Below, piece by piece: positions 1 through 64,000 of a DNA stretch of 64,000 nucleotides (the first letter of the stretch is position 1; each line of letters starts with the position of its first letter). Source of the stretch: Syntrophomonadaceae bacterium (lineage in GTDB: Bacteria; Bacillota; Syntrophomonadia; Syntrophomonadales; DTU052); the NCBI GenBank assembly GCA_012728655.1, contig JAAYEQ010000025.1:1-64000 (forward strand). The letters run 5' to 3'. The notes under the pieces were generated by a model, which ran no database searches, was not told the origin of the DNA, and saw only the letters and a program-made list of their open reading frames with translations. The position numbers were made by a program, and so were the translations under genes.

Positions 1-15
1 CTATTTACCACAAAT

Positions 16-63
16 GTAAGGTGAGCCCGGTCCGCTGCCGCGGCTCCCGGGGCTTCACCTTAC
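16..63. terminator. GC-rich hairpin downstream of the first acyl-CoA ligase
   Basis: Arms GTAAGGTGA and TCACCTTAC are perfectly complementary and enclose a very GC-rich interior. The hairpin lies about 80 bases beyond the stop of the minus-strand acyl-CoA ligase gene. No clear T-run follows on the minus strand, so a terminator or mRNA 3'-end role is plausible but not proven. The rest of bases 1-144 shows no gene I can support. Confidence 0.4.
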
Positions 64-144
64 ACGGAACCTGCTCATCCAACTACACCATCGACGTTTC
101 CTGTCGGGGCCGGCGCTGTTGAGCAGTGGTTAGCTCCTTTTACT

Positions 145-1818
145 TTATTCTTTTTTCTGTTTGGCGATCTCCTCGTCGCGCAAAATCCGGCGCAGGGCCT
201 TACCGGTAGCGGAACGCGGCAGTTCGGAACGGAACTCCCACAGCTTGGGAACCTTGTAAGGTGCCAGTTTTTGACGACAGAAGGCATCCAGTTCTTCAAA
301 GGTTACTGTTGCTCCCGGCTTCAGCTGTATGAAGGCCTTAACCGTCTCCCCGCGATACTCATCGGGAACACCGACCGCCATAGCGTCGGCAACAGCAGGA
401 TGCTGCATGAGAACCTCATCGATGTCACGCGGATAGATGTTATAACCGCCGGCAATAATCATATCCTTGGTGCGGTCGACTATAAAGATGTAACCTTCTT
501 CGTCCATATAAACCACGTCGCCGGTCTTCAACCAACCGTCCGGTGTTAACGCTTTGGCGGTTTCTTCAGGATTGTTCCAGTATTCCTTCATAACCGTGGC
601 GCCTCTCAGCCACAACTCACCGCGCTCACCCAGAGGTACATCATTGCCATCCTCGTCAACTATGCGGCATTCCATGTCAATATAGGGAACACCAACACTG
701 CCAACTTTGGGACGCCCGCCGGGAGTACTTACCGCCATGGCACAGGTCTCGCTCAAGCCGTATCCCTCATAGAAGTTGAAGTCATATTGACGGCACTTCT
801 GGTACAGAGCGAGCGAGGCGGGAGCCGCGCCGGTACCGCAGTAGACAAATTTGCGGTGCCAATCAATATCGTTAACGCGCGGGTTGGCGAATAGTGCTTC
901 CAACATGGTGGGCACTGCCGGGAAATATGCATATTGGTCATAACGCTCGATAGCATCATACACTTCATTCGGTTCGAAGCGCGGCAGGATAACCATTGTC
1001 ATCAGGGAACGTGCCGCATACAGAATACAGCATACCTCTCCGTAGATATGGAAGAAGGGTATGACACACAGAACGTTTTGAATCTCGGTCGGCTCGTTGT
1101 CGACCATTTCAATACACCACATAACTACCTGAATAGCGGCAGCAACGATATTGAATTGGGTCAATACCGCTCCCTTGGGAACGCCGGTGGTTCCACCAGT
1201 GTATTGGATAACCGCGGGGTCGTCATGCTTGATATCGACCAGGGGAGGTGCCCAGCGTCTGTCGGTTTCCAGAATCTTTGAGAAGTGAAGCCATCCCGGC
1301 TCAAGCCCCAGTTCTTCTTCGGTGCTGACTTTCCCGACCGGCATGAAATCCGATAGCCGAGTAACGACAACCAACGGGATATTGAGCTTTTGGATCAAGG
1401 GTTTGACAACAGGCAACACAGTATCAAAGGTCACAAGTCCTGTGAGCCCGGCATCCTTGAAAGTGAATTCAAGTTCCTCCGCAGTGTAGATGGGGTTAAG
1501 GTTCACGACTACGCCACCGGCCATAAGAACCGCCCAGAAAGCAATAACAAATTGCGGGCAGTTGGGGAGGCAGATACCTACTCTGTCCCCTTTCTTGAGA
1601 CCTTTTTCGACCAATACATTGGCCATGCGGGTAACCTTATGGTAGAGCTGATCCCAGGTAATTTTGGCTCCATAGAAGTCAGTTGCAGTCTTGTCGGGCT
1701 GAAAAACTGTAGCATCACGAAGAATATAATAGGCCGGGATCTTCGGATACCTCATGGTGGTCGGAGTCTTCCAATTGTAGACCTGGGTCCAGAATCGACT
1801 TTCATACGGTGATGTCAT
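145..1818 (-). CDS. AMP-forming acyl-CoA ligase (fatty-acid-CoA synthetase family)
   Basis: Activates a carboxylic acid with ATP and CoA to give acyl-CoA, AMP and PPi in the cytoplasm. The ANL-superfamily signatures are complete: the P-loop-like YTGGTTGVPKGA, the GYGLSETC motif, the hinge TGDVVYMDEEGYIFIVDR, and the C-terminal lysine in PRSATGKALRR. I moved the start from the track's 1896 to the ATG at 1818 (MTSPYESRFW). It has AAAGGAGG eight bases upstream, and the added residues look like untranslated leader. The product is then 557 residues, normal for the family. It is a close paralogue of the ligase at 41960-43651. It shares the strand of the thiolase and abfD genes but is separated from them by 600 bases, so it probably has its own promoter. 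Chain-length specificity cannot be read from the sequence; medium- or long-chain fatty acids or hydroxybutyrate are candidates. Confidence 0.93.
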   Translation of the reverse strand: MTSPYESRFWTQVYNWKTPTTMRYPKIPAYYILRDATVFQPDKTATDFYGAKITWDQLYHKVTRMANVLVEKGLKKGDRVGICLPNCPQFVIAFWAVLMAGGVVVNLNPIYTAEELEFTFKDAGLTGLVTFDTVLPVVKPLIQKLNIPLVVVTRLSDFMPVGKVSTEEELGLEPGWLHFSKILETDRRWAPPLVDIKHDDPAVIQYTGGTTGVPKGAVLTQFNIVAAAIQVVMWCIEMVDNEPTEIQNVLCVIPFFHIYGEVCCILYAARSLMTMVILPRFEPNEVYDAIERYDQYAYFPAVPTMLEALFANPRVNDIDWHRKFVYCGTGAAPASLALYQKCRQYDFNFYEGYGLSETCAMAVSTPGGRPKVGSVGVPYIDMECRIVDEDGNDVPLGERGELWLRGATVMKEYWNNPEETAKALTPDGWLKTGDVVYMDEEGYIFIVDRTKDMIIAGGYNIYPRDIDEVLMQHPAVADAMAVGVPDEYRGETVKAFIQLKPGATVTFEELDAFCRQKLAPYKVPKLWEFRSELPRSATGKALRRILRDEEIAKQKKE

Positions 1819-2417
1819 AAAGGGAACCTCCTTTGATAATTTTCCAAGTCGAATTGAATTGCGTTTTTTTCGTTGTATCCGGATTATTTCGACCATTTCA
1901 GGTCTTTTAAGGTACGGATAGGGTCTCTTAAGCCTGCTGGGCTAATGAAATCTTTTCGGTGAATGGCAGAATGAATACTGGCACGAATTGGCTTCTTTAC
2001 GAGCGCGTTGAAATGAAACGGTTGTTAGGGTTAGTCTGGTTCACGCAGATGGCAGACTCATCGCCAACAGGACGAATCATTACATCTGATTCCAGATTGG
2101 AGATGCTTTTATGGGAGCATTGGAAAGATGTGCTGCGATTATGTGTCGGTTATAGGAGGTGAATGCTGCTGCCTGTAGAGAACGACGTGCGCCCACAAAC
2201 GTGACCGGTTAATCCCCCCCTTCTTTTTTCGCCTTATCCAATAGTAGCTATAAAATTAATGGCAGGGGCAGAGCAAGAGGTACCCGTCTTTTTCTCATGC
2301 CAGGGTTTCCTGCTTGCTCCTGCCAGCCTATCCCGTATTTGATAAAAACCCTTTTTTACGGGCAGAGAGGAGTCTCATTAAATATTAAATGGGTTTTAAT
2401 GAGACTCCTTAAGGCTC
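1819..2417. other. 600-base intergenic region without a supported gene
   Basis: It lies between the thiolase stop and the acyl-CoA ligase start, both on the minus strand. It contains the thiolase terminator hairpin near 2369-2408 and an imperfect GC-rich inverted repeat near 2262-2322. The 67-codon plus-strand ORF at 1959 has no convincing ribosome-binding site or protein-like composition. The promoter of the ligase should be here, but I see no convincing -35/-10 pair. Confidence 0.5.
2369..2408 (-). terminator. Hairpin terminator after the thiolase gene
   Basis: A perfect 14-base-pair stem (GGAGTCTCATTAAA and its complement) with a 12-base loop starts ten bases past the thiolase stop. The minus-strand 3' flank is not a pure T-run, so efficiency is uncertain. 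Confidence 0.6.
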
Positions 2418-3599
2418 TTAGATGGATTCCACAATAAACGCCACTGCCGGGCCGCCGCTGGCGCACAGCGATGCACAGCCATACCGGACTCCACGGCGCT
2501 TCATTTCATTGATCATGGTTATAATCAGCCTGGCCCCGGTTGCACCTACGGGATGTCCAATTGCTATCCCCGAGCCCACTGCATTCACCCGGTCCAGGTC
2601 AATCTTCAACTCGCGATTTACACCCAGGAACTGGGCGGCGAAAGCCTCATTGATTTCCCAGTAATCGATGTCTTTTTGCTGCAGGCCTGCAAACTTCAAA
2701 GCGCGTTGTACGGCCGGCACCACACCCATGCCCATGATACGCGGCTCAACCGCTCCTGAAGCTGTGGCCACCACGCGAGCAAGAGGTTTGATACCCAATT
2801 CCTTGGCCTTGTCTGCAGACATCATGATCAGCGCGGAACCGCCGTCATTCAAGCCGGAAGCATTACCGGCAGTCACGGTGCCGTCCTTTTTGAAGGCCGG
2901 TTTTAACCTGGCCAGGCTCTCCAGAGTGGTATCAGGTCTGGGATGCTCGTCAGTATCAAAGATGCGGGTTCCCTTCTTCTCGTGGACTTCAACCGGCACT
3001 ATTTCATCTTTAAACCAACCTTCTTTAATGGCGCGGCAGGCTCTCTGATGGCTGAGCAGTGCGTATTCATCCTGCTCTTCCCGGCTGATGTTATACATTT
3101 CGGCAATATTCTCGGCGGTAACACCCATGTGATATCCTACAAATTCGCAAATCAGACCGCCTTTCATAAGGCCGTCAACGATCTGCTCGCCGTGACCCAA
3201 ACGGTAACCCTTCCTGGCACCGTAGAGATAATAGGGAGTATTGGTCATGCTTTCGATTCCCACAGCGGCACCGACGTCAATCTTCCCCAGCATGATTTCC
3301 TGGGACACGATCTCAGCCGCCCGCATGGAGGATGGGCATTGCTGGTGAACGGTGCAGGCGTAGGAGTCAACCCGGCACCCGGATCTCAATGCCACATGGC
3401 GGGCACTGTTGCCCGGTGATGACGACTGGTTGCAGTGACCTGCCACCACTTCATCGATCAACTCCGCGGATATACCCGCTTTTTCCAAAGCGCCTTTGAG
3501 AGCAAACACCCCCAAATCAATCGGGTCGTACTCTGAGAGTGATCCCATGAAGTCCCCAACCGGAGTTCTCGCACCACTAACGATAACAACTTCTCTCAT
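2418..3599 (-). CDS. Thiolase (acetyl-CoA acetyltransferase family), atypical active-site loop
   Basis: 393 residues, the standard length of biosynthetic/degradative thiolases, which condense or cleave acyl-CoA thioesters. The nucleophilic cysteine is in place at about residue 88. The C-terminal catalytic elements NEAFAAQ, GHPVGATGAR and CASLCASGGP are present. The loop at the nucleophile reads HQQCPSSMRA, whereas classical acetoacetyl-CoA thiolases have the pattern NxxCGSGLxA, so the two glycines and the asparagine are replaced. The ATG has a GGAGAGGAG ribosome-binding site. It lies 59 bases downstream of the CGGC protein gene and abfD on the same strand, so it is probably co-transcribed with them. 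Together with the dehydratase (4-hydroxybutyryl-CoA to crotonyl-CoA) and beta-oxidation enzymes elsewhere it would finish conversion to acetyl-CoA. A non-acetoacetyl substrate is possible given the loop. Confidence 0.9.
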   Translation of the reverse strand: MREVVIVSGARTPVGDFMGSLSEYDPIDLGVFALKGALEKAGISAELIDEVVAGHCNQSSSPGNSARHVALRSGCRVDSYACTVHQQCPSSMRAAEIVSQEIMLGKIDVGAAVGIESMTNTPYYLYGARKGYRLGHGEQIVDGLMKGGLICEFVGYHMGVTAENIAEMYNISREEQDEYALLSHQRACRAIKEGWFKDEIVPVEVHEKKGTRIFDTDEHPRPDTTLESLARLKPAFKKDGTVTAGNASGLNDGGSALIMMSADKAKELGIKPLARVVATASGAVEPRIMGMGVVPAVQRALKFAGLQQKDIDYWEINEAFAAQFLGVNRELKIDLDRVNAVGSGIAIGHPVGATGARLIITMINEMKRRGVRYGCASLCASGGPAVAFIVESI

Positions 3600-3658
3600 C
3601 CCTTATACTCCTCTCCTTATTTTAATTTGGTGAGTACTGTGTCCTGTGTTGTGATTAG

Positions 3659-3982
3659 TCATTGTTGACCGTTTTCACCCAACATTTTGCACTTTTCAAT
3701 GATGGTCTCAACAATCTTTGATTCATCCACCGGATAATAATCGACCATGTTACCGCCGACAACTATCCACTTACGAGCCTTTCGGCGCAATTCATCTGAA
3801 TCGACACAGGCCACCGGACAGCCACCGAGAATAATACCGACATCCCACACCTCGTCATCCTCATCCCTGATTAACCCGCACCTTCCAGGACACTGCCTTT
3901 GAATTTCCTTATATATCCGAGAACGGTTTATCAGGGGGTTACAGCCGCCGCAGAATTTGACCCCGATTTTGGGTTCTACCAC
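3659..3982 (-). CDS. Small cysteine-rich CGGC protein translationally coupled to abfD
   Basis: 107 residues, function not recognised. Cysteines are conspicuous: CGGCNP near the N-terminus, then CPGRC, then GGCPVACVD. This could form a metal or Fe-S site. There is no signal peptide or membrane segment. The start is a GTG inside the last codons of abfD (the stop codons are offset, with a 7-base overlap), so the two genes are translationally coupled, and the thiolase follows 59 bases later. I infer an accessory role for the Fe-S/flavin dehydratase, for example cluster insertion or electron transfer, but nothing in the sequence proves this. Small CGGC-motif proteins of unknown function are known from other anaerobes. 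Confidence 0.8.
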   Translation of the reverse strand: MVEPKIGVKFCGGCNPLINRSRIYKEIQRQCPGRCGLIRDEDDEVWDVGIILGGCPVACVDSDELRRKARKWIVVGGNMVDYYPVDESKIVETIIEKCKMLGENGQQ

Positions 3983-5445
3983 GTCACATCACAGTTTTCA
4001 CGGATTCCACAAAGGGCTTCTGCCAGTTCCTTGCGGTGCTGCAGGTTGATCAGGCGCGAGATCATAATCCTCTGAGCCTGTGGCGATCCGGCGCCATGCA
4101 TGGACTCGGTCAGGTAAGCAACTGCACCCGCTCCCAGGGTAAGGTTTTCAATGTATCGCAGCATCCGCTGACGATGCTCCGCAGGAATGTCGCTCCTGGC
4201 AGTGGTATACTTGGCTACCAGCGGACCGATTTCCGGGTGGTTGAAGTCCTGTTCCGAAGGCATGGTCACCATATAACCGCCGGCAATATCCTGAGCCAGT
4301 CGTGAGATCTCATAGGGAAAACGAGTAACGTTCTGCTTGCAGATGTTGGCCAGCAACAGGTCTATCAAATAGTTGCCTGCCGCTGTCTTGCGGCCTTCGG
4401 CTGAGCAGGCAATACCGCATGCATACAGGGTCTCATTCAGATGGCACATTTCAATAATTTTGTCCTTGATGTGGGAAGCTTTGGCGGCGCCGTTATACTC
4501 CGCAATCGCTTGAGCGGCTCCGATGAGGGTATCTCCGACACCCACCTTGCATCCGCCGTAGCTCTGGCGGTGGTAACCGGCAAAGCGCTCTACCAGCATG
4601 GTGGTAAAATCGGTTTCACCATCCATAAATACGCGTTCCCAAGGCACAAACACATCGTTGAATATGGTCATGACCTCCTGACCGCCAAAGTAGATGTTCC
4701 CGCGATCAATGGTTCCGGGTTCCATCTTTCTGGTATCACAGGACTGGCGACCATATACATAAATCATTCCGGGGGTGTCGACGGGTATGGCAAAGCATAC
4801 CGCCCAGTCTTTTTCGCTCTCCTTCAAGGTGTTGTTTGGCATAACCAGAATCTCATGCGAGTTTATCATGCCGGTCTGGTGGAGCTTGCATCCCCGCACC
4901 ACTATTCCGTTATGGCGTCTTTCCACTACCCGCAGGTAAGCATCGGGATCGGCCTGATCACCGGGTGATTTGCTCCGGTCTCCCCGAGCATCGGTCATGC
5001 ATCCGTCAACCGTTAAGTCATTGTCCTGGACATACTTCATATACTCCGTAAAACGCTCATGATATCGGGTTCCGTATTTGGCGTCTATCTCAAAAGTGGT
5101 GCTGAACACCGCATTAAAGGCATCCATGCCCACACACCGCTGAAAACAACACCCGGTTTTCTGCCCCAATAATCTTAGCATCTTAACCTTTTTTATCAGA
5201 TCGTCAGTGCTCTGGTGTAGATGGGTAAATCGGTTAATCTTCCTTCCGGTAAGACTTGAGGTCGCAGTCATCAAATCCTCGTACTCCGGATCCTGCGCCA
5301 GTTTATAAGTCATGGCCATGGCATTGATAGAAGGTCTTATCATCGGGTGATCCACATAATTCTTAACCAATTCCCCAAAAAGATAGAGCTTAATATCCAT
5401 TTTTCGCAGGTCGTCAATATATTCCTGGGGCGTTTTTAGGGTCAT
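3976..5445 (-). CDS. abfD: 4-hydroxybutyryl-CoA dehydratase / vinylacetyl-CoA delta-isomerase
   Basis: Dehydrates 4-hydroxybutyryl-CoA to crotonyl-CoA by a ketyl-radical mechanism using FAD and a [4Fe-4S] cluster; the enzyme is soluble and oxygen-sensitive. Start moved from 5463 to the ATG at 5445 (MTLKTPQEY), which sits six bases after GAGAGGTGG. The product is then 489 residues, matching the well-studied clostridial enzyme (about 490). The cluster ligands described for that enzyme can be placed: CFQRC near residues 100-104, and the His and Cys spaced by seven in YHRQSYGGCK, with the adjacent lysine. Catalytic glutamates fit PWERVF and YLTESMHG, and the active-site threonine fits HQTGMINSHE. 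This supports the true dehydratase rather than a 4-hydroxyphenylacetate monooxygenase relative. It is first gene of an operon with the CGGC protein and probably the thiolase. A sigma-54 promoter and an upstream dyad precede it, pointing to control by the activator at 7390. Confidence 0.94.
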   Translation of the reverse strand: MTLKTPQEYIDDLRKMDIKLYLFGELVKNYVDHPMIRPSINAMAMTYKLAQDPEYEDLMTATSSLTGRKINRFTHLHQSTDDLIKKVKMLRLLGQKTGCCFQRCVGMDAFNAVFSTTFEIDAKYGTRYHERFTEYMKYVQDNDLTVDGCMTDARGDRSKSPGDQADPDAYLRVVERRHNGIVVRGCKLHQTGMINSHEILVMPNNTLKESEKDWAVCFAIPVDTPGMIYVYGRQSCDTRKMEPGTIDRGNIYFGGQEVMTIFNDVFVPWERVFMDGETDFTTMLVERFAGYHRQSYGGCKVGVGDTLIGAAQAIAEYNGAAKASHIKDKIIEMCHLNETLYACGIACSAEGRKTAAGNYLIDLLLANICKQNVTRFPYEISRLAQDIAGGYMVTMPSEQDFNHPEIGPLVAKYTTARSDIPAEHRQRMLRYIENLTLGAGAVAYLTESMHGAGSPQAQRIMISRLINLQHRKELAEALCGIRENCDVTW

Positions 5446-5528
5446 ATTAAGCCACCTCTCCATAAAACAAGTTTCACAAACCTCAGCTAAACCGGGGAAA
5501 CAACATTACGGTTTTTTTGATTTATTAA

Positions 5529-5544
5529 TGCAATAATCATGCCA
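5529..5544 (-). promoter_or_regulatory. Sigma-54 (-24/-12) promoter of the abfD operon
   Basis: On the minus strand the sequence is TGGCATGATTATTGCA, with GG and GC separated by exactly ten bases. It matches the sigma-54 consensus TGGCAC-N5-TTGCA at all but one position. The predicted transcript start lies near 5518, leaving a leader of roughly 73 bases before the abfD ATG. Confidence 0.8.
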
Positions 5545-5604
5545 TGCTTGACTCTTGTTTAGAATAATCCCAAAAATAACACAATTAACAGTGGCTTCGA
5601 TCTC

Positions 5605-5620
5605 CGGACAATCTTGTATT
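5605..5620. promoter_or_regulatory. Weak second copy of the activator dyad
   Basis: CGGACA-N4-TGTATT keeps 8 of the 12 conserved positions of GATACA-N4-TGTATC. It lies 96 bases (about nine helical turns) from the strong site. It is supported only by spacing and partial match. Confidence 0.3.
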
Positions 5621-5700
5621 TGCAGGGCGGGAAAGATGGCTTCATCGAGGTGTAAAAACAGTCGTTTATAAACTGAGAGTACGGTTGAAGCAACTCAAAA

Positions 5701-5716
5701 GATACAAAATTGTATC
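5701..5716. promoter_or_regulatory. Upstream activator dyad GATACA-N4-TGTATC of the abfD operon
   Basis: A near-perfect palindrome, GATACAAAATTGTATC, lies about 190 bases upstream of the predicted sigma-54 start site, a usual distance for enhancer-binding protein sites. The same dyad recurs at 7317-7332 in front of the sigma-54 activator gene, so it is the likely binding site of that protein. Confidence 0.65.
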
Positions 5717-5778
5717 GTTCGGGAAAAATGTTTTCAGAAATTCAAGCGGAAACAGCGACTTTCTGCGGTTTTTACTAA

Positions 5779-5814
5779 TTCCGGCTGCGATTCATGATTG
5801 AATCATAGCCGGAA
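5779..5814. terminator. Hairpin between the chemoreceptor-like gene and the abfD promoter
   Basis: TTCCGGCT and AGCCGGAA arms, extended inward by GATTCA/TGAATC pairing, form a stable stem. The plus-strand 3' flank is GATTTTT. On the minus strand it lies about 105 bases past the stop of the chemoreceptor-like gene and probably separates it from the abfD unit. Confidence 0.55.
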
Positions 5815-5920
5815 GATTTTTAACAAGTCCGCAACCGTTATAGTTCAAGCGTCGCCATTCCCGTCTTTGAACGATATTATCTTCGGCTCAACCGAGCCTG
5901 TCCCGTTGTATACTATTATA

Positions 5921-7060
5921 CTATACTTCTCGTGCTACCCGATCCAGTTTTTCAGCCGTCTTGGTCAGTTCCTGAATGCTGGCTGCAATCTCCTCGGTTG
6001 CTGCCGCCTGCTCCTCGCTGGCGCGCAGAGTCTGTTCACTGACCTGGCGTGCGTGTTCCAACTGTGCCTTGATTTGATCGGTAAGCTGCTTTATTGATAC
6101 CACTGTGTCACGGGATTGGTCGGAGAGTTTGCGGATCTCTTCAGCTACCACGCCAAAACCACGCCCGGCATCGCCGGCGCGAGCTGCCTCAATAGCTGCG
6201 TTGAGCCCCAGCATCTTGGTTTCGGCTGCAATCTGGGTAACAAAACCAAGGACCTGTTCGATTCTTTCCGATATCTGATAGATCTCGGCAATGCTGTTAT
6301 TGAGGGTTCCCTCATTGGCCGCAATCTGTGAAGCTGAAGCAGCCAGTTGCTGTATCACTGCCGCAATCTCGTTTACATTTTTCTCCATCTTGTCCGACAT
6401 ATTGCGCAGGCGCTGTGCATTTCGCTTGGGTATGGTTATGCCGAAGCTTCCCACCACTTTGTCCTTCTCGTCCGGGTCAAAGAGCGGCTGCCCCATGCTT
6501 AGAAAGGGAATTCCATATTGCTTGGCATCCAACTCCAGGACGTTTGGCTTCCCGGTTCTAAGGATTTCCTGAGCGAACGGGTCCGGAGGATCGCCCACCT
6601 TATACATATCGGTACTGAATTTTGTCGACCCCTGCAGGCCCACATTCTTCTGGGTATCCGTTAGCCACACAAAAGCTCCTTCGGGAAACATCTCGGCAAT
6701 TACGGGCGCAAAGTCGGGAAAAGCGGGGAATATTGGATTCACCCGCGGCTGTACAACCCTGAAGGTTCCGACTACCTTGTCCCCCTCGAAAACAGGGGCT
6801 GTTGTCACCAATACCCGACCACCCTGGCCATCATCCAGTATCCTGGTGGTGAGCCGCTTGGTTTGGATCGTCTCCCACGCAGCCCCTCCTTCACTGAATC
6901 TTTTCCCCACCTCAAACGCCGGCATGTCAAACACGTCCGACGCCAGCTTCCAGGTGTAGACCTCAAGGTCGGTAGTACCGAAAATGGCACCTCCAGGAAT
7001 GAGATTGACCAGCATGGGCGCTATTTGCTTAAAATGCTCCACCGCGGCACTTGTAATCAA
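5921..7060 (-). CDS. Soluble methyl-accepting chemotaxis-type signalling protein
   Basis: 379 residues with no membrane segment. The C-terminal half is a chemoreceptor signalling domain. Its hairpin tip [29 protein letters not shown] (about residues 285-313) is the part that contacts CheA/CheW, flanked by coiled-coil heptads. The N-terminal 220 residues form a cytoplasmic sensor region with repeated motifs ([26 protein letters not shown]) that I do not recognise as a named domain. The start is TTG at 7060 with AAGGGGG seven bases upstream. It lies between abfD and the divergent sigma-54 activator. A metabolic-state sensor for taxis or for another output is plausible, but no che genes are in the window. 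Confidence 0.85.
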
Positions 7061-7300
7061 ATTGTTACCCCCTTACGTTGTACTTCAGGAACAAAAACCC
7101 GTCCAGATCTCAACATGCAACCACTGCTGCACCTGCTTCCAATGCCTTGTTGAATAATGTTTCCATAATTAACATCCATTTTTTCCAATACCGCAATTTT
7201 CTGCTTCCATTATATACAATAAAACAATTTTTAGGTAACAAAATATACAAAGGTTACCTCCATTATCCGACTGCCCATTACATAAAATCGGTTTCGGTGT

Positions 7301-7332
7301 TACAATAGTTGATAGTGATACATCTGTGTATC
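7301..7332 (+). promoter_or_regulatory. Promoter of the sigma-54 activator with an overlapping dyad operator
   Basis: A sigma-A type promoter TTACAT (7278-7283)-N17-TACAAT (7301-7306) puts the start near 7312. The dyad GATACA-TCTG-TGTATC at 7317-7332 lies just downstream of the start, a position that would block transcription if occupied. The same dyad is the putative activator site of abfD, so negative autoregulation is inferred. Confidence 0.6.
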
Positions 7333-7389
7333 ATAAAGTCTGATGAGCATAAACGCTACCGGTACGGTAACCTGAGGGAGGGCATCCGG

Positions 7390-9552
7390 ATGCAAAAAAC
7401 CTGTGTCATCGAAGACCCCTGGATATCAATAGTCAACGACCTCATACGTGACGGTACTGCGATAATTGTTAAAAGTTCATTAAAAGTGCGGGATTTCATG
7501 CGTCCAAATCCTTGGACGCTCACAGTCAATGATACCCTTCAGGACAGCCTGGATATCATCATTAATCGCAGAATTGACGGCGTTCCCATCCTGGATGATG
7601 AAGGCAACCTGGTGGGACTGGTCACCAAGACCCTGGTCTTGAGAGAACTGTTCAAAGGCCGTCCACTGGACTATCCCGTAAGAAAAATAATGAGAACCAA
7701 TCCGATTGTGACCGGTCCTGACGAGGACGTTTCCACCCTCATTACCGTCAGTGTCGGCAACCTGCCGGTGGTGGACAAGGGCAGAGTGGTGGGCATTGTG
7801 ACCCTGTCCGACACCATTCGTGCTTATTTCAGTTCGGTCCTGAAATTGAGAGAGGAACTCTACACCATAATAGATTCCATGCACAACGGTCTTATCTCCG
7901 TTAATGAAGAAGGCAATATCGTATTATTCAACACTGCCGCCGAAAACCTGTTTCAAATCCCGCGGGAGCAGGCGGTAGGTAAGCCGGTTATGTCGATCGT
8001 TCCTGAAAGCAGGTTGAATGAGGTTCTGATGACCGGAAAAAAGGAATCGGGCAAACTAACTTACAACGGCCGTGTTCTCATCTCCAACCGAACCCCTTTG
8101 ATCTCAAACAATAAGGTCATCGGCGCCGTAGCGGTTATGCAAGATATTTCCGAACTGGAAATGATATCGGAGGAATTGAGTATTACCAAACGGATGAAAG
8201 ATGAATTGGATGCCATTATCGACTCTTCATACGACGGTATATACGTTACCGATGGCGAGGGAAAAACGTTACGGGTCAATGAGGCCTACTCGCGGATTAC
8301 CGGGATACCCAGCGAAAAACTGATCGGCAGAAACATCAGCGACCTGGTAGCGGAAGGGATATTAAGCCAATCAGCCATCATGGAGGTTCTGGAGCGCAAG
8401 GAACGGGTGACCATATCTCAGGAAATGAATAACGGCTCCAGCGTGCTGATTACCGGCAATCCCATCTTTGATGATTCCGGCAACATCGTACGCGTCGTTG
8501 CCAATGCAAGAGATTTCACGGAACTTAATACTCTGCGGATGCAGCTTCAGCAAGCCGAGAACCTTTCGAAGCATTTTCAGGTGGAACTTAACAAGTACAA
8601 ACTCGGTGATGAGTACGTAATCCACAGCCAGAAGATGAAAGATCTGGTAGACCTCAGCATACGCCTGGGACAGGTTGATACCACCGTTCTTATTCAAGGA
8701 GAATCGGGGGTGGGCAAAGAGGTCATCGCCAAAACCATTCACCGTCACAGCCTGCGAAGCGACAAACCCCTGATCAGCATTAACTGTGCCGCCATACCGG
8801 AAAGCCTTTTGGAATCGGAACTGTTCGGTTATGTCCCCGGGGCCTTTACCGGAGCAAAAAAAGACGGCAAAGCAGGCATTTTCGAGATCGCTCATCAGGG
8901 CACCCTGTTTCTTGATGAGATCGGAGACCTGCCCTTCCACCTGCAGAGCAAACTCCTGCGGGTAATCCAGCAGCGGGAAATAACGCGCATCGGAAGCACG
9001 ACCCCGATTAAGATCGATGTCCGTCTGATTGCAGCCACCAACCGCGATTTATGGGAGATGGTTCTGCGCAAAGAGTTCAGACGAGACCTGTTTTACCGGT
9101 TAAACGTAGTCCCCCTTTATGTTCCTCCTCTCCGGGAAAGAAAAGAGGAAATTCCGTTTTTGGCCGCCTTCTACCTGAAGAAGTTCAATGACAAGTACGG
9201 ATTCAACAAGCGGCTGCATGAGAAAGCGGTTAAGGCTCTGATCAACTACGACTGGCCGGGTAACGTGAGAGAACTGGAAAACCTCATAGAGAGGCTGGTG
9301 GTAACCTGCGCCGGTGATGTAATTACCGATGTGGGACTGCCGGTGCCCGATCCCCAGGATCTCATTACCCTAAACCTGGATCCCAGCTCATCCTTAAAAG
9401 ACGCGGTCGAGGAATTGGAGTGCCGTCTGATACAGGAGGCCATAAACCGCTGTGGTTCCACCAGAAAGGCGGCCGCCGAACTGGGAGTCAGTCAGCCGAC
9501 CATTGTCCGCAAGGCTGCCAAATATGGCATAAAGCTGAGAGATGAGAAGTAA
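7390..9552 (+). CDS. Sigma-54-dependent transcriptional activator (CBS-PAS-PAS-AAA+-HTH)
   Basis: Enhancer-binding protein that remodels sigma-54 RNA polymerase by ATP hydrolysis. Domain order: a CBS pair (about 30-145), two PAS domains (about 150-265 and 275-385), and an AAA+ domain with Walker A GESGVGKE near 437, the sigma-54-contacting GAFTGA near 484, and the DEIGD Walker B. A Fis/TyrR-type helix-turn-helix ends the protein ([20 protein letters not shown]). CBS domains usually bind adenine nucleotides, PAS domains small ligands or redox cofactors, so the protein could read energy or CoA status. Start moved from the TTG at 7309 to the ATG at 7390 ([11 protein letters not shown]), which follows GAGGGAGGG. 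The longer version would translate through the dyad operator. The nearby sigma-54 promoter and shared dyad suggest abfD as its target. Confidence 0.94.
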
Positions 9553-9582
9553 GAGCCGTTGCCGGGCCACCCCCATTTTTAA

Positions 9583-9609
9583 GCCGGGCGTGTATAGGTC
9601 GCGCCCGGC
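9583..9609. terminator. Hairpin between convergent genes
   Basis: GCCGGGCG and CGCCCGGC form a perfect eight-base-pair stem with an 11-base loop between the sigma-54 activator (plus) and the alcohol dehydrogenase (minus). It probably serves both directions. Confidence 0.6.
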
Positions 9610-9648
9610 GTATTAATAACAATTAACGATTAACAACAGGATGATTCC

Positions 9649-10665
9649 TTAGGGTTTAACCATTATCTTTACCGCATCCCCCTTGGGATCATCGAGCCTT
9701 TCAAAGGCCTTTTGCAGATCCTCGAGACCTACAATATCATCGACAAACCTGTCTGTTTTCAGGACTTTACGTGCAATGTAATCGATGGACGTGTCAAACT
9801 CGTCAGGGGAATAGCCGTATGAACCTTTAATCATGATCTCCCGCATGTTTACTCTCATGGTGTAGATGGGAACCAGATCATAGTTCACTCCGACCAAAAC
9901 CACTGTTCCCCCGTAACCGGTCGCTCCGATAGCGGATTGAACCGCCGGAGCCGGTCCCGCACATTCAAAGGTCTTGTCGAACCCGCCATCGGTTCTTGTC
10001 AGGAGCTTCTTCTGGAGTTTGGGATCACCGGCATCGAACACCTCGTCGACATCCCCAAAAGCCAGTGCCTTCTCCCGGCGAACCGGATTAAGCTCCGACA
10101 GCGCTACATAAGCCGCCCCGGAGATTCGGGCCCAGGCCGCACACAACAGTCCGATGATTCCGGCACCTACGACCAGTACCCGGTCCCCCGGTTGTACATT
10201 CCCCAGGTGAACAGCCCGTAAAGCAACTGCCGCCGGTTCCACCATCGCCCCTTCTTCCATGGTCATCCCATCGGGAAGCTTTCGCACCATAAGCGGATTG
10301 GCCAGCATATACTCGGCATAGGCTCCAGGGGTACTAATCCCGGGGGCATCGTCCATGTATTTAACACAAGCAGCATACAGCTGTCGCTTACAGTACTTGC
10401 ATTCCATGCAGGGGTTGACCGGAAGTGCGGTTACCCGGTCGCCCACCTTAAACATATCCTTTGCCGGACCCGGGTCGGCTATGGTTCCGCCAAACTCGTG
10501 CCCCATGATCAGTCCCACCGGGACTCCATTATGCCACATATGGATGTCAGAACCGCAGATACCGGTTCTTTCAACCTTGATTAATAGTTTGGAGTCGGTC
10601 GCCTGCGGCGGTTCAGTTTCGATCAGCTTCAGTTGACATTTACCCTCGATGGCTACAGCCTTCAT
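9649..10665 (-). CDS. Zinc-dependent medium-chain alcohol/polyol dehydrogenase
   Basis: 338 residues, typical of the threonine/sorbitol dehydrogenase branch. It oxidises a secondary alcohol with NAD(P). Catalytic zinc ligands fit CGSDIHMWHNG and GHEFGG. The structural-zinc set CMECKYCKRQLYAAC (four cysteines) is complete, and the Rossmann fold shows VVGAGIIGL. It is 46 bases downstream of the SDR gene on the same strand, so the two oxidoreductases probably form an operon. The substrate cannot be read; a hydroxy acid, diol or sugar alcohol linked to the neighbouring CoA pathway are options. Confidence 0.9.
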   Translation of the reverse strand: MKAVAIEGKCQLKLIETEPPQATDSKLLIKVERTGICGSDIHMWHNGVPVGLIMGHEFGGTIADPGPAKDMFKVGDRVTALPVNPCMECKYCKRQLYAACVKYMDDAPGISTPGAYAEYMLANPLMVRKLPDGMTMEEGAMVEPAAVALRAVHLGNVQPGDRVLVVGAGIIGLLCAAWARISGAAYVALSELNPVRREKALAFGDVDEVFDAGDPKLQKKLLTRTDGGFDKTFECAGPAPAVQSAIGATGYGGTVVLVGVNYDLVPIYTMRVNMREIMIKGSYGYSPDEFDTSIDYIARKVLKTDRFVDDIVGLEDLQKAFERLDDPKGDAVKIMVKP

Positions 10666-10710
10666 ATGAACAGCCTCCTATCTGCCGGTATTCGATGAGC
10701 AGCTCAGGTA

Positions 10711-11496
10711 CTACGCTATAACGGCGTGCATCCCGCCATCGATGGGTATGGAATGACCGGTAATATGGTCGGAAGCTTTGGAGCAAAGGAAAACTATTGC
10801 TCCCTTCATATCATCCGGACCCCCTACCTTGCGCAGTGGAGTCTTATCATAGAAAACCTGTTCGCCGCCAAGGTTTTCCCAGTGCCGCTCAGTCATATGG
10901 GTTGGGAACGGACCCGGAAGGATAGCATTAACATAGATGTTGTAACGACCCCACTTGACCGCCAGATCCTTGGTCAGGTTTATAACCGCAGCTTTACTGG
11001 CATTGTAAGCAACCGTATCCTGTTCCTCGGGGAAAGTCCCGCCCAAACCGGCTATGGAAGCGATATTGACTATCTTGCCGTAACCGATTTCTTTCATGCT
11101 GCGAGCACACAGCATGCTCAGGTGGAACAATCCAATTACGTTGACCTCAAAAACCCAGCGGAATCTGTCCATGGGGAAGTTCATGGAATCGGCGCCCCAA
11201 GTGACCCCGGCATTGTTAACCAGGATATCCACCTTGCCGAACTCCTTCAAGGTAAGATCTACCAGGTTTTCGATCTCCTCGCCCTTGGATACGTCACAGC
11301 GGGCTGGAATAGCCTTGATACCGTACTTAACCAACTCATTGGCGAGGGCTTCACACCGCTCCACCTTACGGGCGGCAACAACCACATTGGCGCCCGCTTC
11401 GGCTAAGGCGTGACACATCTGATTGCCAAGACCGACAGAGCCGCCGGTAACAATGGCAGTTTTCCCGGACAAATCAAACAATTCCTTCAGGTTCAC
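10711..11496 (-). CDS. Short-chain dehydrogenase/reductase (3-oxoacyl-ACP reductase-like)
   Basis: A classical NAD(P)-dependent SDR: TGGSVGLG cofactor loop, NNAG, and the YNASK catalytic Tyr/Lys. The track starts at ATG 11502, but that codon is only one base from AAGGAGG. The GTG two codons later (11496) has a seven-base spacing and gives 261 residues, so I prefer it. It probably forms an operon with the downstream zinc dehydrogenase. Both would interconvert alcohol and ketone or aldehyde; whether they act in sequence on one substrate is inference. Confidence 0.9.
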   Translation of the reverse strand: MNLKELFDLSGKTAIVTGGSVGLGNQMCHALAEAGANVVVAARKVERCEALANELVKYGIKAIPARCDVSKGEEIENLVDLTLKEFGKVDILVNNAGVTWGADSMNFPMDRFRWVFEVNVIGLFHLSMLCARSMKEIGYGKIVNIASIAGLGGTFPEEQDTVAYNASKAAVINLTKDLAVKWGRYNIYVNAILPGPFPTHMTERHWENLGGEQVFYDKTPLRKVGGPDDMKGAIVFLCSKASDHITGHSIPIDGGMHAVIA

Positions 11497-11502
11497 AAAC
11501 AT

Positions 11503-11867
11503 ACCTCCTTAAAACAGCTTCAATCTGTATCGGCGAAATTTGGTGCCCCACAATTAGACGTCTTAATATGTGGCTGACCGTGCCAAAATGGCATGTCCCC
11601 TGGCACTCAAAACTGTTTTAATTATAAGATTTCCGCGGGTTCAAAAGCAACCAAGCGCGTCATTTCTATGCAATCCCGGGAAAAATGTACCCGGGGAAAA
11701 CCTACGGTTTCACCGGGAAACACAACCCGGTATCCAGGGACAAGAACCCTGAAATACAGGGCTTGAACTGTCCTGGGCGGCCTTTCCAAGTCCGTCAAAC
11801 TAAACTATAATATTGAGGAGTTTAAACACATAAGCTCTTAACAGCGGGTGCTTCAAGGAGGATTGCC
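11503..11867. promoter_or_regulatory. Divergent intergenic region with TGGCA dyad, GC-rich repeats and a -10 element
   Basis: Between the SDR (minus) and the GT-GH130 gene (plus). It contains TGCCA-AAA-TGGCA near 11594, with a wider GTGCCA/TGGCAC pair around it. There is a run of CCCGGG-like blocks (11670-11730), then a nested stem-loop (11734-11776; CCAGGGACA with TGTCCTGG outside, CCCTG with CAGGG inside). TATAAT at 11806-11811 would serve the plus-strand gene, but its -35 is poor. A single TGTATC half-site lies near 11526. Confidence 0.4.
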
Positions 11868-14800
11868 ATGGGTAATGAAAGCTTCAGCAGCTTTGAAAAG
11901 CGCTTCAGCGAGGCCGTCCGTGAGCTAATCTCTCTCCTTGGGGGATTTGCCCACGTTGACACGGTAATCGGTATTCCATTTTACAACGAAAAGGCCACAC
12001 TGCTCGAACTGTTGCAGCTTTTGTCCGGCAACCCGGATAACCTGCCATCCCCCAACACCATGATCGCCTGTATTGGAGACCCGGCCGGCCGCGATATTGC
12101 GGAAGCCATTAAAGGATTAAACCTGCCTATTCCGCATTTTGAATACGTATTGGCGCCGGGGATCAACGGCCGGGGTGCCAGCATAAGAGCCCTGATTGAG
12201 ATCGCCAATTACCTGGAAGCAGATTTGATAGTACTGGCTGCCGACCTCAGGCGGGAACATGGTCGGGGATTTCGCCCGGATTGGGCCAAAAGGTTGGCGC
12301 AGCCTATTCAAAAAGACTATGATCTGGCTCTGGGGTGTTTTCAGCGGCATCATCTGGAGGACCCGGTAGGCAAGTTATTTACCGGACCGCTGCTCGAGGT
12401 GTTTTACGGTTGCCGGGTTACCGATCCCACCAGCGGCATTTACGCGATTAGCCACGACCTCTTGGAAAACTACTGCCAGGATATCAAACTGTGGACCGAA
12501 ATTACCAGAGGCTACGGCATAGACCCCTGGCTCATAACCAGAGCCCTGCGATGGAATAAGGCCGTCTGCGAGGTAAAGCTTGAAAGCAAACTGGCACGGC
12601 CTTCCCCGGAGAAGGTGAATCTTGTTTTCAAGGAAAACGCCTTATCACTTTTTGAGTGCATAACCCGGGACGATAAGTACTGGTCGAACCGTCCTCAAAT
12701 CCTGAAGCATCTGGATGTTTTCGGCCCGCCTTTCGTTTCTGACGTCCCTGTTAATCCGGCTTTTTCGTTCACTGACCTGGTCATGTCCTTCAAAAGCGGC
12801 TGCAATCAATACGGTAACCTGTTGGATTCCCTGCTCCCTACGGACATTGCCGAACACTTGAAAGACGAAGTTCAGTTTTATGCCAGCCGCTTTACCTTTG
12901 GCCCGCATCTGTGGGCGGCCGTGGTCAACAGTTTCCTGCTGGCGTATGCTTTTAAAAAAGAAATTCCGGTCAACGACCTTCTAATCAGCCTGACATCCCT
13001 CTTTAACGGGCGCATTGCCGGTTTTCTGGCCGAAACGACATCAAGCGCGCCCACAGCACCGGACAACCTCCCGTTTGATCAATCCTCTTTACCGTCACCG
13101 GGTGCGGTCGAGGCGGCCAAAGAAACGCAAAGAGAGGCGTTCTTTATGCTGAGCGAGGGGTTGTCCGAGGAGTGGAGGCAGGCTGCCCACGATACCCGGC
13201 CGGTCATTGTTCCGGCGCATTATATGGAATTCATTCCCGGGATTCCCATTGTACTTCCCAAAACCCTGGTCGGTCCAGGCAATGCTGCGATCTCCACCGA
13301 GGAGGTATTTAACCGGCTGCAAAACCGGTATCAAGAACGTTTCAACAAGTTTGTCCATGAAGGATTGAACGTGCCCGTCGATGCGGATTCAAGCGCACTG
13401 GTTGCCGGTGTTGCCGGCTTTATGGCCGACCTGGAACGCGTATTGGAAGAAATGCTCCCCGGTGATCTCTACACCGAAGAAGGGATCGGACAGTTTCTAG
13501 GAGGCATCTTCAGCCTCTTTTCATTCCCCCGGGTGTTCGCGGTCAACAATGATCTCCTGCGGGAGATGCTGCTTAAGTTCCCCCCGTCGAACCTGATCAT
13601 CCCCCGGGGTTATCATGACGTTCAGGAACTGGTTGACAAGATGGACCTGAGAGACGCCGTGAGCCTGGCCAGCCTGGCGGAAAACCAGCTATTCATCGAA
13701 CAGGCCCAGGAGTGGCTTCTCGATAACCTGCGCCCCGAAAACATGGAAGAAGTTGAGCTTAAACCGCTGATCCTGGGCAGTCAGGACATGCACGGCTCGT
13801 ATCAGCTGGTCGCCACCTCCAACTTCAACATACTGGTTGGCAGGATAGCAGCCAGTCCGCTCGGTAAAGGAGTAGGGGGTCAGTATCCCCGGCTCCGTTA
13901 TTGCCTGTCGGTAGTTCGCCAGGCGGCAATCTCTGCCAACTACTCGCGTTTATGGCGGATTTATGCCCGCGAACGCAGGAATCTGGGAGAAAAGATCGGC
14001 AACTCCCTGGTAGGCTGGTACCGGGCTGAGACCTTTGCGGTCAACAATATCATGGAGAATACCAATCACCGACTGCTGGTCGGGTTTTTCGAGGCGCTGA
14101 TCGATAAGTTAAAGGCTTCCGGTCAGGTCTCCGCCGCCAAAACATTGGATCTGATGGTACAATCCTACGGGCTCAGCCAGATCCTCGACGACGGTACCTT
14201 CCTCCCCTGTTCCGCCTGGACCTGGGCCAGCTACAGCTACAAGGGCGGGCAAGGGTTGCCGACGCCTCTGTCCAGCCATGTGGAGGAGAAGTGGTTTAAC
14301 CATGAGTTGCTGGAAGAGATCTTCTCCTCCCTGGGTTACGATACTGCGGTGGTCGATGAACAAGCCATTCAACTGGTGGGCGAAGGTCGTTCCAATGAAG
14401 ATCTCCTGACCGCGGTATTGGGAGCGGAGGCCGAGAATGTGGTTGCAGTATCCCAGGACACCTATCCGTTCCCCCCGGCCAAGAGCCTGGTTCGCTACCC
14501 GGGGAATCCGATATTATCCCCCATCAAGGAGCATTTCTGGGAATCGCGTTATGTTTTGAACGCCGCATCCCTGCGCATTAAGGACCGGGTTTACATTCTT
14601 TACCGAGCGTACGGAGACGACGAAATATCGCGTATAGGTCTGGCGATAACCGACGGTTATCGGGTCCTGGAGCGGCTGCCCTACCCCGTATTCACCCCGC
14701 TGGGTCCCAAGGAGAAAAAGGGGGTCGAAGATCCTCGGGTCGTGGTAATCGACGGTTACATCTATATGATGTACACGGCTTACGATGGGGTTATCGCTCA

Positions 14801-15455
14801 GGTATCAGCCGCCGCCATCTCCCTTGAGGATTTCCTCAACCGCAGGTTCGACCGGTGGGAACGGAAAGGCCTGGCCTTTGAAGACGTATGGGATAAGGAT
14901 GCGATCCTCTTTCCGGAGAAGATCAAGGGACGCTATGTCATATATCATCGAATAGAACCCGGTATCTGGGTGTCATACCTGGATGAACTCAAGTTCCCGG
15001 CGCCCCGGGGAAGACATTCCATTATCATGGGTCCCCGTTCCGGGCGCATGTGGGACTCGGTCAAGATAGGAGCCGGAACCCAGCCCCTGAAAACAGACTT
15101 TGGATGGCTCATGATTTATCACGGCGTGGATAGGGATCGGGTATATCGCTTGGGAGTCATGCTGGTTGACGCTCGTGACCCGGAACGCCTTCTCTACCGT
15201 TCCCCCAATCCCGTGCTCGCGCCCGAAACGGAATGTGAAATCGGCATTCCCGGCCAGGCCTGGGTATGCAACGTAGTCTTCACCTGCGGAGCGGTCCCGG
15301 CTGAAGATAAAGAACGACTATACGAAGATGATGAGCTCCTGGTGTACTACGGAGCCGCCGACTCCCATCTCTGCGTGGCTACCTGCAAGGTGGGGGACCT
15401 GCTCCCCGAAGAAATCAGACGCAAATACCGGGGAGCGGTTTATGAAAGCGAATAA
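11868..15455 (+). CDS. Fused glycosyltransferase and GH130-type mannoside phosphorylase/hydrolase
   Basis: 1195 residues in one uninterrupted frame, with an AAGGAGG ribosome-binding site. Residues 1-about 290 resemble GT2/GT81 transferases such as mannosylglycerate or glucosylphosphoglycerate synthases: VIGIPFYNE, GRGASIRALIEIA, LAADLRRE, DPTSGIYAIS, GYGIDPWL. Residues 300-860 are largely helical and not recognised. Residues about 870-1190 have the five-bladed propeller signature of GH130: YPGNPILSP, NAASLRI, ILYRAYGDD, GVEDPRVVV, MMYTAYDG. GH130 enzymes phosphorolyse or hydrolyse beta-mannosides. Fusion of a transferase with a phosphorylase in one chain suggests that one protein both makes and recycles a mannoside. 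It converges, with a ten-base gap, on a five-gene mannose operon. The product could be a storage mannan, a compatible solute or an envelope glycan. Confidence 0.85.
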   Translation: MGNESFSSFEKRFSEAVRELISLLGGFAHVDTVIGIPFYNEKATLLELLQLLSGNPDNLPSPNTMIACIGDPAGRDIAEAIKGLNLPIPHFEYVLAPGINGRGASIRALIEIANYLEADLIVLAADLRREHGRGFRPDWAKRLAQPIQKDYDLALGCFQRHHLEDPVGKLFTGPLLEVFYGCRVTDPTSGIYAISHDLLENYCQDIKLWTEITRGYGIDPWLITRALRWNKAVCEVKLESKLARPSPEKVNLVFKENALSLFECITRDDKYWSNRPQILKHLDVFGPPFVSDVPVNPAFSFTDLVMSFKSGCNQYGNLLDSLLPTDIAEHLKDEVQFYASRFTFGPHLWAAVVNSFLLAYAFKKEIPVNDLLISLTSLFNGRIAGFLAETTSSAPTAPDNLPFDQSSLPSPGAVEAAKETQREAFFMLSEGLSEEWRQAAHDTRPVIVPAHYMEFIPGIPIVLPKTLVGPGNAAISTEEVFNRLQNRYQERFNKFVHEGLNVPVDADSSALVAGVAGFMADLERVLEEMLPGDLYTEEGIGQFLGGIFSLFSFPRVFAVNNDLLREMLLKFPPSNLIIPRGYHDVQELVDKMDLRDAVSLASLAENQLFIEQAQEWLLDNLRPENMEEVELKPLILGSQDMHGSYQLVATSNFNILVGRIAASPLGKGVGGQYPRLRYCLSVVRQAAISANYSRLWRIYARERRNLGEKIGNSLVGWYRAETFAVNNIMENTNHRLLVGFFEALIDKLKASGQVSAAKTLDLMVQSYGLSQILDDGTFLPCSAWTWASYSYKGGQGLPTPLSSHVEEKWFNHELLEEIFSSLGYDTAVVDEQAIQLVGEGRSNEDLLTAVLGAEAENVVAVSQDTYPFPPAKSLVRYPGNPILSPIKEHFWESRYVLNAASLRIKDRVYILYRAYGDDEISRIGLAITDGYRVLERLPYPVFTPLGPKEKKGVEDPRVVVIDGYIYMMYTAYDGVIAQVSAAAISLEDFLNRRFDRWERKGLAFEDVWDKDAILFPEKIKGRYVIYHRIEPGIWVSYLDELKFPAPRGRHSIIMGPRSGRMWDSVKIGAGTQPLKTDFGWLMIYHGVDRDRVYRLGVMLVDARDPERLLYRSPNPVLAPETECEIGIPGQAWVCNVVFTCGAVPAEDKERLYEDDELLVYYGAADSHLCVATCKVGDLLPEEIRRKYRGAVYESE

Positions 15456-15465
15456 TAAGGGCAGA

Positions 15466-16461
15466 TTAGGAATGCAGCAATTGCTCGGCCAACAGCATGG
15501 TGACCAAGGCTTCGGCTCCCTGGTTGGGGTTCAATCCGTCGGGGGTTAACCCGTCATGGCAGCCCCCGGTTTCCGAATTGATCAGGGGCAAATCGTGGAT
15601 GTTTTTCCCGAGATACCACTGCCAGATCATCTCCATCATGGTTTGAAAGTCCTTTTGCCCCGTCACCATAAAAGCCTCGCGACAGGCCAGTATCATGGAG
15701 CCGGCTTCCACCGGCTGCTGGTCAAAAAGCGGTATCTTTTTCCCCTTTTCCCACCATCCTCGGTTCCCTACGGGGGCAAAATACCCCTTCGCCAGCAGGC
15801 TGTCTCCCAGAAACAGCAGCGAGTCCCGTGCTGTATCCTGTACTTTCCGGTCAAGCTTGATGCGGCAATAGGAGAAAAGGGCGTGGGGCAGTATGGCATT
15901 GCAGTAAGTCATACGCTCCTCAAACCACCTCCACCCAGGCGAATTATATAATCGGTAGAGGCGGGTCAACTGCTCGACACAGCGCTGGATTATGCCGGAT
16001 ACACGTTGTTCAGCCTCCGGCATTTCACGAGCGAGGACCGTACAACCGATCAAGACGTAAGCATTGCTGCGGGGAAATTCCAGGGCCTCAATAAACGACA
16101 GGGCATCGGTGGCCATTTCCCGGCAGGCTGCCGATACCTCCGGCAAGTCCGAGACCGCACCAAAACAAGAGGCCATAAATGCCCGGCCCTGGCTGTCCTC
16201 CGAATCCAGGTCGGTAACAAATCCCCGGTTAGGAAGCCACCAGTTGCGCCATCCCTCCCCTCGACGCCACGCCTTCCGAAGCGCCTCGCAGTAAAGGTGG
16301 GCATATTCTTCACGCTGAGAGCCCTCCATGTTCAGAGCCACCAGCAAGGCTCGAGCGGTGTCATCAGTCGTACACCCGCTGTTAATGTCGGGTTCGCCGT
16401 GGGGCGCAAACTGGATTATACCGTAGTCACACGTCAGGCGTGCCAGATGACTGTAGTTCAT
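15466..16461 (-). CDS. Alpha/alpha-barrel protein associated with mannosyltransferases
   Basis: 331 residues, soluble, no signal peptide. HLARLTCDYGIIQFA, GCTTDDTARALL and DSEDSQGRAFMA match a domain I know from glycosyltransferase and GH130 neighbourhoods in other bacteria, sometimes fused to GT4 enzymes. The repeated helical pairs fit an alpha/alpha toroid like glycoside hydrolases. Its start overlaps the GT4 stop by four bases, so the pair is translationally coupled. It is the last gene of the mannose operon. Catalytic activity is unproven; it may trim or hold the growing glycan. Confidence 0.75.
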   Translation of the reverse strand: MNYSHLARLTCDYGIIQFAPHGEPDINSGCTTDDTARALLVALNMEGSQREEYAHLYCEALRKAWRRGEGWRNWWLPNRGFVTDLDSEDSQGRAFMASCFGAVSDLPEVSAACREMATDALSFIEALEFPRSNAYVLIGCTVLAREMPEAEQRVSGIIQRCVEQLTRLYRLYNSPGWRWFEERMTYCNAILPHALFSYCRIKLDRKVQDTARDSLLFLGDSLLAKGYFAPVGNRGWWEKGKKIPLFDQQPVEAGSMILACREAFMVTGQKDFQTMMEMIWQWYLGKNIHDLPLINSETGGCHDGLTPDGLNPNQGAEALVTMLLAEQLLHS

Positions 16462-17633
16462 GCTTGTCCCTTTCCTCCCCGAACACGTTTCAGCCCATAA
16501 TGCATTATCGCCTCATTGGCCACCTGGCTATAATAGCCGGCAACACTGTCCCAGGTCAAAGTCTTCCCATACTCCCAGGCTTTCTCTTCCAAAGCGGCCT
16601 GGAGCTTGGGATCCCCCAGTACAGCATCCAGAAGCTCGGCCAGGGCCTCAGGTGATGCATCCCTGGCTACCAAGCCCCTCCCCTGATCGAGAAGCTCGCG
16701 TGCGTGTTCATAAGGGGTGGAGACTGTTGCCCTCCCACAACCAACGGCAAAGGAAAGGGTGCCGGAAACAGCCTGATCAAGGTTGGGATAGGGGCTCAGA
16801 TACACATCGGTCATGTAAAGACAGTCCCCCAGTTCCTCCATATCCAGGAAGCGGTTAATGAACACAACATTCTTTTCCATCCCCAGTTCGGAAACCAGCC
16901 GCGTAACCTCTTCCCGATACCTGTCCCCCTCCTGTTTAAGGAGATTGGGGTGAGTACTGCCCGCAATAATATACACACAGTCAGGATACTTGTCCACCAC
17001 CTGACTAATAGCCCTGATCCCTATTTCCAGGCCCTTCCCGGGCCCGATCAGACCGAAGGTGGTAATTATGCGTCGTCCCTGGTATCCCAACTGCTGCTTT
17101 AAGACCTCCCGGTCTTTGGCTTGAAACTGAGGAACGCCGTGGGGAATAACATGTACTTTCTGGGGCGACAGGTTGTATACCGGTCCCAGCAAGATGTCCC
17201 GGGCCCGTTTGGTCATGCATACCACTGCGGTGGCATAACCGGCCAGTCGATTAAATACTTCCCGACAATGGGCTGATGGTCGAGGAAGTACAGTGTGAGC
17301 AACAAGCAGAATGGGCTTTTGAAGTCGGGCAGCAAAATCGAGGATGTATTCGCCGTCCTCCCCCCCATAGATGCCAAATTCATGCTGAATTATAACTATA
17401 TCGATATCACGCGACTTGTTGATCCAACCGGCACACCCTGTGTAATCGGAACGCCTCTCCTTACTCAACCGGTAGACCACCTCGTAAGGATAAAGGAACT
17501 TGGAGCCGCTGACCGACGCAATATTTACGTCTTCACCCCGGGAACAAAGACTATCCCTCAAATCTTTGGAGAACGTTGCAATCCCGCACTTTTCTGGCAC
17601 ATAGGTACTAACCATCAAGTAGCGATTCATCAT
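16458..17633 (-). CDS. Family 4 (GT-B) glycosyltransferase
   Basis: 391 residues. The N-terminus YVPEKCGIATFSKDL and the C-terminal donor site (FGLIGPGKGLEIGIRAI, YLSPYPNLDQAVSGTLSFAVGCGRATVSTPY, ALAELLDAVL) are those of retaining nucleotide-sugar transferases. GDP-mannose is the likely donor, because the three genes that make it lie just upstream in the same orientation. It is soluble with no membrane span. It precedes and overlaps the alpha/alpha-barrel gene. Acceptor unknown. Confidence 0.88.
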   Translation of the reverse strand: MMNRYLMVSTYVPEKCGIATFSKDLRDSLCSRGEDVNIASVSGSKFLYPYEVVYRLSKERRSDYTGCAGWINKSRDIDIVIIQHEFGIYGGEDGEYILDFAARLQKPILLVAHTVLPRPSAHCREVFNRLAGYATAVVCMTKRARDILLGPVYNLSPQKVHVIPHGVPQFQAKDREVLKQQLGYQGRRIITTFGLIGPGKGLEIGIRAISQVVDKYPDCVYIIAGSTHPNLLKQEGDRYREEVTRLVSELGMEKNVVFINRFLDMEELGDCLYMTDVYLSPYPNLDQAVSGTLSFAVGCGRATVSTPYEHARELLDQGRGLVARDASPEALAELLDAVLGDPKLQAALEEKAWEYGKTLTWDSVAGYYSQVANEAIMHYGLKRVRGGKGQA

Positions 17634-17798
17634 TTCACCTCCAAGATTTCAAAATAGCATGTCCCCGATAATGCAATGCAACCCTTTAATTAACCCCAGG
17701 GAATACCGAGTATAACACCTCCTTTTTATTATTTTACAAACAATTATAGGTAATTAGCAAACCGGAAGGGGGGTAATATCCTACTTTTCGGGGCCGGA

Positions 17799-19169
17799 TT
17801 ATACTTTTATCTCAAGACCCAGGCCGTTTAGAAAACTGCACAACTCATCCTCAATTCGTTTCAGCCCTTCTTTGGTCCGGCTTTCATAACGCACGATCAG
17901 TTCCGGGCCGGTGTTGGAAGCCCTAACCAGACCCCATCCATCCGGAAACAGTATGCGGGCGCCATCAACATCGATGACCTCGTATTCTTTCCGAAATCTC
18001 TCCCGTACCTTTTCCACCACCTGGAACTTCTCGGTATCCGAGCTTTTGACCCTGATTTCCGGTGTGGTCCAGTACCGGGGAACATCCGCCAGGAGTTCGC
18101 TCATACTCCGGTCGGTGTTGGAAAGTATGCGCAGCAATCGGGCTGCGGCATATAAGGCATCGTCATAGCCGTAGTATTCGTCGGCAAAGAACATGTGCCC
18201 CGACATCTCCCCGGTAAAAATGGCGCCTATCTCTTTCATTTTCGCTTTGATCAGCGAGTGACCGGTCTTATACAGCAGGGGACGCCCTCCGAGCTTGACG
18301 ATTTCATCAATCAAGGCCTGTGAGCATTTCACCTCGACAATGCAGTCGATGCCGGGATGACGGGGCAGGATTTCCCGCCAGTAGAGGATCATCAGCAGAT
18401 CCCCCCAAATTATGCGGCCATCCTCAGCCACCACTCCCAGACGGTCGCCGTCACCGTCCAGGCCAATGCCCAGATCGGCCCTTTCGCTTTTCACTACCCT
18501 TATCAGGTCCTGGCAGTTCTCCACTTTGACCGGATCGGGATGGTGGTTGGGGAAATCGGGGTCCGATTCACAATACAGTTCAACCACCTCACACCCCAGT
18601 TCTCGAAACAGGCGCGGGGCAAAGAAGGAAGCGGTCCCGTTGCCGCAGTCAACAACGAGTTTTAAACGGCGGGGTCCCAAACTTATTCTCCGTTTAATTT
18701 CGTTGATGTAGTCCTCGGTGATATCCATATCGGTTACCGTGCCTTTGGGCGACCGGGAAATGAACACCCCATCCCGGGCCAGGCGGTATAACCTCTGAAT
18801 ATCGTCGCCGTATATGGTGTTCTCCCCGAGCAGGACCTTGAACCCATTGTACTCCCCGGGATTATGGCTGGCGGTGATCATAAGTCCGGCCGGGATCTCC
18901 AGATGGCGGGCCGCAAAGTAAAACATCGGGCTCACCACCACCCCCAGGTCGATCACCTGACAGCCGGAATCGGTAAGAGCCTCCACCACCACCTCCCGCA
19001 GATGAGGCGATGATTTCCGGTTGTCCCTCCCCAGGACCACCTTGTTCAACCCCTGCTCCCCAGCCATGGTGGCAAATGCCCGCGCAATTCTGCGAACGGT
19101 ATCATCATCCAACTCCTGGGGCACAAGCCCCCGTATATCATACTGCCGGAAGATGTTCCTGCTAATCAT
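17799..19169 (-). CDS. Phosphomannomutase/phosphoglucomutase
   Basis: Interconverts hexose-6-phosphate and hexose-1-phosphate. Key sites: FRQYDIRG, the phosphoserine loop TASHNPGEYNGFK, the metal site DGDGDRLG, sugar-recognition GEMSGHMFF, and phosphate-binding RASNTGPELIVRYE. Start moved from 19202 to the ATG at 19169, seven bases after AAGGGAGG, giving 456 residues, normal for the bacterial PMM/PGM family. It lies between the isomerase and the GT4 gene and supplies mannose-1-phosphate. Confidence 0.93.
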   Translation of the reverse strand: MISRNIFRQYDIRGLVPQELDDDTVRRIARAFATMAGEQGLNKVVLGRDNRKSSPHLREVVVEALTDSGCQVIDLGVVVSPMFYFAARHLEIPAGLMITASHNPGEYNGFKVLLGENTIYGDDIQRLYRLARDGVFISRSPKGTVTDMDITEDYINEIKRRISLGPRRLKLVVDCGNGTASFFAPRLFRELGCEVVELYCESDPDFPNHHPDPVKVENCQDLIRVVKSERADLGIGLDGDGDRLGVVAEDGRIIWGDLLMILYWREILPRHPGIDCIVEVKCSQALIDEIVKLGGRPLLYKTGHSLIKAKMKEIGAIFTGEMSGHMFFADEYYGYDDALYAAARLLRILSNTDRSMSELLADVPRYWTTPEIRVKSSDTEKFQVVEKVRERFRKEYEVIDVDGARILFPDGWGLVRASNTGPELIVRYESRTKEGLKRIEDELCSFLNGLGLEIKV

Positions 19170-19217
19170 GGGCCTTCCTCCCTTAATCCACTTGGACTGC
19201 ATTCACAACTTTCTCTG

Positions 19218-20258
19218 TTAGCCGTCTTGCAATCGTTTCTTTAGTGCTTCGATCAGGTTGACCGGAACCGGATCGACGCCATAAATGGCAGCCAGGTACG
19301 TACTTACAAAATCCCCGGTATAAATCAGGCTGAACAGTTGAGCCATCCTGGACCTGCCCCGGGCTTTAACCGTTAAAAACTTCGTGATTCTATCGTTCAG
19401 GATTTCACGGGTTATATCCATCCGGCGGCCGATCCGCGGGTGCTCGTTCCCTCCGCGCAGGATAATCACCGCGATTCTTTTGGTCAGCATTTCCGGACCT
19501 TCCAGGCCGGTAAACTCATTGTGATTCAACTCGGGAAAACAGTTGTAATAAGCCGGGGCCTTGGCATTCTCGTTGATCTGGCCCTTCCAGCGCATGGCCG
19601 CCACCTCCAAATCAGATCCGGCGGCCCAGATCACCGGGATGCAATCCTTTAGCTCCAATGCCAGTTCAAAAGCAGAATTTGATCCATCGGGATCATCCGC
19701 ACAGAGCTCCTCCCTTATTTCCTTCAATACGGCTGCCGTCTCCCGGATCTCATCCCTGATGCCGTCCGCCAGCCCGGCCATTTCCGCCATCAGGGCCAGG
19801 GGCGTAAAAAGATACCCCAGGGCGGCTCGGGGCGGCAGCCCCGCCGGAATAGTAATGAGAGGAATCCCGGCCTTTTCAGCCAGGGAACCCAAATGGCCTC
19901 CGGTGGTAACGGCTATTATCCGAGCACCTTTCGCTCTCGCATCCTCGAACGCGCTGATGGTCTCTTCAGTGTTGCCGGAATAGCTTACCGCCAGTACCAA
20001 TGAATCTCGGCCTACAAATCCCGGCAGGCGGTAATCGCGGCTGACTAATACCGGAACCGACTTCCGGGTGCTGAGACAGCACCGGAGCACGTCCCCTCCG
20101 ATGGCCGATCCTCCCATACCGGCAACCACCACGTTGGATATACCACCGGCTATAGTAATTCGGTATTCCTGCTGCAGACAGTATTCCAGTTGGTCAGGCA
20201 GACCATGGATATATTCAAGCATCTGTTTGACACCTTTAGCATGAACTCCGCTTATCAC
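19218..20258 (-). CDS. Bifunctional phosphoglucose/phosphomannose isomerase
   Basis: 346 residues with a SIS fold (GMGGSAIGGDVL, VSYSGNTEETI) and the C-terminal isomerase extension ending near GDFVSTYLAAIYGVDPVPV. This family connects glucose-6-P, fructose-6-P and mannose-6-P. GTG start with AAGGGATGA upstream. It lies between the guanylyltransferase (28 bases) and the mutase (48 bases), forming the entry step of the GDP-mannose route. Confidence 0.92.
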   Translation of the reverse strand: MISGVHAKGVKQMLEYIHGLPDQLEYCLQQEYRITIAGGISNVVVAGMGGSAIGGDVLRCCLSTRKSVPVLVSRDYRLPGFVGRDSLVLAVSYSGNTEETISAFEDARAKGARIIAVTTGGHLGSLAEKAGIPLITIPAGLPPRAALGYLFTPLALMAEMAGLADGIRDEIRETAAVLKEIREELCADDPDGSNSAFELALELKDCIPVIWAAGSDLEVAAMRWKGQINENAKAPAYYNCFPELNHNEFTGLEGPEMLTKRIAVIILRGGNEHPRIGRRMDITREILNDRITKFLTVKARGRSRMAQLFSLIYTGDFVSTYLAAIYGVDPVPVNLIEALKKRLQDG

Positions 20259-20285
20259 TGGGTATCATCCCTTTCACTTTGTGAA

Positions 20286-21362
20286 TTATATGAAAGCATG
20301 GTAGCCGGTCCGTTTCAGCTCCTCCACCACTTTTTTAATATCCTGGGCCCGGTCCCGGTGACACACCAGAAGGCAGTCATCGGTGTTCACAACTATCAGG
20401 TCCTCAACTCCCAGGGCGGCCACCACTTGCTCAGGCGAGTAAATCAAGCTGTTGCGGGTGTCGAGGAATACACCTCCTCGGCTTTGATGCACATTGCCGT
20501 TCTCATCCGCCGCCTGGTAATGTTGCCAGGAGGTCCAGGACCCCACATCATCCCAGTCGAATCGCGCCGGTATCACCAGCACCTGGCTGCATTTCTCCAA
20601 AATGCCGTAATCTACAGATATTCGGGGAAATCTCTGGTATTCCCTCATCAATACCTCCGATTGCTCCGGAGTCCCCAGGCTGTTCCCTATGGCCTCCAAA
20701 CCCCGGGCAACGTTCGGCAGAAATCGGAGAAAAAGACTCCGGATAAGATCCACCCTCCAGATAAACATACCGCTGTTCCAAAGATAGTTGCCTTCCTCAA
20801 TATATTTCTTCGCACGCTCAATATCGGGCTTCTCTTTGAATTCCAGAACGCTGTGGACCGGTATGCCTGCATATTCTCCCCTGACCTCGCCCATACGAAT
20901 GTACCCATAACCGGTAGCCGGTTCCGATGGCCGGATCCCTATGGTGACCAGCCAATCCCCGCCGGCAGCCGCATCAAAGGCGGCGGCCAGGCACTCATGG
21001 AATCCCCGGACATTGGTTATGTAATGGTCGGCCGGGAGGATCAGCATCGTTCCTCCGGGGTCCCGGCGATAAATGTACTCGGCCGCTAGGCCGACAGCCG
21101 GGGCGGTATCCCGACCAAAGGGTTCACAGATGATATTCGAAAGTGGAAGTTGTGTAAGCTGAGACACAACCTGCTGATGATACTGCTCTCCAGTCACCAC
21201 ATAGATATGATCCGGTTCTATCAGCCCTGCGACTCGTGACACCGTCTGCTGCAGCATGGTCTGCTCTCCGAAGAGACGCAAAAACTGCTTGGGGTTGTCC
21301 TGCCGAGACAAAGGCCAAAACCGTTCACCGGTGCCGCCGGCCAGAATCACAGCATAAACCAC
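20286..21362 (-). CDS. Mannose-1-phosphate guanylyltransferase
   Basis: Makes GDP-mannose from mannose-1-phosphate and GTP. The nucleotidyltransferase signature LAGGTGERFWPLS opens the protein; FVEKP-like FKEKPDIERA, NSGMFIWR and the C-terminal DDVGSW motif follow. Start moved from 21389 to the GTG at 21362, which follows GAGGTGAT by six bases and begins right at the conserved strand (VYAVILAGG). It gives 358 residues. First gene of the mannose operon. Confidence 0.93.
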   Translation of the reverse strand: MVYAVILAGGTGERFWPLSRQDNPKQFLRLFGEQTMLQQTVSRVAGLIEPDHIYVVTGEQYHQQVVSQLTQLPLSNIICEPFGRDTAPAVGLAAEYIYRRDPGGTMLILPADHYITNVRGFHECLAAAFDAAAGGDWLVTIGIRPSEPATGYGYIRMGEVRGEYAGIPVHSVLEFKEKPDIERAKKYIEEGNYLWNSGMFIWRVDLIRSLFLRFLPNVARGLEAIGNSLGTPEQSEVLMREYQRFPRISVDYGILEKCSQVLVIPARFDWDDVGSWTSWQHYQAADENGNVHQSRGGVFLDTRNSLIYSPEQVVAALGVEDLIVVNTDDCLLVCHRDRAQDIKKVVEELKRTGYHAFI

Positions 21363-21659
21363 GAATATCACCTCTCTTCTGTTGTGCACTTTGCTGGGGC
21401 CAATCAGGTATTATGCAGGGGTGCTAATAAGAATTATAAACACCCAAGTTATAACAGGCAAACCAGCGGTACCAACCTGGACGTTGAACGGCGAACCATC
21501 GAGGTCTAGAATCTGCAGCCCACAGGCGAAAGGAGTCGCTACCGGCCTCAAGATACTTTAAGCATTGCCTCGTCTTATTATTCCTGGCAATTCCCAATAT
21601 CATGCGCTTATCTGATTGCCGGTACATCCACGCTTGAACTTAAGAAAGTAGGCTCCAAA
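21363..21659. other. Intergenic stretch without a supported gene
   Basis: About 300 bases upstream of the guanylyltransferase. The 67-codon minus-strand ORF here has no ribosome-binding site or recognisable motif. The promoter of the mannose operon should be here, but no strong -35/-10 stands out. Confidence 0.4.
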
Positions 21660-22030
21660 TCATAGCCACCGGTCGGGATGAACTGTTAGGTGAGAGCAGG
21701 TTAGGTGCATAAAATCAGTTAAAAAATGTGTTGCGGGGAACGCCCAGGTCGAACTGCTTCCCACAAGGATTCCATGAACCTTGTTCGACTTAAACTCTTT
21801 TTTGACTTCAGATATATAAGCCTTTAACTGTTTGATAGCTTCCCGTCCAAGTTGTCCTTTTTTTACCTCAACCACCGTAAGTGAGTCGTCTTGTTTATCC
21901 CTTAACAGAATGTCGATTCTTTTGTTTGAGGCTAGGCATCTGATTAGTACATCTTCTCTCGCCAAATCACTCCGAGTTGCATATCAATCCGGTCGCCTTC
22001 TTCTAATAAGGCTCAGCAGCGGACCAGTAT
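21660..22030 (-). pseudogene. Degraded NucS/DUF91-like nuclease fragment
   Basis: The open part (101 codons, TTG at 21965) contains RIDILLRDKQDDSLTVVEVKKGQLG, the PD-(D/E)xK core typical of the C-terminal domain of NucS-type endonucleases, then IKQLKAYISEV and VHGILVG. Intact relatives are more than twice as long. Upstream coding-like sequence (GDRIDMQLGVIWRE) is in another frame and runs into stops. The C-terminus after SSTWAF no longer looks like the family. I read it as a frameshifted, truncated remnant without function. Confidence 0.6.
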
Positions 22031-22178
22031 ATTTCGCCGTAAGTCTCATTAAAATGTCTACAATTTGGCGTGCCCTACTTCATTTTCGGTAAATATTATT
22101 ACAATCTAAGCATAGCACAATATTTTACAATCAACCCGCCGGAGTCGTCAGGGTAAAATCCTGCGTATTTCGGAAAAC

Positions 22179-22219
22179 AAAAAAATTCTCAGACTTTCTT
22201 TTGGAGAAAACCTGAGAAT
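22179..22219 (-). terminator. Terminator of the first tRNA operon
   Basis: ATTCTCAG/CTGAGAAT stem (with an inner TTTT/AAAA pairing) lies 17 bases past the tRNA-Leu 3' end. On the minus strand it is followed by a run of seven T. Confidence 0.8.
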
Positions 22220-22236
22220 CCCGATTTTTCCTGTAT

Positions 22237-22326
22237 TGGTGCCCGGGGCCGGACTCGAACCGGCACGGCCGTCACCGGCCGACGGATTTTAAGTCCGTTG
22301 CGTCTGCCTGTTCCGCCACCCGGGCA
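22237..22326 (-). tRNA. tRNA-Leu (anticodon TAA)
   Basis: 90-base class II tRNA with a long variable arm. The anticodon loop reads CTTAAAA. T-loop GGTTCGAGTCC and an encoded CCA end are present. Last of five tRNAs in the operon. Confidence 0.95.
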
Positions 22327-22349
22327 TGTTTTATTTGTGAATATAAAAA

Positions 22350-22426
22350 TGGAGGGCGGAACCGGATTCGAACCGGTGAATGGCGGTTTTGCAGACCGCA
22401 GCGTTTCCACTTCGCCATCCGCCCTC
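22350..22426 (-). tRNA. tRNA-Cys (anticodon GCA)
   Basis: Acceptor GGGCGGA-type stem pairs with TCCGCCC, the anticodon loop is CTGCAAA, T-arm GGTTCGAATCC, CCA encoded. Confidence 0.93.
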
Positions 22427-22558
22427 ATTTCAGCAAACTTAATTATATCCCAGGCATCGCGGCGAGTCAAGGACTGCGCCCTGGCGTTCCTTAGCTGCAG
22501 GTTGAGCAGCCTGATGTGCAAAAAAAGCCGTTCATTGTGAACGGCCTTAAGTCTTAAC

Positions 22559-22633
22559 TGGAGCGGAAGACGAGATTCGAACTCGCGGCCCTCGCCTTGG
22601 CAAGGCGATGCTCTACCACTGAGCTACTTCCGC
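22559..22633 (-). tRNA. tRNA-Gly (anticodon GCC)
   Basis: GCGGAAGTAGCTCAGTGG opening, anticodon loop TTGCCAA, T-arm GTTCGAATC, and acceptor pairing GCGGAAG/CTTCCGC. The downstream glyQS T-box would sense this type of tRNA. Confidence 0.94.
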
Positions 22634-22641
22634 ATCCTATA

Positions 22642-22717
<76 letters not shown>

Positions 22718-22733
22718 CTGTTAATCAAAAATA

Positions 22734-22809
22734 TGGCGGAGCCGACGGGACTTGAACCCGCGATCTTCGGCTTGACAGGCCGACATGTTAACCTCTACAC
22801 TACGGCTCC
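22734..22809 (-). tRNA. tRNA-Asp (anticodon GTC)
   Basis: Acceptor GGAGCCG pairs with CGGCTCC; anticodon loop CTGTCAA; CCA encoded; 76 bases. First tRNA of the operon. Confidence 0.95.
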
Positions 22810-22823
22810 AGAACGCAAGTATT

Positions 22824-22852
22824 ATTATAGCATCGGGGTTGGTTCATATCAA
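22824..22852 (-). promoter_or_regulatory. Promoter of the five-tRNA operon
   Basis: TTGATA-N17-TATAAT on the minus strand, with the -10 15 bases before the tRNA-Asp 5' end. A GC-rich inverted repeat (22833-22864) spans the spacer and the -35. Confidence 0.8.
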
Positions 22853-22930
22853 GAGCCAACCCGACTTTTTCCGTAGAACGACCAGAGTTTCGTTCACAGC
22901 ACTTTATTCGGTTAAAAAGAGCATTGAAAA

Positions 22931-23070
22931 GGGTGGGTATCCCTAAGGTATTATGGTTGTGGCAACAAACCAAACCTGAAGGGAGTGTACCCACCCAATG
23001 ACATTATACAATCAACTTATGCATTCCGGTAACCCACAAGCTGCCGTCCAAACGGTCATTTCTTTGCCGG
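22931..23070 (+). mobile_element. Possible insertion-element remnant
   Basis: A perfect nine-base inverted repeat (GGGTGGGTA at 22931, TACCCACCC at 22988) encloses 48 bases. It is immediately followed by an ATG reading MTLYNQLMHSGNPQAAVQT, after which the frame merges into the antisense of speE. A truncated transposase start is one reading; no transposase motif survives, so this is tentative. Confidence 0.25.
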
Positions 23071-23075
23071 CCATA

Positions 23076-23957
23076 CTAGCCGTTAATCAACTTCCTGATG
23101 AAGTTGGGAAGCACAAAGGCTGCATGGTGGATTTCATCATTATAGTAGTTGGTCTCCAACTGCAATTTGTTATACCGCTCCCGGTCAAAGTCGGCCAGAG
23201 GATCATATTTTTTCGAACAGAAGGTGAAGCTCCAAATCGCGCTGGGATAGGTCGGGATATATGCCCAGTAAACCCTTACTATCGGGAATATCCGTGACAG
23301 GTTCTCATACAGCTTCTTAAAGGTGCGCTGGTGAAAATACGGGGACTCCGACTGGGTTACAAAGATGCCGTCGTCATTCAATCTGTCGTATGCCATCTGG
23401 TGAAAACTCTTCTGGAACAGGACCTCGGCCGGTCCGATAGGATCGGCGGCATCACAGAGAATGACATCAAACTTCTCCTGCGTGGAGCTTAGGAACTTTT
23501 CTCCATCCGCAAACAGCAGACGGGTTTTGGGATTGCTGATCTGGCCCGCCACCTCCGGGAAAAACTCCTGGCATTTGCGAACCACCAACTCGTCGATTTC
23601 CACCATGGTTACTCGTTCGACCTCGGGATGTTTAAGGGTTTCCCGAACTGTTCCTCCATCTCCGCCGCCGATGACCAGAACCTCTTTGGGGTTGGGATGC
23701 GTAAACAGAGGCACATGGCCCAGCATCTCGTGGTAAATGAACTCATCTTTCTCGGTAATCATGATGGAGCCGTACAGCACCAGCATCTTGCCAAACTCGT
23801 AAGTGTCCAGGATGTCGATCCTCTGAAAAGGACTTTCACCACTGTAGAGAAGGCGTTTAACCTTGATTGTCAGCCCTACTCGGTTCTGATGCAGTTCGCT
23901 GAACCATACATTCCACAGATCGGTCATCGATTCCTCACGGATTATGTCACCGGACAT
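23076..23957 (-). CDS. speE: Spermidine synthase (polyamine aminopropyltransferase)
   Basis: Transfers the aminopropyl group of decarboxylated SAM to putrescine (or a related diamine). 293 residues. VLVIGGGDGGTVRETL is the SAM-binding glycine motif; CDAADPIGPAEVLF carries the catalytic aspartates; the substrate tyrosine region FIYHEMLGH is intact. I kept ATG 23957, which follows AAAGGAGAG by eight bases, although MTDLWNVW ten codons later is also possible. The PLP decarboxylase gene ends 33 bases upstream, so the pair forms a polyamine operon. No SAM decarboxylase (speD) is present in the window. Confidence 0.94.
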   Translation of the reverse strand: MSGDIIREESMTDLWNVWFSELHQNRVGLTIKVKRLLYSGESPFQRIDILDTYEFGKMLVLYGSIMITEKDEFIYHEMLGHVPLFTHPNPKEVLVIGGGDGGTVRETLKHPEVERVTMVEIDELVVRKCQEFFPEVAGQISNPKTRLLFADGEKFLSSTQEKFDVILCDAADPIGPAEVLFQKSFHQMAYDRLNDDGIFVTQSESPYFHQRTFKKLYENLSRIFPIVRVYWAYIPTYPSAIWSFTFCSKKYDPLADFDRERYNKLQLETNYYNDEIHHAAFVLPNFIRKLING

Positions 23958-23990
23958 TGACCCTACTCTCCTTTCATTTGCGTTTGCACT

Positions 23991-25100
23991 CTAATCGATA
24001 ACTATGGTTTTGGCCGGAGGCAGTCCATTGAAGTTGGTGGCACTGCACCCGGTATAAGCTCCCATAGCCGGGACCACCAGGATGTCACCAATCTCCAGCC
24101 GGGGCAGACTTGAATTTTGATAAATTATATCAAAAGAGTCACAAGTTGGACCAGCGACAATACACTGTTCCCTGGCTCCCTGCCGTTCCGCCAGCAGCGG
24201 GTAATCGCAGTGATCGTATAACTTGCCGGAGAACGAGCCGTACAGACCGTCATCCACGTAGTACCACCAAACATTGGCCCGGTTGGACTTGCCGATGACG
24301 GTCATGATTAGGTTTACCGCATTCGCCACCAGGAAACGCCCCGGTTCGGCAATGATCCTTATATTGGGGAAGAAGCGGTTCAACGCTTCGGCAATGGGTC
24401 TGAAGAAATTCGTAACCGGAATGATGTTTTCCACGTACTCGGCCGGAAACCCCCCACCTATATCCAGTACCTCAAGGATCATTCCCTTTAAGGCCAGCAG
24501 ATTGAATATGCGGCGGCATTCGGCGATAGCATCCACGTATTTATACGGGTTGAGGCTCTGCGAGCCGACGTGGAAGCACAGTCCTTTCACATCCAGTCCC
24601 ATTTCTCTGGCTTTCAGGGCCAAATCCACAGCGTGTTCCGGATCAACCCCAAATTTGTAGGAAAGGTTGACTACACAGTCGGGATTGGGGAAACTGACCC
24701 GGAGCAGCAGTTTAACTTGTCCCCGGTACTTAATAAACTTATCCAACTCGTACTCGTTATCGAATACAAACCAGCTTACACCCTGTTCGAGCGCGAATTT
24801 GATATCCTGCTCTTTTTTGATGGGATGAGTATGAATCATGTTTTCCCCGTCAACCCCCATGCTCTTTACCAGCTCAATCTCCCGGTTGGAACACACATCA
24901 AAGTACGGATTGCAGTTTTTTACGATTTCAAGCACATTGGGATCGGGGTTGGCTTTAACGGCGTAGTACGGTTGAACCTGGGGAAGATAGTCTTTGAGCA
25001 TTTGGAACCGGTCCTCGATCTCCCTCCTGAATACAACCATCAGAGGGGTGCCGTAAGTCTCTTGAAGTTTTTTGGCTTCCTTCATCCCGATTACGGCCAA
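23991..25100 (-). CDS. Ornithine/lysine decarboxylase, fold-III PLP family
   Basis: 369 residues. The PLP lysine lies in PYYAVKANPDP, the HVGSQ and glycine loop GGGFP follow, and the substrate-specificity/catalytic CDSFD motif sits in AGPTCDSFDII, which fits basic-amino-acid decarboxylases rather than diaminopimelate decarboxylase. The product would be putrescine or cadaverine, feeding the adjacent SpeE. TTG start at 25100 with AGGAGG seven bases upstream. Ornithine versus lysine preference cannot be settled by eye. Confidence 0.9.
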   Translation of the reverse strand: MAVIGMKEAKKLQETYGTPLMVVFRREIEDRFQMLKDYLPQVQPYYAVKANPDPNVLEIVKNCNPYFDVCSNREIELVKSMGVDGENMIHTHPIKKEQDIKFALEQGVSWFVFDNEYELDKFIKYRGQVKLLLRVSFPNPDCVVNLSYKFGVDPEHAVDLALKAREMGLDVKGLCFHVGSQSLNPYKYVDAIAECRRIFNLLALKGMILEVLDIGGGFPAEYVENIIPVTNFFRPIAEALNRFFPNIRIIAEPGRFLVANAVNLIMTVIGKSNRANVWWYYVDDGLYGSFSGKLYDHCDYPLLAERQGAREQCIVAGPTCDSFDIIYQNSSLPRLEIGDILVVPAMGAYTGCSATNFNGLPPAKTIVID

Positions 25101-25283
25101 ACTATAACCTCCTACCTTAAATAGTTCCTATCCGGATTGATACGGGACTTTGGCTCTCCCTAAACAGGGGAGGTTATGCTGTAACATAGCACTTAGATTA
25201 TATTTCTAACAAAATACCGAAAAAAAAACAAGTGTTATTTTTGTGAAGGTGAACCGGCACATTGTATGCGGGTAAGAAGGTGC

Positions 25284-26180
25284 TTATAGTGCGGGGTCTG
25301 TTTTGAGGAAATCGAGGAAATTGTCGACTGTGCGACGGCGGTTTTTCTGCCGGGGATAAATCACATATATATCCCGTTTGGCGATACCTCCGGCAATCTT
25401 TAAGGCAACCAGCTTGTCATTCCGGGTCCACTGCGCAGCTGCATGCCGGGAAACCAGGGCCAGGCCCATTTGGGCTTCGACCGCGGATGCCACCGCTTCG
25501 GTGCTGCCCACCTCCGCCTGTATGTCCAGATCCTCTGTCCTTATCCCTAAGCCGGCCAAGATATCTTCTGTAGCCATTCGGGTCCCCGAACCCTTTTCCC
25601 GGAAGACCCACTTCTCCGCAACCAGTTCTTTCAGATTAACCTCGCTGCGACCCGCCAGGTGATGATGTGGGGAGACCAGGACTATCAGTTCATCCTCTTT
25701 CCATTTGAAGCCCTCCACTTTGCTGTTGGGCATCCAGGCTCCTACTACCCCCAGGTCCAGTTCCCTTTCAGCCACCTGTTTGAAGATGCTCTCGGTGTCC
25801 GCTATTTTCATTAATATGTTTACATTGGGATACCTATCCTTAAAACCCTTCAAATACTGGGGCAGAATATACTGCCCGGGTATGGTGCTGGCACCCAACA
25901 GCAGCCTCCCTCTGCGGCTCTCCGACAACTCCTCCATGATCTGATCCGTTTTTTCCAATACTCTAAGGATCTCCTGGGCACAATTATAGAGAGCCTCACC
26001 GGCCGGCGTAGTCTTTAACTTGCGGCCGGATCTTTCCAGCAGCAGTACTCCGTATATCTCTTCCAGCGCCTGTATCTGCTTGCTGACCGCCGGCTGGGAG
26101 AGATTAAGTTCCTCGGCGGTACGGGAAAGATTGCGGTTCTCAACTACCTTGACAAAAGTCTTGAACAACGAAAGGTTAAT
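25284..26180 (-). CDS. LysR-type transcriptional regulator, probable ATT start
   Basis: N-terminal winged helix (RNLSRTAEELNLSQPAVSKQIQALEEIYG) and a C-terminal periplasmic-binding-like effector domain with the CysB/CbbR pattern (GASTIPGQYILPQYLKGF, EKGSGTRMATEDIL). The track begins at TTG 26168 (LFKTFV), which lacks a ribosome-binding site. Four codons upstream the frame reads ATT-AAC-CTT-TCG, giving MNLSLFKTFVKVVE, the family's standard N-terminus. GGTGGTGGAG lies just before. The only non-ATT choices between the preceding gene's in-frame stop (26199) and the TTG are ATC and another ATT. So an ATT start, as in infC, is likely. It lies directly after the SUF operon; effector and targets unknown. 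Confidence 0.85.
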   Translation of the reverse strand: MNLSLFKTFVKVVENRNLSRTAEELNLSQPAVSKQIQALEEIYGVLLLERSGRKLKTTPAGEALYNCAQEILRVLEKTDQIMEELSESRRGRLLLGASTIPGQYILPQYLKGFKDRYPNVNILMKIADTESIFKQVAERELDLGVVGAWMPNSKVEGFKWKEDELIVLVSPHHHLAGRSEVNLKELVAEKWVFREKGSGTRMATEDILAGLGIRTEDLDIQAEVGSTEAVASAVEAQMGLALVSRHAAAQWTRNDKLVALKIAGGIAKRDIYVIYPRQKNRRRTVDNFLDFLKTDPAL

Positions 26181-26198
26181 AATACTCCACCACCCGAT

Positions 26199-27122
26199 CT
26201 AGCGCAGGAACCCTGCCAGAATTGTATCAATGGCCTCCTTCTCATCAAGTCCCAGGGTCATGAGCTTTATCAACTGGTCGCCGGCTATTCTGCCAATAGC
26301 CGCCTCATGTGTCAGCACCGCTTCAGCACTCTCTGCATTCAATTCGGGTACAGCCCTTATCTGAGCGTTGCCCATGATTATCGAGTCACACTCCACATGC
26401 CCGGTGGCACGATTCTTACCCACCAGTGAAGCACGAAATACCTGCTGGGACTCGTCTTGAGCCACTGACCGTGACAATACCTGACCTGAGGAATCAGCTC
26501 CGATCAGGTGGATAGTTATATTGGACACCGCCTTTTGCCGGCCATCGGTCAGAAGCCTCTCCACCACCTTCAGCCCGCCTTTGTCATGAATGAAGGCTTC
26601 GGTAGTGCGGATGGTGTCATCAACTCCCCTGATCTGTACCATCTCCATCTCAGCGTATCCGCCTGTCTCGATGGTTACGATGGTAGTGGGGTTTAACACC
26701 CGCTTGCCCTGTCCGCCCCCCTGGCCGTAATGCTTTTCAACATACTTGACGGAAGCCCCTTCCTTGATAATGAACTCATGAATTCCGTCATGTTGGGAAT
26801 CCTGATCTCCTTGATTATGGATGCCGCAGCCGGCGATTATGGTCACATCGGCCCCTTCTCCGATGATAAAGGTGTTGTAAACCACATCTTTCAAACCGGA
26901 CTTGGTCATAATGACCGGGATATGCACCGACTCGTTTTTGGTTCCCGGTTTTACAATAATATCGATGCCGGGTTTGTCCCGCTTCGGAACAATCTCAATG
27001 TTGGCGGATGACTGACGGAGCACTCCCTCCCCGTCTTTCCTGATATTAAAGGCTCCCCGAGGAATGCCGTGGAGGTCGGCCACCGCCTTCAGCAGTTGAC
27101 TATCTATACTGCTGAGCTTCAA
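26199..27122 (-). CDS. sufB: SufB/SufD-like scaffold of a minimal SUF (SMS-type) system
   Basis: About 307 residues, much shorter than classical SufB. The beta-helix core is present: CGIHNQGDQDSQHDGIHEF, GKRVLNPTT, SQQVFRASLVGKNRATGHVECDS, and the C-terminal LNAESAEAVLTHEAAIGRI with the acidic/histidine residues thought to support cluster assembly. Start chosen as TTG 27122: it follows GGAGGTGG by five bases, while the track's GTG 27137 lies before that site. It overlaps sufC by 23 bases, so the two are coupled. No sufD, sufS or sufU is present here. This fits the two-gene SmsCB/SufBC arrangement of anaerobes. Confidence 0.9.
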   Translation of the reverse strand: MKLSSIDSQLLKAVADLHGIPRGAFNIRKDGEGVLRQSSANIEIVPKRDKPGIDIIVKPGTKNESVHIPVIMTKSGLKDVVYNTFIIGEGADVTIIAGCGIHNQGDQDSQHDGIHEFIIKEGASVKYVEKHYGQGGGQGKRVLNPTTIVTIETGGYAEMEMVQIRGVDDTIRTTEAFIHDKGGLKVVERLLTDGRQKAVSNITIHLIGADSSGQVLSRSVAQDESQQVFRASLVGKNRATGHVECDSIIMGNAQIRAVPELNAESAEAVLTHEAAIGRIAGDQLIKLMTLGLDEKEAIDTILAGFLR

Positions 27123-27861
27123 TGAGTCCACCTCCACACTCGTTTCGAATTCCGCAGTTGCATATAATGTCGTCCCTGATTAGCGGCCACACGGATGCTG
27201 CCGGTCCCTTTTCCCGGATTTCACCGTCGGCCACCAGGATGATCTCATCGCATATCGGCAGAAACTGTTCATGGTGTGAAATTATCACCACGGTGTTACC
27301 TTTATTCTCCCGGTGTCTCTTGATGATTAGACTGATCAATTTCTGGATGGTCCACAGGTCAACCCCGGCTTCAGGCTCATCAAATATCGTAAGCAATGCA
27401 TCCTTGGCCAGCAACTGCGCAACTTCCAGGCGTTTGGTTTCCCCGCCGCTCAAACTCGGGCCCAGGTCCCGGCCGATGTAATCCTCCGGACAGAGGCCCA
27501 CATCGCGAAGATATGATCTTATCCCCATATCATCTATAGCAGGATTGGCGATGCGCATAACCTCTTCCACATATAACCCTTTAAACCGCGGGGGCTGCTG
27601 AAAAGCATACGCCAATCCCCTCCGCGCTCTTTCCGTAATGCTCAGGTTGGTTATATCTTCACCATTAAACAATATCTGTCCCTGGGTAGGCTGGTAGATT
27701 CCCATTATCACTTTGGCGATCGAGGTCTTGCCTCCCCCATTGGGGCCGGTTATGGCATACAGTTTGCCGCTTTCAAAGGTAAGGTTTATATTCTTTAATA
27801 TCTCTTTGGCATCGCCATTGCTGCCGTTAAAGCTGAGACTAATGTCTTTAAGTTCAAGCAT
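27100..27861 (-). CDS. sufC: SufC-type Fe-S assembly ATPase
   Basis: ABC ATPase with Walker A GPNGGGKTS, Q-loop FQQPPRFKG, signature LSGGETKRLEVAQLL and Walker B LLTIFDEPEAGVDL; the PEAG element is typical of SufC. Start moved from 27894 to the ATG at 27861 (MLELKDISLSF), with AAAGGAGG six bases upstream. That gives 253 residues. First gene of the sufCB operon; a hairpin lies just upstream of its ribosome-binding site. Confidence 0.93.
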   Translation of the reverse strand: MLELKDISLSFNGSNGDAKEILKNINLTFESGKLYAITGPNGGGKTSIAKVIMGIYQPTQGQILFNGEDITNLSITERARRGLAYAFQQPPRFKGLYVEEVMRIANPAIDDMGIRSYLRDVGLCPEDYIGRDLGPSLSGGETKRLEVAQLLAKDALLTIFDEPEAGVDLWTIQKLISLIIKRHRENKGNTVVIISHHEQFLPICDEIILVADGEIREKGPAASVWPLIRDDIICNCGIRNECGGGLIEAQQYR

Positions 27862-27878
27862 ATATTTGTCCTCCTTTC

Positions 27879-27908
27879 GATACGCCGGTGACACAATACC
27901 GGGGTATC
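27879..27908. promoter_or_regulatory. Inverted repeat abutting the sufC ribosome-binding site
   Basis: Eleven-base arms (GATACGCCGGT and ACCGGGGTATC, one mismatch) around an eight-base loop lie directly before the AAAGGAGG of sufC. In the mRNA this would be a hairpin able to affect translation; alternatively it is a protein-binding dyad. Confidence 0.5.
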
Positions 27909-27925
27909 ACTTATTAAAAACTATT

Positions 27926-27970
27926 CGCTCAATTAATGAGCGGTATAAGTATTGGCTATGCTGGTGTTAA
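27926..27970 (-). promoter_or_regulatory. sufCB promoter with overlapping palindromic operator
   Basis: TTAACA (27965-27970)-N17-TATACC (27942-27947) on the minus strand. The 17-base palindrome CGCTCA-N5-TGAGCG (27926-27942) begins at the edge of the -10 and covers the start site. That placement suggests repression, possibly by an Fe-S-sensing Rrf2-type regulator, though no such gene is in the window. Confidence 0.6.
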
Positions 27971-28107
27971 TTTGATTATAACCTGATACCACGACACATG
28001 AAAGCGGTTTGCCCAAGGGACTTCGCAGCCAAAACACAAAAGGCGGATGAATCACATTCCGCCTTCCAGCTCCGGGCGGCAAACCGCCGCAACACCTCTT
28101 TGCCCGG

Positions 28108-28968
28108 TTACGGTTTTTCCAGGGGTAACCTCTTAACCAGTTCTTCACTTAATCGGGTGACCTCATCACCCTTGTAATCCTCAATTTTGCCCTGATCCAT
28201 CAAGCGATTAAGCTGAGGATTCCAGGGAAGCTGCCCGAAAAGGGGTATATTCATCTGAGCCGCCGCCTCTTGGGCATGGGAGGGGCCGAACAACTCCAGC
28301 CTCTCGTTGCAATGAGGACAACAGGCATAACTCATGTTTTCAATCAACCCCAATATCGGAACTCCCAGCTTGTTGGCCATTTTCACCGCTTTTTTCACGA
28401 CCATAAGCACCAGTTCCTGAGGAGCGGAAACCATCACAATCCCGTCCACAGGGAGTGACTGCATCACTGTCAGCGGTACGTCACCGGTTCCCGGCGGCAG
28501 GTCCACCAGGAGGTAATCCAACTCCCGCCAGTCGGTTTCCTCCCAGAACTGCCTTACCATGCCTGCCAGCAAGGGTCCTCTCCAGATAACCGGTTCGTCT
28601 TCGCCGGGCAGGAATAGGTTTACCGAGATAATCTTGATCCCGCTGCCGGTTTGCGGTGGAATTATGCCAAAATCCGTAGCTTTCAGGTTGCCGCCCTCAA
28701 TCCCAAATATCCGGGGTATGCTGGGTCCGGTTATATCAGAATCCAGCACTCCAACCTTGTAACCCATCCGGTTCAGCCCTACGGCCAGGAGGCTGGTAAC
28801 GGTTGATTTGCCAACCCCTCCCTTGCCGCTCATAACCGCTACTACTTTTTTGATTTGGTTCAGACTGCCCATAAGGGACTTTTCCGGTTGACTGCAGGTT
28901 TCAGGGCTGCAACCATCCTGCCCGGACGCGGAACACGTCTTGCATTTATCCTTGAGAGCCGTCAACAC
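28108..28968 (-). CDS. Mrp/NBP35-family Fe-S carrier P-loop ATPase
   Basis: 286 residues. The N-terminal cysteine cluster (CKTCSASGQDGCSPETC) resembles NBP35-type cluster sites. The deviant Walker A SGKGGVGKST, GVLDSDITGPSIPR, VDLPPGTGD and the CPHC pair after NMSYAC are diagnostic. It stores or transfers Fe-S clusters. It lies near sufCB on the same strand but more than 200 bases upstream with a separate region between, so a shared role is likely but co-transcription is not certain. The start is GTG, or the TTG next to it. Confidence 0.92.
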   Translation of the reverse strand: MLTALKDKCKTCSASGQDGCSPETCSQPEKSLMGSLNQIKKVVAVMSGKGGVGKSTVTSLLAVGLNRMGYKVGVLDSDITGPSIPRIFGIEGGNLKATDFGIIPPQTGSGIKIISVNLFLPGEDEPVIWRGPLLAGMVRQFWEETDWRELDYLLVDLPPGTGDVPLTVMQSLPVDGIVMVSAPQELVLMVVKKAVKMANKLGVPILGLIENMSYACCPHCNERLELFGPSHAQEAAAQMNIPLFGQLPWNPQLNRLMDQGKIEDYKGDEVTRLSEELVKRLPLEKP

Positions 28969-29022
28969 TTACACCCTTTCCGCTTCGTCTGCCAATTTCG
29001 TAACTCAAAGAGCCCCCTTTGC

Positions 29023-29949
29023 TCAGATTTTCGTTTCAATTTTGGCCTGTTTGCGTAGATTGCTCACATAATCCTTCCAGGCCTGGTCTTCCTTGGCCTG
29101 CCTGGCCAGGGTCTCGGCCTGCTCTCTCACCTGTTCAAAAGGCTCCACATAGGGCTGCCTTTCCTCAAAAGCCTTAATTACATGGAACCCGAATTGAGTT
29201 TTCACAGGTTCCTCCGTTATTTCCCCAGGTTTCAGCTTAAGCGCCGCGGCTTTGAATTCGTCAACAAAATTGCTTTTTTCGTTTATAAAGCCGAGACTCC
29301 CCTTGGTTTCCCGGGCTGCCGGCTCAATCGACAACTCCTGAGCCAGGGTGCCGAAATCCTCTCCTTTTTTCAGCCTCTCAATAATCTCTTCAGCCTCTTC
29401 CTTGGTTTTCACGAGTATGTGGGATACCTTAAGCTCGTACAGGTTGCCGAATTCCTCGGGGTGCGCTTCATAATAGGCCTTAATATCTTCTGCGGTTACC
29501 TCAACCTTGGAGATTACCTTTTCATGCAGTTCGGAAATCAGAACCTGATTGTACATTTCATCCTCAAATTCCTCATCCGTCATGCCCGCCGCTTCAAGGA
29601 AGTTTTTGTAACCCTCAGTCCCCGTCGCTTCCTTGAAGTTTTTAATGGCCTTCCGTACTTCCGTTTCGGTAGCCTCCAGTCCTTCACTTATCGCTTTCTG
29701 TATTATCAGGGTTTGGTCAATGAGATCGTTTAAGGCCATTTTTTCGATCTCTTTCATTAACTCCTCGTCATTAGTTACGTCCTGGTTATAAAGCTGTTTG
29801 GCCTGTGAAACATAAAGGTTTACGATCTTGTCAAGCTGGGAGCGGGTAACCTTCTCCCCATTGACAATGGCTACCGTTTCCTCGCCACAGCCGAACCCGG
29901 TCAGTGCAAGCAAAAAAAACATAACGGCAACGGCTAATCGCTTTTTCAT
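29023..29949 (-). CDS. prsA: PrsA-type foldase lipoprotein (parvulin peptidyl-prolyl isomerase)
   Basis: Extracytoplasmic protein-folding factor. The track's N-terminus is too long; ATG 29949 (MKKRLAVAVMFF) follows GGAGG and opens a lipoprotein signal peptide with lipobox LTGFGC. A SurA-like chaperone domain follows (about 25-150). The parvulin domain (about 165-270) shows LKVSHILVKTKEEAEEI and TQFGFHVIK. Helical tail at the end. 308 residues, normal for the family. Confidence 0.93.
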   Translation of the reverse strand: MKKRLAVAVMFFLLALTGFGCGEETVAIVNGEKVTRSQLDKIVNLYVSQAKQLYNQDVTNDEELMKEIEKMALNDLIDQTLIIQKAISEGLEATETEVRKAIKNFKEATGTEGYKNFLEAAGMTDEEFEDEMYNQVLISELHEKVISKVEVTAEDIKAYYEAHPEEFGNLYELKVSHILVKTKEEAEEIIERLKKGEDFGTLAQELSIEPAARETKGSLGFINEKSNFVDEFKAAALKLKPGEITEEPVKTQFGFHVIKAFEERQPYVEPFEQVREQAETLARQAKEDQAWKDYVSNLRKQAKIETKI

Positions 29950-30045
29950 ATGGTCCTCCTCTTCCCCTTCAATGCTAAGTCCCATTATATATTTATCGGG
30001 ATGGAGGCCGCAAGTTAAGGATTCTGCCGTTCCTGCAACCCGCAA

Positions 30046-30507
30046 TCAGGACCTGATCGCGGCAATGAGGTCGATCTCACAGGGCGCATTCAGGGGCAAT
30101 GCACTTACCCCCACGGCCACCCGGGTGTGTTTCCCCCGTTCACCGAAAACCTCCTGCAGGAGGTCGGAGGCACCATTGGCAACATGCGGCTGGCCGTGAA
30201 AGCCCGGAGCCGATTGGATAAAAGCGGTCAGCCTGACGATCCGCTCCACCCGGTCGAGGTCACCCACCAAAAATTTTAGGACCCCCAGACAGTTGACAAC
30301 CGCCTGACGCGCGGCAATATAAGCCTCTTCAACAGATACCTCCGCTCCCACGGTCCCTTCCATCAAGAGTTTTCCGTCCTTGGTGGGAAGCTGTCCGGAA
30401 ACAAAGGCCAGATTTTGGCACACCAGCCCCGGGATATATGAAGCCACCGGCGCCGGCGGTTCGGGAAGTACAATCCCCATCGCAGCCAGTTTCTTCTCGA
30501 CTGTCAT
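30046..30507 (-). CDS. RidA/YjgF-family enamine deaminase-like protein
   Basis: 153 residues. The family core is clear: LAFVSGQLP, EAYIAARQAVVNCLGVLK, RIVRLTAFIQSAPGF, GKHTRVAVGVSALPLNAPCEIDLIAAI. Canonical members hydrolyse reactive enamine/imine intermediates; this one belongs to the longer YjgH/TdcF-like branch, so the activity is not certain. ATG with GAGGGAG upstream. It lies in a run with the exchanger and PHP genes. Confidence 0.88.
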   Translation of the reverse strand: MTVEKKLAAMGIVLPEPPAPVASYIPGLVCQNLAFVSGQLPTKDGKLLMEGTVGAEVSVEEAYIAARQAVVNCLGVLKFLVGDLDRVERIVRLTAFIQSAPGFHGQPHVANGASDLLQEVFGERGKHTRVAVGVSALPLNAPCEIDLIAAIRS

Positions 30508-30520
30508 TCTCTCTCCCTCT

Positions 30521-31525
30521 TTAACGGATTATTCCCTCAATGACCATGAAGAAGAATATCACATAAAACACTCCCGCCAGGATGAGATATAGGGCCTCTG
30601 TATGCTGCCTGCGAAGCACTTCAACGTAAAGAATCGCCGAAGATATAAGGGCCAGGGCTCCGCTCAACAGCGCTCCGGCGCCGAGCTGCCAGTCGGTAAG
30701 AAATATGCCCAAAGCGGGAATCAAGGTCCCCTGAAACACCATGGCTCCGGTTATATTACCCAGGGCCAGGGTATCCTTGCCCCGTGACACCCACAGAACA
30801 CTGTTAAACTTCTCGGGCAATTCCGTTGCCACCGGCGCAATCACCAATGAGAGCACAAATGCGGGAACGCCAAAAGCCAAGGCCACCGTTTCTATGGCTC
30901 CCACGAAAAGACGAGCCCCGCCGATAATGAAGGCCAGAGCCACCGCCAACTGGAGGAGTACGACTCTCAATCTCGGCACAATCATGCGGGGTGCAAAATA
31001 ACATGGGCTTAGCTGATTCTGCTCCGGTTCCCTTTTGTCCCGCAGGGTGGCAATCAGATACAAGAAGTATGATAGGATCATGGCTGTAGCCACAATAAGC
31101 TGCCATTTTCTCATCTCGGGCGGCATAGTCCCGGCCAGCAAGGCAGCCGCAAAAACGATCAGGAAGACCCCGAGGTCCCTCTTCACCACCTCAGGGTTGG
31201 CTGTTACCTTTAGCCCGTGTTCGCGCCGTCTTCGAAACAGCACAATGGAGATACCGGTAACAAACATAGCCAGGGTGGACAGCATCAACGGTGCGCCCAG
31301 TATGGCGCCGGTTCCAATGTTAACGGCTTCCGCCCCTCCTCCGATCAGCGCGATTAGGGGGATCATGGTCTCCGGAAGCGCAGTCCCCACCGCAGCCAGT
31401 ACGCTTCCTACCGCTCCTTCGGACAGGTTCAATTTCTTGCCCAACCATTCAACCGCATTGGTGAACAACTCGGCCCCGATCAATATGACCCCCAGGCTTA
31501 TCACCAGAACTGCAATGCTTTTCAT
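30521..31525 (-). CDS. Ca2+/Na+ exchanger-family (CaCA) membrane transporter
   Basis: 334 residues with about ten hydrophobic helices. The two alpha repeats are present: VGSVLAAVGTALPETMIPLIAL and LSLVIAPVATELPEKFNSVLW, with the acidic residues that bind the cation. Inner-membrane antiporter; the ion is not determined. Its start overlaps the PHP gene stop by four bases, so they are coupled. Confidence 0.88.
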   Translation of the reverse strand: MKSIAVLVISLGVILIGAELFTNAVEWLGKKLNLSEGAVGSVLAAVGTALPETMIPLIALIGGGAEAVNIGTGAILGAPLMLSTLAMFVTGISIVLFRRRREHGLKVTANPEVVKRDLGVFLIVFAAALLAGTMPPEMRKWQLIVATAMILSYFLYLIATLRDKREPEQNQLSPCYFAPRMIVPRLRVVLLQLAVALAFIIGGARLFVGAIETVALAFGVPAFVLSLVIAPVATELPEKFNSVLWVSRGKDTLALGNITGAMVFQGTLIPALGIFLTDWQLGAGALLSGALALISSAILYVEVLRRQHTEALYLILAGVFYVIFFFMVIEGIIR

Positions 31526-32316
31526 GAGATCCCCCGCCTTATCTCGGATAATGGATAAGAAATGCTTTGTCTCCTGGCAAATCCCGACGCCTTTCGGTAG
31601 CCAACCCTCCAGGCGGTCTGCAAGGCTTCGTAAAGCCCGCTTCCCAGTTCCTCGGGGTGATGAGCATCCGAACCAAAGGTAATGGGTATATTATGAGCAA
31701 ATAAATCCCGCAGCAGCACTTCACTTGGATACATCTCCCTGACCGGTTTGCGAAGGCCGCCGGTATTTATCTCCACCACCGTGCCCGCTTTCCTCATCAC
31801 GTGCAAAAGCGGTTTGAGGAAATAGTTTTCCTGACGAGTGGTCGGTTTGACCCCCCAGACCTTAATCAGATCAAGATGGCCCACAATATCAAACAGGTTG
31901 GATTTTACCGCCCGCTCGACCAATGAATAGTATACCTGGTAAATCTCTTCGATTTCCCTTTCCAGAAATCCATCCTTATAATCCGGGTGATCAAACATCC
32001 ATTCTCCCAGGTGATGAACGGAACCGATGGCGAAATCATAAGGTTTCTGGGCCAAAATCCTCCTTATCTCCGGCTCTCTCTCGGGTTTGTAGTCCACTTC
32101 AATGCCCACCCGGACCATCAGTCCGTCGAATTCAGGACGAGCGGCAACCCCCTTGATCAATTCAACCTCTATCCGGTCTTCGAACCAGTCATGATCGCTG
32201 AATCCTATTTGGCTTAAATTTTGCGCCTGCGCCCGGCGAAGGTATTCCTCGATCCAGGCCAAGGAATACTCGTATTCACCATGGGCCAAAGCATGGACAT
32301 GATAGTCAATAAGCAC
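31522..32316 (-). CDS. PHP-domain phosphoesterase (histidinol-phosphatase-like)
   Basis: 264 residues. Metal ligands of the PHP fold are visible: DYHVHALAHGE, GFSDHDW, GIEVDY, AIGSVHHLGEWMFDH, DIVGHLDLIK, GSDAHHPEELG. It fits HisK-type histidinol-phosphatases, but it is not in a his operon, so the substrate may differ. GTG start with GGAGG five bases upstream. Confidence 0.86.
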   Translation of the reverse strand: MLIDYHVHALAHGEYEYSLAWIEEYLRRAQAQNLSQIGFSDHDWFEDRIEVELIKGVAARPEFDGLMVRVGIEVDYKPEREPEIRRILAQKPYDFAIGSVHHLGEWMFDHPDYKDGFLEREIEEIYQVYYSLVERAVKSNLFDIVGHLDLIKVWGVKPTTRQENYFLKPLLHVMRKAGTVVEINTGGLRKPVREMYPSEVLLRDLFAHNIPITFGSDAHHPEELGSGLYEALQTAWRVGYRKASGFARRQSISYPLSEIRRGIS

Positions 32317-32573
32317 TTAAACCTCCGTCAAACCCATTAAAGACGAACATTCCAAATAGACCAGATTTTGCTTTACACGTCTAAATTAAAGCACTATGCA
32401 TCGTAAAATGCAAGAAAACCGCAGGTGTCCTGTAATAGAGTACGGGATAATATACGTAGATTAGTCCAGGCGGTTAAGACTGGAAATGCCCGCGGCAGCA
32501 AAATCCCGTTGCGAAGATCATTCCAAGTATTATAGAATTTTGAGTATTGATAGGTATAGGAGGAAACCGTTCT

Positions 32574-33887
32574 ATGGCCGAAATTATCCCGTTTGTTGGG
32601 TTGCGTTACAATAAAAGTAAGATTGCCAATCTGGCATCAGTGATGACTCCGCCTTACGACATCATTGATGAGAAGTCCCAAGCCAGGTACTATGCTGAAA
32701 ACCCGGTCAATATCATACGCCTGGAGCTGGGTCTGGTATTCCCGGACGACAACGAACAGAACAACCGTTACACCCGGGCGAAGAAGTACCTTGACCGCTG
32801 GATAGAGGATGAAACCCTGCTGCCGGAACCCAAACCCGCTATGTACGTCTACCAGCAGGAGTTTCCGGGAGGCGGGGGAACACTTACGCGCAACGGTTTT
32901 ATATGCGGCTTGAAGCTTCAGGACTACGGGGAGGGCTCGGTCCTTCCCCACGAGGAAACCCTATCCAAGCCCAAAGCGGACCGTCTCCGGCTGATGCAGG
33001 CCACCCAGTGCAACTTCAGTTCCATCTTTGGGCTGTACAGCGATCCGGAAAAACTGGTAGACAATGCACTGCATCAGGCCATCGAGGGTCGCGAACCCGA
33101 CCTGGATATTATAGATGAAGCCGGCGAGTCACACCGTTTATGGGTAGTAACCGACGAGAATACCCTGCAAACGGTTTCCGCCTATCTTAAGGAGGAACCG
33201 ATTTTCATTGCCGATGGACATCACCGTTATGAAACGGCTCTGGAGTACTGCAAGCAGATGCGCGCAGCAGGTCACCGGGGTTACGATTACGTAATGGCCA
33301 CGCTGGTCAACCTCTACGATGAAGGTCTGGTTATTCTGCCAACTCATCGGGTGGTGAGAAACATCAACCATCTGGATCTGGAGGTATTCAAGTCGTCTCT
33401 GACCGAGGTCTTCACCGTGGAAGAGTTTGATTCTTCCCAAGGTCTGCCCAGGTTTATGGATGAGTTGGCTCAGCGGGGCAGGAAAAAGCACGTCTTCGGC
33501 CTTTACACACAGGAAAAATCGCTGTATTTCCTGACGGTCAAAAACATGAACCAGGCTAAAAGCCTCATGCCCAAAGCAATGTCCGATGCCTGGAAAAAGC
33601 TCGATGTGGCCCTGCTCGACCATCTGATCCTTGCCCAAATACTGGGGATAAAAGAGGATGACCGGAAAAACCAGAACAACATCACTTATACCCGGGACGG
33701 CGAATGGGCGGTAGCCAGGGTCGACGACGGAAGCCACCAACTGGCTTTCCTGCTTAACCCCACCAAGGTGCAGGAGGTAGTTGCGGTAGCCAAAGCCGGA
33801 GACAAGATGCCGCAGAAATCAACCTACTTTTATCCCAAGCTGTTAACCGGGCTGGTAATCAACCCATTGTTTAAAAACCTGCCGTAA
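32574..33887 (+). CDS. DUF1015-family protein (SerK/ParB-Srx-like)
   Basis: 437 residues. The family's hallmarks are intact: IIPFVGLRYN at the start, MTPPYDIIDEKSQARYY, YVYQQEF, LPHEETLSKPKADR and the FIADGHHRYETALEY nucleotide-site motif. Related ParB/sulfiredoxin-fold proteins include ADP-dependent serine kinases, but function here is unproven. Start moved from 32547 to ATG 32574 downstream of AGGAGG. Single gene with its own promoter region and a terminator after it. Confidence 0.88.
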   Translation: MAEIIPFVGLRYNKSKIANLASVMTPPYDIIDEKSQARYYAENPVNIIRLELGLVFPDDNEQNNRYTRAKKYLDRWIEDETLLPEPKPAMYVYQQEFPGGGGTLTRNGFICGLKLQDYGEGSVLPHEETLSKPKADRLRLMQATQCNFSSIFGLYSDPEKLVDNALHQAIEGREPDLDIIDEAGESHRLWVVTDENTLQTVSAYLKEEPIFIADGHHRYETALEYCKQMRAAGHRGYDYVMATLVNLYDEGLVILPTHRVVRNINHLDLEVFKSSLTEVFTVEEFDSSQGLPRFMDELAQRGRKKHVFGLYTQEKSLYFLTVKNMNQAKSLMPKAMSDAWKKLDVALLDHLILAQILGIKEDDRKNQNNITYTRDGEWAVARVDDGSHQLAFLLNPTKVQEVVAVAKAGDKMPQKSTYFYPKLLTGLVINPLFKNLP

Positions 33888-33911
33888 ATAAATCCCAACC
33901 CATAGAATTCA

Positions 33912-33950
33912 AAGACCCGGCCGGGATTATGCCATCCCGGACCGGGTCTT
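33912..33950. terminator. Bidirectional terminator-like hairpin
   Basis: AAGACCCGG/CCGGGTCTT arms, extended by GGGAT/ATCCC, make a very stable stem between the convergent DUF1015 and ASKHA genes. Confidence 0.65.
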
Positions 33951-33969
33951 GCTATACCAAGCCGGCATC

Positions 33970-35778
33970 CTATTTCAGTTCCATGCCGGCAATAAATACC
34001 CGTGAGAAATCCGGGTGATCGGCGAGTTCCACCGCTCTTATCTCCCTGGCATATTGCCGGGCTTTCTCTCTTTCCGGAATCACAAGCAGGGCGGCGATAG
34101 CTCCCCGCAGGGCGGCATTCCCGATGGCCTTAATCGCCTCCGGTTGAAACTGCGGGATCATACCTGTCCCCAAAACTGCTTTGGGGTTAAGGTAATTGCC
34201 AAATGCACCGGCGAACATCACTTCACCTATATCCTCCGGAGCGATCCCGGCTTCTTGCAGCAGAATATCTACTCCCGCTCGCACCGCCGCTTTGGCCAAC
34301 TGGAGCCGGCGTACATCCTCTTGATTAAAAACAACGGGAATACCGGATTCAGTCTTGGAACCATCGACAATAACCAATTCCACGCCCTTTTCACTGTCAC
34401 GCCATGCTCCATAATACCTTTCCGCATGAATAAGACCGGTCTCATCCAGTAGCCCGGTTTCCAGCAAAACATGAACCAGGTCAATCAGCCCGGATCCGCA
34501 TATACCCTCAGGCTTAACCCCGCCGATTACATTGTAATTAAGCTTTCCATCCTCCAACCAGAAGCGGTCAATGGCTCCCGTACGAGCCACCATACCGCTG
34601 GTGATGCCTCCGCCCTCAAAAGCCGGTCCGGCGGCAACGGAGCAGGCCAGCAGCAAGTCTTTATGTTTCAGGACAATCTCGCCGTTAGTACCGATGTCAA
34701 TAAGCAAAAAACTGGGCGGGGAACCGCCGTCAACCGCCAGCAGGCACGCCACAATGTCCGCACCCAAAAAACCGGCAATCTGCGGTAATAAGCGGACCCG
34801 CCCCGCAGGATGCATGGTCATTCCCAGGTTTCCCCCCGGCACCGAAAAGGCGTCTCTAAACAAACCCATATAGGGGGCGTGCCCCAGTCCCCGGGGATCC
34901 GCTCCCAGAAAAAGGTGCAGCATTACGGGATTGCCCACCACGGTCATCTCCAGTATGTCTTCCGGATCCGCATTCAGCTTGGCCAGCAAGGTCTTTATCA
35001 TGCCGGAAATATCCCCAATAACCTTTTCCTGCAGCACCTTCAGTCCCTGCTCATTTTCCATAACATAGCTGATACGCGCCAGTATATCCCGGCCGTAAGC
35101 AATCTGCGAGTTGGCGGTGTATCCTTCCCCCAGCAGCTCGCCGCTCACCAGGTCAACCAGGACACAGGACAAAGAGGTGGTCCCAATATCGAGAGCCACT
35201 CCCAAAAAGCAGCCGCTCCCTTCGGGATGAATACGCAGCACCGTGGATTCAAGCAAACCGCCGATCACCTTAAAGTCGGCACCCTTATCCAGTTCAGCCA
35301 TCAGGTTCAGGTCCAAAGGGGTCAGCTCCAGGTCATAGCCTTTAAAGGCCTCCCGGACTCGTTCCAGCAGCGGTATCGGGTTCGTCCGGTCGAAACGTGG
35401 AATGTTGGCACTCACTGTTCGAACCGCCGACAGTACACCGGGGTACCTTTCATACATTAAGAGCCCGGTTTTACAGTCGGCAACCCTGATGTCCGGAAGG
35501 AAAACCGAAGTTTCACCCAGAACGCGGCACTTGCAGGTTAACCGGTAACCCTGGGAAACTTCCTCCGGACTTAAAGCGGACAGTTCCTCGTCGGTGGGAG
35601 GCGAGACCTCGCCTTTTACTCGGGCCTTGCACTTGAGGCACAACCCCCGTCCCCCGCATTCGCCCCTCTGTATAATCCCGGCCTGCTGCACCGAATCCCA
35701 GACGGTCTGCCCCTTTTCAACCCACGAAACCAGGGGCTCGGATGCAGTATAAATTCGAACTTTTAGCCGGTTATTCAC
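33970..35778 (-). CDS. RACE-type ASKHA ATPase with N-terminal [2Fe-2S] ferredoxin
   Basis: 602 residues. Residues about 1-95 are a plant-type ferredoxin with CGGRGLCLKC and a fourth cysteine in RLTCKCRV. The rest is the DUF4445 ASKHA domain: VALDIGTTSLSCVLVDL, LIDIGTNGEIVL, CSVAAGPAFEGGGIT, MFAGAFGNYL. RACE/RamA-like proteins use ATP to reduce Co(II) corrinoid proteins of methyltransferase systems. No corrinoid protein or methyltransferase gene is next to it. It lies 12 bases downstream of mobB, so the two are probably one transcript. GTG start after GAGGTGG. Confidence 0.88.
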   Translation of the reverse strand: MNNRLKVRIYTASEPLVSWVEKGQTVWDSVQQAGIIQRGECGGRGLCLKCKARVKGEVSPPTDEELSALSPEEVSQGYRLTCKCRVLGETSVFLPDIRVADCKTGLLMYERYPGVLSAVRTVSANIPRFDRTNPIPLLERVREAFKGYDLELTPLDLNLMAELDKGADFKVIGGLLESTVLRIHPEGSGCFLGVALDIGTTSLSCVLVDLVSGELLGEGYTANSQIAYGRDILARISYVMENEQGLKVLQEKVIGDISGMIKTLLAKLNADPEDILEMTVVGNPVMLHLFLGADPRGLGHAPYMGLFRDAFSVPGGNLGMTMHPAGRVRLLPQIAGFLGADIVACLLAVDGGSPPSFLLIDIGTNGEIVLKHKDLLLACSVAAGPAFEGGGITSGMVARTGAIDRFWLEDGKLNYNVIGGVKPEGICGSGLIDLVHVLLETGLLDETGLIHAERYYGAWRDSEKGVELVIVDGSKTESGIPVVFNQEDVRRLQLAKAAVRAGVDILLQEAGIAPEDIGEVMFAGAFGNYLNPKAVLGTGMIPQFQPEAIKAIGNAALRGAIAALLVIPEREKARQYAREIRAVELADHPDFSRVFIAGMELK

Positions 35779-35790
35779 ATAACCACCTCA

Positions 35791-36285
35791 TTACTTACCG
35801 TCCATAAACTTATCCTGTATATAGCGACACAAGGATTCGACCTCATCAAATCCGAACACCGGCACCTCGCTCTGGCGAACCGGAAAATCGGTTACCATAG
35901 CGATCAGGTTGTCGGGTTTAATCAACTCTCTGCTTACAGACTGCCTGGCCACCTCGATTTTGGGCTGGGGCTCCCGTTTGAAGCCCTCCGCAAAAACAAT
36001 GTCAACATCATCCGGCATCAGCCGGCACAATTCCTCCAGGGAAAAATCCCTCTGCACCTGTTTGTAAAAAGCCACCTTCCAGGGCGAGGATACAACTACC
36101 GCCTGCGCACCGGCGTTCGCCAATCGATAAGAATCCGTATTCGGAACATCGATGGTGAAATCACGAGAAGAATGCTTGATCACCCCTACGCGGTACCCCT
36201 GAGATTCAAAATAACCGATCACCTTTTCCAGGATCGTGGTCTTGCCCGCATTATGATAACCGACAAAGGAAACCACCGGTACCAT
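35791..36285 (-). CDS. mobB: MobB, molybdopterin-guanine dinucleotide biosynthesis GTPase
   Basis: P-loop protein that aids attachment of GMP to molybdopterin. FVGYHNAGKTT is the Walker A, VIKHSSRDF and DSYRLANAGAQ follow, and IVFAEGFKREPQPKIEV is the MobB signature. Start moved from 36333 to ATG 36285 after GGAGG, giving 164 residues. It implies molybdo- or tungstoenzymes, for example formate dehydrogenase, elsewhere in the genome. Confidence 0.9.
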   Translation of the reverse strand: MVPVVSFVGYHNAGKTTILEKVIGYFESQGYRVGVIKHSSRDFTIDVPNTDSYRLANAGAQAVVVSSPWKVAFYKQVQRDFSLEELCRLMPDDVDIVFAEGFKREPQPKIEVARQSVSRELIKPDNLIAMVTDFPVRQSEVPVFGFDEVESLCRYIQDKFMDGK

Positions 36286-36382
36286 ACACACGCCCTCCTT
36301 CAGAATACCCGCAAGCGGTGTTTCAGGGTCCACAGCTTATTATAAGCATAATCGCAAATGGAGGTTGTCAAAACCCGGTCAC

Positions 36383-36406
36383 AAAAAAAGGCGGCTTCAG
36401 CCGCCT
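36383..36406 (-). terminator. Rho-independent terminator of the small membrane protein gene
   Basis: AGGCGGC-TTCA-GCCGCCT stem followed on the minus strand by seven T, 14 bases after the stop codon. Confidence 0.85.
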
Positions 36407-36419
36407 GCAGCCAGTCTGA

Positions 36420-36722
36420 TTATGCCTTGGTCTCCGCCATCAGAGCAAAGGAGAAAAGAAGCACCATGCAAAGCGATGTAATAATTGCAATCGCCATCAG
36501 CTTGGGATTGGTCAGTACCACTTGTGCTCCCATTCCCTGCTTGGCGGAACTGAAAAGCCAATTAAAAAACACGACCCCTATTCCGGTAATGATGTATGTT
36601 GCCAACTTAACCTTGCCGGGAAGCGAAAACTTCTTGGCAAAGGTGCAGAATTTCCAAAAAGCCCAAATACCGATGATTACCAGTATCAGTTGAAAAATAG
36701 CGTTGTCAAGAATTCCTCCCAC
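36420..36722 (-). CDS. Small membrane protein of unknown function
   Basis: 100 residues with three hydrophobic segments (about 8-25, 40-58 and 75-93). A positively charged loop follows the first (KKFSLPGKVK). I do not recognise a family. The ATG has GGAGGTG nearby and a textbook terminator follows, so it is a real monocistronic gene divergent from rnpB. Confidence 0.75.
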   Translation of the reverse strand: MGGILDNAIFQLILVIIGIWAFWKFCTFAKKFSLPGKVKLATYIITGIGVVFFNWLFSSAKQGMGAQVVLTNPKLMAIAIITSLCMVLLFSFALMAETKA

Positions 36723-36957
36723 GATTTCACCTCCTCATAACAGCCGCTTTTACCCGAACCATTGTTCAATGTATCCCTATACAATACGCTCATTCAATTC
36801 CCTATTATTATTCTCCCCCAATTCCCTTTTTCCTGCAACCCAAAGCATAAATTCTGCCAGGGTCTAAAAAGCTTAATCCCGACATGGCTTGCGGTTTTCC
36901 CGGTTCAGCTTTACCGGCGCAGGGAATTGATGTCGAATCGCCGATTCACAACACAAC

Positions 36958-36986
36958 TTGCCATGCACAAGTAATAGTTATATAAT
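36958..36986 (+). promoter_or_regulatory. rnpB promoter
   Basis: TTGCCA-N17-TATAAT; the predicted start falls near base 36993, exactly where the P1 helix of RNase P RNA begins. Confidence 0.85.
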
Positions 36987-36992
36987 ATGGGG

Positions 36993-37359
36993 CGCGAGTA
37001 AATCGGATAGTCGCGGGTCAAGATTGACCTGAGGAAAGTCGGAGCTCCGCAGGGCAGGGTGCTGGGTAACACCCAGTGAGGGCAACCTCAAGGATAGTGC
37101 CACAGAAACAAACCGCCGAGAGCGGAAACCTGTATTGTGAACAGTTTTCCGCTTTCGGTAAGGGTGGAACGGTGAGGTAAGAGCTCACCAGCGGCCAGGC
37201 GACTGGTCGGCTAGGTAAACCCCACCTGGAGCAAGACCAAATAGGGGAGCATTGGAGTGGCCCGCTCCGCTCCCGGGTTGGGTCGCTAGAGGTGGCAGGC
37301 AACTGTCATCCCAGATAGATGACTATCTAAACAGAACTCCGCTTACAGATTTACTCGCG
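36993..37359 (+). ncRNA. rnpB: RNase P RNA, type A
   Basis: The ends pair as helix P1 (CGCGAGTAAATC with GATTTACTCGCG). The universal GAGGAAAGTCGGAGCTCC segment and the ACAGAA and AGATAGATGACTATC-like 3' core are present. Length about 367 bases fits a bacterial ancestral-type RNA. Catalytic subunit that trims tRNA 5' ends. Confidence 0.95.
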
Positions 37360-37366
37360 TTCAACG

Positions 37367-37410
37367 AAAAAGAACAGCAAATGTTTTAAGACATTCGCTG
37401 TTCTTTTTTG
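37367..37410. terminator. Terminator between rnpB and the HU gene
   Basis: AAGAACAGC and GCTGTTCTT arms with a TTTTTT run on the plus strand and a TTTTT run on the minus strand, so it can serve both genes. Confidence 0.85.
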
Positions 37411-37444
37411 TTTCAGATATTATTATCCGGACTTGAGGAAACAG

Positions 37445-37765
37445 TTACTTTTTCTTGGCTTTGGTCGCTCCCTTCTTCTTCTCGGGCGCTTTAATGGCAA
37501 CCGCTTCCCGCAATGATTTGCCCGGTTTGAATGCTGGAACCTTGGTAGCTGGAACTCTGATCTCTTTCCCTGTGGCCGGGCTAATGACGTTTCTGGCTTT
37601 GCGTTCTCTGACTTCAAATGTACCAAACCCGATGATTTGGACCTTTTCTCCCTGCGCTAACGCAGTTTGAATTGAGTCCAGCACAGAATCAAGAATCTTA
37701 GCTGCATCTTTTTGGGTTACGCCTGCCTTCTCCGCCAAAGATTTTACCAGTCCCGTTTTGTTCAC
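37445..37765 (-). CDS. hup: HU-type nucleoid protein with lysine-rich tail
   Basis: DNA-bending protein. The HU fold is complete (NKTGLVKSLAEKAGVTQKDA, IIGFGTFEVRERKARN, TGKEIRVPATKVPAFKPGKSLREAV). The start is a GTG at 37765, seven bases after GGGAGG; the track start adds 15 unlikely residues. The normal ~90-residue protein is extended by about 15 residues rich in lysine and alanine (APEKKKGATKAKKK), resembling histone-like tails. Confidence 0.93.
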   Translation of the reverse strand: MNKTGLVKSLAEKAGVTQKDAAKILDSVLDSIQTALAQGEKVQIIGFGTFEVRERKARNVISPATGKEIRVPATKVPAFKPGKSLREAVAIKAPEKKKGATKAKKK

Positions 37766-37992
37766 CACGTGACCTCCCTTACGGATTTTTTCCTTGATTA
37801 AGTTCCTCAAGAAGTTGGGAATTCCTTCTTTTTTCTAAGATTTTTTTATTAAGATAACCATTTTTTCGCAAACCATGCTTCCCTTATCGAATTTTTTGCC
37901 CATATTTCGGGATCTTATGAGCATTCGTTCACTGAAAAGGCTGATGATTTATATCGGATGCCGGCGGATTTTTTCAGGGTAAGAATGGCGGT

Positions 37993-38124
37993 TCAGGTGC
38001 GGTAATCCCAATCATCGTCATCGTTTTTGGTTTTGGTTCCTCTGAGCCCCAGCGTTATTGCGCTGATAAAGAGCAAGAACGCTGCCAGTAACGTGAGTAA
38101 TATTGTTTTCGTAGTCACCACCAT
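37993..38124 (-). CDS. 43-residue single-span membrane peptide (not in the ORF track)
   Basis: ATG at 38124 follows GGAGAG by six bases. The peptide has a hydrophobic helix (ILLTLLAAFLLFISAITLGL) and then a charged C-terminus, TKTKNDDDDWDYRT. It begins 20 bases after the Nif3 gene stop on the same strand, so it is likely the last gene of the trmK-nif3 operon. No family recognised. The composition and ribosome-binding site argue it is translated. Confidence 0.6.
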   Translation of the reverse strand: MVVTTKTILLTLLAAFLLFISAITLGLRGTKTKNDDDDWDYRT

Positions 38125-38144
38125 CTGTTATCTCTCCTGCCCCT

Positions 38145-39260
38145 TTATTGTTTTCGCCACAAACATTTCTCTTTAAACCCGTGAATCTTAATATCCCAGC
38201 CCTCGTTGCGCGCCGTCTCCTCCAGATAAGATGTAAGCATGTCGACTGCCATAAGCTCCATGCCGTCATGTCCGGGATCAATAAAAGCCAGACCTGATTC
38301 CAGGGCCTCCTTTGCTTCATGGTATTTTACATCCCCGGTTATCATAACCTGACATCCTTCACGCACAGCCGTTTGGATCATTGACGTTCCCGACCCCGGA
38401 ACCAAACAGATTTTTTTCACCCGGTCCGGGTTCTGACCGCTAACCGCGACATGCTCAACCCCTAACAGCCCTTTTACCCTCTCCGCCAGTTCCTCCAGAG
38501 AGACCGCCTCCGGCAATTCTCCCTGTCTGCCGTAGCTGTAGGCCTGACCACTGTTCTTGAGGGGTATCAGGTCATAAGCTACCTCCTCGTAGGGGTGGGC
38601 ATCAAGCATGGCCTCCACCACCCGGCTCAATATTTCCGCCGGTACAATAACCTCGAGGCGGAATTCCGCTACTTCCTCCAAAATCCCGGTGCTGCCCAAA
38701 AAGGGCCGGCTTCCTTCCAATGGTCGAAAAGTGCCAACACCCGGAGAGCGAAAACTGCAGTCCCGATAGTTGCCGATGAAACCCGCCCCCGCATCATTAA
38801 CGGCTTGACGCACCGTATGTAAATGGGTTTCGGGGACAAAAACCACCAGCTTTATTAACTGCTGCGATTTGACCGTTCCCAGCGGTTTTATGTTATTTAA
38901 CCCCAGCTTCTGTGCCAGGTACTGACTCAATCCGCGGGGAGCCAGATCCAGGTTGGTGTGGGCTGAATAAACCGTGATATCGTGCTTGATGAGCTTTCTT
39001 ATCAACCTGCCCGTCGGCGATTCGTAGTCAATAACCTTTATCCCTTTAAAGAAAAGCGGATGGTGGCTGATAATCAGATTGGCTCCCACCTCCAAAGCCC
39101 TATCCACGGCTCTGTCATCCACATCCAGGGTTACCAGGACTGCCTCCGCCGTCCGGTCCTTGGCGCCGAGCTGTAAACCGGAGTTGTCCCAGTTTTCGGC
39201 TAGATAAGGGGGCGCCAGCTCCTCAAGTCGATTAAAAACCACCCTGTTCTTCACTTTCAC
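38145..39260 (-). CDS. Nif3-like dinuclear metal-centre protein
   Basis: 371 residues, the long (YqfO-type) version. Metal ligands fit ISHHPLFFKG, YSAHTNLD and the C-terminal GDVKYHEAKEA and DPGHDGMELMAVD. A CutA-like insert (about 130-235, PAEILSRVVEAMLDAHPYEEVAYDLIPL) splits the fold. Some members are annotated GTP cyclohydrolase I type 2; the cellular role is not settled. GTG start overlapping the trmK stop by four bases. Confidence 0.9.
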   Translation of the reverse strand: MKVKNRVVFNRLEELAPPYLAENWDNSGLQLGAKDRTAEAVLVTLDVDDRAVDRALEVGANLIISHHPLFFKGIKVIDYESPTGRLIRKLIKHDITVYSAHTNLDLAPRGLSQYLAQKLGLNNIKPLGTVKSQQLIKLVVFVPETHLHTVRQAVNDAGAGFIGNYRDCSFRSPGVGTFRPLEGSRPFLGSTGILEEVAEFRLEVIVPAEILSRVVEAMLDAHPYEEVAYDLIPLKNSGQAYSYGRQGELPEAVSLEELAERVKGLLGVEHVAVSGQNPDRVKKICLVPGSGTSMIQTAVREGCQVMITGDVKYHEAKEALESGLAFIDPGHDGMELMAVDMLTSYLEETARNEGWDIKIHGFKEKCLWRKQ

Positions 39261-39955
39261 CTCAAAATCTCCTCCAGTTCTTTTTTTCTCTTCTCATATT
39301 CCCGCTTCCGCATCAGAGAACGTCCGGTACTTTGATCCGGAATCCCTGCGATTATGCGCTCCAATTTGTCCAGATGAAAACGAAAATAGTCCCGAACCAC
39401 CGGTTCTTCCGTCGCATCCCGCATAAGAAGCGGTCCCCATCTCAACTCGGTTTCGGACAGCTTATGTTCCTGTCGGGACCGGGGGTTCAAAACCAGGTTG
39501 ACATAGTAATCTCCATCTTTGACCACCGTTTCTTTCTCAATACTCCAACCCCTGGAGTCTGCCAGCCGGCGCACCTGTCCCAGGGCATTCATCGGCTGCA
39601 AAACCAGGCGCTTAAAGCTCTGGGTTTTGGCGGGTGACGCATTCAGGATATTGACTATGGTATTCCCACCCATTCCTGCCAGAACAACCGTCGCCACTTC
39701 TCCTTCAGCCAGTACCTCCAATCCGTTGCCCTGGCGTACCTCGATCAGATGGTGCAGACCATGCCTAAAAACCGCCTCCAAGGTTCTGCGATACGGTCCG
39801 TCTCCCAACTCACCGCAGATTGCCCGGGGGCAGCAGCCTTCACGTACGAGATAACAGGCAAGCAGAGCATGATCGGAACCGATGTCCGCTACCGGCTCAC
39901 CGGCGATCACCAGGTCAGCAACACTCATCAACCGAGGAGGAATTCTTATCACCAT
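39257..39955 (-). CDS. trmK: tRNA (adenine22-N1)-methyltransferase
   Basis: 232 residues. SAM-binding VADIGSDHALLACYLV, then VVLAGMGGNTIVNIL, the NPPY-like LVLQPMNALGQVRRL, and a coiled-coil C-terminus (RKREYEKRKKELEEIL), all typical of TrmK. It modifies A22 of tRNAs. The trmK-nif3 pairing is common in Firmicutes. Confidence 0.92.
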   Translation of the reverse strand: MVIRIPPRLMSVADLVIAGEPVADIGSDHALLACYLVREGCCPRAICGELGDGPYRRTLEAVFRHGLHHLIEVRQGNGLEVLAEGEVATVVLAGMGGNTIVNILNASPAKTQSFKRLVLQPMNALGQVRRLADSRGWSIEKETVVKDGDYYVNLVLNPRSRQEHKLSETELRWGPLLMRDATEEPVVRDYFRFHLDKLERIIAGIPDQSTGRSLMRKREYEKRKKELEEILR

Positions 39956-40540
39956 AATCGTACCGACCCCAAATGTTATTGCAGGGTTAGTGAAATCTAT
40001 CCGAGAGCACAGACACCCTCACGGTCCTTACGCTTTTTTGATGACCACAGTTTTAATGTCGTCATTCTTCGTTACCCGTTATTCTATTTCCTTTCGATAA
40101 TGATACCAATCTTGTTCAGGAGATGGTATTCCGCCGCCTTTTTCAAAGCAATTTAAAACTCGGGGGCCGCAGTATTCCAGAAAAAGTTCCCAATGGTATT
40201 CCGGGATTCTTCTGCATATACTGAAATAGGTGGTGGAGGTTGGTTTCCTTCCCTGAGAAGCGTATCCCTTAGTGAGGTTATTACCTGCCTGACAGAGTGG
40301 TTACTCCTTGAGTAAGGTTAGTTTCTTCCAAAGAGGACTCTGGTTCTTCCTGTGCAAGGTTAATTAAATCCTCCACCACCACAACCCGACGACCTACACC
40401 CCGGTCACCGGGCTTTTTTGTTGCCCGGTGTTCGTTCTCTCGCCCGATTCCCCCGGAGCACAATAGATACCGGTATCCCATATTTTTCATTAAAGCTTCT
40501 TCCCGTTTGGGAGGCCAATTACTGAAAGGAGGAGACCCGG
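39956..40540. other. 585-base region without a supported gene
   Basis: Contains a perfect hairpin CACCGGGC/GCCCGGTG with a T-rich loop (40406-40430). Several loose copies of an AGGTTA/GGTTA element occur between 40270 and 40370. The minus-strand ORF 40281-40562 has only a weak ribosome-binding site and no recognisable motif. Confidence 0.4.
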
Positions 40541-40741
40541 GTGCACACAATAACCTGTTCAAAATGCGGAAAAGTTTTGGGAGCCGTGGTCAAAAAGCCG
40601 TCGGTCAAAATGGCATTAGCCTGCCCCTGCGGCAATAAAGGTTCCATTCATGGTCTAAGATCCACGAGCGGTTTTACACTCAGCAAAAACTCTGAAAAGA
40701 GTCCGCCTGCTGTACGCAAGCACAGAAAAAGCTATAGGTAA
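40541..40741 (+). CDS. Small putative zinc-ribbon protein
   Basis: 66 residues, GTG start with AAAGGAGGAG seven bases upstream. CSKCGKVLG and CPCGNKGS supply four cysteines in a zinc-ribbon spacing; the C-terminus is basic. Function unknown. It precedes the Sm-like protein in the same orientation. Confidence 0.65.
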   Translation: MHTITCSKCGKVLGAVVKKPSVKMALACPCGNKGSIHGLRSTSGFTLSKNSEKSPPAVRKHRKSYR

Positions 40742-40828
40742 ATAATGGAACATTTGGAATTCCCTCCGAATAAACTAAACCAAGTCTAGGGCCCTTTGAC
40801 TACTGATTTGACGAGAAGGAGGGATATC

Positions 40829-41107
40829 ATGAGCATCAACGGTGGCTTGGTTGGCGGCCGGTTTGATCGCAAGTTTGACTTTAATGACTGCGGATTCAAC
40901 AGATTTGGCAACGTAGCCGGAACGAGTTTCTTCACCTTGCTGTTCAGCCTCTGGCAGCAGCGAGTCAAAGTGCTGACGGAAGGAGATGTGGCCGCGGTAG
41001 AAGGAATTCTGACCGATATCAATCCCAGCTTCATTACTGTTGTGGGACACCAGATCAACTATATTCCCATCAATCAGATTACCATCATCGCGCGCACCTT
41101 TACCTAA
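40829..41107 (+). CDS. Sm-like small protein (DUF2642/spore-coat-associated type)
   Basis: 92 residues after moving the start from 40796 to the ATG that follows AAGGAGGG. The second half (KVLTEGDVAAVEGILTDINPSFITVVG...YIPINQITII) has the strand pattern of DUF2642-type small beta barrels found in sporulating Firmicutes. The first half is glycine/phenylalanine rich. Spore association is inference. Confidence 0.65.
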   Translation: MSINGGLVGGRFDRKFDFNDCGFNRFGNVAGTSFFTLLFSLWQQRVKVLTEGDVAAVEGILTDINPSFITVVGHQINYIPINQITIIARTFT

Positions 41108-41128
41108 AATAGAAATACCTATCCCGCG

Positions 41129-41155
41129 AAAAAACCGGTATCACACCGGTTTTTT
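41129..41155 (+). terminator. Rho-independent terminator
   Basis: AAAAAACCGGT/ACCGGTTTTTT is a perfect 11-base-pair stem with a five-base loop and T-run, 22 bases after the Sm-like gene. Confidence 0.9.
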
Positions 41156-41290
41156 CCTTAAAAATAACTGTCAACAAACCCCGATGCCGGCACCAGCCAG
41201 TCCATGGCACCGGTACGAACGTTTACCTGTCGGGCCTTCTTTTTTTAGCCGCATAAGCGGCAACCACTTCATAAGGGGGCTGATGGTTTC

Positions 41291-41857
41291 TTGAATATGC
41301 AACGTAACGGCAGACAGCCGGTAAAAATCTTTTTCCCCCCGCGGAAAGACAGTTATGTGGCCGAGTACAGCGCCGGCAAGAATTATGGCGGGGCGTCCTA
41401 CCTGTTCTGCAACCGGTTTCAGGGATCCGGGGATGTATATCGCAGCCTCATCCAATTCGATCTCAGTTGTTTCGGGGGAAACCACATACCGCCGGGCAGC
41501 GATATCGTATCGGCAAAAGTAATGCTTCATCTGTTCCGCAACGAGGCACGCGAAGCAACGACCTTAAGTGCGTACATGATCAAGCAACAATGGCATGAGT
41601 TTACGGTTAATTGGAACAAACAGCCGTTATACGCCAATTCTCCCGCCGACACCGTTACCGTTCAGCCCGGTTACCTGGGCTTGGTGCTTCTCGATGTAAC
41701 CGAACCGGCCCGGGGATGGTATGACGGCTCCTTTATAAACTTGGGGCTGGTTTTAAAAGGCCCTGAAAACAGAGACGGGATACTCGGTTTCTACAGCCGT
41801 GATCACGATGACTCCACTTTGTGGCCGCGGCTGGCCGTAGAATACTATTTGACCTGA
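41291..41857 (+). CDS. DNRLRE-domain protein
   Basis: 188 residues, almost entirely one DNRLRE (carbohydrate/cell-surface beta-sandwich) domain: DSYVAEYSAGKNYGG, SLIQFDLS, AKVMLHLFRNEA, FTVNWNKQP, LDVTEPARGWYDG, NLGLVLKG, FYSRDHDD, PRLAVEYYL. There is no signal peptide, which is unusual because most DNRLRE domains are on secreted proteins; release with the spore or mother-cell lysis could explain it. TTG start (or the ATG two codons later) after AAGGGGG. Confidence 0.75.
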   Translation: MNMQRNGRQPVKIFFPPRKDSYVAEYSAGKNYGGASYLFCNRFQGSGDVYRSLIQFDLSCFGGNHIPPGSDIVSAKVMLHLFRNEAREATTLSAYMIKQQWHEFTVNWNKQPLYANSPADTVTVQPGYLGLVLLDVTEPARGWYDGSFINLGLVLKGPENRDGILGFYSRDHDDSTLWPRLAVEYYLT

Positions 41858-41890
41858 AGAGCCCTCACGTTCTCGGTTGCAATAAAAATA

Positions 41891-41924
41891 ATCCCGCGTG
41901 GCAATCAATTTCTCCACGCGGGAT
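41891..41924 (-). terminator. Terminator of the second acyl-CoA ligase gene
   Basis: ATCCCGCGTGG/CCACGCGGGAT stem 36 bases after the ligase stop, followed on the minus strand by TTATTTTTATT. Confidence 0.85.
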
Positions 41925-41959
41925 CCGGAATTATAGTATGCTTTTTTATTGCACGAGTA

Positions 41960-43651
41960 TTACTTTTTCCCCTTTTTGGCCAATTCCTCATCGCGAAGAA
42001 TCCGCCGCAAGGCTTTGCCGGTCGGAGTGCGCGGCACCTCGTCGCGGAATTCGATCAGCTTGGGTATCTTGTAGGCAGCCAGCTTTTCCTTGCAGTAGGC
42101 AATGATCTCTTCCTCGGTTATGGTCTCGCCCGGTTTCGGAACGATGAAGGCTTTCAAGGTCTCCCCGCGGTACTCGTCGGGTATCCCCACGCACATAACA
42201 TCATAGACCTTGGGATGACCGGCAATAACGCCGTCAACCTCAACCGGATAAATGTTGTAACCGCCGGCAATGACCATATCCTTGGAGCGATCGACCAGGA
42301 AAACAAACCCGTCTTCGTCCATATAAGCCAGGTCACCGGTATATATCCATCCGTCTTTTAACACTTGAGCGGTTTCTTCCGGATTGTTCCAGTAACCCAA
42401 CATCACAAAAGGAGAAGTCATAACTATCTCTCCAACTTCACCTGGCGGCAACTCCTTACCGGTATCGGGATCAACGATCTTCAGGTCCACATCCGGGAAC
42501 GGTACGCCCACACTTCCAAATTTCTTCAGAGCCATAGGCGGTCCTGAGGTGGCTTGAGCTGTGGTCTCACTCATCCCGTATCCTTCCTGATAGTAAACAT
42601 TCATATCCAGGAGTTTGTTAACAAGCTCGGGAGGACAGGGAGCTGCTCCACTGCCGACAAAGGTTATCCTGCGGCCAATATCCAGTTCGGCGGCCCGGGG
42701 ATGATTTACTATCGCATTAAGCATGGTGGGAACAGCCGGGAAGTACACTATCTTTTCGAATTTGGCGATGGTATCCATTACTTCGTTGATTTCGAAGCGA
42801 GGCAGGATGATTTGGGTGGAAGCCGCCAATATTCCGTATCCCATGCAGTTGCCCTGCCCATAAACATGGCAGTAAGGGACAAGGCACAGCACATTGCGCT
42901 CAGCTTCGGGGATCCTTCCAATCAGGGTCCTGCCCCAGTAATAAGCCGCATGAGTAGCCGCTACCACGTTGTAGTGCGAAAGGGTTGCTCCTTTGGGGGT
43001 ACCGGTAGTTCCACCGGTAAACTGGATAACAGCCGGATCTTTCAGCGGGTCAATATTGATGCGCGGCCGGACACAGCTCTCGGTTTTGGCAAGCAGATCC
43101 GCAAAGTAGTGCCATCCCGGTTTCAATCCCAGTTCAGCGGCTGAACTCACACCGCCTCCGGGAATGTAATCGGCCAGCCTGGTTACAACCACGTGTTTGA
43201 TAGGCCAGATTTCGCTAAAGGCCTTCAGGTTGTTGATGATGCCGTCGTAACCGATGATCATGACCGGTTCGGTAGTATCCGCGATCGACTTCATCTCGTC
43301 AACCGTATACATGGGGTTCATATTGACCACAATGCCGCCGACAGTCAGGACCGCTTGAAAGGCTATCACGAACTGCGGGGAGTTGGGAAGCATTATGCCC
43401 ACCCGGTCCCCCTTCTTCACGCCCAAAGCTAGCAGGGCTTGTGCAAAGCGGTTGACTGTATTGTACAGGTCCCAGAATTTAATTTCGTTACCGTAAAACC
43501 AGATAGCTACTTTGTCCGGAAACATGGCCGCGGTATTCCGCAGCATATCCGGCACCGGAAACCTGGGGTAACGAATTTCCGCGGGGGTGTCGACATCATA
43601 GAATTTGACCCACGGTCTCCTTTTGAGCAGTTCTTGATCTACAATTCCCAT
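41960..43651 (-). CDS. AMP-forming acyl-CoA ligase (second copy)
   Basis: Same family and reaction as the ligase at 145-1818, with FTGGTTGTPKGA, GYGMSETT, TGDLAYMDEDGFVFLVDR and PRTPTGKALRR. Start moved from 43711 to ATG 43651 (MGIVDQELLKRRPW), preceded by AAAGGGG, giving 563 residues. The two proteins are clearly paralogous from end to end (shared NPMYT/NPIYT, DMVIAGGYNIYP). They differ in the substrate pocket region, so distinct acid specificities are likely. Monocistronic with a good terminator. Confidence 0.93.
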   Translation of the reverse strand: MGIVDQELLKRRPWVKFYDVDTPAEIRYPRFPVPDMLRNTAAMFPDKVAIWFYGNEIKFWDLYNTVNRFAQALLALGVKKGDRVGIMLPNSPQFVIAFQAVLTVGGIVVNMNPMYTVDEMKSIADTTEPVMIIGYDGIINNLKAFSEIWPIKHVVVTRLADYIPGGGVSSAAELGLKPGWHYFADLLAKTESCVRPRINIDPLKDPAVIQFTGGTTGTPKGATLSHYNVVAATHAAYYWGRTLIGRIPEAERNVLCLVPYCHVYGQGNCMGYGILAASTQIILPRFEINEVMDTIAKFEKIVYFPAVPTMLNAIVNHPRAAELDIGRRITFVGSGAAPCPPELVNKLLDMNVYYQEGYGMSETTAQATSGPPMALKKFGSVGVPFPDVDLKIVDPDTGKELPPGEVGEIVMTSPFVMLGYWNNPEETAQVLKDGWIYTGDLAYMDEDGFVFLVDRSKDMVIAGGYNIYPVEVDGVIAGHPKVYDVMCVGIPDEYRGETLKAFIVPKPGETITEEEIIAYCKEKLAAYKIPKLIEFRDEVPRTPTGKALRRILRDEELAKKGKK

Positions 43652-43770
43652 TTCCAATCCCCTTTCCGTGATTGTGCTTCGATGCCAGCTAAGTCTGAAG
43701 CCGACCAACACCTATTTGTTTAATTAATTCGATAAATTACTTCATTATCCTGCACTATAAATCGAATTCT

Positions 43771-43865
43771 GTCTTATTTTTTCTTCCATATAATTGAAAC
43801 GGCCCAGGAGGAGTAAGCGGAAACTGGGTATACAAGTCTTGTTTTTCCTCCCTTATAATTGAAAC
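43771..43865. CRISPR. Orphan mini-CRISPR: two 30-base repeats and one 35-base spacer
   Basis: Two 30-base units (43771-43800 and 43836-43865) match at 26 of 30 positions and both end in TATAATTGAAAC. ATTGAAAC is the typical 3' end of type I and III repeats in Clostridia. They flank a unique 35-base spacer (43801-43835). Repeat and spacer lengths are exactly CRISPR-like. No third unit appears at the expected spacing on either side, and no cas gene is in the window. It is either a decayed array remnant or a solitary mini-array. Confidence 0.65.
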
Positions 43866-43982
43866 CCATTTTAAACAAGCGGTTATGGTATATGGAGGCC
43901 GATCCATATTTATCTGTTTACTGAGACAGTTTAATGCAGTAAAGTAATAGTTGAGTTAGAATTCATAAGGAGGTTGCGGACC

Positions 43983-44801
43983 TTGAAAAGGAAACTGGCT
44001 TTGATGGTTCTGTTGTGTTTCTCCACATTGCTGTTGCTGGCAGGCTGTGGAACCGGGTCGCAAAAGAGCGCTGAGGCGGACGATTCATGGCAGAGAATCA
44101 AGGAACAAGGGTATTTTGTCGTCGGTCTTGATGATGCATTTCCTCCCATGGGTTTCCGCGAGGAAGGTACCAATGAAATAGTTGGTTTTGACATTGACCT
44201 GGCCAAGGAAGCCGCCAGGAGAATGGGAGTAGAGGTAAAGTTCCAGCCGGTTGTCTGGGATACGGTAATTGAAACCCTGAACATGGGCGACATCGATGCT
44301 ATCTGGAATGGATGTACCATAACCGAGGAAAGATTGAAGCAGATCAACTTTACCAAACCCTACATCGCTGATCACCAGATTATCGTGGTACAAAAAGGCT
44401 CAACAATTACCGGCAAGAAAGATCTGGCCGGAAAGACCATAGGCCTGCAGGCCGGCAGCAGTGCCAGGGACGCGGTTGAGAAAGATGTTGAGACCTTCAA
44501 GTCATTGGGCAAAATCGTGGAATTCAGCAGTAACGACGAAGCCCTCCTGGATTTGAGCACCGGCCGTCTGGATGCGGTGGTGGTTGACGAGGTGGTCGGA
44601 CGGTACTATATCTCCAAGAAACCCGATACTTACGCGGTACTTACCGAGCATTTCGGTGAAGAAGAATTTGGAGTCGGCGTCAGAAAATCCGACCAGGCTT
44701 TTCTGGATGAACTCAATAAAACTCTGGACGCTATGAAGGCAGACGGTACTGCCTCCCAGATATCAATCAAGTGGTTTGGAGAAGACATCATTAAGAAATA
44801 A
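43983..44801 (+). CDS. Polar amino-acid ABC transporter, substrate-binding lipoprotein
   Basis: Extracellular receptor of the transporter encoded by the next two genes. Signal peptide with lipobox LLAGC. The mature part is a type II binding protein (FVVGLDDAFPPMGFRE, GFDIDLAKEAARRMGVE, IWNGCTITEERLKQINFTKPYI, KTIGLQAGSSARDAV). I place the start at TTG 43983 (LKRKLAL) because AAGGAGG is nine bases upstream, whereas the track's TTG at 43974 touches it. 272 residues. Likely ligand: a polar amino acid; identity unknown. Confidence 0.92.
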   Translation: MKRKLALMVLLCFSTLLLLAGCGTGSQKSAEADDSWQRIKEQGYFVVGLDDAFPPMGFREEGTNEIVGFDIDLAKEAARRMGVEVKFQPVVWDTVIETLNMGDIDAIWNGCTITEERLKQINFTKPYIADHQIIVVQKGSTITGKKDLAGKTIGLQAGSSARDAVEKDVETFKSLGKIVEFSSNDEALLDLSTGRLDAVVVDEVVGRYYISKKPDTYAVLTEHFGEEEFGVGVRKSDQAFLDELNKTLDAMKADGTASQISIKWFGEDIIKK

Positions 44802-44825
44802 CCCGTTCAATAACGCGCTCGGTTG

Positions 44826-44859
44826 GACAGGCTGGCAGCGGGTGGGCTGTCAGCCTGTC
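44826..44859 (+). terminator. Intra-operon hairpin after the binding-protein gene
   Basis: GACAGGCTG/CAGCCTGTC arms with an extra GCAG/CTGT pairing and no T-run. It probably protects the binding-protein mRNA or attenuates expression of the permease and ATPase. Confidence 0.5.
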
Positions 44860-44982
44860 ATAAGCGTTTTCATAATGAACTGCGCTTGCTCGCGATCGTG
44901 ATTAATCGGGCTAATTGAACAAAAGCCTGTATTGATCAAAAGTATGTTCTGAAATTCTCATTAACGATGCACGAGGACTGTC

Positions 44983-45624
44983 ATGCAGTATTTGCTTAAC
45001 CTGCTCCCTTCACTGCTTGAGGGAACGGCTTTGACATTGAAGCTATTCTTCTTGACCCTGGTGATGTCCATGCCTCTGGGAATCATCATGGCCATAGCCC
45101 GGATGTCCAAGTTCGCTCCCTTGAATATTTTTATGCAGTTTTATGTCTGGGTTTTTCGGGGCACCCCCTTGCTCTTACAGGTCCTTTTTGTGTACTTCGG
45201 ACTGGGTGTCGCCGGTATCAAGTTCGACCAGATGACGGCCGCTCTGATTGCCTTTGTTTTGAACTATGCAGCCTACCTGGCGGAGATCTTTCGTGCCGGA
45301 ATCCAGTCTATCGATCGCGGACAGTTCGAAGCGGCAGATGTTCTGGGACTTACTCGCTTTCAAACTATGAAAACCATTATTCTGCCACAGATGTTCAAGC
45401 GGGTTCTGCCTCCCGTCAGCAACGAGGTTATTACTCTGATCAAGGATACGGCTCTGGTCTATGCCATCGGCATGAACGAATTGCTGAGAGCGGCCAAGAT
45501 AGCGGCTGTCCGAGATTTTCTGTTTGTACCTTTTATTGTGGCCGCTGTTTTTTACCTGGCAATGACGGCCGTTATTCAATTATTCTTTAAATGGCTGGAA
45601 TCCAAGTTTGATTATTATCGTTAG
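44983..45624 (+). CDS. Polar amino-acid ABC transporter, permease
   Basis: 213 residues, about five membrane helices, HisM/GlnP family. GTPLLLQVLF and the coupling loop EAADVLGLTRFQTMKTIILPQMFKRVLPP (EAA motif) that contacts the ATPase are present. It is the only permease in the operon, so it probably forms a homodimer. Confidence 0.93.
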   Translation: MQYLLNLLPSLLEGTALTLKLFFLTLVMSMPLGIIMAIARMSKFAPLNIFMQFYVWVFRGTPLLLQVLFVYFGLGVAGIKFDQMTAALIAFVLNYAAYLAEIFRAGIQSIDRGQFEAADVLGLTRFQTMKTIILPQMFKRVLPPVSNEVITLIKDTALVYAIGMNELLRAAKIAAVRDFLFVPFIVAAVFYLAMTAVIQLFFKWLESKFDYYR

Positions 45625-45636
45625 GAGTGACCGGGA

Positions 45637-46404
45637 ATGCAGGTGCTTCATGCCTCTGACATTCACAAGAGTTTTGGAACCCTGGAGGTATTGAAAGGAG
45701 TATCCCTGCAGGTAAAAAAGGGAGAAATAGTGGCAATAATCGGTCCCTCCGGTTCGGGAAAAAGTACTTTTCTTCGCTGCCTTAACCTTTTGGAAACGAT
45801 TGATCGCGGTTCGATCGAAATTGGCGGGCAGTGTCTGGTTAAAACCGGTCCGGATGGCAAGGCATCCTATGCCGGTGCCCGGGAAACAGCCGAGATCAGA
45901 AGGAAAATAGGCATGGTCTTTCAGAATTTTAATTTGTTTCCTCACAAGTCGGTCATGGAAAATCTGACCCTGGCCCCGGTTCTGGTGCAGAAAATGGATT
46001 TGGAACAGGCTACGGCCAACGCCCGCACCCTTCTGGAGAAGGTCGGCTTGGAAGATAAAGCCAATAATTATCCTTTTGAACTCTCTGGAGGACAGCAGCA
46101 GAGAGTGGCCATCGCCCGCGCCCTGGCCATGAACCCGGATATACTTTGTTTTGACGAACCTACATCCGCGCTGGATCCGGTTCTTACCGGTGAAGTTCTA
46201 AAGGTTATGAAGGATCTGGCCATGGAACACATGACCATGATCGTAGTAACTCATGAAATCGGTTTTGCCCGCGAGGTGGCACACCGCGTACTGTTCATGG
46301 CAGAAGGACGTATCGTCGAAGAGGGACCGGCGGAAGAAGTCCTGTTGAACCCGCGCGAGGAAAGCACCCGTGCTTTTCTGGACACCGTACTGGTGGCCCG
46401 CTAA
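45637..46404 (+). CDS. Polar amino-acid ABC transporter, ATPase
   Basis: 255 residues. Walker [26 protein letters not shown] (amino-acid-importer type Q-loop), signature [15 protein letters not shown], Walker [14 protein letters not shown] and the switch histidine in VVTHEIGFA. It sits 12 bases after the permease. Confidence 0.95.
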
Positions 46405-46583
46405 TCCCGGTGGGTCATCAAGTAAGAATAATTGCCGACAGTTCACGATTCACAGCTCATCGGCCGTTGCTGTACGGAAATGATCATGTATAGGTATGCA
46501 TCCGCTCAACACTAAAGAAATCCCGCCTTAAATCATTGTTACGATCTTGCCTTGAACCTCAAAAAAGCGATGGAGGCTTAAAC

Positions 46584-47273
46584 ATGACTTCCGATTACCT
46601 GCACGTAAAGGAAAGGTTTGATGATTACGCCCGCCAATATGATGCTCAAAGGAGAATGCTGATCCCATGCTTTGACGACTTTTATTCCATTGCCGTTTCC
46701 CTTGCCGACGCGGATAACCGGACCCCTGCTGTTTTGGATATCGGAGCCGGAACCGGGCTTCTGTCGTCCATGGTTCTGCAAAAATTCCCCGATGCCAGGC
46801 TGACCCTGATCGATATCTCGGAGAAGATGCTGGATGTAGCCAGAGAACGGCTAAAAGATGCGGCGGGAGTCATATATATAGTTGATGATTATACTCAATA
46901 CCGATTTGAAGAAACCTTCGACATAGTACTTTCCTCCCTGTCGATTCATCATCTGGCGGACATACAGAAAAAACAGCTTTTCAAGACTATCTATTCCATT
47001 CTAAATCCTGGTGGCGTGTTTATAAATGCGGACCAGGTGCTTGGCAGCACTCCATTTTTGGAAACCCTGTACAAAAAGGACTGGAAATGCAAAGTCGAAA
47101 ACAGCGGTTTATCCGCAGCGGATCTCCAGTCCGCCTATGAAAGAACCAAATTGGACAGAATGGCAAGACTGGAGGATCAGTTAAACTGGCTGGAGGAGGC
47201 CGGTTTTTCCGATGTCGATTGTGTCTACAAGTATTTCAGCTTTGTGGTCATGTTTGGCCGCAAGATTCAGTAA
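46584..47273 (+). CDS. Class I SAM-dependent methyltransferase
   Basis: 229 residues after moving the start from 46536 to the ATG that follows GGAGG. Motif I VLDIGAGTGLLSSMVL, acidic LTLIDISEKML, and SSLSIHHLADIQKKQLF are typical of small-molecule methyltransferases. The opening VKERFDDYARQYDAQRR resembles the UbiE/Cfa-type family. Substrate unknown; the tautomerase gene follows 60 bases later. Confidence 0.85.
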   Translation: MTSDYLHVKERFDDYARQYDAQRRMLIPCFDDFYSIAVSLADADNRTPAVLDIGAGTGLLSSMVLQKFPDARLTLIDISEKMLDVARERLKDAAGVIYIVDDYTQYRFEETFDIVLSSLSIHHLADIQKKQLFKTIYSILNPGGVFINADQVLGSTPFLETLYKKDWKCKVENSGLSAADLQSAYERTKLDRMARLEDQLNWLEEAGFSDVDCVYKYFSFVVMFGRKIQ

Positions 47274-47333
47274 CGATATTTGAAAGGCCAACTCATGTGG
47301 AAAACAAATAAATAAGAGGTGGGGTGGAATAAC

Positions 47334-47726
47334 GTGCCGCTGGTTAAGGTGGAAATAATCAAGGGCAAGAGCCGAGAGTACAAGCAGGCGTTATTGGACG
47401 GAATCCATGCCGCTTTGGTCGAGGCTTTCCGAATTCCCGATTACGATAGAATGCAAAGGCTCTATGAGTTGGACGGGGAAAATTTTGACACCGCTCCCAC
47501 CAGGACCGAGCAGTTTACCCTGATTGAAATTACGGCCTTTGAGGGCAGAAGCCCGGAAGCCAAAAAGAACCTGTATTCGGCAATCGTCAGGAATCTAGGG
47601 CAATCACCGGAAATAAACGAGAATGACATTACTGTCGTTATTCATGAGCCTCCGCTTGAAAACTGGTCAATCCGCGGAGGGAGGCCGGTCAACGAAATTG
47701 AATTGGGCTTTGAAATAAAAGTATAA
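47334..47726 (+). CDS. Tautomerase-superfamily protein
   Basis: 130 residues. GTG 47334 gives Met-Pro-Leu-Val-Lys-Val, and after Met removal proline becomes residue 1, the catalytic base of 4-oxalocrotonate tautomerases. The track's start five codons earlier would destroy this. The protein is about twice the 62-residue 4-OT unit, so it may be the longer MIF/MSAD-like class (TVVIHEPPLENWSIRGGRP at the end). Substrate unknown. Confidence 0.85.
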   Translation: MPLVKVEIIKGKSREYKQALLDGIHAALVEAFRIPDYDRMQRLYELDGENFDTAPTRTEQFTLIEITAFEGRSPEAKKNLYSAIVRNLGQSPEINENDITVVIHEPPLENWSIRGGRPVNEIELGFEIKV

Positions 47727-47735
47727 CAAGAAACT

Positions 47736-47765
47736 AACGGCGGACCTCTTAAGAAGTCCGCCGTT
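47736..47765. terminator. Bidirectional terminator-like hairpin
   Basis: AACGGCGGAC/GTCCGCCGTT stem between the tautomerase gene and the second tRNA cluster. T-rich flanks are modest on both strands. Confidence 0.6.
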
Positions 47766-47772
47766 TCGTTCG

Positions 47773-47848
47773 TGGTGGGCGATGACAGGCTTGAACTGCC
47801 GACCCCCTGCTTGTAAGGCAGGTGCTCTCCCAGCTGAGCTAATCGCCC
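47773..47848 (-). tRNA. tRNA-Val (anticodon TAC)
   Basis: 76 bases; GGGCGAT acceptor, anticodon loop CTTACAA, T-arm GTTCAAGCC, CCA encoded. Confidence 0.93.
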
Positions 47849-47853
47849 GATTA

Positions 47854-47928
47854 TGGTGACCCCATGGGGATTCGAACCCCAGTTACCGCCGTGAAAGGGC
47901 GGTGTCTTAACCACTTGACCATGGGGCC
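47854..47928 (-). tRNA. tRNA-Glu (anticodon TTC)
   Basis: 75 bases; GGCCCCA acceptor, anticodon loop CTTTCAC, T-arm GGTTCGAATCC, CCA encoded. Confidence 0.95.
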
Positions 47929-47995
47929 ATGATTGCTATTCGAGGACCGGATTAAAAAGCTGCTGTATTCAACTTCCGGTCTCCGGCTTCCCGTT

Positions 47996-48071
47996 TGGTG
48001 GGCCTACCAGGACTCGAACCTGGGACCAACCGGTTATGAGCCGGTAGCTCTACCAACTGAGCTATAGGCCC
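47996..48071 (-). tRNA. tRNA-Met (anticodon CAT, probably elongator)
   Basis: GGGCCTATAGCTCAGTTGG opening and anticodon loop CTCATAA. The paired first base pair and normal D-arm argue against the initiator. A lysidine-modified tRNA-Ile (CAT) cannot be excluded by eye. Confidence 0.85.
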
Positions 48072-48078
48072 AAATTAA

Positions 48079-48153
48079 TGGCTCCCCGAGTAGGATTCGA
48101 ACCTACAACCTACCGGTTAACAGCCGGTTGCTCTACCGTTGAGCTATCGAGGA
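48079..48153 (-). tRNA. tRNA-Asn (anticodon GTT)
   Basis: 75 bases; acceptor TCCTCGA pairs with TCGGGGA, anticodon loop CTGTTAA, CCA encoded. First of the four-tRNA operon. Confidence 0.95.
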
Positions 48154-48170
48154 GCGGCTCAGCAAAGTCT

Positions 48171-48199
48171 ATTATAAGATGGATCCCAAGCAAAGTCAA
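48171..48199 (-). promoter_or_regulatory. Promoter of the four-tRNA operon
   Basis: TTGACT-N17-TATAAT on the minus strand, with the -10 17 bases before the tRNA-Asn 5' end. Confidence 0.85.
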
Positions 48200-48256
48200 C
48201 TGAATTGGCGAGAAAAAAATTGGCGTCTATCGCCAAGCTCAAGGCCATTATGAGGG

Positions 48257-49342
48257 CTACTCAATGTAGTCCTTGAGCCTTCGGCTGCGTGAAGGGTGTC
48301 GCAGCTTTCGCAAAGCCTTGGCCTCGATCTGCCTGATCCTCTCCCGGGTAACCCCGAACTCCTGCCCCACCTCTTCCAGGGTTCTGGGTTTGCCGTCGTC
48401 CAACCCAAAGCGAAGGCGCAGCACCTTCTCCTCGCGTTCGGTCAGGGTCTCCAGAATACCGTCCAAGTGTTCCCGGAGGAGAACGAAAGAGGCTGACTCC
48501 TCCGGAGATTCCGCATCCTCATCAGTAATAAAGTCTCCCAGATGACTGTCATCCTCTTCTCCGATGGGCGTCTCCAATGAGACCGGTTCCTGGGCCACTT
48601 TGATTATCTCCATAACCCGCTCCACCGAGATATCCATTTCTTCGGCCACCTCGGCCGGCAGCGGTTCACGTCCCAACTGTTGGAGCAGCGTGCGCTGCAC
48701 CCGCGACAGCTTATTGATGGTTTCCACCATATGGACCGGGATCCTGATGGTCCGCGCCTGATCGGCAATGGCTCTGGTAATAGCCTGCCTGATCCACCAG
48801 GTGGCATAAGTGCTGAATTTGAATCCTTTCTTATAGTCGAATTTCTCTACCGCTTTCATCAGCCCAAGATTCCCTTCCTGAATCAAATCCAGGAAGAGCA
48901 TGCCCCGGCCAACATAACGCTTGGCAATGCTGACCACCAATCGCAGGTTGGCTTCCACCAGTTTCCGTTTGGCTTCCTCGTCCCCCTGTTCAATACGTTT
49001 GGCCAGCTCTATCTCTTCAGCCGCATTCAACAGCGGTACTCTGCCGATTTCCTTCAGGTACATGCGGACCGGATCATCGATCTCAATCCCTTCCGGAACT
49101 GCGAGGTCAAGGTCTTCGGTTTCGTGTTCCGGATGGTCCGTATCTTCCAAATCATCAAAGGTCTCAGGCGCTACCTGAATGCCGTGACTCTGCAGAGAAT
49201 CATATATCTCTTCAATGCGGTCGGGTTCCAGGCTGTATCCCTGCAATTCATCCATTATCTCTTCATAGGTAAGCATGCCTTTCTTCTTACCCTTTTCAGT
49301 TAGGCTGTTTATCGCTTCATCAAGTTTCTTCTCCATTTTCAT
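48257..49342 (-). CDS. rpoD: Principal sigma factor (sigma-70/sigma-A)
   Basis: 361 residues, the compact Firmicute form. Region 1.2 [17 protein letters not shown], region 2 ([49 protein letters not shown]), and region 4.2 [38 protein letters not shown] are near textbook. Start moved from 49369 to ATG 49342, which follows GGAGG, so it overlaps dnaG by 23 bases. It recognises the TTGaca/TATAAT promoters noted in this window. Confidence 0.97.
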
Positions 49343-51155
49343 GAGATCCCTCCTTTCCGGCCCTTCCAAAAGTCATATCCCCCAGCCTGACGATGGACCT
49401 TAAAACAGAGAAAAAATCGCCGTTTAATTCAATTTCCGCGAGTTGTGCTCCGAATTCCTGCCACTGGGTCCTTTCACGCAATACCGTCTGCCGTCTTATA
49501 TAATGCTCGATCTCGTATGCTGTCAGCGGGTTTTCCTCCTCCAGCATACATATTCTGGCCCAAATGGCACTCATCGCATCATCGTTGACGATCTCTTCTC
49601 TAAAGCGGTACCGGGCCTCCCCTGGTTCGCCTGTTGAGCAAACGCTGTCAAAAGTCAATGCCAGGTTTCTCAGCGAAGGGTCAGAAAAGGTGTCAATTCC
49701 TAATTCTCCCTTGATTCTTAAATACAAATCATGATCGGCGATCATTCTAACCAGTAATCTTTCCTCAAAATGACGGCTTTCTCGTTTTTCTTCGCGTTTT
49801 CTATTATTTCTAAATACCCGGTTTCTATTCCTGATACTGCCAACTGTGCCGTGGTTCCTTTTCCAGGAGTTGAATTCCCGTTTAACGTCACCCTCAGGCA
49901 GATTTAAACGGTGCGCCAAAACATTGAGTTGCCTCTCCTGTGCCAGAACACTTTTGACTCGGTCAACCTCAGGAAACAGGCTCCAGAGAATTTCAACCTT
50001 TCTTTCCCAACTGGCGGCCAAACCGGATTTTAAGTAGTTTTGGAGCTTATACTCGGTAACGGTAACTCTATTATTCTGTACGAAATTCAAGAATTCCTCT
50101 TTTCCTTTTTCTCGAACCAAAATATCCGGATCAACCCCGGGCGGCAAGGGGATGACCTGCGCATGAATCCCTTCCTGCCGTAAAACATCCAGTGCACGCA
50201 GGGTTTCCCGCTGCCCGGCTTCGTCCCCGTCATACATTACCAGCACGGTTTCCGTATATCTTTTGATGAGTTTGGCCTGCTCCCGGGTAAATGCAGTGCC
50301 CAGGGTGGCAACCGCATTGGCAACACCACACTGGTGCAATGCCAGGCAGTCCATATACCCTTCCACCAGTATCACCTCGGAAGCTGAGCGAATGGCCTCA
50401 CGCCCATGATACAGTCCAAACAGGTGAAAACGTTTTGAAAAAACTCGGTTTTCGGCAGAGTTCAAATATTTGGGGCCGTCGCCGCAAATAAGCCGCCCAC
50501 CAAAACCTATTATCCTTCCGCTCAAGTCATGTATGGGAAATATTATGCGGTTGCGCAGGAAATCAATATATAAATCAGCCCGCTGACTTCTTCTTACCAG
50601 CCCTGATTCGGTAATGGCTTCAATGGGAAAGCCCCTCTTTAAAAGGTATTCTTCCAGTTGCCGCCAGTCATCAGGTGCATATCCCAGATAAAACTTTTCC
50701 ATGGTTTCAGGATCCACATGGCGCCGCCGGAGATACTCCCTGGCGGTCCTGCCGGAATCGCTCCTTAGAAGTTCATGGTAAAACCGGGCTGCCTCCTGAT
50801 TAATCTCAATAATGATATTGTCCCGGGCACTTTTGGCCGACGTACGTGCGGACTGATAGCGGCTGATATCGATACCGGCTCTATTTGCCAGGTACTGCAA
50901 GGCTTCCCGGAATTCGAGATTATCGTGCTTTTTGAGAAAAGTAAAAACGTTGCCGCCCTGGTGGCAGCCGAAGCAATAAAAAAGCTGCTTCTCCTGAGAA
51001 ACTGAAAATGAGGGGGTCTTTTCAGAATGAAAAGGACAGAGTCCCCAGTAACGGTTTCCGCGCCTGCTTAACTCGACTCTTTCCCCGATTATATCCACAA
51101 TGTCGATGCGTGATTCAATCTGTCTTATCAGATCGTCATCACGACCACCGTTCAT
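49320..51155 (-). CDS. dnaG: DNA primase
   Basis: 611 residues. Zinc finger [25 protein letters not shown] at the N-terminus, RNA polymerase core [37 protein letters not shown] and MYDGDEAGQ, and a DnaB-interacting C-terminal domain. Start moved from 51212 to ATG 51155 after AAGGGGGG. It forms the classic dnaG-rpoD macromolecular-synthesis operon, here preceded by dgt. Confidence 0.96.
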
Positions 51156-51169
51156 CCCGTTCCCCCCTT

Positions 51170-52168
51170 TCAACCCAGATCGGCCACCGACATCGGCAGA
51201 AAGTGGCTGCAAAAAAACCTGATGGCATAACGATCGGTCATGCCGGCCACAAAGTCTGCCGCCTCTCTCTCCCCCATAATAGTATTCTTGCCCTGCTGCC
51301 CGTTGACAAGTTCCGGTCTTTCCAAAATCAAATGGAATATCTTTTCGATGATGAAACAGGCTTTCTCTTCCTCTCGTTGGGCCTCAGCCCCCAGATAAAC
51401 CACGTTAAACAGGAAATCCCTGAGCTTTTGAGTGGCCTCCCCCACTTCGCGACTCATGGCAACCTTCGGTTTTCCCATGCTGTTCAAAATGGTATCCCGA
51501 ACCATGGTATTGATCCGTTCACTGTGTTTGCGCCCCAGGATTTCCAGGCAATCCTGCGGCAGATCCTCGATTCTGATCTTGCCTGCTCGCAGCGCATCAT
51601 CAATGTCGTGGTTTATATAGGCTATACGATCGGAGACCTTTACCACCATGCCCTCAAGGGTTTCCGGTTCCGCATCACCGGTATGTTTGAGTATGCCGTC
51701 TCTTACCTCATAAGTAAGGTTTAAGCCCTGATCGCCTTCCAAAACATCCACTACCCGGAGGCTCTGCTCATAATGACGAAACCCTCCCGGCAGCAAACGG
51801 TCAAGAGCTTTTTCCCCGGCATGTCCAAACGGGGTATGTCCCAGGTCATGCCCCAGAGCAATAGCCTCCGTCAAATCCTCGTTTAACCTGAGGGCTCTGG
51901 CAATGGTACGCGCTATCTGGGCAACTTCCAGCGTGTGGGTGAGCCTGGTCCGGTAATGGTCGCCCTCGGGGGCAATAAACACCTGGGTCTTATGTTTCAG
52001 GCGGCGGAAGGCCTTGGAATGTATAATACGGTCTCGATCCCGCTGGAAATCGGTACGAACCTCACAGGGAGGCAGATACCTCATGCGCCCTTTGGTATCC
52101 TTGCTCCTTACCGCATAAGGGGACAAAAACCGGTCCTCGAATTCCTGGTACTGCTCTCTGATATTCAT
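51170..52168 (-). CDS. dgt: dGTPase-like deoxynucleotide triphosphohydrolase (HD domain)
   Basis: 332 residues. HD-domain metal ligands fit [28 protein letters not shown] and [13 protein letters not shown]. The N-terminus [42 protein letters not shown] is characteristic of type 2 dGTPases. It clears dNTPs. It overlaps the flavodoxin-like gene by four bases and ends 14 bases before dnaG. Confidence 0.92.
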
Positions 52169-52794
52169 CCTCTGCCCACCCTGATGTTCCGGGTAGCGCG
52201 GGCCACTTGCACCACTCGTTTGGCCAGGACTTCGACCCGTTCCAGGGCGTGCACGTCCTCCAACGCAGGCCGATTGGCCATGGCTCCCAGGTGTCCACAG
52301 TCGTCGTCGATATACCCATCCCCCACCACCAACATACCGTGTACCAACATCATGTGATGGATTGCCTGCACCGCAGTTTCCTGCCCGCCATAGGGGCTTC
52401 CTCCTACGGCTATGGCTCCCCCCACCACATTAAGCAATCGTTTGCCGGAACGGAGAGAGCGGGTTTTGTCCCAAAAGGCTTTAAGCTGACCGGAAACGGT
52501 GCCAAAGTACACCGGACTCCCAATTATTATCCCATCTGCCCTTCCCAGGCTCTGCAGCGCTTTTTCCAGCGGTTTCCCCTCTGCACACCGGGACTGGCAT
52601 GGTGATTGACAATGGGTACAAAAGGGAGCTTTTAAGCCCTTCAACGCTTCACTGCATCGAATCAGTTCCACCTCGGCTCCCATCTCGGTGCATACCTTTA
52701 AGGCCTCTCCCAATAATACCGAGGTATTACCCTCCTTGTTGGGACTGCCGTTTATGCCGATGATCAACGGACGGTAATCCGTTATATGATTCAT
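52165..52794 (-). CDS. Flavodoxin-like NAD(P)H-dependent oxidoreductase
   Basis: 209 residues. [20 protein letters not shown] binds the FMN phosphate; [13 protein letters not shown] resembles the cysteine cluster of iron-sulfur flavoproteins; [23 protein letters not shown] and [15 protein letters not shown] are the flavin-binding loops. It may be an Isf-type iron-sulfur flavoprotein that shuttles electrons. First gene of the dgt-dnaG-rpoD run. Confidence 0.85.
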
Positions 52795-52982
52795 AACTCA
52801 CCTCCGATTGCATATCTTAATAAGTATACGCTTCCCACGCAATATGTTCCTCTTTAAAAATGATTTTGCTCCTCCTGGTCTGACCCTGCCGACAAAGTTA
52901 AATTTAGTATTTTCCATAATCGTAATAAATTTATGTGTTATAATTATCTAAAAATTTAAACTTTAAATAAGGGAGAGTTAAC

Positions 52983-54488
52983 GTGTCAGCCAACTTCCGA
53001 ATTATAGAAACCTTCGATGGATACTATCTTAAGGTTACCGGGAAAGTTGACCTTAATCTCCTCTCACAGGAACTCAAGCGGCACAATCTTGACGTTGATA
53101 TCAGCAAAATAATGCGGGAAGTGGTAAATGCCAGGGCAGGACAGGAAATCCTGCTGCAAGCAAAGCCCGAAGAATCAGGGGGTAAAATCATAATCACCGT
53201 GGCCCCGGGCAAGATGTCGGCTCTGCTCACCCTTAACATCCGACCCGGAGAAAAGGTGGCTCTGGATGAGGTATTTCAGAAGCTGAAGGAAAAGCAGGTT
53301 GTTCACGGAGTCAACCTGGAACGTATAAAAACCCTGGTCAATCTCAAGCGGCCTGCCTTTCGCGAGATAATCGCCACCGGGAATCCTCCTGAACCGGGTC
53401 TGGATGCAAGCATCGATTATGTATACCAACCACCCGAGCTCGATCCGGTACGGGTTGAAGACGGTTTTGCCTATGAACCCGGACACATCATACAGGTCCG
53501 TGAAGGTGATGTGGTTGCCCGGAAAACACCCGCCACTCTGGGGGTTTTTGGCTGCAACGTATTGGGCGAAATCGTACACCCCCTGCCGGGAAGAAACCTG
53601 GAATTCAAGGTGGGGCATTCGGTTACTGTTCAGGGAAATACGGCTCTGGCCGGGAGGGACGGGGCGGTAAAATGGGAAGAATCCGTTTTACATATAACCG
53701 ATCTCAATATCATTGAGGACGACCTGCAGACCGGAGCCATAGCAGCCGGAGGAATGGTTCTGGTTCTGGGCAATGTTGGCCCGGGTACACACATTCAAGC
53801 CCGGGATGATGTGGAAATCCGCGGTACCCTGGAAGGAGGCACCGTGATCTCAGCGAACGGCTCGGTATTCGTTAAAGGCGGCATTACCGGAGGGTCCCAG
53901 GTGAAAGCCCCCGGCAATGTAGAAGCACCGTTCATAGAAGAATCCACCGTAGCTGCCGGGCGAAACCTGGTAATCGACGATTATATCTTTGATTCCTCCC
54001 TGTCGGTAGGAAGAGCAGTTTATTTCAAAACGGTCAAGGAGTATAGGCCGGCAAACCGGCAGAAAAAATCCACCGACCCGGATAGAAAACAGGCCCTCGA
54101 GGAAGCGACTGCCGATGTACCCGCTCCGGCCAGGATGAAACAGATCTCCCGGGCCATGAAAGCCCTGGAACGCGAAATAAAGACATTCATCTCGCAGTTT
54201 ACGAACCTGAGCGGAAGAGAGGAATCCCGGCAGGAGTTACGAGAACAGATGGCCCGGTATTCAAAGCGGGTCAACAGCCTCCACCACTTGCGGCAGGAGC
54301 GCCAAAACCTGATAAACAAGACCGGGGGGCGGGGATTGGGCCTCCCGGGACTCCTCGCGAATGTGGGGGTGGAGTTCCACACCAGATACGAAGAGTTTTT
54401 GCTGGAACGGCCGGTGACCAATGCTACCGCTTTTTACAACCACCTTCGAAATAAGGTAGTGTTTATCGGTAAAGAGGCGGACTTGTAA
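52983..54488 (+). CDS. FapA-family (DUF342) protein
   Basis: 501 residues. Residues about 1-170 form the variable N-terminal domain. Residues 180-330 carry the right-handed beta-helix of DUF342 (GHSVTVQGNTALAGRDGAVKW, DLQTGAIAAGGMVLVLGNVGPGTHIQARDDVEIRGTLEGG, SVFVKGGITGGSQVKAPGNVEA). A coiled coil follows (about 375-440). Members are implicated in motility and cell-surface polymer control; the role here is unknown. GTG start after GGGAGAG. Confidence 0.88.
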   Translation: MSANFRIIETFDGYYLKVTGKVDLNLLSQELKRHNLDVDISKIMREVVNARAGQEILLQAKPEESGGKIIITVAPGKMSALLTLNIRPGEKVALDEVFQKLKEKQVVHGVNLERIKTLVNLKRPAFREIIATGNPPEPGLDASIDYVYQPPELDPVRVEDGFAYEPGHIIQVREGDVVARKTPATLGVFGCNVLGEIVHPLPGRNLEFKVGHSVTVQGNTALAGRDGAVKWEESVLHITDLNIIEDDLQTGAIAAGGMVLVLGNVGPGTHIQARDDVEIRGTLEGGTVISANGSVFVKGGITGGSQVKAPGNVEAPFIEESTVAAGRNLVIDDYIFDSSLSVGRAVYFKTVKEYRPANRQKKSTDPDRKQALEEATADVPAPARMKQISRAMKALEREIKTFISQFTNLSGREESRQELREQMARYSKRVNSLHHLRQERQNLINKTGGRGLGLPGLLANVGVEFHTRYEEFLLERPVTNATAFYNHLRNKVVFIGKEADL

Positions 54489-54510
54489 CCTCATCGGTTC
54501 CAACAAATCG

Positions 54511-54553
54511 CGGCAATAACAGACCGCGGGGTAAAAGCCGCGGCCTGTTGCCG
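54511..54553. terminator. Terminator-like hairpin between convergent genes
   Basis: CGGCAA-TAACAG-CCGCGG pairs with CCGCGG-CTGTTGCCG between the FapA-family gene (plus) and the LysM gene (minus). Confidence 0.65.
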
Positions 54554-54636
54554 TATTTAAGTCCCGTAGAATCTCACACTTACGCCGCTTTCGCGTTGTC
54601 CGTACCCTCTCGCCGATAATCTGCAATTACCAGGAT

Positions 54637-55620
54637 TTACATACCGGCGGCTCTTCTGACGGCTGCCTGGTGGGCACTGTCAACATGAGCCGGTGATGGC
54701 GCCCACTGGTTTCCGCCGTGGGTCATGCTGTTGAGGAAATGTATGCAGAAATGCCCCGGAAAATTGTTGTCCGCGATCGTTTTCGATCCATGAGGCATGG
54801 CGTGTTGGGAAGCCGCGATCCTTTGCCCCGCCACCGAAACAATTATGGCCCTGCGGGCCCAGCTCCATTGGCCGCCCCAGGTTGCCTTCATCTTGGCGGC
54901 GTCCGCTGCCGTCAGCGGCTCGCAATCCGCATGGTTGCTGCCCCCCATGCGCTTGACCTGCCATGTGGTTCCGGTGTCCAGGTCGGTAACGGTGGCAACC
55001 ATTCCCACTTTGAAGATGTTATTGACCTGGGACCAGTCGATTAGCTGCCCGTACCGGCTGCCGCGGCTGGGCTGTTCGGACGGAGTACTTGGGGGATTGC
55101 TGTTGCCGGGGTTGGTCGACGGGTTGTTGCCTCCCGATGTGGTGGGCTGACCGCCGCTTCCGGGTATTGCCAGCTTTTGCCCCACATAAATTATATCCGA
55201 GGTGAGGCCATTGGCCTGTTTAATGGCAGCCACGGTAGTGCCATAGCGCTTGGCCAGCAGCCAGAGAGTATCTCCGCTGACTACCGTGTGGGTAACCCCC
55301 TTTTGCGACACCAATTCCGTCAGTTTGGCTTTGGTATTGGGGCCGACAATCCCATCAACTTTAAGGCCATTGGCTTTCTGGAAAGACAATACAGCATTAA
55401 GGGTTTTGGGGCCAAAAATCCCGTCTATGCCGTATGTATTATAGCCAAGCCCGGTTAAGTCCCGCTGGAGCTCACGAACATCATCTCCCACGGTTCCTGT
55501 GTACAACAGCCTGTCCCCATAAGCGGCATAACAGCCGGTCACCGGCAGGAACAAGGCTGCAACCAGGAAAACCCCCATGAGGACTGATGTCAGCCTCCGC
55601 TTCATACGGTTTTTGTCCAA
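54637..55620 (-). CDS. Secreted peptidoglycan-binding/LysM protein with conserved C-terminal domain
   Basis: 327 residues. Signal peptide (MKRRLTSVLMGVFLVAALFLPVTGC, which could be a lipobox), a PG_binding_1 repeat (VRELQRDLTGLGYNTYGIDGIFG to VGPNTKAKL), and a LysM domain (HTVVSGDTLWLLAKRYGTTVAAIKQANGL). A Pro/Ser/Gly linker follows. The last ~140 residues are conserved in clostridial spore/cell-wall proteins in my recollection, with SNHADCEPL, MPHGSKTI and GHFCIHFLNSMTH suggesting a metal site. Catalysis is inferred, not shown. TTG start with GGAGGGG eight bases upstream. Confidence 0.85.
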   Translation of the reverse strand: MDKNRMKRRLTSVLMGVFLVAALFLPVTGCYAAYGDRLLYTGTVGDDVRELQRDLTGLGYNTYGIDGIFGPKTLNAVLSFQKANGLKVDGIVGPNTKAKLTELVSQKGVTHTVVSGDTLWLLAKRYGTTVAAIKQANGLTSDIIYVGQKLAIPGSGGQPTTSGGNNPSTNPGNSNPPSTPSEQPSRGSRYGQLIDWSQVNNIFKVGMVATVTDLDTGTTWQVKRMGGSNHADCEPLTAADAAKMKATWGGQWSWARRAIIVSVAGQRIAASQHAMPHGSKTIADNNFPGHFCIHFLNSMTHGGNQWAPSPAHVDSAHQAAVRRAAGM

Positions 55621-55810
55621 ACTATCTTCCCCTCCCTTTCAAGTAACTCGTACCTATCGTAACCCGGGTCCCGGTCCTGCCACAAACCCGGCCTGCCCGC
55701 CGGGGCGGTTTTCAGGGAGGAGCAGCCTTGAGGAGCAATTATTAACAAGGGGGTCCAAAATAATGGTCGGATTAACTTAATATAAGGATAAGATGGGCAT
55801 GCCTGGAAAA

Positions 55811-55850
55811 GAAACCACAGAGACCCGGCTCCGGACCGGCCCCTGTGGTC
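55811..55850 (-). terminator. Terminator of the PNPOx-fold gene
   Basis: AACCACAG/CTGTGGTT outer arms with CGGTCCGGAGCCG inside, 12 bases after the stop. Followed on the minus strand by TTTCTTTT. Confidence 0.8.
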
Positions 55851-55861
55851 ACAAGATCACC

Positions 55862-56254
55862 CTAAAACCTGATAACACGCGGTTCAGATGTAAATGAGTA
55901 AAATGTGGCGGTAGCGTCTTTCAGATACAAGACTTCAGTATTATTGTCATCCGCTTTGTAAATTCCCTGCAATTCCGGATAAGCGTCCAACATGTGCTGT
56001 TTGGCTTCTATCCTGTCATCCCTCACCACGGTTGCCGACACCCGCAGCCATTGGTCGCCGTCGTAAGCACAGATTTCAATCTTGGGATTGGCCTGCATCT
56101 GTTTGGAAACATCCTTGACTTTGCCGGTCTGAATATAGAGCCGGCCTTCAAACAGGTCCACCGTCCCGAAGGGGCGTACCCGGGGCTGATCACCGTCAAC
56201 AGTAGCCAGGAAATAGGTTTTGCATTTCTTTAGAAAATCGTATACTTCTTTCAC
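55862..56254 (-). CDS. Pyridoxamine-5'-phosphate-oxidase-fold flavoprotein
   Basis: 130 residues from the GTG at 56254, which follows GGGAGGA by six bases; the track's TTG precedes that site. The split-barrel motif TYFLATVDGDQPRVRPFGTVDLFEGRLYIQTG is clear. It probably binds FMN or a deazaflavin; too short for a PdxH. Function not assignable. Single gene. Confidence 0.85.
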   Translation of the reverse strand: MKEVYDFLKKCKTYFLATVDGDQPRVRPFGTVDLFEGRLYIQTGKVKDVSKQMQANPKIEICAYDGDQWLRVSATVVRDDRIEAKQHMLDAYPELQGIYKADDNNTEVLYLKDATATFYSFTSEPRVIRF

Positions 56255-56539
56255 CGGAAATCCTCCCTTGTCCAACTTGAACTTTATCTCATTATAATCC
56301 CATAACCATTGCTGCCATCAATCGCCATCGGCATTGATAACAGGGAACAAAAACCGGTTAGCTTCCATTATAACCATTTACCTCTTTATGTATGTCCTTC
56401 TGCACATTATCTTTGATCGGCAGAACTGCAAACTAAACAGGGTACTGTGCCCGATAAAGAGGCGACAGTACCCTCCAAACTCTAAAGCTCCCGCCAACAG
56501 GCATTGAAAGCCGTATCCGCACTCTTGGGTTTGTTCCGC

Positions 56540-59185
56540 CTATTTCTCATTGATAATGGCCGCCTGAGCCGCCGCCAATCGCGCCACGGGAATCCGATAG
56601 GGCGAGCAGCTCACATACTCCAGATTCAGCAGATGACAGAACTCAATGGAACTGGGCTCTCCGCCGTGTTCCCCGCAGATGCCGACCAGGAGGTCAGGCC
56701 TGGTCTGGCGGCCCTTTTCCACTGCTATTTTCATCAAGCTGCCCACTCCCCGACGGTCGAGCACGGCGAAAGGATTATCCTTGATTATCTTTTTCTCAAT
56801 ATATATGGGGATGAATTTTCCTTCCGCATCATCCCGGCTGAATCCCAGGGTAGTCTGGGTAAGGTCGTTGGTTCCGAAGGAGAAGAATTCGGCTTCGGCA
56901 GCAATCTCATCGGCTACCAGACATGCTCTTGGCAGCTCGATCATGGTCCCGATCTTAAATTCAAATTCGATCCCGGTTTCCCTGGCAACCTCCTGATAAA
57001 CATCGAGGACTTCCTTCTTCATGGCTGCCAGTTCGTTAATGTCCATAACCAGCGGGATTTCTACCTCGGGAAGCACGTTGACTCCCTCTTTCTTCAATTG
57101 CGCCGTGGCTTCGAAAATAGCCCGCGCCTGCATGCGGTATATCTCGGGATAGGTTACTCCCAGCCTGGTGCCGCGATGTCCCAGCATGGGGTTGGCCTCT
57201 TGCAGGCTAACAACCTTTTTGAGCAGACGCTCCTTCTCCTCAATTAATTTAGCATCTCCGCCCCGGAAACGCAGTTCGGCTATCTCCAGCATCAACTCGC
57301 TATCATTGGGAAGGAACTCGTGGAGCGGTGGATCCAGAAGCCGGACCGTAACCGGCAGGGACTCCATCACCTTAAAGATCTCGTAGAAGTCTCCCCGCTG
57401 CATCGGGAGCAGCTTGGCCAGAGCCTGCTCTCGCTCTTCCAGGGATTCCGCCATGATCATTTCCTGCACAATGGGCAGGCGGTCCTGAGCCATAAACATG
57501 TGCTCGGTGCGGCACAGCCCGATACCCTCGGCTCCGAACTCACGAGCCTTCCGTGCGTCTTCGGGGTTGTCGGCATTGGCACGAACCGACAGCCGCTTGA
57601 ACTCATTGGCCCACTGCAACAGGGTCTCAAACTCAACACTGAAGGTCGGATCAATCATGGGCACCTCGCCCAGATACACGTTTCCGGTGGACCCGTCAAT
57701 GGAGATTATATCTCCCTTTTTAATTGTTATCCCGTTTACCGTAACTTCGCCCGCGTCGGCGTTTATCCTTAAGGCTTCACATCCGCAGACACAGGGTTTG
57801 CCCATCCCACGAGCCACCACGGCTGCATGGCTGGTCATTCCACCGCGGGCGGTCAATACCCCCTGGGCCTTGATTATGCCGTGGATGTCGTCAGGGGTAG
57901 TCTCATTTCGAACTAGGACCACTTTTTCCCCTTCATTGCCGGCCTTCTCCGCCTCGTCCGCATCAAAAACCACCTTGCCGGACGCTGCACCCGGAGAAGC
58001 CGGAAGCCCGCGGGCAATAACCTCAAGCTTGGCGTTGGGATCGATCTGGCGGTGAAGCAGTTGATTTAACTGCTCCGGTTCTACCCGTAACAAAGCCTCC
58101 TTCTTAGAGATCAGGCCTTCGTTAACCATGTCATAGGCGATCTTGACCGCAGCCCGAGCCGTACGCTTGCCGGTCCGGGTCTGCAGCATGTAGAGTTTTC
58201 CTTTTTCCACCGTAAACTCGACATCCTGCATATCCCGGTAGTGCTGCTCCAGGGTCTGGCAGGTCCGTACAAACTGGTCATATATATCGGGCAGTTCCTC
58301 CTTAAGCTTGCTGATGGGGAACGGAGTACGAATACCGGCTACAACATCTTCCCCCTGAGCGTTCACCAAAAACTCTCCGTAGAGTTCGCGCTCACCGGTT
58401 GACGGGTTGCGGGTAAAGGCCACACCGGTACCGGAATCCGCACCCATGTTGCCGAAGGCCATGGACTGGACATTGACCGCCGTGCCAAGATCATCGGAGA
58501 TCTTGTTGGCCTTACGGTATACTATTGCCCTCGGGGTGTTCCAGCTCTTAAACACCGCAATTATTGCCATCTCCAGTTGTTCCTGCACATCCTGAGGGAA
58601 CTCGCGGCCGGCAGCCCGGGTCACAATCTCCTTAAACTCATTGATTATTTCCAGCAGGCTGTCTTCAGGGATCTCATAATCATATTCGAGGTTCAGCCGC
58701 TTCTTGTAGCGTTCCATTACCCCATCAAACATCCCGTGCTCGACATCCAGGACCACATTGCTGAACATCTGGATGAATCGGCGGTAACAGTCGCGGGCAA
58801 ACCGCTTGTCACCGGTCAGTTTGGCCAAACCTTCAACCGCTTCGTCGTTTAATCCCAGGTTGAGAATGGTATCCATCATCCCGGGCATGGAAATGGCCGC
58901 ACCCGATCTCACCGACACCAGCAGCGGGTTATCGCGGTCTCCGAACTTCTTCCCGGTTTTCTCCTCTATCTTTTTCAGTGCCGCCCGGACCTCGTCCATC
59001 AATCCGGCGGGCAGTTGATTGCCGCTGCGATAATACTCATTGCAGGCCTCGGTGCTGATAGTGAATCCAGGGGGGACCGGCAGGCCGATCCTGGTCATCT
59101 CCGCCAGATTTGCTCCTTTGCCCCCTAGCAGTTCCTTGCTCAAACCGCCGCCCTCATCAAACAGGAAGACATACTTCTTAGACAT
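56540..59185 (-). CDS. ppdK: Pyruvate, phosphate dikinase
   Basis: 881 residues, full length. Interconverts pyruvate + ATP + Pi and PEP + AMP + PPi. N-terminal ATP-grasp ([12 protein letters not shown]), the swivelling domain with the phosphohistidine in [18 protein letters not shown], and the C-terminal PEP/pyruvate barrel ([32 protein letters not shown]-like GICGEHGG). The threonine of GGMTSHA is the residue modified by the regulatory protein encoded just upstream. The stop lies ~285 bases from the PNPOx gene. Confidence 0.97.
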
Positions 59186-60002
59186 GACTTAACCCCCTAT
59201 AGTAGATTTCAAGAATTTTACTGGAAGTCTCCTCCACTGCCCGGTTGGTAACATCGATTACCGGACAGCCCAGTCGGCGCATAATCTTTTGAGCGAACTC
59301 CATCTCCTGCAGAATTCTGCTTTCATTGGCATAATTGGCGTCTGCCATCAATCCCAGGCTCTTCAACCGTTCTTTGCGTATGGACAGAAGCTGCTGGGGA
59401 TCTATGGTTAACCCAATAATCTTGCCCTTCTCCACCCGGAACAGTTCATCGGGCGGTGCAACCTCGGGAACGAGCGGTACGTTGGCCACCTTAAGCCGTT
59501 TGTGCGCCAGGTACATGGAAACCGGAGTCTTGGACGTGCGTGACACTCCAATTAGCACGATATCGGCGAGCATTATTCCGCGGGGGTCCTTGCCGTCATC
59601 GTACCTGACTGCAAAATCAATGGCTTCCACCCGGCGGAAATAGATCTCGTCAACCTTGCGCAGAATACCGGGTTCACGGTGAGGTTCCAACCCGGTAAAG
59701 CGTTCAATGGCTTCCATTATCGGAGATAAAATATCGACGACAATAACCCCGGCTGCGGTTGCTTTTTGCAGCAGATAATCTTTCAGTTCCGGCAGAACCA
59801 GGGTAAAGGCGATCATAGCTTTGGTCTCTTGGGCCTGTTCCACCACCCTGTCTATAGTATCTGTATCACCAACATTCGGTATCCTTCTGATCTCGATTTT
59901 GCCCGAGTCGAATTGGCTGGTGGCTGCTCTCACCACCATCTCCGCGGTTTCTCCAATCGAGTCAGATATTATGTAAATACCGGGAATGACTTCAGTCAAC
60001 AA
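59178..60002 (-). CDS. PPDK regulatory protein (bifunctional kinase/pyrophosphorylase)
   Basis: 274 residues, DUF299 family. [19 protein letters not shown] at the start, P-loop-like [18 protein letters not shown], and [18 protein letters not shown] are typical. It switches PpdK on and off by threonine phosphorylation with ADP and Pi-dependent dephosphorylation. Its stop overlaps the ppdK start by eight bases, and the CcpN-like gene is directly upstream. Confidence 0.95.
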
Positions 60003-60656
60003 TCAAACCTCCTTAGCATCCTTATAAGCGAGGTCCAGGAACAGCCGTGCGATATTGGTCTTGGTGATGCGACCAACCACCTCCAGCTTCTCATTTCCCC
60101 GGTCATCAACCTTTGCCTTGACCACCGGCAAGCTGTCAATCTCATGGGTCACAATCTTTCTGGCGGCCTCGACCACCTTATCGTCCGGCGTACAGGTGAT
60201 GACATTGGGCATTCTGGTCATGATCACGCTTACCGGAACCTTGAACAGATCAGTCTGCCCCAGAGCAGTTTTTAGAAAGTCTTTCCGCGATACCACCCCG
60301 GCCAGGTAATTGTCTTTGTCGACCACATAGATGGTGCCCGCATCTTCGGTAAACAGAGTAACGATGCCGTCATAGATGCTGGAAGTCTCCGGGATGACTA
60401 CCGGCAGAGATTTGACATCTCCCACCCGGTACTTGTTCAGAATACGGCGGATGGCATTGTGAAAGCCTTCACTCTTATAGGTATACCCCACACGGGGTTT
60501 GGCTTCCAGGTATCCTGAAATAGTCAAGATCGCCAAATCAGGACGCAGAGCTGCTCGAGTAACATACAGCAGATCAGCAATCTTCTCCCCGGTAATCGGC
60601 CCATGTTTTCGAACAATCTCGATTATCTGCTCCTGCCGTTGAGTCAGGTCGAACAT
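60003..60656 (-). CDS. ccpN: CcpN-like transcriptional repressor (HTH plus CBS pair)
   Basis: 217 residues: an N-terminal winged helix (TQRQEQIIEIVRKHGPITGEKIADLLYVTRAALRPDLAIL), then two CBS domains (about 75-205) which sense adenine nucleotides. In Bacillus the homologue represses gluconeogenic genes and lies next to the PPDK-regulator homologue, so the arrangement agrees. A perfect match to the CcpN binding consensus lies in its own leader, suggesting autoregulation. Confidence 0.92.
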   Translation of the reverse strand: MFDLTQRQEQIIEIVRKHGPITGEKIADLLYVTRAALRPDLAILTISGYLEAKPRVGYTYKSEGFHNAIRRILNKYRVGDVKSLPVVIPETSSIYDGIVTLFTEDAGTIYVVDKDNYLAGVVSRKDFLKTALGQTDLFKVPVSVIMTRMPNVITCTPDDKVVEAARKIVTHEIDSLPVVKAKVDDRGNEKLEVVGRITKTNIARLFLDLAYKDAKEV

Positions 60657-60669
60657 CGCTCCACCTCAA

Positions 60670-60680
60670 TATGCTATACT
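60670..60680 (+). promoter_or_regulatory. CcpN-type operator in the ccpN leader
   Basis: TATGCTATACT fits TRTGHYATAYW, the CcpN-binding pattern I recall for Bacillus subtilis, in every position. It is 14-24 bases upstream of the ccpN ATG. Confidence 0.5.
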
Positions 60681-60716
60681 TTTTGCTCCAAATAGCGTTA
60701 ATCATATACACTATAT

Positions 60717-60745
60717 AGATTAAGTAATCCCTCAAACAATGTCAA
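60717..60745 (-). promoter_or_regulatory. Promoter of the ccpN-PDRP-ppdK operon
   Basis: TTGACA-N17-TAATCT on the minus strand inside the 95-base gap after glyS, with a TATATA-rich stretch downstream. The three genes have gaps of 0 to -8 bases, so they form one transcript. Confidence 0.75.
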
Positions 60746-60751
60746 AGGATT

Positions 60752-62818
60752 TCAAACCACCAGTTTGGAGAAGTCGGCAAAATTGAGGAACATTTGAACA
60801 ACCTGTTTCAAGAGCGCCAGGCGGTTTTCCCGAATCCGATCATCCTCTACCATGACCATTACTCGATCAAAGAAGGTATCCAGGTTAGGCCTCATGGTAG
60901 CCAGCTTTTCGCAATAAGCGGAGTACTCCCGCCGGTTAAGATAACCCGGTAATTCCTGATTCAACCTCAGAACTGCTTCATACAGCTCCTTTTCCGCCGG
61001 GTCCTCGAACAACTCCGGCCGAACCAGTTGGCCCCCCTCCTTCCGGGAAAGGTTGAAAGGACGGTTGAAGGCCACTATCAAGTCTTCGAAATATGGCTGT
61101 TCCTTGATTTCGGTCAGAGCCCTGGCCCTCTCGCTTATCAGCAGCAGTTGCGAAACATCCAGATTTATAACGGCATCCAGAACATCATATGGTACTCCCT
61201 CGTCCTGCAGTACACCCCGCAGTCGGAGCCGAATAAAATCCATAACAGAACTCACCGTCTTCTCCTCGTCAAGGTCGAGACGGGCGGTAAACTCACGGTA
61301 AGACCTGCGTAATACCTGGTCCAGATCAAGTTCCAGTTTGCAGTTCAGTATTATAGCCACGATTCCCAGGGCCTGCCGCCGCAGGGCATAGGGATCCTGG
61401 GAGCCGGTCGGTCGAACCCCGATGGCAAAGTTCCCCACCAGGTTGTCGCACTTCTCGGCCAGGGAAAGGGCGATCCCCGCAGGAGTAACCGGCAGTTCGT
61501 CCCCGGCAAAGCGAGGGAGGTAGTGTTCAAAGATGGCCTGGGCTACCATCGGATCCTCACCGTCACGGAGGGCATAGTTGCGCCCCATGATCCCCTGCAG
61601 CTCCGGGAATTCATAAACCATGTTGGTCTCCAGATCGGCTTTGCACAACAGAGCCGCCCGATTCGTCTGTTCTATCTGCTCAAACCCGAGCTCCTTTGCT
61701 ATAAATACTGACAGGTTCTGCAGACGCCTGGTCTTCTCCCCGATGGTCCCCAGCCGGGCCTGGTAAATCACATTGTCCAGGAGCTTGACTTTGCTCTCCA
61801 GAGGTTCTTTGGTATCCTCCCGATAAAAGAAGTGGGCATCGTCAAGGCGGGCTTTCAGCACCCGCTGGTTTCCCTCGACCACCACCTGAATGTTGTCACC
61901 GGTTCCATTTCGCACCCCGATGAACATCGGCATCAGGTTGCCCTGATTATCTACCACCGGAAAATACCGCTGGTGTTCCTTCATGGTGGTGACCAGGACC
62001 TCCGGGGGTATGCTTAAATAGTCGGAGGAAAAAGTCCCGACAAAAGCGGTGGGATACTCCACCAGGAAGGTTACCTCTTCCAGGAGTTCATCATCCTCCA
62101 GCACCGTTCCCCCCTGGTTCTCAGCTTCCCTTCTCACCTGTTCCCAGATCCACTCCCGGCGTTCCTGGACGTCAACTATGACGTAAGCCTGGCGCAGTTT
62201 TTCGATATACTCGTTAATTCCTCCAACCTTTATGGCCTCGGGATGAAGAAAGCGGTGACCGTAGGTTAGGTCTCCGGATTTTACGTTTTCAATTTCCAGC
62301 GGTATCACTTCACCGCCGAAAATAGCCACTATCCAGCGTATAGGCCTTATGAACCGAAGTTCGGAATACCCCCAACGCATGGAACGGGAAAACGGCATCC
62401 CGGTAATGATCCGGCGCAGCACCTCCGGCAGGACCTGAATAGTCGCCTGCCCCTCTTCTCTTATGGAAGCAAAGATGTATTTGTGTCCCCCCACTTCCCG
62501 GGTGACCAGTTCGTCCAGGGAAACTCCCTGGCTCCGGGCAAAACCCTCAACTGCTTTGGTCGGTCGGCCTTCAGCGTCAAAAGCCTTGTCGGCCCTGGGA
62601 CCTCTTACCTCGCGCACGGACTCCGCCTGTTTCTCCGCCAGCCCCTCCACCATCAGGGTCAGACGCCGGGGCGTGCACCCGATGCGCAGGTTGTCATATG
62701 ATAACCGGGCTGCACTCAGCTCCGATTCCGCCAGCTTCCTTAAATCATCGATTGCTTCCGGCAAAAGCAAAGCCGGCATTTCCTCGGTTCCGATTTCCAG
62801 CAGCATCTCTTTACTCAT
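60752..62818 (-). CDS. glyS: Glycyl-tRNA synthetase beta subunit
   Basis: 688 residues. [12 protein letters not shown] start, [27 protein letters not shown], and the HD-like [40 protein letters not shown]-terminal anticodon-binding domain at the end. Start moved from 62866 to ATG 62818 after AAGGGGGG. It overlaps the glyQ stop (ATGAGTAA arrangement), so the subunits are made in coupled, equal amounts. Confidence 0.97.
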
Positions 62819-63737
62819 CGATTTTCCCCCCTTTATCCAATCCCAGCCGTTCTCTCTGCGCCGCATCCTTCAGCAGGGGATAACCCAACCGCTCACGCTG
62901 GGCCAGATATTCCTTGGCAACGGAGCGGGCCAGGTTGCGAATCCGTCCGATATAGGCGGTTCTCTCGGTAACGCTGATGGCTCCCCGTGCATCCAGGAGA
63001 TTGAACAGGTGGGAGCACTTCAATACATAGTCGTATGCCGGTTGCACCAATCGCTTTTCCAGTACCCGCAGGGCCTCCCGTTCGCTTAGTTGGAACATGG
63101 TCAAGAGGGTCTCAATATCGGCCACATTGAAGTTGTAGTGGGAGTAGTCTACCTCACCCTGGTGGTGGATATCACCGTAAGTTATCCCATCAATCCACTC
63201 GATGTCGAAAACGCTCTCCTTGTTTTGGATATACATGGCCAGTCTTTCAATTCCATAAGTTATTTCCGCACACACGGGGTAACAATCAAACCCTCCGCAC
63301 TGCTGGAAGTAGGTGAACTGGGTCACCTCCATCCCGTCCAGCCATACCTCCCAGCCCAGGCCCCAGGCCCCAAGGGTGGGAGATTCCCAGTTGTCCTCCA
63401 CCAGCCTGATATCGTGCTTTTCCGGTTCAATCCCCAACCGGCGCAGGCTGTCCAGGTACAGTTCCAGCACATCATCCGGTGACGGTTTCAGGATCACCTG
63501 ATACTGGTAGTAGTGCTGCAGGCGATTGGGGTTCTCCCCATAACGGCCGTCGGTCGGACGCCGCGACGGTTCGACATAGGCCACGTTCCAGGGTTCGGGA
63601 CCCAAAGCGCGCAGGAAAGTCGCTGGATTCATAGTTCCCGCACCTTTTTCCACATCATAGGGCTGCTGAATTATACACCCCTTCTCGCTCCAGTATTTTT
63701 CCAGGGTTAGAATTACATCTTGAAATGTTAACGCCAA
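62811..63737 (-). CDS. glyQ: Glycyl-tRNA synthetase alpha subunit
   Basis: 308 residues. The catalytic class II core begins at TTG 63737 ([16 protein letters not shown]), which follows GGGAGG by seven bases. [38 protein letters not shown] and [13 protein letters not shown] are diagnostic. The 83 extra residues in the track ORF are translation of the T-box leader. It works as a tetramer with GlyS. Confidence 0.96.
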
Positions 63738-63833
63738 TTCGATTCCTCCCTCGAAAAAATATAAGAAATAAGGTTGTTCCCCGGTTGAGACGCCGCCCGG
63801 CTTATTATTAATTAATTGTTCCCCATAACAAAT
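63738..63833 (-). other. Leader between the T-box terminator and glyQ
   Basis: About 96 bases, T/A rich, with the GGGAGG ribosome-binding site at its end. A CCGGGCGGCG segment may pair with CCCGG nearby. No gene. Confidence 0.5.
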
Positions 63834-64000
63834 AAGCTCGTTCCCGTAGCAGGGACGAGCTTGGCCCGCGGTTCCACCCTGATTGGCGTAACGCCCTCTC
63901 TTTAACCGGGTTTTACTAACCTTTTCAGGCTTTCCTCCCGCTGCTCCAGAGTGCCTTTCAGCCTGGTCCTTCTGCCGGGTTTCCACCCCTCCCGGCTCTC
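63834..64000 (-). promoter_or_regulatory. Glycine T-box leader of glyQS (cut by the window end)
   Basis: The T-box sequence AGGGTGGAACCGCG lies at 63867-63880. It precedes a terminator hairpin (AAGCTCG...CGAGCTT, 63834-63862), and the competing antiterminator would pair the T-box with the uncharged tRNA acceptor end. The upstream stem I with the specifier codon extends past base 64000 and is not fully visible. Confidence 0.9.

Follow-up and report, generated by a model that had tools for sequence, protein, structure and literature searches.

A three-part bacterial protein joining a mannosylglycerate-synthase-like domain, an orphan helical domain and a GH130 phosphorylase-type domain

The closest described relatives of the protein reported here are Teth514_1788 and Teth514_1789 of Thermoanaerobacter X-514, stand-alone GH130 enzymes of ~300 residues, the latter a proven beta-1,2-mannobiose phosphorylase. 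A similar concept is found in the mannogen enzymes of Leishmania, the GT108 MTPs, where beta-1,2-mannan synthesis and phosphorolysis reside on one polypeptide. On the transferase side, the nearest systems are the mannosylglycerate synthase of Rhodothermus marinus (MGS, GT78) and the stand-alone GpgS (GT81). In a stretch of 64,000 nucleotides from a Syntrophomonadaceae bacterium (hereafter the window), a single gene shares features with all of these. With the Thermoanaerobacter enzymes it has in common the GH130 fold, identical active-site residues and a module of GT4, guanylyltransferase and AA6 genes, the latter encoding an (alpha/alpha)6 glycosidase-like protein, but its GH130 domain sits behind ~870 extra residues and is ~36-39% identical to theirs. 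While one domain does both jobs in the GT108 MTPs, the fusion offers two separate candidate domains, with synthesis only predicted. With MGS it shares a GT-A fold, four pocket positions (E41, R102, D126 and D219) and probably part of the helical portion, to an extent judged from alignment length; MGS, however, has a DAD motif and a metal His, whereas the fusion has AxD, no equivalent His by motif, and two further domains. To GpgS it is a weaker match than to MGS, and its DxD is degenerate. Since Thermoanaerobacter-type genomes pair the module with stand-alone GH130s, we regard the fusion as a variant, of single origin, of a phosphorylase module that is already known. It is apparently undescribed: in agreement with the first-pass annotation, which knew of no such precedent, none was found in the open literature searched.

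The fusion gene and its parts are as follows.

11855..11861, + strand: Shine-Dalgarno sequence AAGGAGG, 6 nt before the ATG of the fusion gene (read from the sequence)
11868..15455, + strand: fusion gene, 1195 aa plus stop, ATG at 11868, uninterrupted frame
11940..12737, + strand: N-terminal GT-A domain, mannosylglycerate-synthase-like, residues ~25-290 (Foldseek to MGS; weak GpgS and GT2 matches)
12237..12245, + strand: A124-A125-D126, equivalent of the DxD motif (MGS D100-A-D102), by motif mapping (PMC2581804)
12522..12524, + strand: D219 in GYGID, equivalent of MGS D192 and GpgS E232, by motif mapping (PMC2581804)
12738..14486, + strand: middle domain, mostly helical, orphan, residues 291-873 (searches without match; AF2)
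14487..15452, + strand: C-terminal GH130 phosphorylase domain, residues 874-1195 (Pfam, PDB sequence and fold)
14727..14738, + strand: E954-D955-P-R957, putative acid Asp and +1 Glu of GH130 (family alignment)
14895..14897, + strand: K1010, equivalent of BT3780 Lys199 (beta-1,2 determinant), invariant (alignment to 7fip; PMC4599007)
14946..14951, + strand: H1027-R1028, basic residues kept as in phosphorylases (alignment)

This is the sole GH130 gene of its genome. The initial description of a single 1195-residue protein is borne out by the intact frame with its Shine-Dalgarno sequence, by full-length homologues at 34-89% identity and by purifying selection on all three parts (dN/dS 0.03-0.15). 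Given these homologues and this selection, the gene is neither an assembly artefact, a possibility raised at the outset, nor a chance frame. An assembly chimera or a chance joining of adjacent frames is exceedingly improbable, as the full-length copies come from dozens of independent genomes and form one clade. Structure prediction, which had been proposed as a check, yields a confident AF2 model (mean pLDDT 87.5, pTM 0.81) that includes the helical middle and an MGS-like N-terminal fold. The pairing of a transferase-like fold with a GH130 phosphorylase-type domain on one chain is thus upheld by the Foldseek match to MGS and the Pfam match to Glyco_hydro_130.

The C-terminal domain is the best understood of the three. 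Residues 891-1178 match Glyco_hydro_130 (PF04041) with an E value of 4.4e-46, and the domain folds in the model as a five-bladed beta-propeller, with Teth514_1788 (9fj8/9gph) as top Foldseek match (TMt 0.88, 36% identity) and Teth514_1789 (7fip) also among the top matches. The first annotation was exposed to the loss of GH130 catalytic residues on alignment; none is missing. All 11 active-site positions examined (N898, R913, E954, D955, R957, K1010, H1027, R1028, K1066, H1085 and D1165) are invariant across 56 homologues, the most distant at 34% overall identity, and a Teth514_1789 ortholog at another locus (L121) carries identical letters at each. Among them, D955, N898 and D1165, kept in 56/56, are equivalent to Asp131, Asn73 and Asp344 of BF0772, with roles taken from PMC4264767; in Teth514_1789 the mannose site is formed by Asn28, Asp98 and Asp287 (PMC4264767). 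Lys199 of BT3780 determines beta-1,2 specificity, and GH130 hydrolases have two Glu residues in place of the basic phosphate site (PMC4599007). R1028, K1066 and H1085 have the letters of the Teth514_1789 type, phosphate contacts being assigned by alignment, and the retained basic residues speak against a hydrolase. Because these residue rules are established for the family, the domain is by those rules of phosphorylase type and probably specific for beta-1,2-mannosides, as the annotation of a GH130-like phosphorylase of beta-1,2-mannoside type had it. GT108 enzymes have the five-bladed fold of GH130 and combine transferase and phosphorylase activity on beta-1,2-mannan (PMC8950772), so one may ask whether the GH130 domain is itself a dual transferase/phosphorylase, as in the Leishmania MTPs, with the other domains assisting. 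We judge this very unlikely, since both sequence and fold group the domain with bacterial GH130 phosphorylases; the GT108 structure 6Q50 does not appear among the matches listed in the sequence and fold searches.

The N-terminal domain had been called a GT2/GT81-like transferase. The transferase-like fold stands, but the family placement shifts: the best fold match is Rhodothermus MGS (Foldseek E 9e-11 to 4e-10, TMt 0.69-0.73 over ~435 columns), GpgS comes second with the AF2 model (E 2e-6, TMt 0.6), and plain GT2 is weak (PF00535, E 0.005, 17.2 bits, below the cut-off of 23.3). As modelled, the domain is of GT-A fold, closest to MGS and then to GpgS. Identity to MGS is ~14% in the fold alignment, and a search of PDB sequences using the N-domain profile gives no MGS match. 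The GpgS model PRK13915 (NCBIfam) is matched weakly by 5/20 members (best 3.4e-6), the window copy giving no match, and the PxSGxY and GYG[ID/VE] motifs are shared with GpgS. From the ~435-column length of the MGS alignment we infer that the first helices of the middle domain may correspond to the MGS-type C-terminal helical extension.

The residues that bind nucleotide, ion pair, metal and sugar in MGS and GpgS have been assigned (PMC2581804). Motif alignment places E41 (ribose), R102 (Lys76), D126 (metal Asp102) and D219 (Asp192) at their equivalents, with Ala at position 124 (MGS Asp100) and Ala243 in place of the metal His217 of MGS. Family-wide, Glu, Ala or Ser occupies position 124, and 42/56 homologues keep D126; its losses concentrate in a second-paralogue clade (L018-L020, L030-L046), plus L027, L077 and L080. 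In this clade, where the metal-binding Asp is mostly gone, the DxD reads SAN, SAK and similar, and the GH130 residues remain invariant. In the PxSG loop the residue is Ser, the one found in GpgS and argued to disfavour a mannose donor (PMC2581804). Since the DxD motif reads AxD in this protein and has decayed in some paralogues, the transferase activity of the N-domain is uncertain. The domain might instead be a pseudo-transferase whose binding of a nucleotide sugar or of the acceptor serves for regulation or substrate positioning, leaving catalysis to GH130 only. This seems to us possible, if doubtful: the metal and sugar residues of the transferase erode repeatedly while those of GH130 never vary, and the first Asp of the DxD is Ala in the window clade; yet that clade keeps D126, R102, E41 and D219, many lineages have EAD together with D219, and the N-domain is under purifying selection (dN/dS ~0.1).

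Between these two lies the middle domain (residues ~291-873, ~580 residues), mostly helical in the AF2 model (pLDDT 86.1). The first-pass annotation had left it unexplained, and it has no match in Pfam, among the sequences and folds of the PDB, or among the BFVD viral folds. The best PDB hit, a DUF885 protein, has an E value of 0.034 but a TM of 0.14, and was rejected as kin; profile comparison with the AA6 neighbour was likewise negative. Strongly conserved motifs are HNIFENxHHR, DGTFLPCSAWSWASYSYKGG and PTPLSxHVEERWFNHDFLE, and E454, N712, E730-N731, R735, W784, E806 and W809 are among the residues that the domain conserves. We consider this large conserved family with no recognised relative to be the most interesting point of the fusion.

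The middle domain occurs in 55/399 sampled genomes of the phylum (37/270 genera), always inside the three-part fusion wherever the gene is complete. The ORFs bearing it span ~1100-1275 aa, apart from some shorter; four shorter frames checked as candidates for a free-standing middle domain all reach contig ends. Among 61 relatives, 56 match the fusion. Most of these matches are full-length, often as a pair of paralogues, and a few are partial or GH130-only; same-genus copies are 76-89% identical. A scan of a public genome collection returned close relatives only, labelled Syntrophothermus, Pelotomaculum and Syntrophomonadaceae; the plasmids, phages and viral contigs searched contain no fusion. 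In the tree, the GH130 domains of the fusions group in a single clade (support 1.00), and the fusion thus most likely arose once. The Pelotomaculum locus L023 (4702-17861) holds a solo GH130, a GT4+AA6 fusion, two differing three-part fusions and another GT4.

Downstream of the fusion gene, the window contains the following genes.

15466..16461, - strand: AA6, 331-aa (alpha/alpha)6 glycosidase-like protein, convergent with the fusion gene and 10 bp from it (weak GH127, GH88 and C5-epimerase matches in family members; PDB 7tem, E 1.5e-9)
16458..17633, - strand: GT4 glycosyltransferase, 4-bp overlap with AA6
17799..19202, - strand: phosphomannomutase/phosphoglucomutase (PMM)
19218..20258, - strand: bifunctional phosphoglucose/phosphomannose isomerase
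20286..21389, - strand: mannose-1-phosphate guanylyltransferase (ManC type)

The window copy of AA6 has no Pfam match. Across 53 loci, some with cut flanks, GT4/AA6 homologues lie near the fusion in 39, PMM in 21 and ManC in 18. GT4, AA6 and the fusion are co-directional, with gaps of ~10 bp or overlaps, in about ten loci, and at other loci GT4 and AA6 are joined into one polypeptide. The AA6 family, present in 102/399 genomes of the phylum, is tied to GH130 and GT4: it is found in 50/55 fusion-bearing genomes versus 52/344 others (Fisher p 4e-29, shared ancestry ignored), and 50/52 of these fusion-free genomes have a GH130 gene. In ten fusion-free loci, picked for AA6 and GH130 matches on one contig, a stand-alone GH130 has GT4 and AA6 no more than a few genes away in 10/10. 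One locus (L121) has clear orthologs of Teth514_1789 and Teth514_1788 in the same module as an AA6 relative (11457-12506); AA6 is therefore probably the 'hypothetical' Teth514_1785. An uncharacterised (alpha/alpha)6 family travelling with the fusion is thereby brought to light.

The same GT4, AA6 and guanylyltransferase neighbours fit the published proposal for Teth514_1788/1789 (PMC4264767), i.e., a purely catabolic salvage in which imported or recycled beta-mannosides pass through mannose-1-phosphate to GDP-mannose. For the fusion we find this reading rather improbable, as no transporter or secreted mannanase is recognised among the window-module genes examined, the ABC importer belonging to the Thermoanaerobacter cluster, and the transferase-like domain would lack an obvious purpose. 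With moderate confidence, we put forward that the fusion is an intracellular mannoside-turnover enzyme, combining GH130 phosphorolysis with a probable MGS-like transfer from GDP-mannose. Reversible phosphorolysis by the GH130 domain would release alpha-mannose-1-phosphate from a beta-mannoside whose linkage is most likely beta-1,2, and the ManC encoded nearby would convert this product into GDP-mannose. Building of the glycan via GDP-mannose would fall to ManC and GT4, perhaps joined by the MGS-like domain, the N-domain probably starting or extending the same glycoside from GDP-mannose or a related nucleotide sugar. The helical middle could serve as a scaffold, or could handle substrate as an additional domain, holding both ends together; the adjacent GT4 and AA6 may act on the same glycan, with AA6 trimming it. 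In this scheme, which would couple the building and phosphorolysis steps, we infer the linkage, the direction, the transferase activity, the role of the middle domain and the identity of the glycan. Coupled building and recycling of a mannoside is plausible because of the GDP-mannose gene neighbourhood. Candidates for the glycan are a reserve of oligomannosides, a mannosylated solute and a primer; the genome encodes a glycogen-synthase family protein, and thus a mannose-based reserve is not its sole option. A bolder version, which we hold to be unlikely, would have the fusion both synthesise and phosphorolyse, on its own, a bacterial beta-mannoside reserve not yet described, with the ~580-residue middle a new fold that contributes a function of its own (e.g., branching, binding of the acceptor or a third step of catalysis).

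The fusion links the Teth514_1788/1789-type phosphorylase, known from biochemistry yet physiologically unexplained, to a conserved module and to a transferase-like partner on the same chain, and which beta-1,2-mannoside these bacteria make or store therefore becomes a directly testable question. The activated-mannose genes around it hint at a little-studied intracellular mannose-recycling pathway.

Several further arrangements deserve mention. The Ilyobacter polytropus plasmid pILYOP02 (L111), typed as conjugative, carries at 2922-8648 a GT4, two GH130 genes and a GT4+AA6 fusion, without the three-part fusion. One of its GH130s and the solo GH130 of L023 share 71% identity, suggesting horizontal transfer. 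At two other loci (L127, 1569-4703; L130, 10399-14493), frames 1044 and 1364 aa long match both ManC and PMM and lie beside GT4+AA6 fusions. Upstream of the fusion gene, window positions 7309-11502 encode a CBS-PAS-sigma-54 activator followed by genes for zinc alcohol dehydrogenase and SDR enzymes, an arrangement that adjoins the fusion across the genus (L021, L022 and L025). On the other side of the module, a 101-aa frame at 21663-21965 matches the NucS C-terminal nuclease domain, apparently as a fragment, and adjoins a tRNA cluster at 22237-22809.
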